In this document: positions 1 to 64,000 of the stretch, in pieces
How the letters are laid out: each line of letters opens with the position of its first letter
Numbering within the stretch: position 1 is the first letter of the stretch
Assembly (NCBI GenBank): GCA_025618425.1
Contig: CM046848.1
Coordinates: 23,277,955 to 23,341,954, forward strand
Direction: 5' to 3'
DNA length: 64,000 bases
Source: Heliocidaris tuberculata
Lineage: Eukaryota; Echinodermata; Echinoidea; Camarodonta; Echinometridae
The notes under the pieces: generated by a model
What the model saw: only the letters and a program-made list of their open reading frames with translations
What the model was told of the DNA's origin: nothing
Database searches by the model: none
Translations under genes and position numbers: made by a program

Positions 1-370
1 GTAATGCTTCATTTTCCATCCAAATAAACCCATGCACAGGGTTTAGAGTGAGGCAATATATGGATTAAACATAATAGACTAATGCTAGTGAAGTGAAATA
101 ACTGAGGAGAAAATGACAAAACAGGCACTGAAAATATGTGAGATGTTATGGGACATCGTCTGCTTGTGCAATTAACGTCCTCCCTTTGACGTCACACATT
201 TCAGCGGCTTTCGGAGAGCTGTTCAGGTGCTATGTCGGGGCTGTATTTTAGCAATTTTTTTAAATTTATAATAATCATTACTTCGAATGTTTGCAAGCGT
301 CGAATTTTCACCTAAGCTTCACCTACGCAAAAATGAAAATTAAGTCAGTTTTAAAAATCAATGAATATCT
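1..370. other. Gene-free AT-rich stretch
   Basis: I see no open frame, RNA gene or recognisable repeat here. The segment ends at the left target-site copy of the hAT-type element that follows. Confidence 0.5.
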
Positions 371-403
371 ACTTTAAACAGTGCTGTAGTCGAGTCCATC
401 CCA

Positions 404-530
404 TCCGAGTCCCTGGAGTCCGAGTCCGAGTCCGAGTCCGAGTCCGAGTCCGAGTCCGAGTCCACGTCCGAGTCCTTTCATCCGAGTCCCGAGTCCTGGA
501 CACCCGTGTCCGAGTCCGAGTCCGAGTCCA
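404..530. repeat. CCGAGT hexanucleotide array, left
   Basis: Tandem CCGAGT units, interrupted by CCACGT and CATCCGAGTCC variants, lie just inside the left terminus of the hAT-type element. A long frame rich in VRVRVR across it is a by-product of the repeat. Confidence 0.9.
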
Positions 531-2004
531 TGGGAACATCTTAAATTACAATTTTGTTTTACGTCACATTATTTATATCATGATAAATGCCTTACTGTGA
601 ATTCTCTATAACATAAATAGTTTCTATAGTTCACTGAAAACCTCCATTTGTCAGAGAATTTAGTTTATTGTAACTTTTTCTCGAATGCGGTCAACTATAA
701 AGGTATGCTCACAAATGAGAGATTTTGTCGCCGTGATATGTCACTCGGTGCTTAAGAAGATTAAGTTCAGTAAGATTTCCAGCGATTAACACTACAAATT
801 CTGACGGAAGGTAAGAAAATTGAATTGGAAATGTTGAGATACATGTCTATGGTTATATTTTCGGGGATGGTTTGGTGTACTGGTGAAATTTCAGAAGTTT
901 TATGGACCATAATACTCAACAAGCAAGCATGCACTCCATTTGTACCAAGGTACATGTCTCGTTGACAAATGGCTCATATTTGAACAAGCCTTATCAGGCC
1001 AAGTATTTTGCTTGTATCCAGTATAGAGAGTTGACTGTATTGTTTCTGTGATACCTCAATGAAGAAAAGATACACAAATCAATATTTGTTCATTTCAAAG
1101 GCCTGTAATTTTATTTTTTTTTAAACAAAATTCTATCAACATATCAATTATAAGTAAACAGAACACAAAAATAATAGGTTGAATGCCATTAAAGCCAGAT
1201 TATAGAAAAGAAAGTTTCCAACTGAAATGGGGAAAAGGGAGGGAAAAACAATATTTCCCCAAGAACACAAATCATGCCAATAATTCAATCTTATCAAATA
1301 GCTGATTAAAGTAATAAAAAAGTGAATCGTCAAACCCTAATAAAACCCTTAATTGTAAATATATCAGCTAGTTCATTAAACTGGCTTAATGGCTTGTAAT
1401 AGGAGTGCATTAACATTCATTTTGGAAACTGACTACATGACTGAGTGACTAAGGTAAAACGAAAGTACATGTAATTGTTAAACCGTAATAAAACCGTTTG
1501 ACACTGCCAAAAATTATAGATGGCTGACTTTGACTTTTTGCCACAGGAACATATAGGTTTCAAGTAAAAAGATAGAAGATCAAAATTGTACTTCATAATA
1601 CTGGCTTGAAATATAAGTGGAATAATATCTGTTTGAGATTGCCTATATTGCAAGATGTCCCAGGCTGGGGCCTATGGGGAAACGTGTGTTATATTAATCC
1701 ATCTCCAAATGGTTAACATCAATTTCAATATTTGTCTGTGTCATAGTGTATAACGAGTGTATACGAAGTTTACGAACATAAACAACTTAACGTCTATTTG
1801 GGTTCATTCTCGTAAGGTTACGGCGATCGATGTTAAGTTCATGTTCTAAATACCGCTCAATCGAGAAAGGTGCGCGAAAAAAGCGAGGGTATTTTTTTAT
1901 TTGCGTGCCCTGGGGTAATTTTTAAGCTAAAATTAAAAGCGGAAAACAAAACAAAAATTACCGGTCTCGTTGCCGGTCTCGGCCCCATTTTTCGCCCGAG
2001 TCAC

Positions 2005-2127
2005 GAGTCACCATTGGTCGAGTCCGAGTCCGAGTCCGAGTCCGAGTCCGAGTCCGAGTCCGAGTCCGAGTCCCGAGAAATAGGGACTCGAGACCGGTCT
2101 CGAGTCCGAGTCCGGACTCGAGTCCTA
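2005..2127. repeat. CCGAGT hexanucleotide array, right
   Basis: About eleven CCGAGT units in the same plus-strand orientation as the left array, although the terminal sequences of the host element are inverted. The SESESE and RTRTRT frames in it are repeat artefacts. Confidence 0.9.
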
Positions 2128-2143
2128 CAGCACTGCTTTTAAA

Positions 2144-5100
2144 TAGCTTGTAGGCAAGTCCTATTTTATGTAATTTGAGACAGTATTGCGTGAAATGTCG
2201 AATTAAGAGCGGTTTCTGTGCAATGCAATGTAGCAAACATGGACCCCCCCCCCCCCTCGTCCCGATCCCCAATCTTCTCTCTCTCTCTATCTCTCTCTCC
2301 CTCTATGATTTAGCTTTCTTTTCCTGATCTCAATCAAGGAAAGTGGATTTTCATAATAAAGATATAGGGCCTATATATACTTTTGGTTTAATTCAAAGTT
2401 GTTAATGAAGCCTCTCTTTGACTGGACTGCATGTACAGCTGAATTAAACGCCAGCCCTGCCTTTACACAAGAAGGTAATTCTTAGTACCTGCAGGGATGG
2501 AGGAATCACTGAATGGCCTACAGCGACTAAAATATGTTAAAGACCATTATGATTGTCCCCCATCCAAGTTGTATAGCTCTTCTAAAGGACAACGGAAAGC
2601 CTACCTATCATTATTTGAATGTTGAAAAGAAGTTCTAAAACTGGAAAAAGCTAGGATGGGACTGCGTGAATGATTGAGGCAAGAAAAGTAAACTAGAAGA
2701 TATCTGATACGAAGAAATCCTCACAGAAATGAAGGGGAATGTATAAAATATGTAAGAGGGACATAGCTTTTGGGCTGTCGCTGACGTCTGGGCGCAGCTA
2801 GCTGACGTCTGTACGTCAGCTACACCCTCATTTTTTTTTCACCATAACCCCCTGACTGCTTCCCCCGATGCTTCCCCGTCTATTGTCACGTATTAGTACC
2901 CAACCTTGTACGCCCACCCCCACCCCCCCCCCCCCCATACCCAATTTTTCATGATTTTTCTCAATATATATTTTTCCCCTGAATTTAGCTGGCGCTTTCG
3001 CAAAAGCATTTTGATAAGGAGACCCCCTCCCGTCCCGTTCAAATTTTATCGCCCATGCAAGTACAGAGATAGAGAGAGAAAAAAATCGAAAGAAAGAAGT
3101 ATGGAGGAAGACAGAGAGAGAGAGAGAGAGAGAGAGAAGGGATGGGGGGGGCGGGGAAGGGGACATATAGGCCTACGCACAGAAACATGAATATATCCAG
3201 CCATTCAGCCTACGCCGGCCCCTCCTTCAAATAGAATATAGTGATTCTCCACCTGAAAATCGGTTTAATGACTAACATCTCATTCGTCTTTTAAAATACG
3301 GCTCTGCTTGAGATCTTGCAAAGGTTTTCCCTTTTGACCCCGGTCGTACCACACCCAACCCCCCCCCCCCCCTCCCCCGAATGAAAAGAAAACATGTTTT
3401 CCCGATTGAAAAATAGAAGAAGAAGAAGAAGAAGAAGGAGAAAAACAATAATGATAATAATAATAATAATAATCTTAAAAGGTTGCAGGCGTGGGAACAA
3501 CCATAGTCCTATGTGCATGTTTTCATTTATTAACTCAGCGGAACTAAGCGAATCCATGATTGTCAAAAGGGAGGCGCCACATCGCGCCGAAAATTTTTAA
3601 AGGCGACGCTACTAGAATTAGACAATAGGGCACACATAAGTAAATCATCCGCTCGTAATGCATGCCGGTGAGGCGGAGCAAAGATGATTTGAAATTAATT
3701 GATTAGAAATATTCATATAAAATCGATTCATTTTTCTCAGTAAATTCAAAAACCGTAAATGGTGTTTAATAAACATACTCTTTCCAATTTGAACACCTTA
3801 GCTGAAGTTGGCTAGCCTTTTATTATTTTTAAAGGATTTATTTTATCACTGGTGCACTTCCACTGTTTCAATTCAATGTGCGAATGGGCGGAAATTTCGG
3901 CTAGCCTTGTTTCAGCCTAAATATCTTTTTTAATCGCTGGGAAAGTGCCCAAATGAGGTACTTCATTTGGGAGATTTTTATATTTTGTCTCTGTTGTGTG
4001 AATTTAAACGATTTCTACCTAGGGGTTTTCAAAATATGATTTTAGACAACCTTCGTTATAACACGTAAGTGAATGGGGACGTGAATTACTTATGTGAGCC
4101 CTAAATTGACCAAGAGTGTCATATCAACAGTGATGGTACGTACTATGACTCTTTTGGTCTATTTAAGTGTGAGACTGGGTACGTTGATTAAACACTGACA
4201 TCGCAATAAAGAGCCATCGCGTGTGTCTCATAGACTGAATATTGATGACTGCAACGTTCCATCAGACACTTTACATGTTTTAACACACGTAAAATCCCAG
4301 TCTGTAACTGAAAATTTCTTGAAATACAGCTCAGATTTTGGAATTATGTCGCTTTGCAGACAACCCTCCTCTACTTTTGAGTAATCATTGTAGTTTTAAA
4401 GGAGGGGGGAGGGGGGTCGGGCGCTGACGTCTCCTGCCGGATAAACTTTCCAGTTTCTAAAATAAGATAAATTTACAATAGTAACCAAAGAAATCGCCAC
4501 CAAAAACACTAGATAAAAATGAGGTATTCCGGCAAAAAAGAACCTCGCTTGCAGAATATGATTGCCCGAGTGATGATTGCCCGAGTAGGAACTTCCAAAA
4601 TTCTTGGGGAAATAGGGTTGCCCCCAGCCCCAGGCTCAACCCCTTCCTCCTCATACTACATGCTTTATTGGTGCTTTATACAGCAATCACACATGCGATA
4701 CATTTGTAATAGTAAATTCGATGAGGTATTATAGCTTATACGTATCAATGTAATATTGCTTTGATTTGTGCAAAACTTTATACATTAAAATGATATAAAG
4801 AGAGAGATTTTACAGAAAAAAAAAATAATCGCAATTCTAGGCCTGAATTGACATGGATTCAGTGGTGTATCTACGGGGGGGGGGGGCAGAGGGGGCACGT
4901 GTCCCGGGCGGCACAAGAAGGGGCGCAAAAAACGCAAAAGAGAGAAATAAAAGGGGGAGAAATACATGAAAATTGATGGTCTGTGAGGGTTATTTGCGCC
5001 ACAGTCAAGGACAAAATGCACAAGAAATAGTGTTTTATAGGGTTTGGAAATTTTCTAAAGCTTGGTCGCTTTGCTCCCTCACATAATCATCATTATGTTC

Positions 5101-5540
5101 AGGATCTTGCTATTTCGCACCCCATTGGCGTTTTTAAAGTGTTAACCATTAATTGACTCTAGTTGCTTTGCCACCCCCCCCCCCCCCCGCATAAGGCAGG
5201 AGCTTGTTAAATTTCGCGCCCCCAGATGGGATATAAGTGCATAAAAAGCACTTTCAAAGTATATAACATTCGAAAGAAATCATAAATTTGCCTTGCAATT
5301 GCCCTGCTAAATTCCTTAAATATATTTCTTCAGGGTTTTATTCATTTTGCGCTCCAAAATATTTTTTAAAAATCTATTGCTAGATCGCTGTATTCCCTTG
5401 GATTTTTTTTAAAAGGACAAAATACATAAGAAATGTCAAGTTGAGGGGTGAAAAGGAAAAAAAAAAATGTGCCGCGCTGTCGCGTTGCTCCCTCGCTTAT
5501 ACAATAATTCATCAAATTTTGGCTAACAACCCCGGGTCAT
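2144..5540. other. Gene-free stretch rich in simple sequence
   Basis: This stretch holds poly-C/poly-G runs (2227-2258, 2920-2937, 3358-3373, 4877-4888, 5176-5189), a GA-rich tract (3070-3140), AGA and ATA triplet runs (3414-3475) and a CAGTGGTGTATCTACGGGG end near 4861 that looks like a lone hAT-type terminus. A GCTGACGTCTG motif recurs at 2780-2815. No coding signal stands out. Confidence 0.5.
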
Positions 5541-5968
5541 GTGCATCAAAACTCATTTTCACGTAGCGCCATCACTTCTAAATTAAAAACGTTCATTTGG
5601 TTTGAGAGCTATTTATATAACCGTCGGATGTGTACTAGTAATGATTCTGCTACATCGAATATTGCAAATATAGATTATGGAACACCTCAGGGATCACCAC
5701 CATATATATTAGTTAATGATCTGGTGAAACAAGTGAAATCCTGTAAACTACATATTTACGTCGATGACACTGTGATTTATTTTGCTGATAAATGTGTTAA
5801 TAATATTGAAAAGAATATCAACCTTGATTTACGTAAAATACACAGTTGGTTATGTCGAAATAAACTTAGCTTTAATGTTGACAAAACTATTTGTATGCTA
5901 TTTGGAACTGGTGCTATGTTATCAAAATGTAATTATTTAAATGTAAACGCATCAGTCATCAGTCCCTT
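5541..5968 (+). pseudogene. Non-LTR retrotransposon reverse transcriptase fragment
   Basis: The reading frame carries the central RT palm: a YGTPQGS motif, then an IYVDDTVIY catalytic box (the YxDD aspartates are present), then a KIHSWLCRNKLSFNVDKT stretch that matches the post-catalytic region of jockey/CR1-type RTs. The usual VLGPLLFLIYIND segment between PQGS and the catalytic box is mostly missing; PQGSPPYILVNDL joins directly, so there is an internal deletion of about ten codons. Nothing recognisable as endonuclease precedes it, and homology fades after about 5968 even though the frame runs on to 6116. It is a dead fragment of an element on the strand opposite to the two large LINE copies. 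Confidence 0.8.
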
Positions 5969-7265
5969 CCGTCAAAGTTTGACAGACATGACAGAAGGGA
6001 GACTCACAAACCACAATGAACAATTCCACACTCCTTTTGAATGGTTTGAAAAGAAGGTTCCTGTTTTGTTTTTATCTGCTAGAATTGTTATGGCATTGCT
6101 TCTATTATCATCATAATCATCATCGTCCTTTTTCTTGTTGTTATTGTGGCTGCAAATAAAGGGCATAAGAATTTAAATATGTAAGTAAACCTGTGTACGG
6201 TGAACAAAACGTTTTCATTCATATGGATGCCAAGAACATCCAGGTGACAAAACATGGAAGAAAAGGACCCATGACATGCTTTACAAAAATCTCTCTTTCT
6301 TCGTGACTTCTGGACCAAATCGGACGGGGTCTTCACTGACTGGTAATGAAATAGTTATCCTTTCATAATCCAGTATGGCTTTTGCCATTTGCAGACACAT
6401 GGTAGGCATTTTTCAAAATGTATAAAACCCTATATGAAAAAGGCACTGCAACCTTCTCATCGAGCAACAGAGCAAATAAAACTTATTACAGTAATTTTTT
6501 TAAAGAAGTAGCTTGAAAATGGTCTGTAACAAAACCGATGAACAAAGAGTGCACACTTTATAACATGTATTGTTATAGCAAATTTCTTTTATCTTTTCTT
6601 TTCTTTTTTTTATAATCTTTTAGATTGTTTGTCTATGTTATTAGTCCAGCAGATTGGTGAAATAATTGTACACTTTTTCATAAAAGCATGAAATTTGGTA
6701 TTTACGTATAGTTTGGGATGCTGTATAATTTTGGATATGGGGCCACCTAAAATTTGGGCCCTGGGGCCCGTTGTGCCCATTAAAAATGACATGGCTCTCT
6801 CAGTGTATTTTTCCTTAATAATTGATTTAATCATATCTAGTTTTGATATACTAAGTATTATGTAGGATTTCCGCCTCAAAAACTCATACAAGTGCTATAG
6901 GTGCCTATTTTCAAATAACGGGCCATCCCATATATATATCAAAATATTACAAAGTCACTGATTTTGTTTAATATAAGTAAAATGCTTCTAATTGTGATCA
7001 GTCAGACATTATGTCCTTGAAATTAACAAGATATGTGGTGCAGGCGCCCATTATGACCAAAAGGGCCCACGAAAGGCCCAAATTCATCTATGCGATTCAT
7101 GAGTTTTTATGTTTTAATTTTTCATACCAGACAACAATTTTGAAATCAAGATCATATGAAAAGCCCACTTTAGCAGTCACATAGGCCCATCGATGGCCCA
7201 TTGAAGAAAATTCTTGTTAAATTTGAATTATTCCCTAACAAGAGGATGGCCAAATTCAAAATGGC
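5969..7265. other. Gene-free stretch
   Basis: No gene recognised. There is an ATCATC/CGTCC simple-sequence patch near 6110-6150 and recurrent GGGCCCA/AAAGGGCCC motifs between 6760 and 7200. Confidence 0.5.
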
Positions 7266-9241
7266 TGCCGAAGTGTTAAAATATTCCTACATGCGAATAT
7301 CTCTTGAGTTTCACCTTTACAAGCAGTATATTTCTGCCTGTGTGCCAGTGTGATAAAGATATGACTATTTGCATTTTAAAGTTTACTCTGTGTCTGGAAG
7401 CTTACAACTCAGGGTATAAAAGTGTGGCATTTAGTTTAGTACCAGTATGCTGGAAATGCCTATACAAATATTCTAACTCTAACATTTAAAACATGTTTAT
7501 CTTCTCATTGTAGAGCTTTACATGAACAAAATACATTAACATCCCAATGAAGCATGAAAATATGATCTTTTACAAATAATGTTACGATGCCAAAGTACAC
7601 TACAGTGCGTCCCCCCAAAAAAAGTTAACAGTCAGAAAAAGTCTCCCCAAATAAATATTTCAAAATATTTGAAGCAAAATTTCATACCTGTGGATAGCTT
7701 AGGATCTCTTCTATCAAATGACACCAAAATATGTGGCAATATTTCACGCTCGAGTGAGCAAAGACCACTTTTGTGAAAAGGTGCAAAATCCAGACTTGAC
7801 AAGAATTGGTATTTATTCTGGCTGGTATCAGCAATGTTGAGTGCCATGAAAAGGCTTATAACTATTCATATTTGATCAATAATAGACAATTTATCAAAGA
7901 AGATGTTCTGTTCTCTGTATGTCCTTACGTATCTCATCAATATTTTCATGTTTCAGTGAGCAATTAACTACTTTACTGAGTGTTTGGAAATATTAATTTT
8001 TTGCAAGGTTATAATTCAAGCTGGTTTTCTCAGTCAACCATAAAGTTTTGATGGGATATGTCAAGACATACAGAAAAAGCCTATTCTTTCATAAATTGCC
8101 TTGTAATGATCAGAATATGAAAGTTTCTAAGCCTTTTCAAAATTCTAAACTTTGCTGATACCAGACAGAACCAATACAAAGTTTTGTCAACATAGAATTT
8201 GCACCATTTTACAATAATGGCTTTTGCTCACTCAAGCGTAACATATCGTTAGATGGTTTGGTATCATTTGATAGGAGAGACTCTAAGCTATCCATAGGTA
8301 TGAAAATTTCATGAACATATTTTGAAATGTTCATTTGGGGAGACTTTTTCCAAATGTCAACTTTTTACGGTTCTCAAATTTGTTAACACTAGTCAGCACA
8401 AAGTACCAATTCTTGTCAAGTCTGGATTTTGCACCCTTTCGCAAAAGTCGCTTTCGCTCAATCGAGCTCAAAATATTGCCACATATTTTGGTGTCATTTG
8501 ATAGAAGAGACCTTAATCTATCCACGGGCATGAAAATTTCCTACAAATATTTTGAAATATTTATTTTGGGAGACTTTTTCCAACTGTTAACTTTTTTAAC
8601 TAATTATATAAAACTACACTTTGCTCTTTGTTTTTCACCTGCACGGCCATATTGAGAAAAAAAAGATATTTCCTTTAGATACAACTTAACCATGGTAAAA
8701 TTTGAAAATACGTCAATGAATGCACTGTCTTTTTATACAGCAACTACTAAAAGATGATCATCCGAAATTAATCAGCATATGAACTATTTTGCACTTTGAT
8801 GCTTCGTTCCAAAATGCAAATCTATCACATTCAAATTACATTTTAACACCCATGCAGTATGGCAATTTGGTGGCATTTTGGAAGTGAAAAGCCCCCCTCT
8901 TCCAAATGATTCAGCATTCTAAGATATACCTTTACCTTGGTTTCATTGTGTTGAAACAAAACACATCCTTGTAGTCAACTTGCTTTATGTCTGTTTTAGG
9001 CCAAAAGTTGCAATATCCAGTAATTTCTATAGTACACAAAGTTCTACCTCAATACCAAGCTATAAGTTTCAAGACACAGCATAGCCACATCTTGAAACAG
9101 ACCTGCGGTCATTTCAAATATGACGGCCATCTTGGTGAAATGAAGTGACCCTACACTAGAGGTATTCTACTTACCCACCTTGCCAATAAAAAGCTCAAAC
9201 TCAAAGTTATAGGCAAGTAGGCATACTTTAACACTTCGGCA
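7266..9241. mobile_element. Long fold-back element with ~230-bp internal units
   Basis: The left end begins TGCCGAAGTGTTAAA and the right end is its inverse (9241 backwards), with imperfect inverted similarity continuing inward for at least 60 bp. Inside, a unit at about 7618-7850 reappears inverted at about 8380-8600, sharing GTTAACAGT, AAAAAGTCTCCC, AAATATTTCAAAATATTTG and ATCAAATGACACCAAAATATGTGGC, and a third, more diverged copy lies at 8150-8355 in the inverted orientation. No transposase frame is present. The short frames here (for example those containing SLLSNDTKICGNI) are repeat shadows that recur because the units recur. Confidence 0.55.
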
Positions 9242-9637
9242 AACCTTATCTTTGATAAGGTCTATCGCGCACCACATCGATTTGGAAACTTTAATTCCCA
9301 GTGCAATTTAAGGCTGATACTAACTTTCGTGAAATAAAACTTTCACGATGTGGCTACCTGAACTTTATATTTCAAGATATTTTCAAAAATTTGCAGATCA
9401 ATTTGGTGTTAGAACTAGTCGGATTCCTTTGAAAAATTCCTTTGAAAAAAATCACATACCTTGACAGTTGTCCAAAGAAACAAGATTCCAATGTAATATG
9501 AATGAAGAAAACTTCAGAACCACGTTTGAACTTCCAGTTGGTAACAGTAAGCACTAAACAGTGTTTTGGTATTGATTCGTGTCACTTTTCCCACAGCGAA
9601 GTGCATGACACACAATCTCTACGCACTTCCTAAGTCC

Positions 9638-10454
9638 GGCTCAAACGAAGCGTCATTTGCTGACGTTAAGACCGGGTTAGAGACAAGTAAGGTATTTTAC
9701 GGCTCACGAAAGAGTGATATCGTTTAAAAAGTAATTGCAAAATTTTTAAAAAATGCAAACAGTACTTAACTGGTGGACTTTAGAAGGTGTTCCATTGTTT
9801 GTTGATACCTCCACGCAGTCACATTCGATGGAGGTGTGGATCAAGTTTTGTATTTAAAAAAAAAAATTTCAACAACAACAACAACAATGTTATTAGATTT
9901 TCAGATACTTTGGGGGTCTAAAATCTGAAAAGGGGGACATTCTTCTTTTGCGTATTTAAGTTTAGCCACCTTGGTTTTAGAAGGGACGGTTGTGCCGCCC
10001 CCCCCCCCCCCCCCCCCCCATCTACCACTGCCCATGTCTGCATTGGAGTTTCGCATCGTCAAACTCCTGGGGGGCGTTTCATGAAAGGACTTGTCAGATA
10101 TTTTATCCGACAAATTTGCTCTCAGCCAATCAGATGCAAGGATTTCAGTAGCTTATAACAGTTGTCGGATAAAATATCCGACAACTTCCTTTCATGAAGC
10201 CCGGCTCACTCGAGGAGTCATTTCTATTGCGTCACTACCTGCGCTAATCGAGCCTGTAAAGGCAATTAACTCATACGCCAGTTATTCATAGTATTGTATG
10301 CACTGTTTATTTTGCAGTCACTTTTTAAACGATATCACTCTTTCATGACGCGTAAAAGAACGTCGAGGTCTATGGTCGAGGTCACTGACGCGCAAAAGAC
10401 CGTCGAGGTCACTGACGCGGCCCTAAGGTCAGCAAATGACGCCTCGTGACAGCC
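9638..10454. mobile_element. Inverted pair of a GAGGCGTCATTT-ended MITE
   Basis: A complete unit of about 250 bp lies at 10203-10454, with ends GGCTCACTCGAGGAGTCATTT and the inverse of GAGGCGTCATTTGCTGACC. A partial copy at 9638-9772 begins GGCTCAAACGAAGCGTCATTTGCTGAC and matches the reverse complement of the first through AAAGAGTGATATCGTTTAAAAAGT. The pair could be two insertions or the two arms of one fold-back element. The spacer contains a different MITE (10072-10202) and a long poly-C run. The same family occurs at 30646-31449. Confidence 0.6.
10072..10202. mobile_element. Short palindromic MITE
   Basis: The ends GGGCGTTTCATGAAAGGA and TCCTTTCATGAAGCCC are inverted. Just inside, CTTGTC(A/G)GATATTTTATCCGACAA is mirrored by TTGTCGGATAAAATATCCGACAA. 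At 131 bp with no coding capacity this is a typical fold-back MITE. The family is not named from memory. Confidence 0.8.
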
Positions 10455-10829
10455 GAGCTTCAGGCAATATGGGGAGCGTTGATGTTGTTGTCCCTGTCAA
10501 TTATTCTTATATGCAAAATGCTTCTACTACGCTTTCATTTTGTATGGTAAAGTATCATATCATTATACTTAATACTTTTAGAGTTTCTATCGATTTCTTT
10601 CTTTCTGAGTTTTGGTGAATCTGTCTTATTAAACTCTTTTAACCTATCGCCATTATTTATCAAAATTTTATAAAGTGTTTGACCGTTATATGTAACTAAG
10701 TCCAGGGAGGACGCGCCACACAAGTATTTCTTTCTAAAGCATGCCTCTCCGCTTCAATATATATGTTTAGGTCAATAATGATTTTTTTTTTTCATTATTT
10801 GTTGTTTTCTTCTCAATACCTTCATCTTT

Positions 10830-11027
10830 GAATGAGTGGTAGAGCAGTGGTCTCGTAACTGGAGGACCCGGGTTCGGAACCAAGTGGATGCGCTAGTGCC
10901 CTTCGGTAAGGCATTAATCCTCATTACCAAGTCCCACGGAGAGGACTTAAAGCCGTCGGTCCCCTGGTCACTTACTTACAAGCATACACATGCTTTCTTA
11001 GCAGTCATGTAAAATAAACCATCAAAA
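10830..11027 (+). mobile_element. tRNA-derived SINE
   Basis: The 5' part carries a pol III A box (TGGTAGAGCAGTGG) and, about 30 bases later, a B box (GGGTTCGGAACC). It is followed by a non-tRNA body including TTCGGTAAGGCATTAATCC and AAGCCGTCGGTCCCCTGG, and an A-rich tail region with GTAAAATAAACCATC. This order is the standard SINE plan. The B box has drifted from GGTTCGANTCC, so the copy is probably silent. Confidence 0.75.
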
Positions 11028-11327
11028 CTTTTCAAACCTTTAAACCTTTTCACTTACAAACTTATTGGATTGTGAACCATTAAATATCTTGTATGCTTAA
11101 AAAATCAATCAATCAAATCAAATCAAATCTATGTACATGACCCCTCATTTTCCGTTTTTGCATAACGAATAACTGATTCCCATACTGGAATTGTTGGCTT
11201 GTAAGTAAAACTGAATCACTCACAATCGACGTAACCAATTTCAGCAAACTACTGTCAGTTATAAGTTTTATTTTAAAAAAGAGATTAAAATTAAAAGGTC
11301 GTATGAACTTGTAGAGTCATTTGAAGC

Positions 11328-11591
11328 CAGGGGCGGCGCTACAGGGGGGCAGGGGGGGCGGCCGCCCCCTATCATTTTTCAAGCGAGCAAAAAAAAAAAA
11401 AAAAAAAAAAGAGGAAGAAGGGGGGAAAAAGGAGAAAGAGAAGGGGAAATGGAGAAGAGAAGGCTAGGCCATGCAATTATGACATAACTGTTATAGTCCT
11501 ATTTGTTATTTCAAGACCCTCGACGTGCGACGTTGCTATACGCGTCATTTTGCCCCCCCCCCCCTATTTGAATACCCTGGCGCCGTCCCTG
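11328..11591. mobile_element. hAT-type MITE
   Basis: The left end CAGGGGCGGCGCTACAGGGG is mirrored by the right end ACCCTGGCGCCGTCCCTG. Flanks TTTGAAGC (11320-11327) and TTGGAAGC (11592-11599) match at 7 of 8, giving an 8-bp target duplication. The interior is poly-G, poly-A and purine-rich, with no frame. Confidence 0.75.
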
Positions 11592-12535
11592 TTGGAAGCC
11601 ACAAAGTCTTCAAGGAATGACGATAAGAACTTCACATCACCGGCCTAACCTCAAGCGACTAAGTTAAAAATAACTACTTTTCAACTTTTGGTAATGACTC
11701 ACGACATTTGACATTACCGTACTTTTTTTTCCTTCGATTTTCTATTTCTCCTTTTTTCCCCGTTGTCTTTTACATTTTTGTCATCTCACACATAGCCCTT
11801 CTGTTGATGGCCAAGTTGATATATTTCCATCCTGAAATTGTTCATGCTTGCACGCAATGCTTAGTCACTCACTTTCGATTATACGAAATATTAGCAACTT
11901 GCTATAATTTACATTTTAAAAAGGGGGTACTGAAAGGTCGGGAGGCAAACGTTTTTTCGAAGGCTAACTTTTCCGAATTCCGAAACACAAATTTCCTTAC
12001 CAGGCATGGGTTCGTAAGTCCGAAAATGGAATAGGGTTAATAATTCCCAACATCTGTTGCATTTTTCCGAAAGTTCGTTTATCCCGAGGTTCATAATTCA
12101 GAAAATGAAATAGGATTCAAGATTCCGAAGGTTCGAAATTCCGAAAATGAAATAGGGTTCATTATTCCGAAGAGTCATAATTCCAAAAATGATACAGGCA
12201 GTGGCAGATCTACATAGGGGGGAAACCCTTTGAAACCCAACTGGTTAAAACCTTTGTTAAACTCTACTTTAGACAGCGCTTAAACCCAGCGTCCGGCTTA
12301 AATTTTAGTAGATCACGGACCATAGTCTTCAGGGAACGACGAATTTTTTTCTTTTGATCTTCTATTTTAGCTTTAGGCACTTATATACATTTTTTCAACT
12401 TCTTCCAACACACAGATTTGCCCTTCGAAAGGCAGCCCCTCTCTGTCTTCATTATATTTGTTAGCAAAATTTCATCCTGAAATTTGTCGTGCATGCACGA
12501 TGCTGAATCACTTACTATATCAATAGAACTGAACG

Positions 12536-13434
12536 TTGAAGGAGAATTAACCCCAGAATATAAATGTTCAAAGGTGTAATATATTCTGAATCATTGGCCT
12601 GTATCACTTTAGAAATAAAATATCAGAAAAGGGTTTAAACCAAGACATAGCACACGGTATCATCTGCTAACACTTTAGACGGGGGAAGCCATTTTCTTGA
12701 TTATATGGAATTGTGCATGAACCATTGGAAACCATTCTGGTTAGGAAGATATTTTTAATCCTAGAGCTAAATTGCTTCTCTTCATTACAAAAAATCCCCA
12801 TATATGATGGAAAATATATAACAGGTGTATACATATATTCTAAAATTTGAAATTTATAGATTTCTTTTTAAATTCTCTGGTTTTGCTATACAGAAGTCGA
12901 TTTATTGGGCTTGCCGGGCAGAGCAGAACATTATTTATACAACGCGCATTCTGACTATTGAATTACATTATCTCAAAGCAGGTGAATGCATAGTTTGTCA
13001 CTATTGACGCTCGGGAAAGTTATCATCCATAAATTTGAATTAATTTGCTCCGTCGCGTACGTCATAGTATCAATAAAATAGATTTAGTCAAATAGTAATT
13101 TTCAAAAAAATATAAAACACATTTTCGTTCTAGAATATATGTACATATCTGTTAAATATTTAAATCTCAAATGGGAATTTGTATCAGGAAGAAAGGCAAT
13201 TTTGCATTCGGATTAAAAATATCTTCATGTACACATCAAGAAAATGGCAGCCCCCAGGTATCGCTAGCAGACGATAAATTTTGCTCAGAAAATCTTGATT
13301 TATACCCATCTCTTATATTTTAATGCATAACTACGTAGGACAAAAAGGAGGACAACAAGAAGGAGTAGATTACATCCTTCAATATAAGCACATTAGTATA
13401 TTTTGAGGCTAATTCCCCTTTAATTCTCCTTTAA
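12536..13434. mobile_element. Long-TIR fold-back element
   Basis: The left end TTGAAGGAGAATTAACCCC is inverted at the right end (GGGGAATTAAAGGAG-type on the other strand, ending 13434). Inverted similarity continues deep inside: TCATCTGCTAACACTTTAGACGGGGGAAGCCATTTTCTTGAT on the left has its counterpart near 13230-13290, and ACATATATTCTA lies in both arms near 12832 and 13140. The arms are several hundred bases and imperfect. It sits inside a dispersed repeat whose halves flank it (about 12300-12535 and 13435-13500), so it is a later, nested insertion. No transposase is visible. Confidence 0.6.
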
Positions 13435-13842
13435 CGAATTCCTGTGAATTACCTGTGAGGGTTTTCTTGTTTTGCTTTGTTTTGTTCTGTTTTTTTGTTT
13501 GTTTTGTTTTTTAGGCCAATACAGTTTTTGTCACCTTAACATAATACAGAGAAAACTTCACATCCCCGGTCTGACCTGGGCTCTATAAGATCATGATAAG
13601 ATAATTCACGTCATTTCACATTACGGTAACTCTATACGGGTTTTATCTTTCGATCTTTTATGTCTCTGTTTTTATTTACCCCTTGTACGTTTTCATCTTC
13701 TTCCACAACACAACCTTGCCCTTGGAATGATTTCAGACTTAGTCATCAACCGCGTAGCTAGGATTTTTTTTCTTTTTTAAATTTTTAATTATTTTATTCT
13801 ATTTTTTTTCTTCTTTTTTTTCTTTCTTTCTTTTTTCTTTTC

Positions 13843-13879
<37 letters not shown>

Positions 13880-14041
13880 TTTTTTTTTTGGGGGGGGCGG
13901 TTTTGGGCACACAAAGCATACGTCACTGCTGATTAGCGTGCTCCCCAGGAGTGTGGATGCAGGAAGGGCGAAAGCTCTTACGTTTGAGCAAATTTGAGAG
14001 AAAGATATTACGGCTCATAGCACCTTTTTGAGGCGGAAAGT

Positions 14042-17000
14042 TGAATGTGAATGTCAATTTATTCAAAAACCAAACATCAAGATAATACAATCGCTGATAC
14101 AAAAAATTTACATGGTTTTTAGGACCCCGAAAGAAGCAGGGCTTGTGAGTGGGGCCCTATGAGGTACAAATAAATTAGTGTTCACACACTAACACTACGA
14201 CATGGCAAGTATAAATCACAACAAATAGTAATATATATACAATGGGAAAAGATAAACCTACAAAAAGGAGACCATAAACACACACACACACCCACACACA
14301 CACCCCACACCCTCACACCCCATACACATCCACACCACACAGAGCACTCAAAACTAAAGTAGGCTGGCCAATCTACATAACATCAATTAAATGTTTCACA
14401 TTAGCTTAACTAATTCATTTCAAATTGTCATAGGTATTTTTTACACTGAACTTTGAACCTAGAGAATGTTGTGCTGTTCCTAATATCAACAGGTAGTTGG
14501 TTCCACTCTTTAATACAAGTGGTTCGGAAAGAATTCAAAGAAACAGTAGTCCTTACATGAGGACGATGGAAGAGGTTTCTTTGACGCGTGTTGTAATTAT
14601 GAATCCGTGAGTTAAGGGCAAATAATTCTTTTAATTGGCAAAATTGCGGACAAGACTTAAGTTTAAACACAAAAACCAAACAATTAAACGATACTAATTC
14701 ATCAAATGGCAGTAACTTTAACTGAAGGAATAATGGCTTACTCGGCTGTCGGAAGTTGGAATTAGTGACAAGCCTTATTACTTTCTTTTGTAATACCTTC
14801 AATCTATCAATGTGAGTCTTAAATGTATTGCCCCATGCAACATTGCAATAAGTCATGTAAGGAAGAACAATGCTATTGTATAAAGTTCTTAAAATCCTCT
14901 CTGGCAATATATATCTTAATCTACATATAACACCTACACTTCGAGAAACCATGGTGCAAACAGATTCTACATGGGGTTTCCAAGTCAGATGCTCATCGAC
15001 AATAACTCCAAGGAATTGAACATGTTCACTACGGACAACACTGTGTCCCCCGATGTTTAGAGTATCAATATCATTCGGAATAATTTTACCTCTAGATCGA
15101 AAAACAATACATTTAGTCTTTTGAACATTTAGCAATAGCTTATTACAACAAAACCAAGCAAATAATTTTTTAATTTCAGCATTTGCAACCGTCATTAGAG
15201 TAACAATGTTTTTATGAGAGAGTAGTAAACTAGTGTCGTCAGCAAATAGTGAATACGAAAATATTTTTGATGAGTTAATGATATCATTGATATATATTAA
15301 AAATAACAATGGACCAAGCACTGACCCTTGTGGCACACCATACTGAATAGAACCAGATTGCGATTTGACACCATCAACCACTACATGTTGTGAGCGGTTA
15401 AGTAAGTAGTTTTTAAACCATAATAATGCTGTTCCTCGCACTCCATAGTGTTCAAGTTTACTCAAAAGGATGGTGTGGTCTATGGTGTCAAATGCCTTTG
15501 ACAAGTCTAGAAAAATTCCAAGGCAAAAATGTCCATCATCAAATGATTTTATGATAGTATCCAACAAGTTAAAAATGCCCATGCTAGTAGAAAAGTGTTT
15601 ACGAAAACCAAATTGTTGTGGAATCAGAACATCTCTTTTCAATAAAAAATCGTTTAAACGCTTGTAGACTATTTTTTCTAAAATCTTAGAAAAAATTGGT
15701 AAAAGTGCTATAGGTCTGTAATTAATCAGATTCTTATTATTATCTTTTTTATACACAGGAACTATTTTGGCTACCTTTAGCTTGTCAGGCACAATTCCTT
15801 GCAACAATGATTTGTTGAAAATAACACATAATGGCTCAGCAAAAAAATGAATGCATTCCTTGACAACCCGGGGGGCAATATCATCCGACCCACTTGACTT
15901 TGATGACTTAAGTGAGGATGCAAATTTAGTGATTTCAAATACAGACGTTGGTCTAAAAAACAAAGATGAATTATCGTTACTTGGCTTTAAGTATTCATAA
16001 AAAGACTGTGGGACTGAAGGAATCTCTCTACTTATTTTAGTGGGTAATCCTATAAAATACTTGTTAAAAGCTTCTGCCTTCTGTTTACTCGACACCAGAG
16101 ATGATCCTTCATGAATCATCTCAGAAGGAATTGAGCGCTTCCTACCTCTTCCTAACAGTTCATTAATGTGTCACCAAGTTTTTTTAATATCACCTTTTAC
16201 GCGTTGAAACAAGTCGTTATAATAAATCTTCTTTGCTAGACGAAGAGTTTTAACCAAAATGTTTTTGAACTCTACATACTTCTTTTTATTCACATCAGTT
16301 GGTGTTTTGACATAACTGCTATAAAGCTTGTGTTTACGATTTATTGACTTCAATAAGCCATAAGTAACCCAAGGTTTCTTACATTTTTTGTTACCTGTCA
16401 CTTGGACGACAGGAAAACACTGATCATATAAATCTGTGAAAACGCGAATAAAATATTCATATGAATCATTAGCATTAACCAACAAATACAAATCCTTCCA
16501 GTCGATATTCAATAGTTGTTGCTTGAAAGATAAAATTCTTTCATCTGTTATTAGCCGCTTAAACATGGTTTGATTATTGGATTTAAAATTCATAAAAACA
16601 CCCCTATTAACACAAAAGATAGGCATATGATCTGAAATGTCAGAACACAGAACACCAGCATTAAACTCGTTATGAATACAGTTTGTAAAAATATTATCTA
16701 TGAGTGTAGCTGTATTTTGAGATATACGAGTAGGCTTTGTTATGAGAGAAAACAAGCCACTTGAGTTCATTAAGTCAACAAAATCTTTAACCTTATCCTC
16801 ACAATTATAATTCATCAGATTGAGGTTAAAATCTCCCATAATATAGACATCTTTATTTCCCCTGTTCAATATTTGCAACTGGAATTCAGTGTTTTCTAGA
16901 AAAGATGTACTGTCACTATTAGGTGCCCTGTACATACAACCGACTATTACTTTCTTATTGCTACTACCTATTTCAACAAAAATCGATTCATAGCCTGGCT

Positions 17001-17313
17001 TTGAACCAGACAAATCATCCCGGATTTTACTCGCTAATTCTTCTTTAACATACAAAGCAACCCCACCACCAGTCTTATCAGATCGACATACATGAGCAAA
17101 AGAGTAACCTGGTATCTGGAATAAAGAAACATCAGAAGTGGGCTTTAACCAGGTTTCAGAAACACCAATTACTGAGAAGTTATGTTTGAGGTAGGACAAT
17201 AAGGAAACTAGCTCATCAAAATTTTTATTTAGGCTTCTAGCATTTACATGTAGAATATCAAAATTATTACCTAACTTCCCTTGTAAGACTTCACAATCAA
17301 CATAATTACAATC
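14042..17313 (-). mobile_element. LINE copy 1, CR1/jockey-type, 5'-truncated
   Basis: This is a non-LTR retrotransposon on the minus strand. Its 3' end is at 14054, followed by a short TGAATG-type tail (14042-14053), and its 5' end stops abruptly at 17313, where the match to the full-length copy (which continues past 53638) ceases. ORF1 and the first codons of ORF2 are therefore missing, as is usual for incomplete target-primed reverse transcription. The sequence is almost identical to copy 2 across 3.2 kb, including the 3' UTR with its CA-rich microsatellite, which shows that both inserted recently. Confidence 0.93.
14428..17313 (-). pseudogene. LINE copy 1 ORF2 (endonuclease + reverse transcriptase), broken
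   Basis: The frame matches residues 15 to about 976 of copy 2. It has the APE-type endonuclease motifs (NARSL, SETWL, GDFNLNL, SDHMP) and RT motifs (FLDLSKAFD, YGVPQGSVLGP, FADDTS). Three breaks are visible: the start is lost by 5' truncation, and the apparent N-terminus MKSSQG is host sequence; a TCA serine codon has become TGA at 16171-16173, in the linker between endonuclease and RT; and a 2-nt deletion near 14430 ends the protein four codons early. A Cys/Tyr change (TGT to TAT) near 16368 and a Lys/Met change near 14955 are the other differences I noticed. It cannot make a full enzyme. Confidence 0.93.
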
Positions 17314-17506
17314 GCCCTGACTGCTTTTCAATTATTTGGACCTAATACTGCACCGTATTTAACAGGGGTGGGCGCAGGGAGGGGGGAGATTTCCCTTTCC
17401 CCCGCGAAGCGCGAAATCTTTGACGTTTTAGCAAATTTGAAAGATAACGGCTCCTATAGTACCTTTTTTAGGCGGAAAGTTAGTTCGACGCCCCGACTGC
17501 TTTGTA
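17314..17506. repeat. Dispersed repeat units flanking LINE copy 1
   Basis: The segment after the LINE, CTGACTGCTTTTCAATTATTTGGACC, recurs as CCGACTGCTTTGTAATTATTTGGATG at 17493-17518. The sequence before the LINE (13960-14041, ending AGGCGGAAAGTT) recurs at 17425-17480. So the LINE landed in a GGCGGAAAGT/GACTGCTTT repeat that is present again beside it. Related GCGCAGGGA-GGGGGAG units occur near 18933 and 21770. Confidence 0.6.
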
Positions 17507-18203
17507 ATTATTTGGATGCTTATAGTACTTAACAGACTTAAACTCTTCTTTCCCAATAAAATTTTATTATCAGTTTATTCTACTTTAATGACTCCATATC
17601 TTAACTATGGAATTCTCGCCTGCGGTAACGCTTGTGGAAATTTGGTAAATATACTTTCTCGCATTCAAAAACGCGCTATTAGAAATGTTAATCATGTAGG
17701 ATACCTGTCTCACACTAACAACCTATTTCATGAAAACAAAATCCTAAAAGTATCAGACCTATTCTATTACAATGTTGGTAATTTCATGTATAATTTATCT
17801 GCCAATAACCTACCCGAAATATTTTTACAAATGTTTCGGAAAAATAGATCCCTACATGCTTATCCTACACGTCAGAGCAACGCATATCACCTTCCACGTA
17901 CCCGAACTATTTTTGCCCATAAAACGATTTTGTTTACAGGACCCGGTTACTGGAATGCCCTCCCGTTAAAGTTAATCGAAAGTCCCTCTTTGTATACTTT
18001 CAAACGTAATTCCCTCAGTTTACATTTCTAATAGCGCGTTTTTGAATGCGAGAAAGTATATTTACCAAATTTCCACAAGCGTTACCGCAGGCGAGAATTC
18101 CATAGTTAAGATATGGAGTCATTAAAGTAGAATAAACTGATAATAAAATTTTATTGGGAAAGAAGAGTTTAAGTCTGTTAAGTACTATAAGCATCCAAAT
18201 AAT
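17507..18203. repeat. Perfect 182-bp inverted repeat with a 333-bp loop
   Basis: The left arm 17507-17688 and the right arm 18022-18203 are exact reverse complements over the whole 182 bases when read base by base. The loop 17689-18021 is the rest of an RT C-terminal coding fragment. The left arm is its sense coding sequence and the right arm is an antisense copy. Perfect identity in a region full of decayed repeats points to a very recent event, or to an assembly artefact. Confidence 0.9.
17516..18031 (+). pseudogene. Non-LTR RT C-terminal fragment
   Basis: The 171-residue frame matches the C-terminal third of jockey/CR1-type RTs: TLMTPYLNYGILACGN, QKRAIRNVNHVGYLSHT, YPTRQSNAYHLPRTRT, then FTGPGYWNALP. 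The catalytic palm is absent. It is closely parallel to the fragment at 37130-37600 and probably belongs to the same family. Its first 57 codons lie in the left arm of the inverted repeat and its stop codon lies 10 bases inside the right arm, so the natural end may have been replaced. Confidence 0.88.
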
Positions 18204-18932
18204 GTTGAAAAAAAAAATGTATAAATCGTCCTTACTTTTTTATATCCAAAAGAGAGACGGCTGACACAATCCGCTTGTTCATTTCGTTATTCATATTTAT
18301 GTATGTATATGTATGTACAGATGTAGTCATTTTTATTATCCGTAATGTTCGTTTACCAGCTGAGTACCCATTGTACAATAAGTTAGTACATTTGTCTACA
18401 TTGTAAGAAAAGGAAAGAAAATATAAACAACACAACTGCATGTTCTCTTTTCTTTCCTATTTTTATTTTCTGATTTATTTTGTTTGGTCATTATTCATAT
18501 CCGTCCTCCATTCATTACCACAAATTATTTTTTTCAATTTTCAATTTTTCAATTTAAAGACATTTATTTCCAACTTTTCAATATACATGTACAAAGTAAT
18601 AAATGAGCAAAATAATGTACATATATTTTGAACAAAAAATATGACAAAATATACACTAATGTGATACATACATAGTTGGAGGACACACCTAAAAGCAAAA
18701 GCTTGGGGCGAGGGTGCCCTTAGTACATTTCACCGGGGCCTACAGCTTTACAAGCTTGCTTTCATGTAGGTCCCATCATATTTCTCTCAGTTAAATCAGT
18801 ACTCCATATTTTTATGTTACTTATGTATGTATGTATATATTTATTTTTGAAATGTAAATGTTACATGAGAAATATGAAAATAAATGAAAGAAAGAAAGAA
18901 AGAAAGGATGCAATACTGCACTGTATATGTAA
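18204..18932. other. Gene-free AT-rich stretch
   Basis: AT-rich DNA with GTATGTATAT-type runs and an AAAGAAAG microsatellite (18885-18905). Nothing coding is recognised. Confidence 0.5.
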
Positions 18933-19139
18933 CAGGGGTGTGCGCAGGGACGGGGGAGTTGCTTTTTCATTTTAACAAATTTTGAGAGAAAGAAAACTGC
19001 TCGTAACACCCTTTTAGGTTTTTTCTCTCACTTCTACCCCCCCCCCCCCCACTCTTTCGCTCTCGATTTTTTTTTTTTTTTAGTTGACGTTTTTGGGGGC
19101 GACCGACCCCATCGCCCCCTCCCCCTGGCTACGCGCCTG
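18933..19139. mobile_element. Possible hAT-like MITE
   Basis: The left end CAGGGGTGTGCGCAGGGA roughly mirrors the right end CCCCTGGCTACGCGCCTG. The flanking 8-mers do not match (ATATGTAA against TTACTCAC), so this rests on the ends alone. Confidence 0.35.
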
Positions 19140-19194
19140 TTACTCACTATTAATCTAACCAAATGTGAGCAAATGAGATCTTCTGCCTATGAAC

Positions 19195-20290
19195 TTTAAA
19201 ACTACAGAGGAAACTTCACATCCCCGGTCGGACCTCGGCTCAATAAGATCATTCATGTCAGTTCACATTACTGTACCTCGGGGAGGGGGGGGGGGTTATC
19301 TTTCGATCTTTCGTTGTTTGTTTGTTTGTTTGTTTGTTTGTTGTTGTTTTTTGTTCGTTTGTTTTGTTTTTTCCTTATATTTTTTTAATCTTCTGCCACA
19401 ACACAACCTTGCCCTTGAAAAGATCTCCAAATTACTCACTGTCACCCTAACTAAATGTGAGCAAATTACTGTGAGGTTGTAGTCCTATGACTATTAGAGA
19501 CCTTTGAAGCTATGTCTTCGGGAAGTGACATAGGAAACTTCATATCCCCGGTCGGACCTCTGCTCATTAGGATCATTTAAGTCATTTCACTGCACTTCTG
19601 GGATTTTTTATCTTTTAATCCTTAATTTCTCTTCTTCTTTTTTTTATTTGTCCCTTGTATTTTTTCATGTATACTTCCTCAACGCAACCTTGCACTTGGA
19701 ATGGTTTCCCACTTACTTACTATATCAAACTAACTTAATGTGAGCATATATACTGTGAGGTTGTAGTCCTATATGAACTATTAGAGACCTCTGAAGCTGT
19801 CTTCGGGAAGCGAAATAGGAAACTGCAAATCCCCGGTCGGACCTCTGCTCATCAAGATCATTTACGTCATTTCACTCACCTCTGGGAATTTTTTCAATCT
19901 TTTGATCTTTCATTTCTCTTTTTTTTTTATTCGTCCCTTATATTTCTTATGTACTTCCACAACAGAACTTGCCGTTTGAATGGTCTCCCATGCACTTACT
20001 CATTATCAATCTGACTTAGTAATGGGAGGAAATATACTGTGAGGTCGTAGAGACCTTTGAAGATCGCCAGAGTTTTCCCTTGTGGAATCTCCATTTAGTA
20101 AATTTATTAATAGCACTTCATATTAGTCTACCTCTGCTTTTATTTTGTTTTGTTTCGTTTTGTTGGTTGGTTTTTTTTTGCCTTGTTTGTTAATATCGTC
20201 TTGTCTTGTCTTGTTTGGTTTGGTTTGGTTTGGGTTTTTTGTTTTGTTGTTGTTTTTTTTAATCTTCTATTTCTCCTTACCTCTGGATAT
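19195..20290. repeat. Tandem array of ~280-330-bp diverged units
   Basis: The marker GGAAACTTCACATCCCCGG (or close variants) starts near 19208, 19530 and 19818. Each unit goes on through GACCTC-GCTCA-AGATCATT, a T-rich stretch, CACAACACAACCTTGCCC and ACTGTGAGGTTGTAG. A fourth, partial unit ends near 20290. Single diverged copies also lie near 11620-11860, 12300-12535 and 13550-13760, so the family is both dispersed and tandem. Confidence 0.75.
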
Positions 20291-22146
20291 TTTTTCAGTG
20301 ATTGCTTGATTGAAGGATCTTTTAATTGACTGAAGAATGTTAGTAGTCTGAAGACGTATTACATCCATGGTTATAATATAATGTAGGCCTACATGGTTAA
20401 AAAAATATTTCAACATTAAAACAACAATGTTCATCAGTACATACAATACATACGATTGCTTAGTATATAGCGCAAACTCCAAACAAGAATATTCCTTCAT
20501 GCGCTTCACAACATGAAATGAGACAAGCAGAGAAAAATTAAAAAGAACAAAAATTTAAACAGTAAAATAATTAAAATATTAGTAATTATAAAAATGTTAT
20601 CATTATATTATATAAAATGACAAATTTTACTTCTAGCCAGCGCCTTCATCTATCTTTCTCTATGTAATTTTTTTTCTCTCTCTCTTTTTCTCTTATCCTC
20701 TTCTCCTATCATTCCTTGTGAAATTTCTTTCCTCTTCTCTTTCTATCCTTGCTTGTGTTTCTCTTTTCTCTTTTTTTTTTGTCTCTCGTTCTTTATGTAT
20801 TTTTTTATTTATCCTCTTCTATCCTCTGCTCTTATGTATTTCTTTGTTTTCTCCTCTCATCTTATCTTTCTTTGTGTATTTCTTTGTTTTTATCTTTCTG
20901 TCCTCTTATCTTCCTCGATTTTCTTATGTATTTCTTTGATTTTCCCTTTTTTCATCTTTTCAGTATCTGCTATGTTATTCTTTGATTTCCTTTTCTATCC
21001 TTCTGTTTTCCCTTTTTTCCCCCTGCTCGCGTGGTGTACTGTGGGATAAAAAATATCGATGTTCAATCTCAATATTGTTCACACGCATAGCGATGGGCCC
21101 TATAGTATTAGTGAGATTTTTTTATTATTCACACGCATTAAAAAGTGAGATTTTTATCACCACCCAAACATCGATGTTTCTCGCTAATTGCTCTGCGTCT
21201 GGATGCCCATACGATGACTATATTATCACTCTATACATGTGATAAAACGTTTGTAAATAAATGTGATGTCATAAGCCGGTGATCTTTTCGAGACTTTTCG
21301 AAAGAAGCCAAATTACTGTGAACTATGAAAAAGGTCGTAGCCTAACTTTTATAAACTTTTCAAGTAAAACCAATACTTCCTCTTCAGGATATAAGTGAGT
21401 CGGTGTTGGTGAATTTTGAGTTACACAAGCGAGTGATTATACATGACTAAGTGACTATAAGGTGAATTTTATTTTTCCTAAAGGAAGACAATGTTCACTA
21501 TTGATTAAGCAATTTACACCGTCGTGAGATGCCAATCCTCCCTGCCAGGAAGGTTTGAATATCTAAGGAAAATGAAAGTGATTGTATCCGGCAGACTTGG
21601 CAGCAAAAGTAGAACATTATACATGTTATCATGGTTATAGGGCAAACTTAAACATAAAAAGAGAGGGAAAATGGTGTGGCAGTCATTCAAACCATCTTAG
21701 CCACAGAGACAACATCTTGTAATATTGTGTAAGGGACCATTCATCTAGTAGGCTGATATTGTTACGCTGTAGGGGGAGGGTGCAGGGAGGGGGGATTTTC
21801 CCCCACCCTCGCGAAGCGCGGAAGCTTCGACATTTCTTTGTCATCGTTCCTTGTCTGCTCCTTCTCTTCCTACGTTCTCTCACCTTTTTCTCTTCTCGCT
21901 CAAGCTTTTTTTTTGGGGGGGGGGGTGCCTGTGGAGGGCCACCGCCCCCACCGCCCCCCAGACAGCTAGTGGCTCACCCAGGAGATCAGAAGGCAGATAT
22001 CTATCTTGCAAAAGAGAAACAAGAATAAAAAGATAAGTAAAACAAATTTATCATTAATGCACTTTAAAAGATTGGAAGTGACAAAAGAATTCTGCTAATG
22101 AAAAAAAAAGGAGGGGAGAAGGTTGTACTATGTGTGTGTACTATGT
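20291..22146. other. Gene-free stretch with a long pyrimidine tract
   Basis: Positions 20640-21020 are about 380 bases of almost pure C+T on the plus strand (TCTTTCTCT-type), giving meaningless F/S/L-rich frames. The rest (21040-22146) shows no gene. A GGGCGCAGGGAGGGGGGATTTTCCC-like repeat recurs near 21770-21830. Confidence 0.55.
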
Positions 22147-22217
22147 GTCTCCGCCGGGAATCGAACCCGAGTAACTGGCCTAGAACGCCAACGCCTTAAC
22201 CACTAGACCTCGGAGAC
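22147..22217 (-). tRNA. tRNA-like gene, anticodon UCU (Arg), possibly pseudo or SINE-derived
   Basis: The reverse strand folds into a cloverleaf. The 7-bp acceptor stem GTCTCCG/CGGAGAC is perfect. There is a 3-bp D stem (GTC/GGC) with loop TAGTGGTTAA, an anticodon stem TTGGC/GCCAG around the loop GTTCTAG (U33 present, anticodon TCT), a 4-nt variable loop, and a T arm TCGGG-TTCGATT-CCCGG containing an ideal B box (GGTTCGATTCC). The odd points are A instead of U at position 8, and a D arm that looks like tRNA-Glu/Asp rather than animal tRNA-Arg(UCU). No intron is seen. It could be the head of a SINE, but no SINE body follows. Confidence 0.6.
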
Positions 22218-22321
22218 GGTCTGGCGACACCAGATTCAATTGACTGACAGATTGACAAATCTTCAACCTTATTAATATTATTAATTCCTTTGTCGGGGGC
22301 AGGTGAGTTTTGAACAATGCT

Positions 22322-22817
22322 TTGAGATGCATGTACATGTTAGAATAATTATATTAAAGTGTAAGGAAATAACATATACAACAACTTTGGCAACTCTCGT
22401 GGAAATTATACAACAGGCAAATTTCGTAATGCATTCAAATTTAATGCTTACCTCTTTGTCAAACTCCTAGTAACGAACTATTACATCCACCTGTTACAAG
22501 TCATTGTATTTCAATAGTCAGAATGCAGATTGCATAGGCTGGGCAAGCCAAAATGTTTGTCCAACCTAACAACGCCTAATACATGCAATTCACATTCTGA
22601 CTATTGAAAAAGAATAGGTCTTTACAGGTGAGTGTAATAGTTTGTCACCAGCAAACGTGTATAAATTTGAATACATTACGAAAATGGCCTATTGTGAAAA
22701 ATGAAAATGAGAGAATAATGGTTGCGCAGCTTAAGTTCCCCAGAGTTGCCAAAGCTGTTGTATATGCTATTTAATTACACTTGTATATAATTACTCTAAC
22801 ATGTACATGCATCTCAA
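22322..22817. mobile_element. MITE with ~80-bp terminal inverted repeats
   Basis: The left end TTGAGATGCATGTACATGTTAGA is repeated inverted at the right end (to 22817). The match continues for about 80 bp through TAATTATAT, CATATACAACA and CTTTGGCAACTCT with few mismatches. The 330-bp interior includes ATTCACATTCTGACTATTG, a stretch also found near 12945. No target duplication is clear and no frame is present. Confidence 0.75.
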
Positions 22818-23639
22818 TGTTGTTAAGTACTTATCATTATAATTATAACAATATTAATTATTTTTATTATTAATATTGTTATTATTGTTTTTATCATTAT
22901 TACTGTTGTTATTATTATTATCATTATTATTATTAGTAGTAGTAGTATCATTGTTATAATTGCACAAATGCATATCTTTTAAAGAATAAACCAATGTGTG
23001 AAAAGATACTTGCGCGTCTATATATTTATACAAATCTATTTCTGTAATCAATGTAATCTGTAATAATATACTTGCATGTCTATAAATCAGTTTCTATGAA
23101 TATATATATATATATATATATATACATTGAAAGTTGAAAATGTAAGTGAGCAGAGTGGTGGCATAGGGTGTTATGAGGTGGGTAGTGAACAGGGAGAATA
23201 AGAGGACATGGCAGTCGAAAATAGGAGAGGGGTTAAAACAGTGTTTTAAGACTATTAAAGTAGTGAGAATTCCTCCTTAAAATGGAATTAAAATGCTAAA
23301 GATATGATTTGAATGTCCGATATTTCCGATTTTATATATAAAAATCTCTTATCCACTACTAACATGTTTTCATGCTTTGGTACAAATGGGTATTACATCC
23401 CTGCCTCTTTAATGCACAGTTAATGCAAAATGTAGGCCTAATGAAACATGTTATTATAAACAAAAGTCTAGAAAACAAGCTCAAATATTTTCACGTAATG
23501 CTGAGGACACGAGGAGACTTCTCGGGACTCTACAGCATTCTCCAAAATGACAGTCTATCTAATACATCTTCTACAAGTTCATGAGTCTTCTTTCAAGATT
23601 CAGAATGACGCATCAACTCTTTAGAGAAATTTTAGGATT
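22818..23639. other. Gene-free stretch with microsatellites
   Basis: ATT/ATC triplet runs (22845-22950) and a TA dinucleotide run (23099-23122). No gene seen. Confidence 0.5.
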
Positions 23640-25770
23640 ATTTAAAATCAGGCGCTTTGGGGTGGGGGAGACAGTGTCCCCAGTATTTCAGGAATTTGGG
23701 TATCTTAGAAGTTTCCCCTTTTACATAGGAAATTGTTCCTTTAACTTCAGATAAGTGCCCCCTTTCCTTTACAACAACTGCCACTTCCACATTCTTACAA
23801 TTTGATTTTATTACCATTGATAATTGCCAGAGGCCTATCAAAATCTGAGAGGTGCCCTTCTTCCTTGACAAGTGTCCCTATTCTTGTGTAAGAAGTGTCC
23901 CTTCCCCTTCGATAATTATCGTTTATATTATAACACGTGCCCTTTTCGATCTTATAATTGCCCCCATTCTTTCTGGTAAGTGCTCCCTTTATTTTATTAC
24001 TAAAAACGAGCCTCTTCCCTTTTCACCCCTCTCATAAAACCCCCAATGAAATCTTTCCTTCGACAATTCACTTTTAAATCATTTGCATCAAAATAATGTA
24101 CCTATTAATCCTTTTTAACAACTACTTTTTTTCCATTCTCATTTTTCAGATAAAAGAATTACCCCCTTTCCATCTGATAAGTGCATCTTCACCTGTGGCA
24201 ATGGCATCTATTCAAATTTGAGAGGTGCCCGTTTTAATTTGACAAGTGCCCTTTCCGCCTTCTGCTATAAATGACACTTGTCATCTCTGATGAGTGCTCA
24301 TTTACGCCTCTGATAAGTTCCCCTTAATTCATTTTGACACGGGCTCCTTTTTTTTCTAAGAAGCACACTTATTCCTTCTGATAAGAGCCCCTCTTCCTTT
24401 ATTAAAAAAACGCCTCTTTTCCATTCTCATAAGTGCCGTTTTCACCTAAAGTGCCAATATTCATGTACGACAAATAACACATGTTTCATCCTCTGATAAT
24501 TGCTCTTTTTAAAGGAAACCTCACCCCAAGAAATAAAAGTAGTTATTCTATAAGAGATTAATTGTATTCTAACATGTAAACTTATAAGATTCCCCCATCA
24601 AAGTGTACGAGAGAGGTATAAATTAAGATATTATGAACGTAAATTTGTAGGGTTTCTCAGCACGACATGGGCATCTCCATTTTCTTTATAACTGACGTAC
24701 TAAGCGAAGTCGATTAGCAAGTTAACTTATTCAAATTTATGGATGCTTCCTACCCAAGTGTCTGTAGTGCTGAAGTATTTCATTCACTTGCTATTATCTT
24801 TTGTACTATTAAGTGTCAGACCGCAAATTGCATAAATATATTGTGGCTCTTGCGGGGTGAAGGTTTTGCATAAATAAAATTGATTTGTCAACTGCTATAT
24901 TTGATTGTTTTTGAATAACGGAGTTACATTTTTCCCCTCTTTAAATATTTTCCACCAAATATTATTTTTGCCTTCTCAGCTTTGATTTTCCCTCATTAAA
25001 AAGTAGAGGTTTTGTTATCATGCTGATACGTCACATTATTGAGAAAATGGCAGGGCCCATGTCATGCTAACATATCTTACAACATACCAAGAATATCTTC
25101 ATTGATATATATCTCTTGTGCATTTCCGTAAGGAATATTGTAGATCAACAGGCAGGAAATAAATTCGTCTCTCTTCACAACTACATTTAATTCTTGGGTG
25201 AGGTTTCCTTTAAAATGACACATTCCTGCTCGTTTTCTTTTCTGATAAGTGCCATTTTCGTTCTTGATAATTAAGGGTCCTGTATTTTCTTCCTCCATAA
25301 TTTGTGTCCCTAATTCATAGCGATTTAGAGCAACTTTAATTTCGTCAAGGCTCGCTCGCTACGCTCACTCACATTTATATTTGATGTAGTTTTATTACTT
25401 ATTAGAGGTCTTTTCAGTCTTTCATGTCAAGACTGTGTTTAAAAAACTTTCAAAACTGATTTTTTCCTCTTTATAAATGTTATTGATCACCATGCAGCCT
25501 CACAGATCTTTAAAAATTGCTCGCTCGCTTCGCTTGCTCGCACATTATGTAGGTCATCAAACCCAACTGCAAACTTTGATGCATAAGTAAATTGTATCAG
25601 AACATGTAAGAGAGAAACACATTTGAAATCCTTATAAATTTAATCACAGTGTAGGGTATTTATGTCAATGTTTAGAGATGGTATATATATTTCCCGTATG
25701 TAGGTGCCCCTTTTTTCCCAGAAATAGCCCTTGATTATCGGTGCCCCCAAGCCCCAAACCTTGAACCTTG
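23640..25770. repeat. Degenerate minisatellite of a CTGATAAGTGCCCC motif
   Basis: Between about 23690 and 24520, and again at 25190-25310 and 25690-25760, short units built on TCTGATAAGTGCCCCTTTTCC recur every ~25-45 bases with heavy drift. The intervening sequence (24520-25190, 25310-25690) includes CTCGCTCGCTACGCTCACTC. The same motif appears in reverse complement, much denser, at 34050-35760, where the GCGAGCGAGCGTAGCGAGC companion also recurs. Confidence 0.7.
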
Positions 25771-25864
25771 GCACACACACACACACACACACCCCTTGGC
25801 CCGGATTTACGCCGGTGTGGGTAACGAATCGTACACCAAAATAATAAACGCTGTATCAGTCCAA

Positions 25865-26060
25865 TTTAGGGAGATGTGAGTTGGTCTAGCGGTACATTCA
25901 CTCCGTCGGCTCTCTGTCTTGGCTTACAAACTATCTCAGACGGACACCGGTTCGAAACTTCGGATGGTGACATTAAAGGTTGGTCCCAACTGGACTTTTA
26001 CCGAATTAACAGGCAGATATTGCGTGATGTGCCGACGACACCAGTGAAACTGTAAACATG
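25865..26060 (+). mobile_element. Probable tRNA-derived SINE
   Basis: An A-box-like TGGTCTAGCGG (25883) and a B-box-like CGGTTCGAAAC (25949) stand about 66 bases apart, further apart than in a plain tRNA. A body with GGTTGGTCCCAACTGGAC follows. No poly-A or clear target duplication was seen, so this is tentative. Confidence 0.45.
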
Positions 26061-26372
26061 CAATTTTATTTTTCGAAACTCTAAATTATTCATATGGATT
26101 ATCATCATTATTACTATTATCATTGTGATCTTTTTATTCAAATGTATAAAGTAAATGCGTTGCGTGTGACATGAACTTGATTTCTGATGGTAAACTTTGG
26201 TCCGTTGCCCCTCGAAGACTTAAATTCTCGCTACTACTGATGCAAGAACGTCATCACCATAATATTAACCACATAATGTCTAAGGTAGCGGCAAAATTAA
26301 TTAGTCATATCTTACCATCTTTCATGAAATCCTCTAGGACTTCGTCAAACATGAAAAGCCCGGGTGTCCCCT

Positions 26373-29209
26373 AATAGAGCATGGGATGACTGCTGAAATT
26401 CTCACTTTTCGTGGTCCGCGAGTTCGCCCCACCAAATTTCACCTTGTAAATGTTACTAAAAATACAAAAACACTAATGGCATATGTTGCCATTTGCAAAA
26501 AGTGCAACTTTGTTCAAAAATGATTATTTTGTAGCAAATTAACTGAGCTCCAAATCTTCTTGACCACATGGATTTCAGCCACAGAGTTTAGCACAGCATT
26601 CCCACCACATGGTATGTGCTGTGTGTGTGTCTATGAGAGTTTGTGTGCTGTGTGCTGTGTGCTGTGTGTTTGTGTGTATTATGTGTATCGTGTATAGGGT
26701 AGTGTCAGGCTCTTTCACTTACTTTGACCTGGCTCTAGAACAGCATGGCATGGCCAGTGCAAGCTGCATGATAAAACCTTTGTTTTTTATCTTTTGATTT
26801 ATTTAGATTGGGGAGCTTAAGTTTATTATAAAACAGAGGAGGGAAGAGAAAGGATTGAGCCTTTTATGAGGGGAAAAGTGAAAAATTGTTTGTCAACAGC
26901 TGTATTTTAGTGGCCAATATCAAAGACAATGCAGATAGTGTAGTCTGCTACGGATAATGTAGTCTGCTACCTATTGTGAACACACAGAGTAACTGCAATA
27001 GCAAAGTAGTATTGTAAAGGAGAGGTAGTTTGCACTGTGTCGTGTTTAGTCAAGGGAAGATTCACAGCAAAGAATTCTTGTGCCTTATCGTTCATGAATA
27101 GGAAAATCTGCTACACATTAATTCAATCAGTGAAGAAAAAGTGAGAGTTGACGCCTCTGATATTCACACGAGATGAAAGAAACAAACAGCTTCATGTTAC
27201 TCAGAAGTGACAGATATGAGAAGTGAATGAGTTCAATTCTTTGGCAGTCATAAAGGCCAAGGCAAAATACGGAAAACTGTTAACAAGTTTAATGTGGACA
27301 TTTGAAACACGAAACTCCTCTAAAATTCATTTTCCTAATCATGAGAGGTGAGATGTTATTTTTCTGTGATGGAACAGAATGCAAGATTGTGCCTCTTGTT
27401 GAGGACATCACATGCACACTGCTCGCAGCAGACACTTTGAGATTCAGCACTCTAAATTACCTGAGATAGATTTTGGTAGGTTTGCATGGATTTACATACA
27501 TAAGCACTGATATTACAATTTATACATTTTATTTCTTGGAAATATTCATATATGGGTTATGCAATTACAAATACTTCTTTAAAGACCTACTAATTTTTCA
27601 ACTGCTATAGACTGAGTTTTATCCATTACAGAGTGGATTTTGCATGAATTTGCATAACTGGAATTTAACTATATCATGGTTTCCTACTTGGCAACAATCA
27701 CAGGCCTATAAACATTGCATTTTGCACCAAAAGTTACTCTTAGCATATTGCCTTTAAGGTGATTTGATAGTTAGTGTTTGCAGTTCAGTCAAATAGACTG
27801 ATTTGCATATTGATGCATAATTTACATAATTAGGCACCAATATCATAAAAGGTATACACAATTTTTGCTTAGAAATATTACAAATTCAGATGATGCAGTC
27901 CGAAATAGAACTGAATACTAACTTTTGATTGATATGATACTGAGCTGTTCGGTGCAAGTACTACAGTATCAAAAAATGGGGTTTACATTAATATGCATAA
28001 TTAAGCCTCATTATATGGTGACGAACTGCTAGTTTCTAAGCTTGAAAACAATCATGTTTACAGTCAGCACCCATAGTTTCTCAAATTATAGCTTTCATAT
28101 GATCTGATACAGGAATTTTCAGTTGAGTAGCCACAATAACGGATTTGCATATTGATGCAGATTTGCATAATTAAGCGTCAATTTCACATAATTGAGAATC
28201 ACTGTCATAAAATAATTACAGATTTGTTACGGCTTGGAAAATTCGCATTCAGATTCTGCATTCCAAATTATCCTTAAATACCATCTTTTGATTGAGAGCA
28301 TACTGATCTTTGTGAATTATAGGATAAACAATATACTTTGCATAAATTTGCATAATTAGGCAACATTACAGTGATAAATTGCCACTTCCAAGCTTCGCAA
28401 CATTCATATTTAGATTAAGCACCTAAAGTTTAATCAAAATATCAGTATTCATGCAGTTTAATATAAACATTTTTCAGTCTAAAAGAGCCAAAATAATGGA
28501 TTTGCATACAAATGAATAATTTGTGTAATTAGGCATCAATATTACATAATTAGGAATCAGTGTCATAAAATATTAACCGTTGCATTTACGGCTTGAATTA
28601 TTCACATTCAGATTATACAGTCCAAATAATCCTTGGATATATCTTTACTGAGAACACACCGGTGTTTGTGAATTATTGTATAAGAAATGAATACTGCATA
28701 AATTTGCATAATTAGGCCACATTACAGTGATTAATTGCCATTTCCAAGATTTACAACATTCATATTTAGAGAAAGCACCCAAAGTTACCCTGAAATATCA
28801 CCTTTCATGTGATTTGATATTAGCATTATTAGTTAAATAGCCCCCCAAATGGATTTCCATATTGACGCCTGATTTGCATAATTAGGCATCAATGTTACAA
28901 AAAAATATACATATATGGTTAAGAAATATTCACATTCAGATGATGCAGTCCAGATTAGCCTGAAATACTATTTTTTTTAAATTAATGATACCAGTGTTTT
29001 GTGTATTATAGTTAAACAATGAATTATGCATAAATTTGCATAATTAGACCTCATTAGAGTGATAACATGCAAGTTTCAGGCTTGGCAACATTCATATTTG
29101 AATTCAGCACAAAAAAGTACCTTTGTCCCCAACTTTTCAGGTGGGGCGAACAAGTGGACCACGAAAATGAAAAACGGAGCCTCTTTTTCCATGTCATCCC
29201 GTGGTCTAT
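26373..29209. mobile_element. 2.8-kb TIR-bounded element carrying a satellite array
   Basis: The left end (AATAGAGCATGGGATGAC, 26373) is inverted at the right end (GTCATCCCGTGGTCTAT, to 29207). About 20 bases further in, CGTGGTCCGCGAGTTCGCCCCACC (26410-26433) is mirrored by GGTGGGGCGAACAAGTGGACCACG (29139-29162). The TIRs are therefore about 65-75 bp and imperfect. The interior has no transposase frame and is mostly a ~350-bp tandem repeat (27430-29118). No convincing target duplication was found and the exact ends are uncertain. Confidence 0.55.
27430..29118. repeat. ~350-bp diverged satellite, about 4.5 units
   Basis: The anchor sequence TTGGCAACATTCATATTTAG (with variants) recurs near 27688, 28039, 28393, 28749 and 29080, giving steps of about 350, 354, 356 and 331 bases. 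Each unit also contains ATGCATAATTTGCATAATTAGGC and CACATTCAGAT-ATGCAGTCC. Divergence between units is considerable, so the array is old. Confidence 0.8.
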
Positions 29210-29775
29210 AAGAAATTGATATAAGAGTTAATCACATGCATCTTTAGGGTTTTCATGCCACATAATATGTGTAAAAATCAAATGAAACTGTGTTAATGCG
29301 CTTGCATGAGTGTGTGTTTTTGTTCAATAGTGTATTTGAATGCTATTTCTTACCAATTAATTCTCTTGAGTGCATTTAATTTGCAATTTAACAAACCAAT
29401 TGGAAATTAATTATTAGCTTTCCAGTGTGTTACCTCTGTACGATATATTCCTTAAATTTTTTCAATGTTTATCATATTTATACGCTTAAAATTGATTCAT
29501 ACTTGATAAATAAAAGAAATGAATCAAATCAAACCAATTTTAAATCACTAGTCAAAATATATATCATGCTGAAAACTGGTTGGACATGTTGTGTTCAATT
29601 TTAATGACTTGCTTTTTACTCCAAAAATCAAACGCAAGTGTCGCATGTACATAAGTGATTTTCTGATTGATTGCCTTCTCGAGAGGATTTATTTGTCGGA
29701 AATTTAGCATTCCATGGGCAGACAATGAAATAATTCTCACAGAAGCAAACCAAACTTACAACGAATATTCAAAAC

Positions 29776-30111
29776 CAGTGGCGAATCCAGGGGGGGGGGG
29801 CAATCCCGGCCCGTGCCCCCCCCCCCTTTTGAGGGAAAACAATGCAATGTGCCCCCCCCCTATTTGCGATTGTGCCCCCCCCCCCCTTTTCGAGCAGAAA
29901 ACTTTTTTTTTTTTTTTTTGCTTGTCAGAGAATTATGGAGGGGAACTGGACCCCAGAACCCCCCCCCCCCCCCCCCCCCCCCCCACTGAGGGACTTTTGG
30001 AGGGCTGGCGAGAGACCAAAAAAATATGGGTCTTCCTCCAAGCAGTTTCCCAAAGTTGACAATCCTGCATTTGTGTGCCCCCCCTTATACGAAATCCTGG
30101 ATCCGCCCCTG
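29776..30111. mobile_element. hAT-type MITE with perfect 8-bp target duplication
   Basis: The left end CAGTGGCGAATCCAGG is mirrored by CCTGGATCCGCCCCTG. The element is flanked on both sides by TTCAAAAC (29768-29775 and 30112-30119). Its 336 bp include several poly-C/poly-G/poly-T runs, and the proline/glycine-rich frames across it come from those runs. The exact duplication suggests a fairly recent insertion. Confidence 0.9.
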
Positions 30112-30645
30112 TTCAAAACTACAAGTAATCGATATCTGCCTAATCGTTTCCGACTTTCAACATACCAGAGCTCAAGATTAGCTTTATCTTGTCGACACAT
30201 TAGCTTTAGAATTGATACAACATTGATACCAAACAAACAATAACCTTGGCTCATTTGTATAGATTTGGCGGCAAATTCTTCAGTTGCAAATGACTCCTCA
30301 TCAGTCTCGGTGAGGGCGCTCTTACAATCTCGTCTTCAGAGCCTTATGTAGGGCTCTGCTCGTCTTAACATTGGATATCTCCCCTGGCATAGCTAACTCT
30401 TCTGCTCTCGTCTTGGGCAGCCTGACAGCGTGGACGTTGATCATCTTGATGCATTCCACGTCGTCCGGTCGATCTTCTCCGGGTACCCGTCGGTGAGGAC
30501 AAGTCCCGCAATCTCCAGTAGCCAGTGAGTACCTGTATATATATTTTCCGGTGGAGAATCAATAATTTTTCGTTAGAAAATTTTCGAAAATGACTGGTAA
30601 TCCTTTTGAACTCTTGGGAAAATGAATATCCTAATGCTTGTTGAA

Positions 30646-31449
30646 CATGAGGCGTCATTTCTACTGCGTCGTTACCTGCGCTAATCGATCCTGTTAAGTC
30701 AATTAACTCAAGGTACGCCGGTTGTTAAAAGTATTGTGAACACTGTTCCTATATCGCAGTTACTTTTTTAAACGAGATCAGGCTTCCATGAAGCGCTAAA
30801 GACCGTATACCGGTCACTGAGGGGGTCCTAACGTCCGCAAAATGACACCACGTTGCGATCGAAGCGTCAATTCCACTTGCGTTATTACTTGTGCTAAGCA
30901 AACCTGTGGATGCAAATAACCCCTACATTAGTAATTCAACGCAATTTTGCATCGTTCATGTTTCTATCACTTTTTTGCGATGTCACCTTCATAGCCTTTC
31001 ATGACACCTCGCAATCTTGCGTCATTCAAATAACGCATAGTGTGCAACGGCCATTAGTCCTGATCATGGTGATGGTTAAAGTAAGCCTCGCGATTTGCAT
31101 GCATCTTGCTAAGCAAAATGACAAAATCAGAAAATTACAAAGAGGGATTTATCGTCAGAGATGTCTGTCTGTCTATCTAATGGTTGTAATAATGCTACTT
31201 CACACAAGCCATTCGTAATCATAATCATTATCCCGGTAACTGACGTTGTGACTTATACGGTGTTTTGCCGGTCATGAAAGAGTGATATCGTTTAAAAAGT
31301 TATTGCAAAATGATCAGTGCAAACAATACCTGCCTTAATACGAGTACTTAATACTTAATACTTAACAATACTGGCCTTTGGGTTAATTCCCTTCTCAGGC
31401 TCGATTAGCGCAGGTACTGACGCAGGCGAAATGACGCCTCGCGTGAGCC
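30646..31449. mobile_element. Cluster of GAGGCGTCATTT-ended MITEs, inverted
   Basis: A unit begins GAGGCGTCATTTCTACTGCGTCG (30649) and proceeds through GCGCTAATCGA to TTTTTAAACGAGATC. A degenerate second copy follows (30870-31020), and an inverted copy ends in CGAAATGACGCCTCGCG (31427-31443) after GTGATATCGTTTAAAAAGTTATTGC. The sequences match the cluster at 9638-10454. Confidence 0.6.
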
Positions 31450-32650
31450 AAGTCTCCTGAGAAATTTCCTAGCAAGAGTGAAGTCAGCTTTTCAGTATAC
31501 AGCGAGAGACAACCACTCTCTGCTTAATGTACCGATGCAGAAATCAAGTCCATGTCGCACGCATGGCACGTGGCCTATATATCTGATAATTATATATCAA
31601 ACATGTTTTGCACAGCAGGACAGTAAAAAATGACGTTCTGACAAAGACAAAAATAGAAATCATCAAGTGAAATTTTCATAGCTAGAAGGATGGAAATGAG
31701 TCCTGCATTTCTACATAGAGGCGTCATAAATCAAAAGTTTAATTTATACCAAAGCAATACGTTTATTCAGGAATATAAGTAAACCTTTAATGAAGAAACT
31801 GAATAAAATCTTGTCATTTTAATTTCTTGGAACCGATATTGCAAGATCTTTTGAACATATATTTAAAGGTGTTCACAGAGATTGCCATTTTCAATGATCT
31901 GTCCAACTGATTCCTTGCTATTATTGAAGACACGAGGGGACTATTTTTAGAGATTCTGTTTTATACTTTGGCACAGAGAGCAAACCTTCATCTGCCTGCA
32001 TCGTATGATAGTGATGAGTTTCACTTTAAAATTTCTCGTAAATCGGACGGTGCCAAATTACATGAATTATGTGTGCATTTGTATACATAGTAAACGCTGA
32101 ACTTAAAAACGTTTCTCAGCTGGCATCCATTGCAGATTAGTAAACAATTCTCTTGATGGAATCTCGTAGCTTTTATTTGAAATTATTCTAGCAGCTGTTT
32201 TTTTTAAACTTTAATCGCTATCATTCTCTGATTTTTTATTTATTTTTTATTGTTGTCACTTGTATTGAAAGCACGTGTTCCTGAATGGTTGATACCGCTT
32301 TAAGTTATCTTCATTTTGCTTATACAAATTTCACGAAAACTAGTCAGATAAAGAAATATCTCTTACCTTAATAGTTGCCTTTGCTGAAACAAATAAATAC
32401 GAGTGCGTTGCTAGATGACCTTATGTGGCTAAATGTATTGGAGTTGGAAATATTGAAGAGAAGTGGTTGGCTCAAAGTTGAAACACTCGGAGAGACAGTT
32501 TTTTAAATTAAAGATGATAGGGATCACTACTCTTGATGTCGATAGGAAGAAAAAAACTTCTGATCCACAGTCGGCTAGGCTCAGCTCTCCACACATTCGG
32601 TTTTATATATACCACTCCCATTTCTCTTTCTCTCTCTTTCTTTCTTTCTT

Positions 32651-32702
<52 letters not shown>

Positions 32703-34019
32703 ATGTTTCCCATTCTCTTTACATGTTTCTCATTTTGATACAAGTCAAGTTTGAGTCAATTTTGAATTTCATGTAACTCACCTGCTGTTGTCAAGCTTCA
32801 TAAATATGAATCATTATATTGAATCAGTATTATTCTACAGCGTGAGCCGAAAATGAAAGAAACCCCTGTTCAACCCCAAGTGTCTTGAAGACCACACACG
32901 GAAGCCCAACAATCTGACCTCGTAGCCCAGTTTTCTCTTTTATTCAGTAATGCTAAAACTTTATAGAAATTATAATTTCTTTTTGCCTTTATTAAAAAGA
33001 AATTTTCGTGGTGGGCACCGAGGGGACTTTGTGAATGTTACATGACCCCCCCCCCCCCCCTCCCTGGCTGCACTGTACTGCTGCATCCTATTTAATGCGG
33101 GTTTCCTTTGTATGGGTTCACATCGGACTTGATCAAAATAACTAAAGTTTCCGTGCTTACTCTTTTACAAAAACTTATATAAAAACTTATTTCAACTAAG
33201 CTGAACTATACATAATAAATCAGAGACCAGTGCAATGCAACCCCCAGTTCACCTGCATAAAAAATATAGAACTTCTTTTTCTCTTGGACATGAATGATAT
33301 GATATTTCTCTTTCAACCCACCCTCCTTCTCGGGCTTCCCCCTCCCACTTCCTCTTTTCTTTCTCTCTCTCTCTCTCTCTCTTCAATGAAAGAAGATGAA
33401 AATTTCAAATAGTGCGCAATACTCAAGAGAATGAGAGAATAATAATGCATTAAAATAAATCAAAGCTTTTATAATGATACAATAATAGTCTTCTTCTATG
33501 GGAAAGTCCACCCATGCAGAAAATAATAGTTGACTTTAATAAATGCAGGTATAGACACGATAGAGGCAGATCAATGAAAGTTTGAGGGAAATCCGATAAA
33601 GGTTAAGAAAGTTATTTATTTTATTGATTAATTATTAATCCTGAGGATCAAAAAAACTTTGTCCCCGGTACAAGATTTCGGGAATCTCGATGACCGTGAC
33701 CCTCCCAGGTTCTCCGACATCTGCTTCGACATTAAATTGCTCCGGCTTTATTACGTCAAAGATAAAGGGTTACGGTTAGGGTTGCAGTTGGGTTTGGGGT
33801 AAGGTTTAGGATTAGTATAGTCATATGATAGTGTTTGGTCCAGGGCTGAATTCGATCAGTACGAAACTGACGCGAATCAATATTATTGTCGCAGCATGTG
33901 TTATTATTGTTTTGTTTTGATGATAATACTATTATGTCAGGATTTTATATCAATAAATTTTAATTTTAATTTTAATTTTAATTTTAATTTGTGTCGTACA
34001 ACCCTCTCCCAAGCTCTTA
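31450..34019. other. Gene-free stretch with TC microsatellites
   Basis: No gene recognised. A long CT run lies at 32620-32700, a second at 33358-33381, a poly-C run at 33047-33060, and an ATTTTA run at 33958-33990. A dispersed GGAAAGTCCACCC...GATCAATGAAAGTTTGAGGGAAATCC repeat near 33500-33610 reappears around 47490 and 50160. Confidence 0.5.
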
Positions 34020-35790
34020 GGGGGGGGGGTGTATGATGTGGCACTGGCGGCGGATTGTCTTTCAAAGTGGGGGGGCACCAACAAAAGGGGCACTTTTGGG
34101 GGGAAAAGGGCACCTACAAAAGGTGAAAACAAGGCGGAAAATACCACCTTGAGACATACCGCTAACAAGATAAAAACTACTTTCGAAAAATAAACTCAAG
34201 ACAATTTCAATAGCCCTGTCTATCACCTTTAGAAATGAGCGAACATTACAATGGCGTATTAGGTAATCCGATTTCTATGGGCAGTACAATAGGCCTTTGA
34301 AATTGCCCTTGGGTTTATTTTTCGAAAGTAGTTTTTATCGTGTTCGCTATACATTCTGATTAATACACTTTCGAGGATCATTTTCGACACATTATTGTTT
34401 ATGTCTTAACTACTTTGCAGTTGAGTGTAATGGTCTGATTATTCATTTGCGAGCGAGCGAGCAAAATGTTTAAGATGTTTTGAATAGCAGTGATTTTCCT
34501 AATATGATAAGAAGCAATGGTAAATGCGAGCGAGCGTAGCGAGCGAGCTTTTGAAAAATTTTAGAAAAAAATTGTCCTCCTTCCTGTTATGATTTAGGGG
34601 CACTGCTCATTCTTGTATAATTTAGGGGATTGTACCCCTCCTGCCCCCTGCTCCACTGCCTCACCTTGTGCTGATATCAGTATTATCATGAAGCCTCTCT
34701 GATTATTTGGAGCTAGGTGCATGTATATGTATGTATGTACTTTATGCGAAGGAAAAGAGGACTTTAGGGCACAGTTTGGAAGCGACATCGGGGTATATAG
34801 GTAAAATATATTAAATGTATATAAGTATATAGGTAGGTCACTTATCAGAGGACAAAAGGGGCACTTATCAAAAGGGAAAATAATACTATAAGAAAGAAAA
34901 AGGGGCACTGACCAGAAGTAAAAGGGGCACTTAAAAAGAGGCATTTATCAGAGGTGAATAGGGCACTTATCATAAGGAAAAATTGCACTATTAGAACGGA
35001 AAATGGGCGCTAATCAGACGAAAACAGGGACACTTGTCGGATTTCAAAGGGGGCACTTATCTGAGCTTAAAAGGGGCACTTATCAGAAGTTGAAAAAAGC
35101 ACTCATTAGAAAGGAGAAGGGGCAGTCACACGAAGAAAAAGGGTCACTTATCAGAGGTGAAAAGCCGGGGCATTTATAAGAAGGGAAAATTGCACTAAGT
35201 ATTAGAACGGAAAATGGGCGCTAAGCAGACGAAAAACAAAGGCACATATTTCAAAAGGGGCAGTAATGTCTGAGGTTGAAAGAGGCACTTATCAGAAGGT
35301 GAAAAGGGCACTTATCAGAAAGAAGAAGGGCGCAGTTATGCGAAGGAAAAGGGGCACTTATCAGAGGTGAAAAGGGGCACTTATCAGAAGGAAAAAATTG
35401 CACTATTAGAACGGAAAATGGGCGCTAATCAGACGAAAACAGGGACACTTGTTGGATTTCAAAGGGGCACTTTTCTGAGCTTAAAGGGGGCACTTATCAG
35501 AAGGTGAAAAGGGTATTTATCAGAAAGAAGTAGGAGTGCAGTTATGCGAAGGAAAAGGGGCACTTATCAGAAGGAAAAATTGCACTATTAGAACGGAAAA
35601 TGGGCAATAATCAGACAAAAAAGGGGCACTTATTAGATTTCAAAAGAGGCAGTAATGTCTGAGGTTAAAGGGGGCACTTATTAGAAAGGAAAAAGGGGTA
35701 CTATACGAAGAAAAAGAGGGCACTTATCAGCTATGAAAAGGGGCACTTTTGGGGTACTTGAAAAAGTGGGGGGGGGGGGGGGGCTGTTCT
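34020..35790. repeat. Minisatellite of GGGGCACTTATCAGAAGG with higher-order repeats
   Basis: More than twenty diverged copies of GGGGCACTTATCAGAAGG, each followed by a short A-rich spacer (period ~22-27), fill about 34840-35760. A rarer variant, TTGCACTATTAGAACGG, recurs near 34983, 35187, 35398 and 35579, which shows a higher-order unit of about 180-210 bp containing roughly eight subunits. The motif is the reverse complement of the one at 23640-25770. Confidence 0.85.
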
Positions 35791-36466
35791 CTCAGCCGGG
35801 GTATACATTTAAATTCCCAATTACTTGATGGAATCATGATTTCGGGAGTCCAATCGGCCCTCCCAAGGTTCAATGGGGAGGGGTGTGATATTTTCCCCTA
35901 GAATAGAACAACTCTATTCCTAAAAAGAAAAAACAAAAACATCCAAAAAGAAAAACGTTTTTCATTATTGTGTTATCTCAACTGAAAGCGGTCTTTTCTC
36001 CCCCCCCCCCCCAACCAATCCAGCTAAATAGACAGTCAAGATATGAAAAGGGGGTAATGCGTAGGGCATGTAGGAGGTGGGTGGGGAGGAATTCACGTAA
36101 TAATTATCTCCTAACGAATGAAGCCCCATACGAAGTTGGGTTGCTCATGCACTGAAAAAAAAAAAACTCCTTGTAAAATTTTAACACAAAAACTTTACCA
36201 GGCAGAGCTCGGGGTTGACCAGTAGCCAACGCAATTTTGGTAATTTTTACCCCGTTGCCTGGTTATCTTCTCTAATCAAGTTACCAAATTCCTGGTGAAT
36301 TAATGCGATTCACACGGAAAATAATTTACACGGAAAATTTTTAACCAGGCGTTTTCTCTGTGTGATACGGCTCTAATAACATGATTTTTTTTTCTTCATT
36401 CTACACGTCTACTGTGATTCATGCCCTCCTCCACCCCCAGTCTAGGAAACGTTAATACTTCCCCGT

Positions 36467-36582
36467 CAGAGGTGGCGGACTGTTGGACTCGGACAATGGA
36501 AGTGAAGGGGGCACCTTTCGTTTGGCGAACAAAAGGTACGTGCCCCCTTCCATTGTCCGAGCTCGACGTTCAGCCGCCTCTG
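36467..36582. mobile_element. 116-bp palindromic MITE
   Basis: The ends CAGAGGTGGC and GCCGCCTCTG are inverted. A strong inner stem CTCGGACAATGGAAG...CTTCCATTGTCCGAG (36488-36561) encloses AGGGGGCAC/GTGCCCCCT. Flanking 8-mers TTCCCCGT and CTCCCTGC match only in part. The CAGAGG ends suggest a hAT-type family. Confidence 0.6.
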
Positions 36583-37129
36583 CTCCCTGCCCCTTCTCCC
36601 AACTCCAACCAAAGACCTTACATTGTGTTTTTTTATCGAATATGTGAATTAAAATCAGTATTGGCAAGCATCCAGGATTGACGCCCCTAAATAAATCTAA
36701 TTGTACTTTTAAGAATCTAAAAAACTCCACGACGCCATCCTGATCTGAGACTGAGGAAGTTTCACTCCGACCCTGTAGGTATGGAACTCAAAAAACCCTT
36801 ATATTTATTTAAATGTAAATTATTTTAATCAACCTTAGAGAGAGATGTACATCCGCCCAGCGTGTTCCTTTTGTGGGGAGTGGCGGGGTGTCACCCCCAA
36901 TACCTTTCAACTATTATCGTATCTATACTGTTATTGTCATGATTTTTTTTAATCAATAAAAACAATCAGTATATGCAAACATTTTTCTTCGTTTTTCCCC
37001 CACACGATTTTGTAAGTTGTAGCTACATATTTCCTGAGCACCCCCCCCCCCCCCAACAACGGGTCAGGGCCTACACTTCAAGAAAAACTGATATCCACAC
37101 AGTAAGTCTGGGAGCCTGTCCCGAAATGT
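36583..37129. other. Gene-free stretch
   Basis: No gene recognised. A poly-C run lies at 37041-37054. Confidence 0.5.
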
Positions 37130-37600
37130 TTTCCATATCTTAATTATGGAATTTTAGCATGGGGCAACTCTACCGCACAACAATTAAACAGATTACTACT
37201 ACTCCAAAAAAAGGCCATGAGGATTGTATCTCTTACAGGTTATCTCTCACATACTGACCAGCTCTTTCATAATAATAAAGTTCTCAAAGTGTCTGACTTA
37301 TACCTGTATAATCTGGGTCAATTTATGTTCCAACTAATCAATAATGAACTTCCAAATGCTCTCTCAGACCTTTTCACAACTAACAATACACTCCACAACT
37401 ACCCAACAAGACAATCAAACTTTTTCCATCTTCCCCGCACGAGAACGCTCTTAGCGCACACAACATTCGTCTTTACAGGTCCCAAATTTTGGAACAGTCT
37501 CGATCCAAACCTTAAGGAAATAGAGAGACTGCATCGTTTTAAAAAAGAACTGAAATCTCTTTTGCTAAAACCATATACTAAAATGCTGCATGGTTGCTGA
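37130..37600 (+). pseudogene. Non-LTR RT C-terminal fragment
   Basis: The frame can be read from 37133 (PYLNYGILAWGNST) to the stop at 37598-37600. It holds the RT C-terminal signatures QKKAMRIVSLTGYLSHTD, YPTRQSNFFHLPRTRT and FTGPKFWNSLDPNL. It resembles the fragment at 17516-18031 closely in order and wording and is probably the same family. No catalytic palm or endonuclease precedes it. A CT-rich stretch and an AATAAA-rich AAATAAAAAATAAAAAAT tail (38003-38028) follow, so 37130-38030 is likely the 3' end of one 5'-truncated insertion. Confidence 0.85.
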
Positions 37601-38352
37601 TCTCGATCTGCACTTCGCTTCTCTCTTCTCTCTTCTCTTTTCTCTCTTCTCTCTCTCTCTCTTTCTCTCTCTCCCTTCCACTCTCTACAATTAGTTAATC
37701 CTTTTATGTTCTCTTCTGTTTCCATCCGCTGATTTCCGTCCTCTCTTTGTTTCTTCTTATCTTAATCTCATAATTCTACTTTCCAGCTCCTTTTCTTTGT
37801 TAAATGGGGACCTAACTCGACAAGCCTCGCTTTTAATAGGTTCCCCCACAAGTGTATATACTGTATGCGTTTATTACCTCTACTGGAAGATGTTTATTAT
37901 ACTGAGCTGTTATTATGTATTATCCTTTGTATTATGCCATTTGATTTATATACCTATATTTTGCTTTCTCATGTACAAATGTAAACCGATCGTGGAAACA
38001 AATAAAAAAAAATAAAAAATAAAAAATAGTCAACCCATTTTTACATATGAGATTCGACCCCTTAAAGTTACATAGACCATCCGTGTCATTCACAAAGAGT
38101 GTCAGCTCAAACGAAGCCGCCGGGTTTGACCCAGAGAGCCCCCCCCCCCCCCCCCCAAAAAAAGGGGGCCCGGGAAATTAAGTCGGGTCGATTTCAACCC
38201 ATCTAACATATGGGCCAAACTTTGTCAAAAGGAAGGTGTATGACTATACATTACCAAAACACAAAAACTGACAAAATTTTCTGTCGGGATGGGTTGTCAG
38301 ACCGCCCCTAAAAATTGGGGGGTGGGGGGGGGGGGGGGTAAGAGTTCATTGG

Positions 38353-38554
38353 TACTGTATAAGTGGTTATTTTCGCGGTGGTTTTATTTTCGCGATTTTC
38401 GCGAGTCGGTCCTCGCGAAAATTTCCACTTCAATATATGGCTGTTTATAGTAACAAAAACATCACAAAAATCGCGAAATTAAACCCTCGCGAATTTCCCT
38501 ACCTAGTCCAAAATCGCGAAAATATCTGTACGCGAAAAAACAGCTTATACAGTA
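38353..38554. mobile_element. MITE in the 5' flank of the kinase gene
   Basis: The left end TACTGTATAAGTGGTTATTTTCGCG and the right end CGCGAAAAAACAGCTTATACAGTA are inverted. The interior is rich in TTTCGCG/CGCGAAA. The element ends 412 bases before the start codon of the uridine-cytidine kinase gene, so it probably sits in or near its promoter. Confidence 0.8.
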
Positions 38555-38966
38555 CATGGTAGCAGTTACTCGCGCGCCGAGGATTAGAGATCGATGACCT
38601 AAGCTATATCCTAAAAAGATTGCAACGGTCTTGCTTTGATGCATAACGTCATGCATTTTATTCCAGGCATGTACTAAAACAATACAAAAGTTATATAGAA
38701 ACAAAGCGTAAAATGAATCATAAAAAGCGGTATATCGTTTTATTTTCATTTAAAAAATAATTTTGATTATAATGGTACAATGGATTTGTCTAAATTTCAT
38801 TTTATTCCTTCTGGCTTCGAACGAAAATAATACGATTCAATGGAAGCGACTTGATTTAGGCTGAACGGCGATTACAAACGATGACATCATTTTTCTCCAA
38901 AACACAGTTCACTTTTTGTTTAGCGAATCCACAGCTACAGCAGAAAAACAGATCCGAGGAATCAAA

Positions 38967-39050
38967 ATGTCTGAGAGAAATAACTGTTCCAACGGGAGAG
39001 CAAAACGTCCATTCCTTATAGGGGTCGCTGGAGGTACTGCATCAGGAAAA
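38967..39050 (+). CDS. UCK: UCK exon 1 (coding part)
   Basis: Twenty-eight codons from ATG to the lysine of the Walker A motif (FLIGVAGGTASGK), then GTAAGG. The start is the only ATG in frame after a stop-containing 5' flank and has A at -3 (AAAATGT). The exon ends in phase 0, directly before the P-loop serine, which is the first codon of exon 2. The short tail before FLIGV is Ser/Asn/Arg-rich, as in other UCKs. Confidence 0.95.
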
Positions 39051-40034
39051 GTAAGGAATTATTTTTAAATCTGAGCCGCTGACTGTTAAATATGAGATTT
39101 GGCGGGTAACAGTTTTATACCGCGAGGTCGGCATGCAATTGCAATGCGAGGGAAATGAGTGTGAAGATAACAAAAGCACGTGTATGTAAGTGTACTGGAA
39201 CGTGTGCGAACGAATGAATGAGCTGCGCTAGACTGAATATGTGTTCGTGTGGGATGTGAATACGTGTAACTTTTTAATTACAGATGTTCCCTTTTCAAAT
39301 CTTGCCCTCCTGATGCTAAGATGGTTTTGTCTCTAAATCATATTGGTCCTATTTAGTTGTAATCTTCTTGTACAGTAGTCAGTAAACATACTGATTTAGT
39401 AGACCCGTATGGCAGTAGATTCTAGATCTAGACTAGACTCTACTACAATTTTGATGTTATTCTCTTATTCCATTTTGAATGATGAGAGTGAGACTTGTCA
39501 CTTGTGATGGTTCAATGAGTATGATGACATGATGGTGAAAGAGTGAGCTTGAAGTCGAACAGCTTTACCATTGGCTATGGATCTTGATGTTGTATGCACC
39601 CCTCCAGCATGCATTTCAAGTGCAATACTAAATGGTGTTTGGCCTTCATCATGTAACAAACATGTGGCAAATCTGTTGTTATCACAGGTTATTCCATCCA
39701 TGGATTTACAAAATATTCAGAAAATAGAAATACTAAATAGAAACTTTTTATTAACAAATTTTAGAAATGAGGGAAACTACAGTCTACAGCTATTTAGGAA
39801 ATTGAATCACTGGTCAGCAAGGCTAAGGACGTTGTTCAGATTACCGGCATGACAGGTAGACGCTAGAATAAAATCACTTTAGAAATATCCGATACAAGTT
39901 TATGATTACCAACTGATTCATACATTGTACATAGCTTAGAATGAAAGACATGAAAGATGAGCATTTTGTACTAAGGCTAAATCTACGGCCAAGTAAAACT
40001 GATTCCTAGTGAGGAAATCTCCCTTTCTTTGTAG

Positions 40035-40179
40035 TCATCAGTATGTGAACGTATCGTGGAGGCTCTTGGTCAGCAGAAACTGGACAGCAGGCAGCGCAAG
40101 GTGACGGTCATCAGTATGGACAGCTTCTATAAGGTCACCAGCGATACTGCAGCAGGGTCCTACAATTTTGACCATCCAG
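40035..40179 (+). CDS. UCK: UCK exon 2
   Basis: The acceptor TTTCTTTGTAG is followed by SSVCERIVEALGQQ, completing the P-loop and its helix, then RKVTVISMDSFYKV (strand ending with the Asp-Ser-Phe-Tyr of the nucleoside site) and YNFDHP. It ends one base into the next codon at a GTATGA donor. The stretch between SFYKV and YNFDHP is only VTSDTAAGS-like, shorter than in vertebrate enzymes. Confidence 0.95.
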
Positions 40180-43100
40180 GTATGAGCTTGACCAGTCTGC
40201 ATTTTAGGGCTGGCGTTGGGGACGAGGGGGGGGGTACATTTGTCTGCATTAATTATGAAAACTTACTCGAAGTCTTAAATGATACAAAAAGTTTATGGTG
40301 ATGCCAGCAATAGTCATTATGGCAAATTAACAGGTTGGTGGACATGGACCTTACAGTACATGTATGGCATTTGACTTAACTTATAACTATGATTTTTTTT
40401 TTTTTTTTTTTTTGTTTGTTGTTGTTGTACATAACTTGCGGAAACTTGTACAAACATTGGAATCTGTCATCTAGTGCTGGTATCGACACGCCTGATGTCG
40501 CCACTATGGCGACTAAACTAGTAGGTTTACATGTACCTCGATCGCCGTGGCGTCGTGCGCGTGTACATGATTTGTTTCACATACGCATTATCATCAGCGC
40601 GCGCGCGACACGATCGCTGCATATCTATAGCTGCGACCGGTATACATTACGTACATGTACATGCCTAGATATGCGACACTAGCTGACTCGCACCGCATGA
40701 CTTTCATTAATGCTTGATAAATTGGATCATACAAAACAAATTGTGGGGCAAATAGTTTACAGTGTGCATCTTTGAGAACTGTAAGTGAGTATGACTGCGA
40801 GTGTGAGCCCGTGAGGACATAGTGCATGTATTCCATGTAAAGCTCTTGTGAATTTGTGTCGGGTAACTCTGATTTAATAGTGTACGGTCACTACGGGAGC
40901 GACCCGAGTTTAGACTTGTTTGACTCATGTCCAGATGTCGACACATGTCGACATCGGCGTTAATTTTATTGCGACATAGATTTTCCATGCCGATACCAGC
41001 ACTACTGTCATCAGTGTTTACTTAAAGAAAAAAAATTAGTTAAAGTTAGAAAATGGTAAAAATCATCTATTTCTAGACATTTTTGCGGTATTTTTCCTAT
41101 AAACCATGCATTTTGACCCTAAAAAGGCCTGGTTATTTTGGCCATCTCACAGCCGGGGGCGGGGAGGGGGGTGGATTCTGCCCCCCCCCCCCCCCCCAAG
41201 AGATCTCGACCATCAACAGCGCGATTGCGCCGAAAATCGGCACGCACGTCGTCCACAACGTAATCTACAAAACTGTATAGTTAAATGCTCGGAAATAATT
41301 TCACATTAATTAATTATGCTAATTTATGCATGAAATCAGAATTTTGCTTCTCAATCATTAAATGAAGCTCAAAAAATGCTAATTTTTTTGTCTAGACACT
41401 CTTTCCAGTATTCTTAGCAAATATACTTGGAAAAAAATTTGGTATCAAAATTAAATTTCTTATGTATTTTATCGTATTTTAAATTTCTTATGTATTTCCT
41501 TGTTTTTTTTTACCTTTTGTTTTTTATTGTTTTTTTTTCATGAAATTTGTCGGGAACACTTTTGCAATCATAAACAGCATAAAATCAATTAATTTTAATC
41601 AGTAAAAGTAAAAATATTCATAAATTTTGGCTGAAAACACATTTTGTATTGAAATTATACATGAAATCACGTTTTAAAGCAATTTTTGGTCTGACGTGTA
41701 AGTCCTGAAATATTGCAGTGACTGTTTAGCGCGTTGCGGACATATCGCAAAAAAACGTCTAGGGGGTGGATTCTACCCCCCCCCCCCCCCCCCAGCCCTT
41801 TTGGGGTTAAGATTGCTTATCTGGGGGTAAAATATCCAAAGTTTTTCCGGGATTTATAAATCTAAAAGGTCCACTGATCATTTTTCATTGAAAGAAGAAG
41901 CTAAGCCTTGCAAGTTAGAATGAAACCAAGGTGTTCCTATCTCACAAAATGTAACATAAGTAACCATTATTCCTGTGAAATCTGCAAAAAATTATGGGTT
42001 CAGTCATTTTTTAATTGTCACCCCAGTGGAGGTCTCCCTATTGTGATACTCTGAAAAGGGTAAATTCATTTTTAAGAAAGCCTCATAGTGGCACACTTTT
42101 CATTTAAGCCCTCTTTGCAATTTATACATGTCCAAATTATGTAATGTGAGTAACTGACACAGTTGTTGGGCTAGCAGTAAATGCAGTTTCTCTTCTAAGG
42201 TTTTGGTTCTATATACCATAGGTACTCTAATATTATGTATGCATTGTGGTGTTAAACTAAAACTTATTTAGCTGATACCTGTAATAAGAGAATAAAAGCT
42301 GAAGCCTTCAGTGAAGGTGCAACTCAACACCTCTTCAAATGTAACATGAATAACCGTGGAATTGCCCATTAATCTAAATACCATATTGGAATGAATTTCA
42401 CTCTCAAAATCTTTGTGAATCATGATGGATTGTAGATTTTAGAATGTTGCCCTGTCACAGTATGTATTCTACTGGATTCCATTTTTGTGCCTCAGTTTGT
42501 CCGTCTGAAATTGCAGGTGTTAGCCTTGTTAACACGATATCTAAAGAACCATTTGAGGTATGAACTTCAAACTTGGTATTAGTATGTATTACCATAGAAA
42601 GATGATCTGGGTAGATTTTGGGATACATAGGTCAAAGGTCAAAGGTCATAGAGATCAATTCTGGAATTGCAGGTTTTAGCCTTACCGTGATATCTCAAGA
42701 ACCGTTTGATCCATTAACTTCAAACTTGGAACTAGTATGCATCACCATAATGAGACGAACTGATTAGATAGGTCAAAGGTGACAGGTCATAGAGGTCATT
42801 GTACAGGTGTATGTGAAATTAATGTTTTTTTTACCTTTGTTGTCACCATATCTCTATTATTTTGTATTCATGACTAGGAGGAAATAGAGTGATCAGACTT
42901 TTGGGTTATAAGGTGTAAGGTCAAATGTCAAAGATGTCAATTAACATGTAATTAGAGGCTTTTTATTCTGGTTATCACAATATTTAAGAACAGTTTGAGC
43001 CATCAACTGAATTTAGGCGGAGGCATAGTCGCATTCATCTTGTTCTCTCTCTCTCTCCTTTTTTTCTTTTGTGCAGTCTTAATAGCCAATCCCAAATTAT

Positions 43101-43385
43101 GGGCAAGAAACATCTCTCATTAAATTTACTTGTGCGCATCTTATAATGACTTGCATATAGAAACCACTGCCAGCTACCAAAGTTCGAAAACTATTTTATC
43201 TGAGCTGAAAACGGAATAAAATACTCATGATTTAGACTTTAATATTGAATTGACTACAGGCCCAGGAGACTGACTTAGCAATTTAAAGTTACTTTATCAT
43301 TACCAGTGAATATTTGACCCGCCCATTGTATGTCTGTTTCTTTCTTTTCTATTTTGTCTCCTTTTATGTTTTTCTCTATTAATAG
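40180..43385. other. UCK intron 2
   Basis: This 3.2-kb intron holds a poly-T run (40392-40414), a GCGCGCGC patch (40599-40607), poly-C/G runs (41161-41199, 41777-41793) and a ~156-bp tandem repeat at 42480-43010. No other gene is seen. Confidence 0.75.
42480..43010. repeat. ~156-bp tandem repeat with AGGTCA direct repeats
   Basis: The marker AATTGCAGGT recurs at 42509 and 42664 with weaker copies after about 42820. Each unit carries AACTTCAAACTTGG and a GGTCAAAGGTCA block. At 42629-42648 three AGGTCA half-sites stand in a row with 1-bp gaps (DR1 spacing), the arrangement bound by RXR/HNF4-type nuclear receptors. It is part of a dispersed repeat, so function is not implied. Confidence 0.65.
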
Positions 43386-43482
43386 ATGCTGTTGATGAGA
43401 AGATGATGAAACAGACCTTGACTGAACTCCGAGCTGGTCAGCCTGTCAGAGTTCCAGTTTATGACAAAGTCAAGAATTCAAG
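43386..43482 (+). CDS. UCK: UCK exon 3
   Basis: The acceptor TCTATTAATAG joins in phase 1 to complete an Asp (FDHPD). It codes MMKQTLTELRAGQPVRVPVYDKVKNS, the helix and strand that shape the nucleoside pocket, and ends two bases into an Arg codon at a GTGATT donor. Confidence 0.95.
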
Positions 43483-44225
43483 GTGATTATATAATGCCCT
43501 TGTCTAGAATATGAGAGGGTACCCTCCCCTACCCCGACTGGAAGTGACTTAAAATCTTGGTATGCCCTTTTGTTTCAGTTTGAATGTTCTGTTGCTCAGT
43601 TACGTCAGTATTTTGCATTGTAAGGTACATATATATGTGCAAAGAAATACTTGGAATGCAGTACATAATACTAGCTGATAATCAAGTGAAATACAATCTG
43701 TTATCTCTGAGCCCTCCCCCCCCCCCCCCCTCGAAAAAAAAGAAGAAAATCTTTAAAGAACATTTTTAAATCTTCCTTGAATAAGTACAGTACTCTTTCT
43801 CCAAATGTTGAAAAAAAGTCATGTGCATTTCCTTATCAATGTTTCGCAACTCATGACATTACATCTACATCTTTCCATCCATATCATTCCTTTCAAAATT
43901 GTTCAATATATATTATTAAAGGTGATAGAGAGGCTTTTTTTTCCCCCAAGCTACTATTTTCTGGTATTTACAGACAATTTATATACAGAGAGCAAGTGAT
44001 CGGCCATCACTCATGCGTGAAGTGTCAATATTGTCTGTATCTGTATGATCATGTAATGTATTTGTAGACAAAAAAAAAAAAAAAATGGAAGCGGGAGCAG
44101 GTTGCTGTCCTTGGCTACAAGCCAATGAGCTACTTACATGTAATTGCAATCTATCAGGAGAATACAACATATTTCAGTTCTAAGGAAAGTCCAGACTTTT
44201 TCCATCTTGTGCCCATACATAACGT

Positions 44226-44812
44226 TTAAAGGGATACTTTGGTAGGCCTGCATGGGCGATTTCCGATGAGAGAGGAAAATATACTCGGAGCTTCGTGTCA
44301 CTTCGATACAAGGACTTCCATCGCACGTGCTAAAACATGTGATTCATATTGGACCACCTCTGAGATAAGACTGGCTTGTGTTTTAAATTTCGCGCGGTGG
44401 GAAAGTAATCAAACATATGGAAAAGTAATTACAGAGCCAGCTCTCTGGTAGAGCCTGGGATTAGTTACGTAATCGTGGCGACAACGAGTCGCGGCAGGGC
44501 AGTGCAGAAGCGATGGCTAGACTAATCAACCAGAAGTTAACCGTGTTTTGTATTTGGAAATATTTCAGCATTACACTAAACTTGTTTGGGGGAACGAGGT
44601 TACAACCAGTTACAAGACTAAGAGCCCGGGACTGGTTAAACTCGAAGTATTCGCCGAGCTCCAGTTCGGTCAACTTCGTGCCGTCCGATCATTTAAGACC
44701 TTAGTCCGACGGCCTCGCACAACGGGCGTGCTATGTGTACAAGTAAACGAGCCTTTTGCAAATTCCGCACGATTTCATTTCCCCATGAGTTCTCATTAGA
44801 CTGCCCCTTTAA
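44226..44812. mobile_element. Possible MITE with TTTAAAGGG ends
   Basis: TTTAAAGGGATACTTTGG at the left and GACTGCCCCTTTAA at the right form short inverted ends around about 590 bp of relatively GC-richer DNA. The inverted match is brief, so the assignment is tentative. Confidence 0.4.
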
Positions 44813-45010
44813 TGTTATTTAGGCGAATATTTACTGGAAGAGCTCGACAGCAGAGCAGGTACTCTGCTTTGAAATCTGGGACACAGATATTTGGCACAAA
44901 GATTGAATCTATAGCAATAGGGACTATTCAACAATTGCTCATGTTTTATGTCAATCACTATGTGCAATTTTTCTTTCGAATCCTTGGTCATCAAACCTGC
45001 ATGATGTTAA

Positions 45011-45422
45011 CCCTTTCAGGAAGGAATTATTTAAGGGATAAATTGATCACACTTCGTTCGTCAAATTGGCAACAATAATATTTCTCGTTTAGTGCTACAT
45101 GGTTCTAATAAGATGTAATGTCTTGAAAACAATATACACATGTACATGGATAGGAACTTTGTTGAACAGTTGAAAAAATTTGATTCAAAAATGATTTTGA
45201 ACAACCCAATGTGTTGCCAATTTAACGATTTTAAAACTAAATATCCTTTTTGAAATTCCTGGTGTCAAACACAATATGGCCATGCAACAAATATGGACAC
45301 GGTTTGTGGCTTTGTGCAGAAATTTTTGATCATTCTACTCATGCATCTGGTGTTATTTTTAGAGCTCTGGATCCAAAGTTATTGAGCCAAACCACAAAAT
45401 GTGGTAAATTGTCTTGAAAGGG
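45011..45422. mobile_element. piggyBac-type MITE with TTAA flanks
   Basis: The element starts CCCTTTCAGGAAGG and ends CTTGAAAGGG, and each side is bordered by TTAA (45007-45010 and 45423-45426). A TTAA duplication with CCCT/AGGG ends is the hallmark of piggyBac-type elements. The 412-bp body has no transposase and contains GCTACATGGTTCTAATAA and ATTGAGCCAAACCACAAAATGTGG. Confidence 0.75.
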
Positions 45423-45796
45423 TTAAAGGGTACCAATCACCAAAAATAATTTTGCTCTGTATGTTAGAAGTTGCATGTCGTTTACTATGTTCAAAATATG
45501 GGCTTCAAATATTGATTCTATAAAGAGATATTGCAATTTTAATTACACTCTCTATAAGCTTAAAAGCGACTTGTGAGTAGACTACTCGACGCACCTGTAC
45601 GCGCTCGCGAAGGTAAAGGCTCGCGCAGAACCAAACTCTGAGTTCATTTCCAAGCGAGCATTTTCATGTTATCCTTTATTTCCTTCATACTCATTAACTG
45701 TTGACCTATATAATACCAGACAAAGTTCTTTGAGGTTGATTATATACTTTTTAGCTGTACACAAATTATTTTTTTCAGGTGATTGGTACACTTTAA
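45423..45796. mobile_element. MITE with GTACCAATCACC ends
   Basis: TTAAAGGGTACCAATCACC at the left is inverted at the right (GGTGATTGGTACACTTTAA). It begins at the very TTAA that ends the preceding element, so the two abut and share that tetranucleotide. No frame. Confidence 0.7.
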
Positions 45797-46970
45797 AGGC
45801 ATTGATTAACTTTGCCCAGGATTGAAAAAAAAAAATCACTGTTCCAGCTAATGCTGTAATTATAATTGCAAACCTTTTGCTCAGACATGAATCGCCTGAG
45901 TTTTATAAGCTGATCGGTCGTTTATATGTCAAGATATTTACGATTGAACATTGATGTCAGGATAGAGTACCACCGAACCCTAAAGAACTCTTACGGTTGG
46001 CATACCTCGCTCTATCACAGAATACCATACGGGCCGGAAACCCGCTCTGAAATCGCCAAGCGCTGGTGCTTGGTTTTTGTGACTGCAGCTCAGCGAAGAA
46101 GCCGAGCGGCTTGCGCTAGCGATTGATCGCGATTTTCTCTTTTTTAAGGATAGTAAACGGGTTCCATTTTCTCTCATACTTTCACATATCCTTAATTATA
46201 TATGTAGTTAGAGGACTGCACACAATTCACTGGCATTTGAGCTGATTTTGCAATTTTTCACAAAGTTAATCAATCACTTTAAGGGAAAGTATACCTACTA
46301 CATCATCAGGCTTTCCTGTAGACCTTTGCCTGAATCTTGAAACAAACATCGGATTTGACTGGACAGCTATAAAATGATGATGAATTGTATGTTGTACATA
46401 CTGTACATCTCACTTGAGATGACAAAACATGTACATGTAGCTCTCAGAATATGTACATTAAAAATGTTTATTTGGAAGCTGGAGCAGGTTAACGCCCCTG
46501 GCTACATGCCAATTTGCTTCTTGCTGGTAATCTGTCAGGGGAATTCAACATATTTCAATTCCAGGGGAACTCCAGACCTTTTCTAGCTCTTGCCCAATAC
46601 CTTGCTCCAGGTGTGGAAAATACATCAGTTGATTACATCATATTTCAATTCCAGGGAAAGTGGTAATCTGAGCAACATTCTATCTCTAAAATTTTTTATT
46701 TTATCTTTAAAAAAAAATTTGATATTCTGAGACCACTTGTTATCTCAGATTTTATCTCTGTCTCCTACCTTTTGCTTGCGTATACAGTTGCACGCATGGT
46801 GCTAGTCATGTGATCAATATAAACGAAAAAAGTGGAGTATTGTCTAATACATTAGTTGAATTCAACATATTTCAATTCCAGGGAAAGTCCAGACTATATT
46901 TAACTCTTGCTCAATACCATAGCTCTTGCTCAATACCATGCACCAGTATGAAAAATACATCAGTTTTAAA

Positions 46971-47371
46971 CCCTTTCTTGACAGGAATTTTTTAAAGGCT
47001 AAATTGATCATATTTGGTTCTTCAATTTGGCAACATAAATATTTTTCTTTTAGTGCTACATGGTTCTAATAAAATGTAATCTTTGAAAACAATATACATG
47101 TACTTGGTTAGGAACTTTGTTGAAAAAATGGCCAATTTGATTAAAAAACAATGACTTTAAACATCTCAATGTGTTGCCAATTTAAGGATCTTAAAGCCTT
47201 TTCTCTTTTATTGAATTCCTAGCATCAAGTGCAATATGGTCATGCAACAAAAATGGGCACAATTTGTGCAGAAATTTTTGTTCTTTCTACTCATGCACGT
47301 GTATTTTTTTAGGGCTCTGAATTAAAAGTTATTGAGCCAAACCACAAAATGTGGAGTGTTGTCACGAAAGG
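46971..47371. mobile_element. Second, diverged copy of the piggyBac-type MITE
   Basis: Starting CCCTTTCTTGACAGG and ending TCACGAAAGG, this segment aligns along its whole length with 45011-45422 (shared GCTACATGGTTCTAATAA, CAATGTGTTGCCAATTTAA, ATTGAGCCAAACCACAAAATGTGG). The flanking tetranucleotides have decayed, so it is the older copy. Confidence 0.75.
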
Positions 47372-47696
47372 TTTCGTATATACAGTATGTAAATGCATTC
47401 AGTAGAAATGATACTTGCAGGAAAGTGCAGGAAAGGTCTCTGACTCCTGTTTGAAACCAAAATTCCACACTGGTGTCATGTTGGCTAAAACAGAAAAGAA
47501 GAATTAGAGAGGCAGATCTGTAAAAGTGTTGGGAAAATCTGATACAGGATAAGAAAGTTCTGAATTTGTCAAGTTGTAATCGATCCAACTCTGTGACATT
47601 TTAGCTCCTCATCTACTCTACTAAAATTTCATAAATTTAAAAAAAAAAAATTCCAAAGAAATCTGTAATTATACCTGTGCCCTAGATATGTTATTA

Positions 47697-47699
47697 AAC

Positions 47700-47779
<80 letters not shown>

Positions 47780-47780
47780 G
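47697..47780. repeat. TA dinucleotide microsatellite
   Basis: About 40 TA units with two TG interruptions. The IYIYIY frame over it is an artefact. Confidence 0.95.
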
Positions 47781-48369
47781 GTTTTTTCACACATAAAACA
47801 TCTATTTTTGCAACAGCAACCATGAAAATGGAAATGTATAGAATTTTCAGTACATAGCCAGTTGGAGAGGTGCTTAAAAGGTAATTTACAGGGTTGCCAG
47901 TGTGCGATTGGTTGGTTGAATATTTGAAATTAATGACTTTCTTCAGATTGTCCTCCAGCATATTTTCAGAGTGGACTTTGTCTTTTAGAGCATGGACAAA
48001 AGCCCAAGCCAAGCCCCCCCCCCCCCCCCCAAGAGCCTGTGCTGTGACAGCAAATTTACATTTTTCTTTCTTCTGTAAAACATATAAAACATATTGCCAT
48101 TGTAACCAAACTAGATAGGAATCATTCTTACGGGAAGTTATACAGATGGGGTACCTGGCCCACAAGGGGGGGGGGGGGGCTCAGAGGCATCACCCCTTAA
48201 GTGCCCCAACCTTTGATTTTTCACTAAGCGAAAATTTTGCCCGGAAAATTGCGGAATGCAGGCGAGACTGCCCTGTGCATTTCCCTTGTTATTTAGAGTG
48301 TGCAATTTTAAACTAGCTTATTTATTGAAGGTTACTTACATCATTACTGTAATGATGTAAACGTAACTT

Positions 48370-48750
48370 TCAGTTCTGGTAGCATTCAACAGATAAACAA
48401 GCTAGATGTTATTCTGATGGTGTTATTATCAAAAACATGAATATATTCTGTGAGCTGAAAATATGTTATTTTTTATTCTAGTGAGGGTCATGCTAATTGT
48501 TCTAGTATTATTTAAAAGATGAACAAGCTAGATGTTTTTGTGGGGGTGTTATTATCGAAAACATGAATGTTATTCTGTGAGCTGCATACATATCTTTTAT
48601 TGTAGTGAGGGGCATGCTGATTGTTTTGGTAGCGCTTAAAAGCGAAACAAGCTAGATGATATTCTGAGGGTGTTGTTATCGAAAACATGATTATTATTCT
48701 GTAAGCTGCATATATGTTATCTTTTATTTTAGTGAAAGGCATGCTCTTGG
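48370..48750. repeat. ~125-bp unit in three tandem copies
   Basis: AACAAGCTAGATG recurs at 48397, 48522 and 48646, each followed by GGTGTTATTATC(G/A)AAAACATGA, TTATTCTGTGAGCTG and TAGTGA-GG-CATGCT. Confidence 0.85.
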
Positions 48751-49158
48751 TCAGAGCAATTTGAAATCACATTATTATTTGTGCGTGGGCAGATATCACC
48801 CTGAACTGTAGGCATGTGCAGTCTGCTGTGCTCAGACATTAAACCATTACCATGACTTCACCTAATATTAAGTTGGTTTTTTTTTTACAATGAACACATG
48901 TCGTAGCTCTCACCAAAATATGAGGTACCATAGGTCTTAGAATACCTCCCTGTATCTCATTGATTGTAACCCTGCATGGTGGTATACTTCGATTTATTTG
49001 GAAAGCTAATTAAAAGTTTTCAGAATACCACCCTATATTTTATTGATATAACTCTGCTGGGCTATTAATCACTTCATAAATCAGACATTAATTCTAATTT
49101 TCATCGATTTGATCATGTTTCTCTTTGTTTGTCTCATCCTTTGTGTCTTGCTCCACAG

Positions 49159-49298
49159 AACGGACTTCACTCAGATATACCCAACAGATGTGGTCCTGAT
49201 AGAGGGTATTCTGGTGTTCTACTTCAAGGAAATCTTAGCTATGTTTGATATGAAGCTGTTTGTCGACACTGATGCAGACACAAGGTTATCAAGAAGAG
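49159..49298 (+). CDS. UCK: UCK exon 4, ending at an apparent GC splice donor
   Basis: The acceptor TGCTCCACAG joins in phase 2 to finish the Arg of NSR. The exon codes [20 protein letters not shown] and [14 protein letters not shown], the core strand with the catalytic-site Glu-Gly and the Asp-Thr-Asp segment. Homology stops at the RR, where the sequence reads AG|GCAAGT, the consensus of the rare GC-AG introns, leaving phase 1 with a G that would begin the conserved Val. Reading on in frame gives about 45 non-homologous residues to a stop at 49433-49435. No GT donor that keeps the homology is nearby. Confidence 0.9.
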
Positions 49299-49725
49299 GC
49301 AAGTCTAATGAAAAAATATCATTCTACTTCCACAACAATATGCCAAAGCAAGAAAATTTCATAAATGGTAAACTACTGCCATGTAAGCAGAGAGAAGCTT
49401 TTGTAAATTACCAACCTTATGTTGTTCATTGGTGATTCAGTTAATATTTTGCATATCTGAGCTGCTCTATGAAATCATGAAATTTTCATATATTTTTTTA
49501 AAGTGAAAGCTTCTGGTTTTATAGTACTCAGCAGAATTCTGAAGTGTGGACTTGAACGTAGGACATTGGTGCTCATTTGGAGTGGATGTTTGTTCTGTCA
49601 ACGAGTTAAAATTTTGTGCAGGTCAAAAGATGAGTAGATACAGAAAACTTATCAGAGCTCTCCTGAAGGCTTTCATTGATGTGGCATCATTGGTGGGTTT
49701 TCGAAGCCTGTTCCAAGCAGTTCCA

Positions 49726-49980
49726 GTGGGAGCACCATGGTGTATTGGTGAAGGCTCTTGAACTCTCATACAAGAAGTCCTGGGTTCAATCCTTGCTCAA
49801 TGCTTACATCCTTGGACGAGGTGTTTTACCCACTTTTATCCCTCTTGATCCATGTAAATTAAATGGGTACGTGCATGGCAATGCTGGGGTAATGGTAATT
49901 ACATGGCCTGCAGGAAGAGCAGTATTAATACTGATGAGGCTACCCCGGGTGAAATAAGACCACATTTATTATTATTATAG
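49726..49980 (+). mobile_element. tRNA-derived SINE with TTA tail
   Basis: An A-box-like TATTGGTGAAGG and a B-box-like GGGTTCAATCC are spaced as in a tRNA. A body follows (GACGAGGTGTTTTACCCAC, GGGTACGTGCATGGCAATG), ending in a TTATTATTATTATAG tail. It lies at the start of UCK intron 4. Confidence 0.7.
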
Positions 49981-50737
49981 GTGCATTCCAAGTTTTGCCA
50001 CTCTTTGACCATCTAAATAACACTTTTCAGCCCATATATCAGCCAAATTGTGGTCGGTGCTGTTATAACTTGAGCTGTCAAAATTGAGAAGTTTAGCATG
50101 ATATTAATCCAGATATGCCCATCCCCACCCAAGTTTAAATGGGTACCTGGTATGCTCAAAAGGACAGTCCACCCTGGTATTAAGTTGATTTGAATAAAAG
50201 GAGAAAAATGAGTGAGACAGATTAGTGAAAGTTTGAGCAAAATCCCATAAGAAATAAGAAAGTTGTGAAATTTTGAATTTGCAATCAATCAAACACAAAT
50301 TGGCAACTCTGTGACATATCTCCTCTCCCATTTGAATGAATGAATGAATGAATGAATGAATGAATGAATGAATGTCAATTTATTCAAAAACCAAACATCA
50401 AGATAATACAATCGCTGATACAAAAAATTTACATGGTTTTTAGGACCCCGAAAGAAGCAGGGCTTGTGAGTGGGGCCCTATGAGGTACAAATAAATTAGT
50501 GTTCACACACTAACACTACGACATGGCAAGTATAAATCACAACAAATAGTAATATATATACAATGGGAAAAGATAAACCTACAAAAAGGAGACCATAAAC
50601 ACACACACACACACCCACACACACACCCCACACCCTCACACCCCATACACATCCACACCACACAGAGCACTCAAAACTAAAGTAGGCTGGCCAATCTACA
50701 TAACATCAATTAAATGTTTCACATTAGCTTAACTAAT

Positions 50738-53680
50738 TCATTTCAAATTGTCTAATAGATATTTTTTACTCTGAACTTTGAACCTAGAGAATGTTGTGCT
50801 GTTCCTAATATCAACAGGTAGTTGGTTCCACTCTTTAATACAAGTGGTTCGGAAAGAATTCAAAGAAACAGTAGTCCTTACATGAGGACGATGGAAGAGG
50901 TTTCTTTGACGCGTGTTGTAATTATGAATCCGTGAGTTAAGGGCAAATAATTCTTTTAATTGGCAAAATTGCGGACAAGACTTGAGTTTAAACACAAAAA
51001 CCAAACAATTAAACGATACTAATTCATCAAATGGCAGTAACTTTAACTGAAGGAATAATGGCTTACTCGGCTGTCGGAAGTTGGAATTAGTGACAAGCCT
51101 TATTACTTTCTTTTGTAATACCTTCAATCTATCAATGTGAGTCTTAAATGTATTGCCCCATGCAACATTGCAATAAGTCATGTAAGGAAGAACAATGCTA
51201 TTGTATAAAGTTCTTAAAATCCTCTCTGGCAATATATATCTTAATCTACATATAACACCTACACTTCGAGAAACCTTGGTGCAAACAGATTCTACATGGG
51301 GTTTCCAAGTCAGATGCTCATCGACAATAACTCCAAGGAATTGAACATGTTCACTACGGACAACACTGTGTCCCCCGATGTTTAGAGTATCAATATCATT
51401 CGGAATAATTTTACCTCTAGATCGAAAAACAATACATTTAGTCTTTTGAACATTTAGCAATAGCTTATTACAACAAAACCAAGCAAATAATTTTTTAATT
51501 TCAGCATTTGCAACCGTCATTAGAGTAACAATGTTTTTATGAGAGAGTAGTAAACTAGTGTCATCAGCAAATAGTGAATACGAAAATATTTTTGATGAGT
51601 TAATGATATCATTGATATATATTAAAAATAACAATGGACCAAGCACTGACCCTTGTGGCACACCATACTGAATAGAACCAGATTGCGATTTGACACCATC
51701 AACCACTACATGTTGTGAGCGGTTAAGTAAGTAGTTTTTAAACCATAATAATGCTGTTCCTCGCACTCCATAGTGTTCAAGTTTACTCAAAAGGATGGTG
51801 TGGTCTATGGTGTCAAATGCCTTTGACAAGTCTAGAAAAATTCCAAGGCAAAAATGTCCATCATCAAATGATTTTATGATAGTATCCAACAAGTTAAAAA
51901 TGCCCATGCTAGTAGAAAAGTGTTTACGAAAACCAAATTGTTGTGGAATCAGAACATCTCTTTTCAATAAAAAATCGTTTAAACGCTTGTAGACTATTTT
52001 TTCTAAAATCTTAGAAAAAATTGGTAAAAGTGCTATAGGTCTGTAATTAATCAGATTCTTATTATTATCTTTTTTATACACAGGAACTATTTTGGCTACC
52101 TTTAGCTTGTCAGGCACAATTCCTTGCAACAATGATTTGTTGAAAATAACACATAATGGCTCAGCAAAAAAATGAATGCATTCCTTGACAACCCGGGGGG
52201 CAATATCATCCGACCCACTTGACTTTGATGACTTAAGTGAGGATGCAAATTTAGTGATTTCAAATACAGACGTTGGTCTAAAAAACAAAGATGAATTATC
52301 GTTACTTGGCTTTAAGTATTCATAAAAAGACTGTGGGACTGAAGGAATCTCTCTACTTATTTTAGTGGGTAATCCTATAAAATACTTGTTAAAAGCTTCT
52401 GCCTTCTGTTTACTCGACACCAGAGATGATCCTTCATGAATCATCTCAGAAGGAATTGAGCGCTTCCTACCTCTTCCTAACAGTTCATTAATGTGTGACC
52501 AAGTTTTTTTAATATCACCTTTTACGCGTTGAAACAAGTCGTTATAATAAATCTTCTTTGCTAGACGAAGAGTTTTAACCAAAATGTTTTTGAACTCTAC
52601 ATACTTCTTTTTATTCACATCAGTTGGTGTTTTGACATAACTGCTATAAAGCTTGTGTTTACGATTTATTGACTTCAACAAGCCACAAGTAACCCAAGGT
52701 TTCTTACATTTTTTGTTACCTGTCACTTGGACGACAGGAAAACACTGATCATATAAATCTGTGAAAACGCGAATAAAATATTCATATGAATCATTAGCAT
52801 TAACCAACAAATACAAATCCTTCCAGTCGATATTCAATAGTTGTTGCTTGAAAGATAAAATTCTTTCATCTGTTATTAGCCGCTTAAACATGGTTTGATT
52901 ATTGGATTTAAAATTCATAAAAACACCCCTATTAACACAAAAGATAGGCATATGATCTGAAATGTCAGAACACAGAACACCAGCATTAAACTCGTTATGA
53001 ATACAGTTTGTAAAAATATTATCTATGAGTGTAGCTGTATTTTGAGATATACGAGTAGGCTTTGTTATGAGAGAAAACAAGCCACTTGAGTTCATTAAGT
53101 CAACAAAATCTTTAACCTTATCCTCACAATTATAATTCATCAGATTGAGGTTAAAATCTCCCATAATATAGACATCTTTATTTCCCCTGTTCAATATTTG
53201 CAACTGGAATTCAGTGTTTTCTAGAAAAGATGTACTGTCACTATTAGGTGCCCTGTACATACAACCGACTATTACCTTCTTATTGCTACTACCTATTTCA
53301 ACAAAAATCGATTCATAGCCTGGCTTTGAACCAGACAAATCATCCCGGATTTTACTCGCTAATTCTTCTTTAACATACAAAGCAACCCCACCACCAGTCT
53401 TATCAGATCGACATACATGAGCAAAAGAGTAACCTGGTATCTGGAATAAAGAAACATCAGAAGTGGGCTTTAACCAGGTTTCAGAAACACCAATTACTGA
53501 GAAGTTATGTTTGAGGTAGGACAATAAGGAAACTAGCTCATCAAAATTTTTATTTAGGCTTCTAGCATTTACATGTAGAATATCAAAATTATTACCTAAC
53601 TTCCCTTGTAAGACTTCACAATCAACATAATTACAATCATTTACAATAATATTTATTTCTTCTTGCAAATCATTATCCAT
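50738..53680 (-). CDS. LINE copy 2 ORF2: APE endonuclease + reverse transcriptase
   Basis: An unbroken 980-residue frame. An AP-endonuclease-like domain spans residues ~30-245: Asn38 in NARSL, Glu in SETWL (~65), GGGVALYVKEE, YRAPNSD, GDFNLNL (~173) and SDHMP (~241). The RT domain spans ~450-760: NYRPIALLPIFSKILEKIV, QQFGFRKHFST, FLDLSKAFDTIDH (~613), YGVPQGSVLGPLLFLIYIND (~671), then the catalytic FADD (~703). The C-terminal region has the YNTRQRNLFH and WNQLPVDIRN signatures of jockey-superfamily RTs. The enzyme would nick target DNA and copy the element's RNA from the nick. All key residues are present. Whether it is expressed cannot be told from sequence. Confidence 0.95.
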   Translation of the reverse strand: MDNDLQEEINIIVNDCNYVDCEVLQGKLGNNFDILHVNARSLNKNFDELVSLLSYLKHNFSVIGVSETWLKPTSDVSLFQIPGYSFAHVCRSDKTGGGVALYVKEELASKIRDDLSGSKPGYESIFVEIGSSNKKVIVGCMYRAPNSDSTSFLENTEFQLQILNRGNKDVYIMGDFNLNLMNYNCEDKVKDFVDLMNSSGLFSLITKPTRISQNTATLIDNIFTNCIHNEFNAGVLCSDISDHMPIFCVNRGVFMNFKSNNQTMFKRLITDERILSFKQQLLNIDWKDLYLLVNANDSYEYFIRVFTDLYDQCFPVVQVTGNKKCKKPWVTCGLLKSINRKHKLYSSYVKTPTDVNKKKYVEFKNILVKTLRLAKKIYYNDLFQRVKGDIKKTWSHINELLGRGRKRSIPSEMIHEGSSLVSSKQKAEAFNKYFIGLPTKISREIPSVPQSFYEYLKPSNDNSSLFFRPTSVFEITKFASSLKSSKSSGSDDIAPRVVKECIHFFAEPLCVIFNKSLLQGIVPDKLKVAKIVPVYKKDNNKNLINYRPIALLPIFSKILEKIVYKRLNDFLLKRDVLIPQQFGFRKHFSTSMGIFNLLDTIIKSFDDGHFCLGIFLDLSKAFDTIDHTILLSKLEHYGVRGTALLWFKNYLLNRSQHVVVDGVKSQSGSIQYGVPQGSVLGPLLFLIYINDIINSSKIFSYSLFADDTSLLLSHKNIVTLMTVANAEIKKLFAWFCCNKLLLNVQKTKCIVFRSRGKIIPNDIDTLNIGGHSVVRSEHVQFLGVIVDEHLTWKPHVESVCTKVSRSVGVICRLRYILPERILRTLYNSIVLPYMTYCNVAWGNTFKTHIDRLKVLQKKVIRLVTNSNFRQPSKPLFLQLKLLPFDELVSFNCLVFVFKLKSCPQFCQLKELFALNSRIHNYNTRQRNLFHRPHVRTTVSLNSFRTTCIKEWNQLPVDIRNSTTFSRFKVQSKKYLLDNLK

Positions 53681-54161
53681 TTAACCAGTACAGAGTAGTA
53701 AATGCGACTACACAGCAGAAGTACAAATATTTCATATTATTTAGAGCCAACCTAGACAATCCAGACACACGCAGAGCATACAAGCAAACAAACCAACCAA
53801 CACACAAGCACACACCAGCAGTAACATGTTTAAATGAACTATGCAAAACAGAGCACAGCAGCCCATTAAAAAGGACTGCAAACATTGTGGAAAGAAAAAA
53901 AAAAAATCCCACCTATAAAAAGACAGAATAAAAAGTGTATATATATATAGAGAGAGAGATATATATATATATATATATATAAAGAAAAAGATAAAAAAAG
54001 AATGCTCTATAAAAAGCATACAAGAATGAACAAAATACTTAAGTTTATGAAACTTGCATGTGAAAAATCACACAAAAAAGATGAACAAGAATGTCAAAGT
54101 TAAAGTGTTCAAAAGCTTGGGTCACTTCAGAAATGGTCATGTAAAATGAACCAACCAATAT
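53681..54161. other. Gap between the LINE's ORF1 and ORF2
   Basis: 480 bases with a TA/GA dinucleotide patch (53938-53980) and AAAAAAG runs. Short frames here are simple-sequence artefacts. The gap is long for direct translation coupling between the two ORFs. Confidence 0.6.
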
Positions 54162-54965
54162 TCATAGCTTTCTAATATCCTCCATGCATGTAATCAGATG
54201 TTTGTTACCACCCTTGTCATTGACAAGGATGCGTCCATCCCGCGACCAAGCTGCTTTGACTTTCTCTGAAGCTCCTGCATTTTTCAGTAACTCATGGTTA
54301 GCTTTGGTCAGGTCTTCTTGGATCGATTTGCCTTGCCCTTTCAGCACCCTGCGCTTGGAGATAACTTCCTGACGATCCCTATAAGACTTGAATTTCGCTA
54401 TGATCGGCCTGGGGATTTTCTTTTGGCGGTGTTTTTCTTTCGAACCGTTGCGATGAGTGCGCTCCAGATCAGCCTTTGTCACTGGTACTCCAAGGGTCTC
54501 ATTTGATAGACGCAAGATGATCTCGTCGGTATCCTCGTCTGGGTTTTCATCGAAGCCAAAAAACAGGAGGCAGTTTCTCCTCGTGTATTGCTCTTGTTGA
54601 TCCACCTTGCTACGCAGTGACTTGATTTGCTCATTTTGCGATTCTATTTGGCGATGGCATTTTTCTATTTCTTTTGATTTATTATCAACTGCAACTTCAA
54701 GATCGAAGATTCTGCCTTCCTGCTTTTCAACTGTCTCTTTTAGATCAGCGAGACATTTCTCAACATGGATATTGACTAAATCCAAAAATCGCTCATCTAG
54801 GACAAGGTCGTGAAGCACCGCAGACAACAGGGCTGCCTTTTCATTCTCTTTCTCCTTCTCCTTCTCCTTTCCCCGGGTTGGACGGCCAGTTTGCGATGTT
54901 CTGTCAGCCATGATGATAATGATGGATGTTAACGGTACACACTTACGGTTTACAATAGCTTCCAC
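54162..54965 (-). CDS. LINE copy 2 ORF1: coiled-coil RNA-binding protein
   Basis: 267 residues from the first ATG, but the ATG at residue 19 (54911, MADRTSQTG) has A at -3 and G at +4 and is the better start. A Lys/Glu-rich patch (RGKEKEKEKENEK, ~32-44) precedes a long coiled coil (~65-135, heptad-like LEVAVDNKSKEIEK, QNEQIKSLRSKVDQQ). Next comes QYTRRNCLLFFGFDE, the start of an RRM-like fold, and then LERTHRNG...RPIIAKFKSYRDRQEVISKRR, which matches the C-terminal domain of L1 ORF1p-type proteins (Transposase_22). Such proteins trimerise and coat the element's RNA. It is unbroken. The strand and order make it the ORF1 of the same LINE. Confidence 0.88.
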   Translation of the reverse strand: MEAIVNRKCVPLTSIIIIMADRTSQTGRPTRGKEKEKEKENEKAALLSAVLHDLVLDERFLDLVNIHVEKCLADLKETVEKQEGRIFDLEVAVDNKSKEIEKCHRQIESQNEQIKSLRSKVDQQEQYTRRNCLLFFGFDENPDEDTDEIILRLSNETLGVPVTKADLERTHRNGSKEKHRQKKIPRPIIAKFKSYRDRQEVISKRRVLKGQGKSIQEDLTKANHELLKNAGASEKVKAAWSRDGRILVNDKGGNKHLITCMEDIRKL

Positions 54966-55220
54966 AAAAGTGACTGCATGGGACTGGTCACCACTGACCG
55001 CACTGAATTAGTGATGTAGATGGAATTCTATAGATAAGGTAAAAACAGTTATTTAACTCACATTGTCACTGTTGCTAGTACTAAAATGATATGGCTGGTG
55101 CAGCGATGGGTGCACAGGTTCACATTGTTTTTAAAAGTGAGAATAATCAGTTGAAAACGGCATGCCTGGGCAGAAAGAAGAAGGCGCAGCCTCAGCTGCG
55201 GACGGCCATCTTATCTCAAG

Positions 55221-56952
55221 TTTGCTCAGTACAGAAAATCTCATAAATTTTCTTTTTCTTAGTTTTTGATGAAGGAAGAGATTTGTGTCATACAGGTGGA
55301 AAAACATATGAGCAATGATTATATCTATAGGCGAGTGCATTTATGGAAAAAAAGGGCCTTACCCCAAAAAAATTGCAACAAAAGGTTTTTCAATTGTTTT
55401 TTGTAGTATTTGATGTGCTTAATAACATACTAACAGTCTACCAAAATCTGACCATGGGAAAGGCATAAATTTCAAGATGGCGTCCAAGATGGCCGCCAAT
55501 ACCTTAAAACATATGTAATTCCTTAATTTTTCATCGTAGACAAGTAATTGTGGTGTCTAACCCCATGTTTTCAGGGGTGAGCAATCCAGTTAGCTAAGTC
55601 AAATCTTAGAATGACGATTGCATAATTGCAAAATCCAAGATGGCCGAACAAAATGGCCGCCAAAGCCGAAAAATTACCCATAATACCTCTATATTTTATA
55701 TTATTTTGGTGCCGAACTCTGTTTAAAATTGCTGGAAACTGAATAACCACGTTGATATCATTTTGTAATTATCCTTTTTTTTTGTGAATCCAAAATAGCC
55801 GATAAATATGGCCCCAAAAATGGTAGCCAATCTGTTTGAGGGTCTTGTCCCCACAATATAATAGCTTGGCAATTAGTTGCTATTTAGCAATTGATTTCAA
55901 TTTGCCACTTGACCAATTAAAACGGGCGTATTATTATACTGTCAAATAACAGTGCGTGTGATTGACTGTTCACGCATTTGCGAATGTTTGCTTAAGTAGC
56001 AATTAATTGCGAAGCTTTTTCCCCTCCTTCCTTTCTACCTTCCAACTCAGCGCAAATCTTTCCTCCTTGTCTTCTTTCATCTCTCCTTCCCTCTTTCTTT
56101 CCCTTCTGTTTCCACCATCTCTCTCTTTCTTGTCTTTTCTCTGCTTCACCGTTCCCACCTTTCCTTTCTCCCTCTCTCTCTCTCTCCATCAGCTCCCTCG
56201 ATTGCTTTCTTCCTCTCTCTCTTTACTACCTCTCTTGCTTGTCAATCAATCAATCAATCAGTCACCATTCCATTCATCAACTGCATACTGTGCTATCATC
56301 CTGTCACCAAATTTTTCATTTACTATTTTTTTGCATTTAAAAAAATGCATGATGGAGAGTAAAGATACCTTTTCTGTTTGTGATTCTTTGTTTATTTTCT
56401 TAGACAAGGGAAACTTCAGGTAAATTATGATCAATAAGGATTCAATTTGAATGTTGCAGGCATGCATCTGCTTACAATAAAAGTTCAGTAAATGTAAATT
56501 ATGCAATCAATAGTAAATCTCAATTGAAAGATTTGGGGAAATTGTTACATAGTAGAAGGCTGCCCCCTTGAGTTACCCTCCCTCAAAGAAATCCTGAAGT
56601 GAACGGCGACAGATGCTAGTACTGGAAAGTACTAAAGTAGTGGAAACGGAACTTTGTAGTCAGTGTGGTTGAAAAACAGATTGATGCTATAGCGAGCGGG
56701 GCTATGAACGTGAGATGAAGAACAGGAGGCAAACAGGCAGCTTCAGAAGAATCTTGTGTCGACTGGAACTTCAAGAGAACTGAATGAGCAGAGTTCACTC
56801 ATGACAGAATTCAGAATCAAATCAAGGTAGACTAGACAACTACAATGTTGGTTAAATGAAAACTTGTTGATGGCGATCGGTAAGCAAAGTCCAAGGACGA
56901 TGACTTCAGTGCAAAGAAAGTTCATTGACGAGGACGGTGGTATGATTGAAAT
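55221..56952. other. Gene-free stretch
   Basis: AAGATGGCCGCC-type motifs recur (55480-55800). A C/T-rich tract runs from 56015 to 56240, with CAATCAATCAATCA at 56242-56257. I found no kinase exon here, although it lies in the presumed UCK intron 4. Confidence 0.5.
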
Positions 56953-57663
56953 TTGTTGATGATGAGGAATCCACAATGTCCCACTAAATTTACCTCCTCC
57001 TGGTTAAAATTCATTGAAGACACGTTAAATCAAGCTGGTCTATCCAATGTTTGGCTAGGCCAAAATAATGGATTCCGATTAAATATTAATTCTTTGTTGA
57101 AATTAAGACTAAATGATATTTTTTGTCAGGAATGGAGAGACGCAGTATGGTCAAATCGTATTTGCACAAATTATAGAATATTCAAAGGCAGCCATGAATT
57201 TGAAAACTATTCACTCAACCTAAATAAAACCGATGCTTTTACTCTATGTAAGTTTCGGTGTAGATCACATAAATTACCTGTAAACAAAGGTCGATTTAAT
57301 GCTAACACACCACATTGTGATATGCAGTGCACACTCTGCTTGTCTACTTATACAGGAGATGAATTTCACTATATTTTTGTTTGTCCATATTTTCAAAAGG
57401 AGAGACGTTTATATTTGCCTAAAAAGTTACGTAAGACAAGGTTTCCAAGTGCTTTGCACATGACAAAACTTTTTGATACTAGAAGCACTTCTCAGTTGAA
57501 GAGTTTAGCAAGATTTACTCGCCTTATTATGTTGCAGTTTTCTCAGAAAACAGAGAAAGAAGATTGTTCAATCATCTTAGGTAGTACAAATAGAGTTGGA
57601 CATAGTCCGACAAGTACTCGTAGCGGTAGGATAGTGAAACAGCCTGCTTTATTAAGCTTGTAA
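56953..57663 (+). pseudogene. Non-LTR retrotransposon C-terminal domain with zinc knuckle
   Basis: A 236-residue open frame. The central part LPVNKGRFN...CDMQCTLCLSTYTGDEFHYIFVCPYF carries a CxxC-x8-H-x4-C cysteine/histidine cluster, followed by ER-YLPKKLRK. This cluster is typical of the extreme C-terminus of some RT-bearing non-LTR polyproteins in marine invertebrates. The RT palm and endonuclease are missing, so it is a 5'-truncated insertion; codons before about 57000 may be host sequence. The downstream 31-bp tandem repeat and the ATTCTACAA tail fit its 3' UTR and end. It could alternatively be a small domesticated gene, but there is no other evidence for that. Confidence 0.7.
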
Positions 57664-57689
57664 ATAGACTGTATTATACTTCAAATATT

Positions 57690-57940
57690 ATAGTCACTAT
57701 CTATGTATACTTCATATATTATTGTCACTATGTACATGTATACTTCATATATATTATTGTCATTATCTATGTACATGTATACTTCATATATTATTGTCAC
57801 TATGTACATGTATACTTCATATATTATTGTCACTATCTATGTATACTTCATATATTATTGTCACTATCTACGTATACTTCATATATTATTGTCACTATCT
57901 ATGTATACTTCATATATTATTGTCACTATGTATTTAATGT
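57690..57940. repeat. 31-bp tandem repeat, about eight units
   Basis: Units built on TATACTTCATATATTATTG followed by TCACTATCTATG, some with an inserted TACATG. It lies 27 bases after the stop codon of the retroelement fragment, in its presumed 3' UTR. Confidence 0.9.
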
Positions 57941-58089
57941 ATTTACAAGTTGGTTACATTGATCATGTTTGTACTCTCATACACTCTATTATCGTTTGTA
58001 TCTTTGTGTCATTATCTATGTATAATGTACATGAATTGTATTCACAAGTCTGTTATACATTGTTGTTTATACTTCATGTTTGTTCGTAC

Positions 58090-58155
58090 TCTCATACCCC
58101 GAGAGGGGGTCGAAAGAGTTAATAAAATTCTACAAATTCTACAAATTCTATAAAC
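58090..58155. repeat. Retroelement 3' tail with ATTCTACAA repeats
   Basis: ACCCCGAGAGGGGGT could form a small hairpin. GTTAATAAAATTCTACAAATTCTACAAATTCTATAAA follows. A short tandem tail of this kind is the usual 3' end of a non-LTR element. Confidence 0.55.
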
Positions 58156-58323
58156 TTGAAAGTACAAGAGTGATTACATTGTTCAGAATTTTCAAGTTAA
58201 TTTTCTGATACACAATGGAGCAATTTACTGCAAAAACATGTCAACAAAAGTACAAGAAGATAGCTTGCTTTGTCTAGGAATAACAAAACAAAAATATCTG
58301 GGACCTGTATTATAAAGAGTTAC

Positions 58324-58471
58324 GATCCGAATGCCGCAACTACGAGCCAATTACCTGATGGATCCAAATGCCAAAACTAAGAGCCAATTATCTGCTGGAT
58401 AAAGATGCCACAACTGTGAGCCAATTATCAGCTGGATCCAAATGCCCAAACTGAGAACCAATCATCTGCTT
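58324..58471. repeat. 37-bp repeat, four exact-length copies
   Basis: Four consecutive 37-base units starting GATCCGAATGCC or GATCCAAATGCC and containing GAGCCAATTA-CTG. A fifth start (GATCCAAAT) lies at 58472. The array ends 26 bases from the stop codon of the neighbouring minus-strand gene, so it falls in its 3' flank. Confidence 0.9.
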
Positions 58472-58546
58472 GATCCAAATATTTTTCCATAACTAATTCA
58501 CAAATATTCATGGTCTGAGTCTTCATCTTGTAAAGACTGATTGTGA

Positions 58547-58659
58547 GGATTTTCACATGTGCCCTCCTGACATGGGCCGCACGCACTCGTACAGGGAAGT
58601 CCATATTTTCTACAGCTGCATCTAGTAGTTCGGCAAGAGGTAGTGCAATGACAGCGGAC
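58547..58659 (-). other. C-terminal CXC cysteine cluster of the fusion gene
   Basis: RCHCTTSC...RCSCRKYGLPC...CGPCQ...C: ten closely spaced cysteines, including the CxC pairs seen in tesmin/TSO1-type zinc-binding regions and the pre-SET CXC of chromatin proteins. It is followed by an acidic tail (QDEDSDHEYL). It probably binds zinc and perhaps DNA. Confidence 0.65.
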
Positions 58660-59044
58660 CATCTGCAAGAGGCTTTCTGGAGCAGCAGGTTTGTCACTCA
58701 TTACTGGAGAAAACTGACTGTCATGAAGCTTCCATCCCCAGTCCACTGCATTCATGCCATTGTCATTTCCTGTCCACACCATGATCTGGTAGTACACCCT
58801 CAGACAATGATATCTTGTTGAAGACTCAGTAGGTGGGAGACGCTCTGGGGTGACAAATGACTTTGCAGATACAATTTGCTTATTGAGGAGATTGTAACGC
58901 AAGGAAGACAGTGAATCATTGCCCTTTCCACCAAACAGTACTGCCATAGCCTTGCTACCCAGCTTGTGTATGACATCATTCGTTTGATTTGGAAGTAGAA
59001 ATGCACTGGCACATGTCTTGATTGTCGTGTCACCATTTGTGACT

Positions 59045-59580
59045 TTGTTGAACATTGACCTTTTCCCGACACTGAAAATTCGAGAAGTTGTGTCACATCC
59101 TGTGAATGAGTGCACAAACAACAACTGGGCACACAAATCTATACCCAAGGCTACTTTCATCTCGACAATGTTGTATACTTTAGTAGCAGATGTTGACCGG
59201 TCTGAGCGAAAATACAGACCCTTGTTACTTGTTGTCTCTGCATAATACAGAAGTAGGATGAGTAAATCTGTATCCTCTCCTATTAGCGTGGTGGTCTGCT
59301 GAAGTGATGCCGCCGATGCAGCTTTGACGATGTCCACGTCTGCATCCCCAGGTGAATTGATGATGTTACACCCCTTCTTCAACAATTCAAGAGTGACAAG
59401 ATCAATAAATCTCTGTTTGTTACTTGGGTTGGAAAGGAAGTCTTCCCTTCTGCCAACAAACTCAGTGTTCGTCTTGAAGTTGACAACAGGATGGACATTT
59501 TGCCCTCTACGTTGATGAGTGTTGTCTTTGATGGAAGGACCTTCACCATACCCATCAAATACTACGGTTGCTTTACCATA
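59045..59580 (-). other. FEN1/XPG-like nuclease region within the fusion gene
   Basis: In gene order: HYGKATVVFDGYGEGPSIKD with a following HQRR (Asp codon at 59554-59556), SPGDADVDIVKAAS (59333-59350), TTLIGEDTDLLILLLYY (59260-59280) and HSFTGCDTTSRIFSVGKRS (59086-59100). In FEN1/XPG enzymes the acidic site is built from VFDG..K, GEAEA, S.D.D.L.FG and GCDY...I.GIG in this same order, and the last is the start of the helix-2-turn-helix. All the corresponding acidic positions are kept. The match is by motif only; overall similarity is too low for me to call it without a structure-aware search. Confidence 0.6.
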
Positions 59581-60476
59581 ATGACGTATGGTGAATTCGG
59601 CGTAAGACAGTGCAATTGCCCCATATGTGTCACCTTTTTTCCATGGTAACCGATGTAAGAGTGATCCCCCATCAAGGATGTAATGTTCTGTCGGTGGGAT
59701 GGAGTCACTGACAGCCTTACTGGATTTCTTGCTGGAGTACTCAGTGATTGCATTTGCGAGTTGGGGCTTGTCAGCCTTCGGAGGATATCCTTGGCCTCAA
59801 ACAAGGATGTAGGGAATGTGCTTAGCTCATAGCTCATTACATCTTCAAGAGAAATGTCTCCACTTGCCGACACAAACAAAAATCTTTGGAACAGCAACGC
59901 AGGATCAATGGTTTGGCCTTGGGAAACTTTGATGTTGGAATCGTGTGCAAGGGTTTTTGCACGGTCTTTCCGTTTGCATGAGATCCCAAAGACAGGTTTT
60001 CCATCCATTTGTTCAATGATCTTTCTTCCTACATTCTGAAACTGATGGACATTGACTTCTTCTTTGGCAACTACACCGGTCACAATGTTTCTCAATGATG
60101 AGTCTGCTGAAAATGGCGAGCAAGTGGAAAGTTTTTCCTTGATTTTTTCCAGGTCAGCGTGATCACGTTTCATTCTTGCCTGTGTTGACTCTCGATGTTG
60201 CTCGCTGGTGACATATCGTAGATCAGTAAAATCCTGCATCATCTCATTGTACTCGGATGTGACAGGTGTTGACATTGTCCACAATGCACGCATATCTTCA
60301 GTCATTCCGCTACCATGAGTCAATCCTCCACTACTCTTCAAAGACCGCATCAGTGTCTGCTCGATTATCAGATCTGAGCTAAGGCCTGCCCAGAATTTGT
60401 TGCTTCGGCGGATCACATGAAATCCCTTCATGAATTTGGTGTACACCTCAGGATGTGTTGTCTCGAGTTTGCACAT

Positions 60477-62864
60477 TTATTGGACATAGAAGCATGCAGA
60501 TTTCAGATAGCTATAGTGCCCAGCTGCGGCAAAGATTGGCAGGCAATCCAACACTGCTCCCGAGTGTAGCATCCAAGATCCGGTGCGATCTGCTTTGATC
60601 AGTGATCGGGCTGTTGAAATCATTCCTTGATAGTTTATCCAGAGATTACTCGTTTTGGACCTTGCTTTAAGTTCTGCCTTCTTTGTGTCAATCCTTTCTT
60701 GGATTTCGCTTAACACATCAGATTCTGCAGCACTCTCCAGCATCATTTCATGTACGAGCAAAGCTAAGCATATTTCTTCTGCCTGATCCACTGAAGTCTG
60801 GAACTGAGGATCATCTTCTAGCAAATCTGACACAATCAGGTTGTTGAGACATCTGTCGATGAGGAGATGTCCACGGAAAGCTCGCTGCACTGATTTTCCA
60901 GTCAACATATGCTGCACAGCATTTTGACCATATACAACTTCCATGATTTCTTTGAGTCCTGAACCTTGCATCAATGTTCCAATTGCTCCAAGGAGGTTCA
61001 TGAAAGTGTGAAAACATCCAAGCATCAAGACTATGCTTTTCAAGTGACTTTTCTCTGGTGCATCTGTGATGATCTCTGCAGCCTTCCAGTACAGAGGCTG
61101 ATCAAACGTAATGATAGGCGGTGCATGTTGTTTGATTGCAAGATTGCAGATGAAATCCAGCGTGGAGAGAATGCATGTTTTTTCTCCAGGGTACATGTTG
61201 ATCATGGGCAAGAACACAACTGATGATTTGCCTGGGTGTTCTAATCCTTGATGAATGATGTGCATCATTCCCTGCCACCCAGGGGTCTCCTGCTTGAAGT
61301 TCAGTGAGAGTTCCCACAGCACATCAATCTCTGAAGTGCTGCTGATCAGTTTTGGAAGTTGTTTGAACACCATAGTTTGACGCACATGTTTCACAAAGCG
61401 ATGTTCGATGATAGGGATTTTACTCTGGACTGAAAAATCCAGGTTGACAACATTATTCCTTGGAATTGCACGATCCTTCGGTTTTCCAGGGGTGAGTGCT
61501 GCTATGATTCCCATTCCATGAAATGTTCCTTGGCCATCAATAGTGAGAATGTTATGGTCTACATTGTCCCCAGCGAAAAGAATTGCCATGTCCAACAGCT
61601 CCATGTCATCTGCCAGTACATCTGGAGCAGCTAATTCTGCTGCATTCTTTTCAAAACGCAAGACTTCTTTGTATGATGAACTAAATCCCATTTCATGAAG
61701 AGTATCCACAAGGAATCGGGACCGATACAAATGATGTGCCTGCACTGCAAGACCAAGTTGTAATGGAGCTACAACGGCTCTTGGCCGAACTGCCTGGATA
61801 ATAGCCTGTCCTATTCCTGCAACCTTTCGTCTATTCTCCTTCCCAACAAAGAGACGATTCAATAGCATTTGCAGAGTTTCAGGAATAAATGAGAGAGCAG
61901 TATCAAGCTTGAGTGAAGTTGAACTTGGATACTGATCCAGTTGTGACTCAACCTTGGATATGATATCACTCTTAATGAATCTTGCTGCTGTGTCAATGAG
62001 TGCCAGTTTCTGTGATTCTTCATCTTTGGGCTGTGTCTTGAAGTAAGACCTCAGTATCTGTGATGTCTGTTCCCTCATGGTCACTATGCCCTGGAGACCT
62101 TCTTCTTCAGAAATATGAACATTTTCTCCATAATGTTCCATCAATTTTTGCTTGAGGTACTGATTTCCAAATGGTACAGACTCTGTATTTGTCAGAAACT
62201 CCTTCATTTTCTCTCGCAAATATGACACTGTCAACTCTTCTTCACAATTATCCTCAAGGTAGGTGCAAACTTTCATGAATGCCTGCTCCTGATCATTGTC
62301 GATGGGTCGCCCATGCTTTCTTCGCTTCATCTCTGTGCCATCCCGGTACTGTAGTGGTTTGCAACGTCCAGTGCGGAAATTAACACTGCAGGAGTGGTGG
62401 TAGACACAATCTGCTGCATGTAGATCACAGGCATAATACTCGATCCTACCTTTCACAGTGAGTGCCCATTCATCTGAACGACTGTCACAACACTCCAGAA
62501 TGGCCTTCACGAAAGCATCAGTTTTTACGAAACTATATCCTTCAGTTTTTTGTGATACAGGAGTTCCACAGAAAAGGCAATCTGTTTGGCTGTTAAATGG
62601 TCCAGCTGATATTCTGGCACTTCGCTTTGCAGGTTCACTTTTATTTTCTTGCTTGTTCGAGATATCTTTAGGATTGATGTAACGCTTTCGACATTTTGCA
62701 TGTACTTGTTCGCCACACAAAATGAGTAAGTCATCCCCTCTTCGCTCACTGGCACGGTTGATTCCATCAGCTCCCTTCTGACGAAGTTGGACCACATCAG
62801 AAGTATCACCTATGTCTTCTTTGCAGATTGGGCACTTCTCTTGCGTTATGATGCTAGCACTCAT
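60477..62864 (-). CDS. N-terminal open segment of the fusion gene (795 residues)
   Basis: It starts at MSASIITQEKCPIC. Zinc-type clusters: C11/C14 with C50, H55 and C58 (CGEQVHAKC), and C96/C99 with C146, H149, C153, H156 and C159 (ACDLHAADCVYHHSC). A basic patch MKRRKHGRP lies at ~179-187. The candidate catalytic block is D433 (GDNVDHN), D588 (FDQPLY), H619 (GCFHTF) and E639 or D670. It ends CFYVQ-TAA and the next codon is ATG, so a second protein could start there, but the family sequence I recall runs straight through. Upstream, TTTTTTTTAATTCATAG directly precedes the leader and could be a splice acceptor for a 5' UTR exon. Confidence 0.75.
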   Translation of the reverse strand: MSASIITQEKCPICKEDIGDTSDVVQLRQKGADGINRASERRGDDLLILCGEQVHAKCRKRYINPKDISNKQENKSEPAKRSARISAGPFNSQTDCLFCGTPVSQKTEGYSFVKTDAFVKAILECCDSRSDEWALTVKGRIEYYACDLHAADCVYHHSCSVNFRTGRCKPLQYRDGTEMKRRKHGRPIDNDQEQAFMKVCTYLEDNCEEELTVSYLREKMKEFLTNTESVPFGNQYLKQKLMEHYGENVHISEEEGLQGIVTMREQTSQILRSYFKTQPKDEESQKLALIDTAARFIKSDIISKVESQLDQYPSSTSLKLDTALSFIPETLQMLLNRLFVGKENRRKVAGIGQAIIQAVRPRAVVAPLQLGLAVQAHHLYRSRFLVDTLHEMGFSSSYKEVLRFEKNAAELAAPDVLADDMELLDMAILFAGDNVDHNILTIDGQGTFHGMGIIAALTPGKPKDRAIPRNNVVNLDFSVQSKIPIIEHRFVKHVRQTMVFKQLPKLISSTSEIDVLWELSLNFKQETPGWQGMMHIIHQGLEHPGKSSVVFLPMINMYPGEKTCILSTLDFICNLAIKQHAPPIITFDQPLYWKAAEIITDAPEKSHLKSIVLMLGCFHTFMNLLGAIGTLMQGSGLKEIMEVVYGQNAVQHMLTGKSVQRAFRGHLLIDRCLNNLIVSDLLEDDPQFQTSVDQAEEICLALLVHEMMLESAAESDVLSEIQERIDTKKAELKARSKTSNLWINYQGMISTARSLIKADRTGSWMLHSGAVLDCLPIFAAAGHYSYLKSACFYVQ

Positions 62865-64000
62865 GGTCAGGCCTATGAATTAAAAAAAAAATAATAAAAG
62901 ATAGAAAAAACAAAGAAACAAAAGTAAACGAAATACACTGATGATTTTAGCCAAATTACAATATTTGATATTTCATATCTTGCAAAAAAAAAAAATTAAA
63001 TATAAAAAAATTGCATGTCTTGAGCATAGTAGGGCATTTCCGAGCTATAAAAAATAATCCAAAAAAAAAAAATCAAATTTACATATTTGACAATATTTCA
63101 TACTTAGGAAGTTTTAGTATCTTTCGGTAACTGTACTTGCTTAGATTTTGACAAGTGCAAACTTAATCTGCTTCTTTTGGGAAACCTGATTTGCTTTCAA
63201 TCAATAAATGCTTTGTTTCCTATGACCTGAATTTACTGCCACTGAAAAAAAAACACAAATTCATTTTCTGGAGGTTGAATAGCATTTTTAATGTAGACCT
63301 GCATTGAGTAAACATCACTGTATGAAAAAAGACTTAATGATTATATAAACAGTAATCCTAATTATCAATTTATTAGTTTGATGAACACTGATATTGACAT
63401 CTTTAATTCAACATAATTAATACTTATTATACATATTTCGTTGTATCTGGTTGGGGTAATGTTTTATTTATGTAATATTCAAGCTTTGTACATACCTTTA
63501 TAATGTATATCTCTCTCTGAACTCTTCTTTTTGTCTATAGGCTGTTGACCTCTTCCTTAATCAATTGTTTGAAGTCAGTGAGATGTACGTGCCTGTAGCG
63601 TATAATATGAATAATTTAAATTCAAAATTTATGCACATTGAAGTCATGCATTCCCAAAACAAATCATATAATCACAATCCCTCCCTAGACCCCTACTAGT
63701 GTAGGCACTGTATTTACTGATAGATAATGTTACAAAATTAATTACAATTTTATTTTCATTTTATTTATTTATTAATTCATTGATTTAAATATTTATTTAG
63801 TTATTTTTATTTGGTCTGATCTGTAACAAATGTACATCCTAAGGTTTTTTTAAAATAATTTTAATGAAACTGTTATAATGATCTACTAGCCATATTTTGT
63901 TTACCATCACAGACTTCACAATTGGAGTCTTTGGAATTCTCATACCCTTAAAAAAAGCATGAAATAAACATGAACAAATCAGTGAATAAAACAAATCCAG
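62865..64000. other. Gene-free AT-rich stretch
   Basis: Poly-A and ATTTATTT-rich DNA upstream of the fusion gene. No promoter motif or exon is convincing; a TTTTTGTCTATAG at 63528-63540 looks like an acceptor, but the following frame matches nothing I know. Confidence 0.5.

Follow-up and report, generated by a model that had tools for sequence, protein, structure and literature searches.

An Interrupted Transposase Gene of Probable AcademX Kind with a Predicted FEN-like Nuclease in Heliocidaris tuberculata

On the minus strand of a 64,000-nucleotide stretch of the Heliocidaris tuberculata genome (the window), positions 58498–62864 carry what we read, with a probability of roughly 0.85, as a transposase gene copy, inactivated not long ago, from an AcademX-kind DNA transposon. 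Prediction and conservation show that its one predicted polypeptide combines two folds, each with a complete active site: an RNase H-like DDE transposase core and, downstream of it in the same protein, a FEN-like nuclease. AcademX, one lineage within the Academ superfamily of DNA transposons, combines a DDE transposase with a downstream XPG-like nuclease; the superfamily is reportedly owed to Kapitonov and Jurka, and the AcademX nuclease is said, after Kojima in 2020, to be of XPG type and to lie within the transposase protein. The likeness of the window gene to this known kind of element is an analogy drawn from its description.

State of the Gene Copy

The reading frames and the alignment of P0001, the closest relative among the matches listed (1451 aa, 81% identical to the window copy), confirm the coordinates, minus strand, length and intronlessness that an earlier note on this DNA had assigned to the gene, and all of the motifs it had named (VVFDG, GDADVD, GEDTDLL, TGCDTT-VGK, GDNVDHN, TFDQPLY, and GCFHTF) are present. 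Read through from its ATG at 62864 to its stop at 58498–58500, the copy translates into 1,456 residues, two of them X. The note had described a gene of about 1,455 codons, and its length and homology stand, but the copy is not one open frame, a point that its reader missed. Frame 1 stays open from the ATG at 62864 as far as 60480, where an in-frame TAA (60477–60479) interrupts it, with homology continuing past this stop to about 59775; a change from frame 1 to frame 0, which overlapping tblastn pieces of P0001 place within a span of about 20 bp (59763–59783), then leads into a second frame that is open to 58501. In the same tblastn comparison P0001 starts at the same ATG and aligns as two pieces, 62864–59763 and 59778–58507, which indicates a single frame change and no intron in the copy.

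Conservation was assessed in two alignments, A2 and A3, composed of the window copy and 71 of the 120 listed homologues, all of at least 1,384 aa (72 rows); the equally long P0062, P0082, and P0093 and all shorter homologues were excluded, so that the counts apply to near-full-length members. At columns with at least 95% agreement among the other 71 rows, the window copy has the shared residue at all 58 columns of the nuclease part and at 163 of the 164 in the N-terminal part; the one exception is residue 556, an N in place of the D found in 70 of 71 rows. The intact P0001 is its equal in this respect, being off at 0 of 58 and 1 of 164 columns. Judged by these columns, the window copy is without decay apart from its two lesions. 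It was either broken recently or both lesions are assembly errors, and, unless the latter holds, "recently broken gene copy" describes it better than "gene."

Errors in sequencing could account for the stop and the frame change, and it might be supposed that the whole gene is an artefact of sequence or assembly, or a chance run of motifs. This explanation is scarcely credible: protein homology extends over the full length at up to 81% identity, and the gene as such would be real even with both lesions as errors. Of the 1,582 open segments in the window, just three match a profile built from 15 homologues (A1) at E ≤ 1 (E 0, 7.7e-184, and 1.8e-112), and these lie in order along the gene, which shows that the motifs are not due to chance. 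No second copy was found inside the 64-kb window among 392 tblastn pieces of relatives; the only piece outside the gene, a 35-residue match of P0058 at 55490–55594 (E 0.001), was taken as chance.

Anatomy of the Transposase Part

The protein begins with two near-invariant clusters of the form C-x2-C...H-x2-C (residues 11–58 and 96–159), encoded, like all the domains described here, on the minus strand. The first (C11/C14/H55/C58; 62691–62834) is conserved in A3 at 70, 71, 72, and 72 of 72 rows, respectively, and the second (C96/C99/H156/C159; 62388–62579) at 72 of 72 rows for each of its first three positions and 71 of 72 for C159, a pattern from which zinc binding is inferred. Fold prediction places a winged-helix-like domain, which probably binds DNA, at residues 188–265 (62070–62303). 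The RNase H-like DDE core follows at residues 427–843 (60336–61586) and contains D433, D588, H619, and E835, the last preceded by a helical insertion; the domain is identified by predicted fold and conservation, and all 72 full-length rows retain its DDE triad.

The Drosophila P element transposase shares with this protein, at 12% identity, the RNase H-like fold and a large insertion that precedes the final E. In contrast to the P element, which carries an N-terminal THAP domain, the window protein has zinc clusters and a winged helix, an extra nuclease and a cysteine tail, and THAP was matched neither by the window pieces (E ≤ 1) nor by 15 relatives (E ≤ 0.5) or 5 more (E ≤ 0.1). These structure comparisons cover the structural families within the VIA-align lists. 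A Foldseek search with the N-terminal model alone gave weak matches, on which no conclusion rests, and an NCBIfam scan gave no useful match.

A FEN-like Nuclease and a Cysteine Tail on the Same Polypeptide

The second enzymatic domain, a FEN1/EXO1/XPG-like 5'-nuclease (58744–59769), shows in predicted structure and alignment a PIN/FEN fold with seven acidic metal-ligand positions in order. All seven are D in the window copy (DDDDDDD), accompanied by a K and an R that we take to correspond to FEN1 K93 and R100. Structural alignment with EXO1 covers six of the seven acidic positions; the first, D35, presumably pairs with the EXO1/FEN1 site as well. The predicted domain has, by this modeling, a complete active site, and structure-specific 5'-flap cleavage would be its predicted activity. 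As a single sequence, the nuclease piece matched nothing in the PDB (best E 1.7) or in Pfam; its identity emerged from profile and structure comparisons only. The structure prediction and fold search that the earlier note had proposed recovered both the FEN-like and the RNase H-like fold, so that its central claim, a DDE fold and a FEN-type flap nuclease on one polypeptide, is supported by predicted fold and by sequence.

Human EXO1, FEN1, and XPG have the same fold, the same order and position of acidic ligands and the same basic arch residues; the nuclease of the window family differs in being fused to a transposase. It also differs at the aligned position of FEN1 E158/EXO1 E150, where the family has D instead of E in 72 of 72 rows.

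The C-terminal tail (58549–58653) contains nine cysteines with CXC-like spacing, at residues 375–409 of the nuclease piece, each conserved in 68–70 of 72 rows. The conserved cysteines agree with the CXC domain proposed in the earlier note, and UniRef names some relatives Tesmin/TSO1-like CXC, but the assignment is one of spacing: Pfam CXC was unmatched in the window piece (E ≤ 1), in 15 relatives (E ≤ 0.5) and in 5 more members (E ≤ 0.1), as was any other Pfam model for the tail in scans of the window piece and relatives.

Family Distribution and Evidence of Mobility

A whole-length protein search, in which scoring was confined to the 7,993 candidates with the most words in common, returned at least 132 homologues at E ≤ 1e-3, of which 120 were listed; many are intact at about 1,450–1,530 aa. 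With residues 380–900 of P0104, a divergent member from a fly, as the query, 606 proteins were returned, the best 120 of which were listed. The hosts among the matches listed include rotifer, corals, bivalves, gastropods, sea urchin, sponge, lobster, fishes, and fly. Source labels of the relatives are uninformative ("hypothetical," "5'-3' exonuclease," "Tesmin/TSO1-like CXC domain-containing"), and animal and metagenomic proteins bearing the latter two names are probably proteins of mobile elements. Confirmed relatives numbered 0 among 43 pattern matches in viral contigs and 0 among 31 in genome contigs.

Mytilus edulis contains diverged copies that are just 60–62% identical, and copies from four bivalve genera are 46–51% identical. 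The Seison (rotifer) and Xyrichtys (fish) copies, P0027 and P0052, are 75.5% identical over 1,017 residues and pair with an SH-aLRT of 100 in a quick tree of 32 rows, in which SH-aLRT is the only support and 8 of 29 inner branches are open; the pair is a candidate for horizontal transfer. The window copy nests with P0001 in this tree and is grouped with Misgurnus and Homarus copies; this fork is open, and the lobster branch is long and of unsure position. Taken together, diverged copies within a species and placements against host relationships indirectly suggest the pattern of a mobile element in several lineages, lending the earlier note's reading of a transposon gene indirect support, and members of the family have perhaps moved horizontally. 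Unevenly retained old paralogues could be the source of part of this pattern. Near-identical pairs also occur (98.8% in M. edulis, 95.9% in Porites lobata), and could represent genuine duplicates, allelic versions or a single locus present in two assemblies.

The long, strongly constrained and intact frames seen across many species, together with a nuclease resembling EXO1/FEN1 and a flank scan in which termini were not found, might instead be expected of a domesticated host gene, such as a genome-defence or repair nuclease that retains a transposase-derived DNA-binding part. Such an origin is very improbable, as diverged copies occur within one species, placements contradict host relationships, the DDE triad is intact in all full-length rows and the window copy is itself broken. 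Furthermore, no PADLOC family was matched at E ≤ 0.1 by P0001, P0104 or the two window pieces, a result that argues against the genome-defence nuclease entertained in the earlier note to the extent of a library of anti-phage systems only.

Two members depart from the common plan. P0104, from Bradysia coprophila (1403 aa), has an intact DDE triad, but four of the seven acidic ligand positions of its nuclease hold C, N, E, and K. At columns that are conserved in the other rows it also differs, at 20 of 62 in one set and 20 of 168 in the other. This sequence suggests that the nuclease may not always be needed, or that P0104 may no longer be a working transposon. In P0062, from Misgurnus anguillicaudatus (1927 aa), the gene model joins a transposase piece to AIG1-type GTPase domains, which is either a true fusion or a merged gene model.

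In the flanks of the window copy, no inverted-repeat pairs exceeded shuffles (57600–58500 versus 62865–64000; the 5' end possibly lies beyond the window). In a terminus scan at five repeat lengths that required duplications of 3–4 bp, one pair passed at one length, about the expectation from shuffles. Directly 3' of the transposase stop, at 58300–58480, about four units of a 37-bp tandem repeat (58324–58480) adjoin GGGACCTGTATTATAAAGAG. One may speculate that these units are subterminal repeats marking where the element ends on its 3' side. The adjoining sequence resembles a transposon end; this candidate end (58300–58319) has no inverted partner in the window with up to 3 mismatches, and a shorter form of it has 3 matches in the window against 2.98 in shuffles. 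The closest relative of the window's intact LINE protein in the protein database is 77% identical, which indicates that this database apparently lacks the genome of the window; the absence of transposase matches above 81% is consequently uninformative on copy number.

Relationship to Academ and Other Transposons

Over 15 family members the best Pfam match has an E-value of 0.0053, giving no clear family. Within the transposase region Pfam offers a single, weak lead, DUF6589 (PF20231), which spans the transposase core and scores 26.4 bits (E 3.5e-6) against a cutoff of 27 in P0077 and P0110; the protein database assigns PF20231.4 to both. It matches 4 of the 15 members at E ≤ 0.5 and lies just under the cutoff in two of five further members, where the sole region to exceed a cutoff is the AIG1 and MMR_HSR1 GTPase part of P0062. 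DUF6589 marks fungal relatives.

The absence of a clear Pfam family, the near-cutoff standing of DUF6589 and a comparison with Academ made by description would all suit an unnamed DDE and FEN transposon superfamily apart from Academ, in which the pairing evolved independently. We regard this as unlikely, as the pairing, the order of transposase then nuclease and the spread among animals are those of AcademX. The unrecognised class of transposon envisaged in the earlier note is likewise not supported: a DDE transposase with an XPG-like nuclease is the definition of AcademX. The window copy shares with AcademX both enzymes in this order in one protein and animal hosts; termini and 3–4 bp target duplications were not seen in its flanks within the window, and the copy is broken and likened to AcademX by description. 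That AcademX encodes a nuclease is confirmed in PMC10045372, which gives target duplications of 3 or 4 bp for AcademX and of 9 or 10 bp for AcademH and ties these lengths to the nuclease and the helicase that they respectively encode. AcademH presumably shares its transposase with the window family, and differs by a helicase in place of the nuclease (PMC10045372 and PMC10799480) and by its 9 or 10 bp duplications (PMC10045372). Kolobok follows the same design idea, a DDE transposase with another nuclease or a helicase, downstream where stated, but its nucleases are lambda-exonuclease-like, His-Me finger or DnaQ-like and not FEN-like (PMC9587614); this variety makes accessory enzymes a recurring theme.

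For the AcademX-kind element that we favor, a working scheme can be proposed. The zinc clusters and winged helix would bind the transposon ends, and the RNase H-like D433/D588/E835 site would cut these ends and join the 3'-OH to target DNA, while the fused FEN-like nuclease might cut the other (5') strand or trim 5' flaps at the element ends. In Tn7, TnsA cuts the 5' strand beside the DDE enzyme TnsB, and the nuclease could act by analogy with TnsA; this is the least certain step of the scheme. The link between nuclease and duplication length drawn in PMC10045372 fits a direct role of the nuclease in transposition. That it is the 5' second-strand cutter and also sets the length of the target duplication is a tentative proposal, which we would sooner doubt than accept. 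If true, two unrelated folds in one polypeptide would do what most DDE transposases do with one, and the fly protein P0104, with four of seven ligands changed and its DDE triad intact, would offer a ready test of the idea.

As a discovery the pairing counts for little, because it is already a named kind of transposon. The gain lies in an anatomy resolved to named residues, both for a P-element-like transposase fold and for a full FEN/EXO1-like active site, which makes the question why some eukaryotic transposases carry a flap nuclease, a helicase or another accessory enzyme testable by point mutation.

Other Features of the Window

The window contains two LINE copies, at 50361–53638 and 14042–17313, that are 99.5% identical over 3.28 kb, a pair whose sequence points to recent retrotransposition. 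The former has an intact frame of 980 aa for an endonuclease-RT protein (50738–53680) and the latter is interrupted; an ORF1-like frame of 267 aa, recognized by eye, lies at 54162–54965. Self-complementary stretches at 7619–8366, 22322–22817, and 34161–34347 are possible hairpin-type MITEs, and a long degenerate tandem array with a unit of about 23 bp occupies 34836–35752. A tRNA-Arg (TCT) gene at 22145–22217 is the single feature of the window that reaches the gathering score of an Rfam model.
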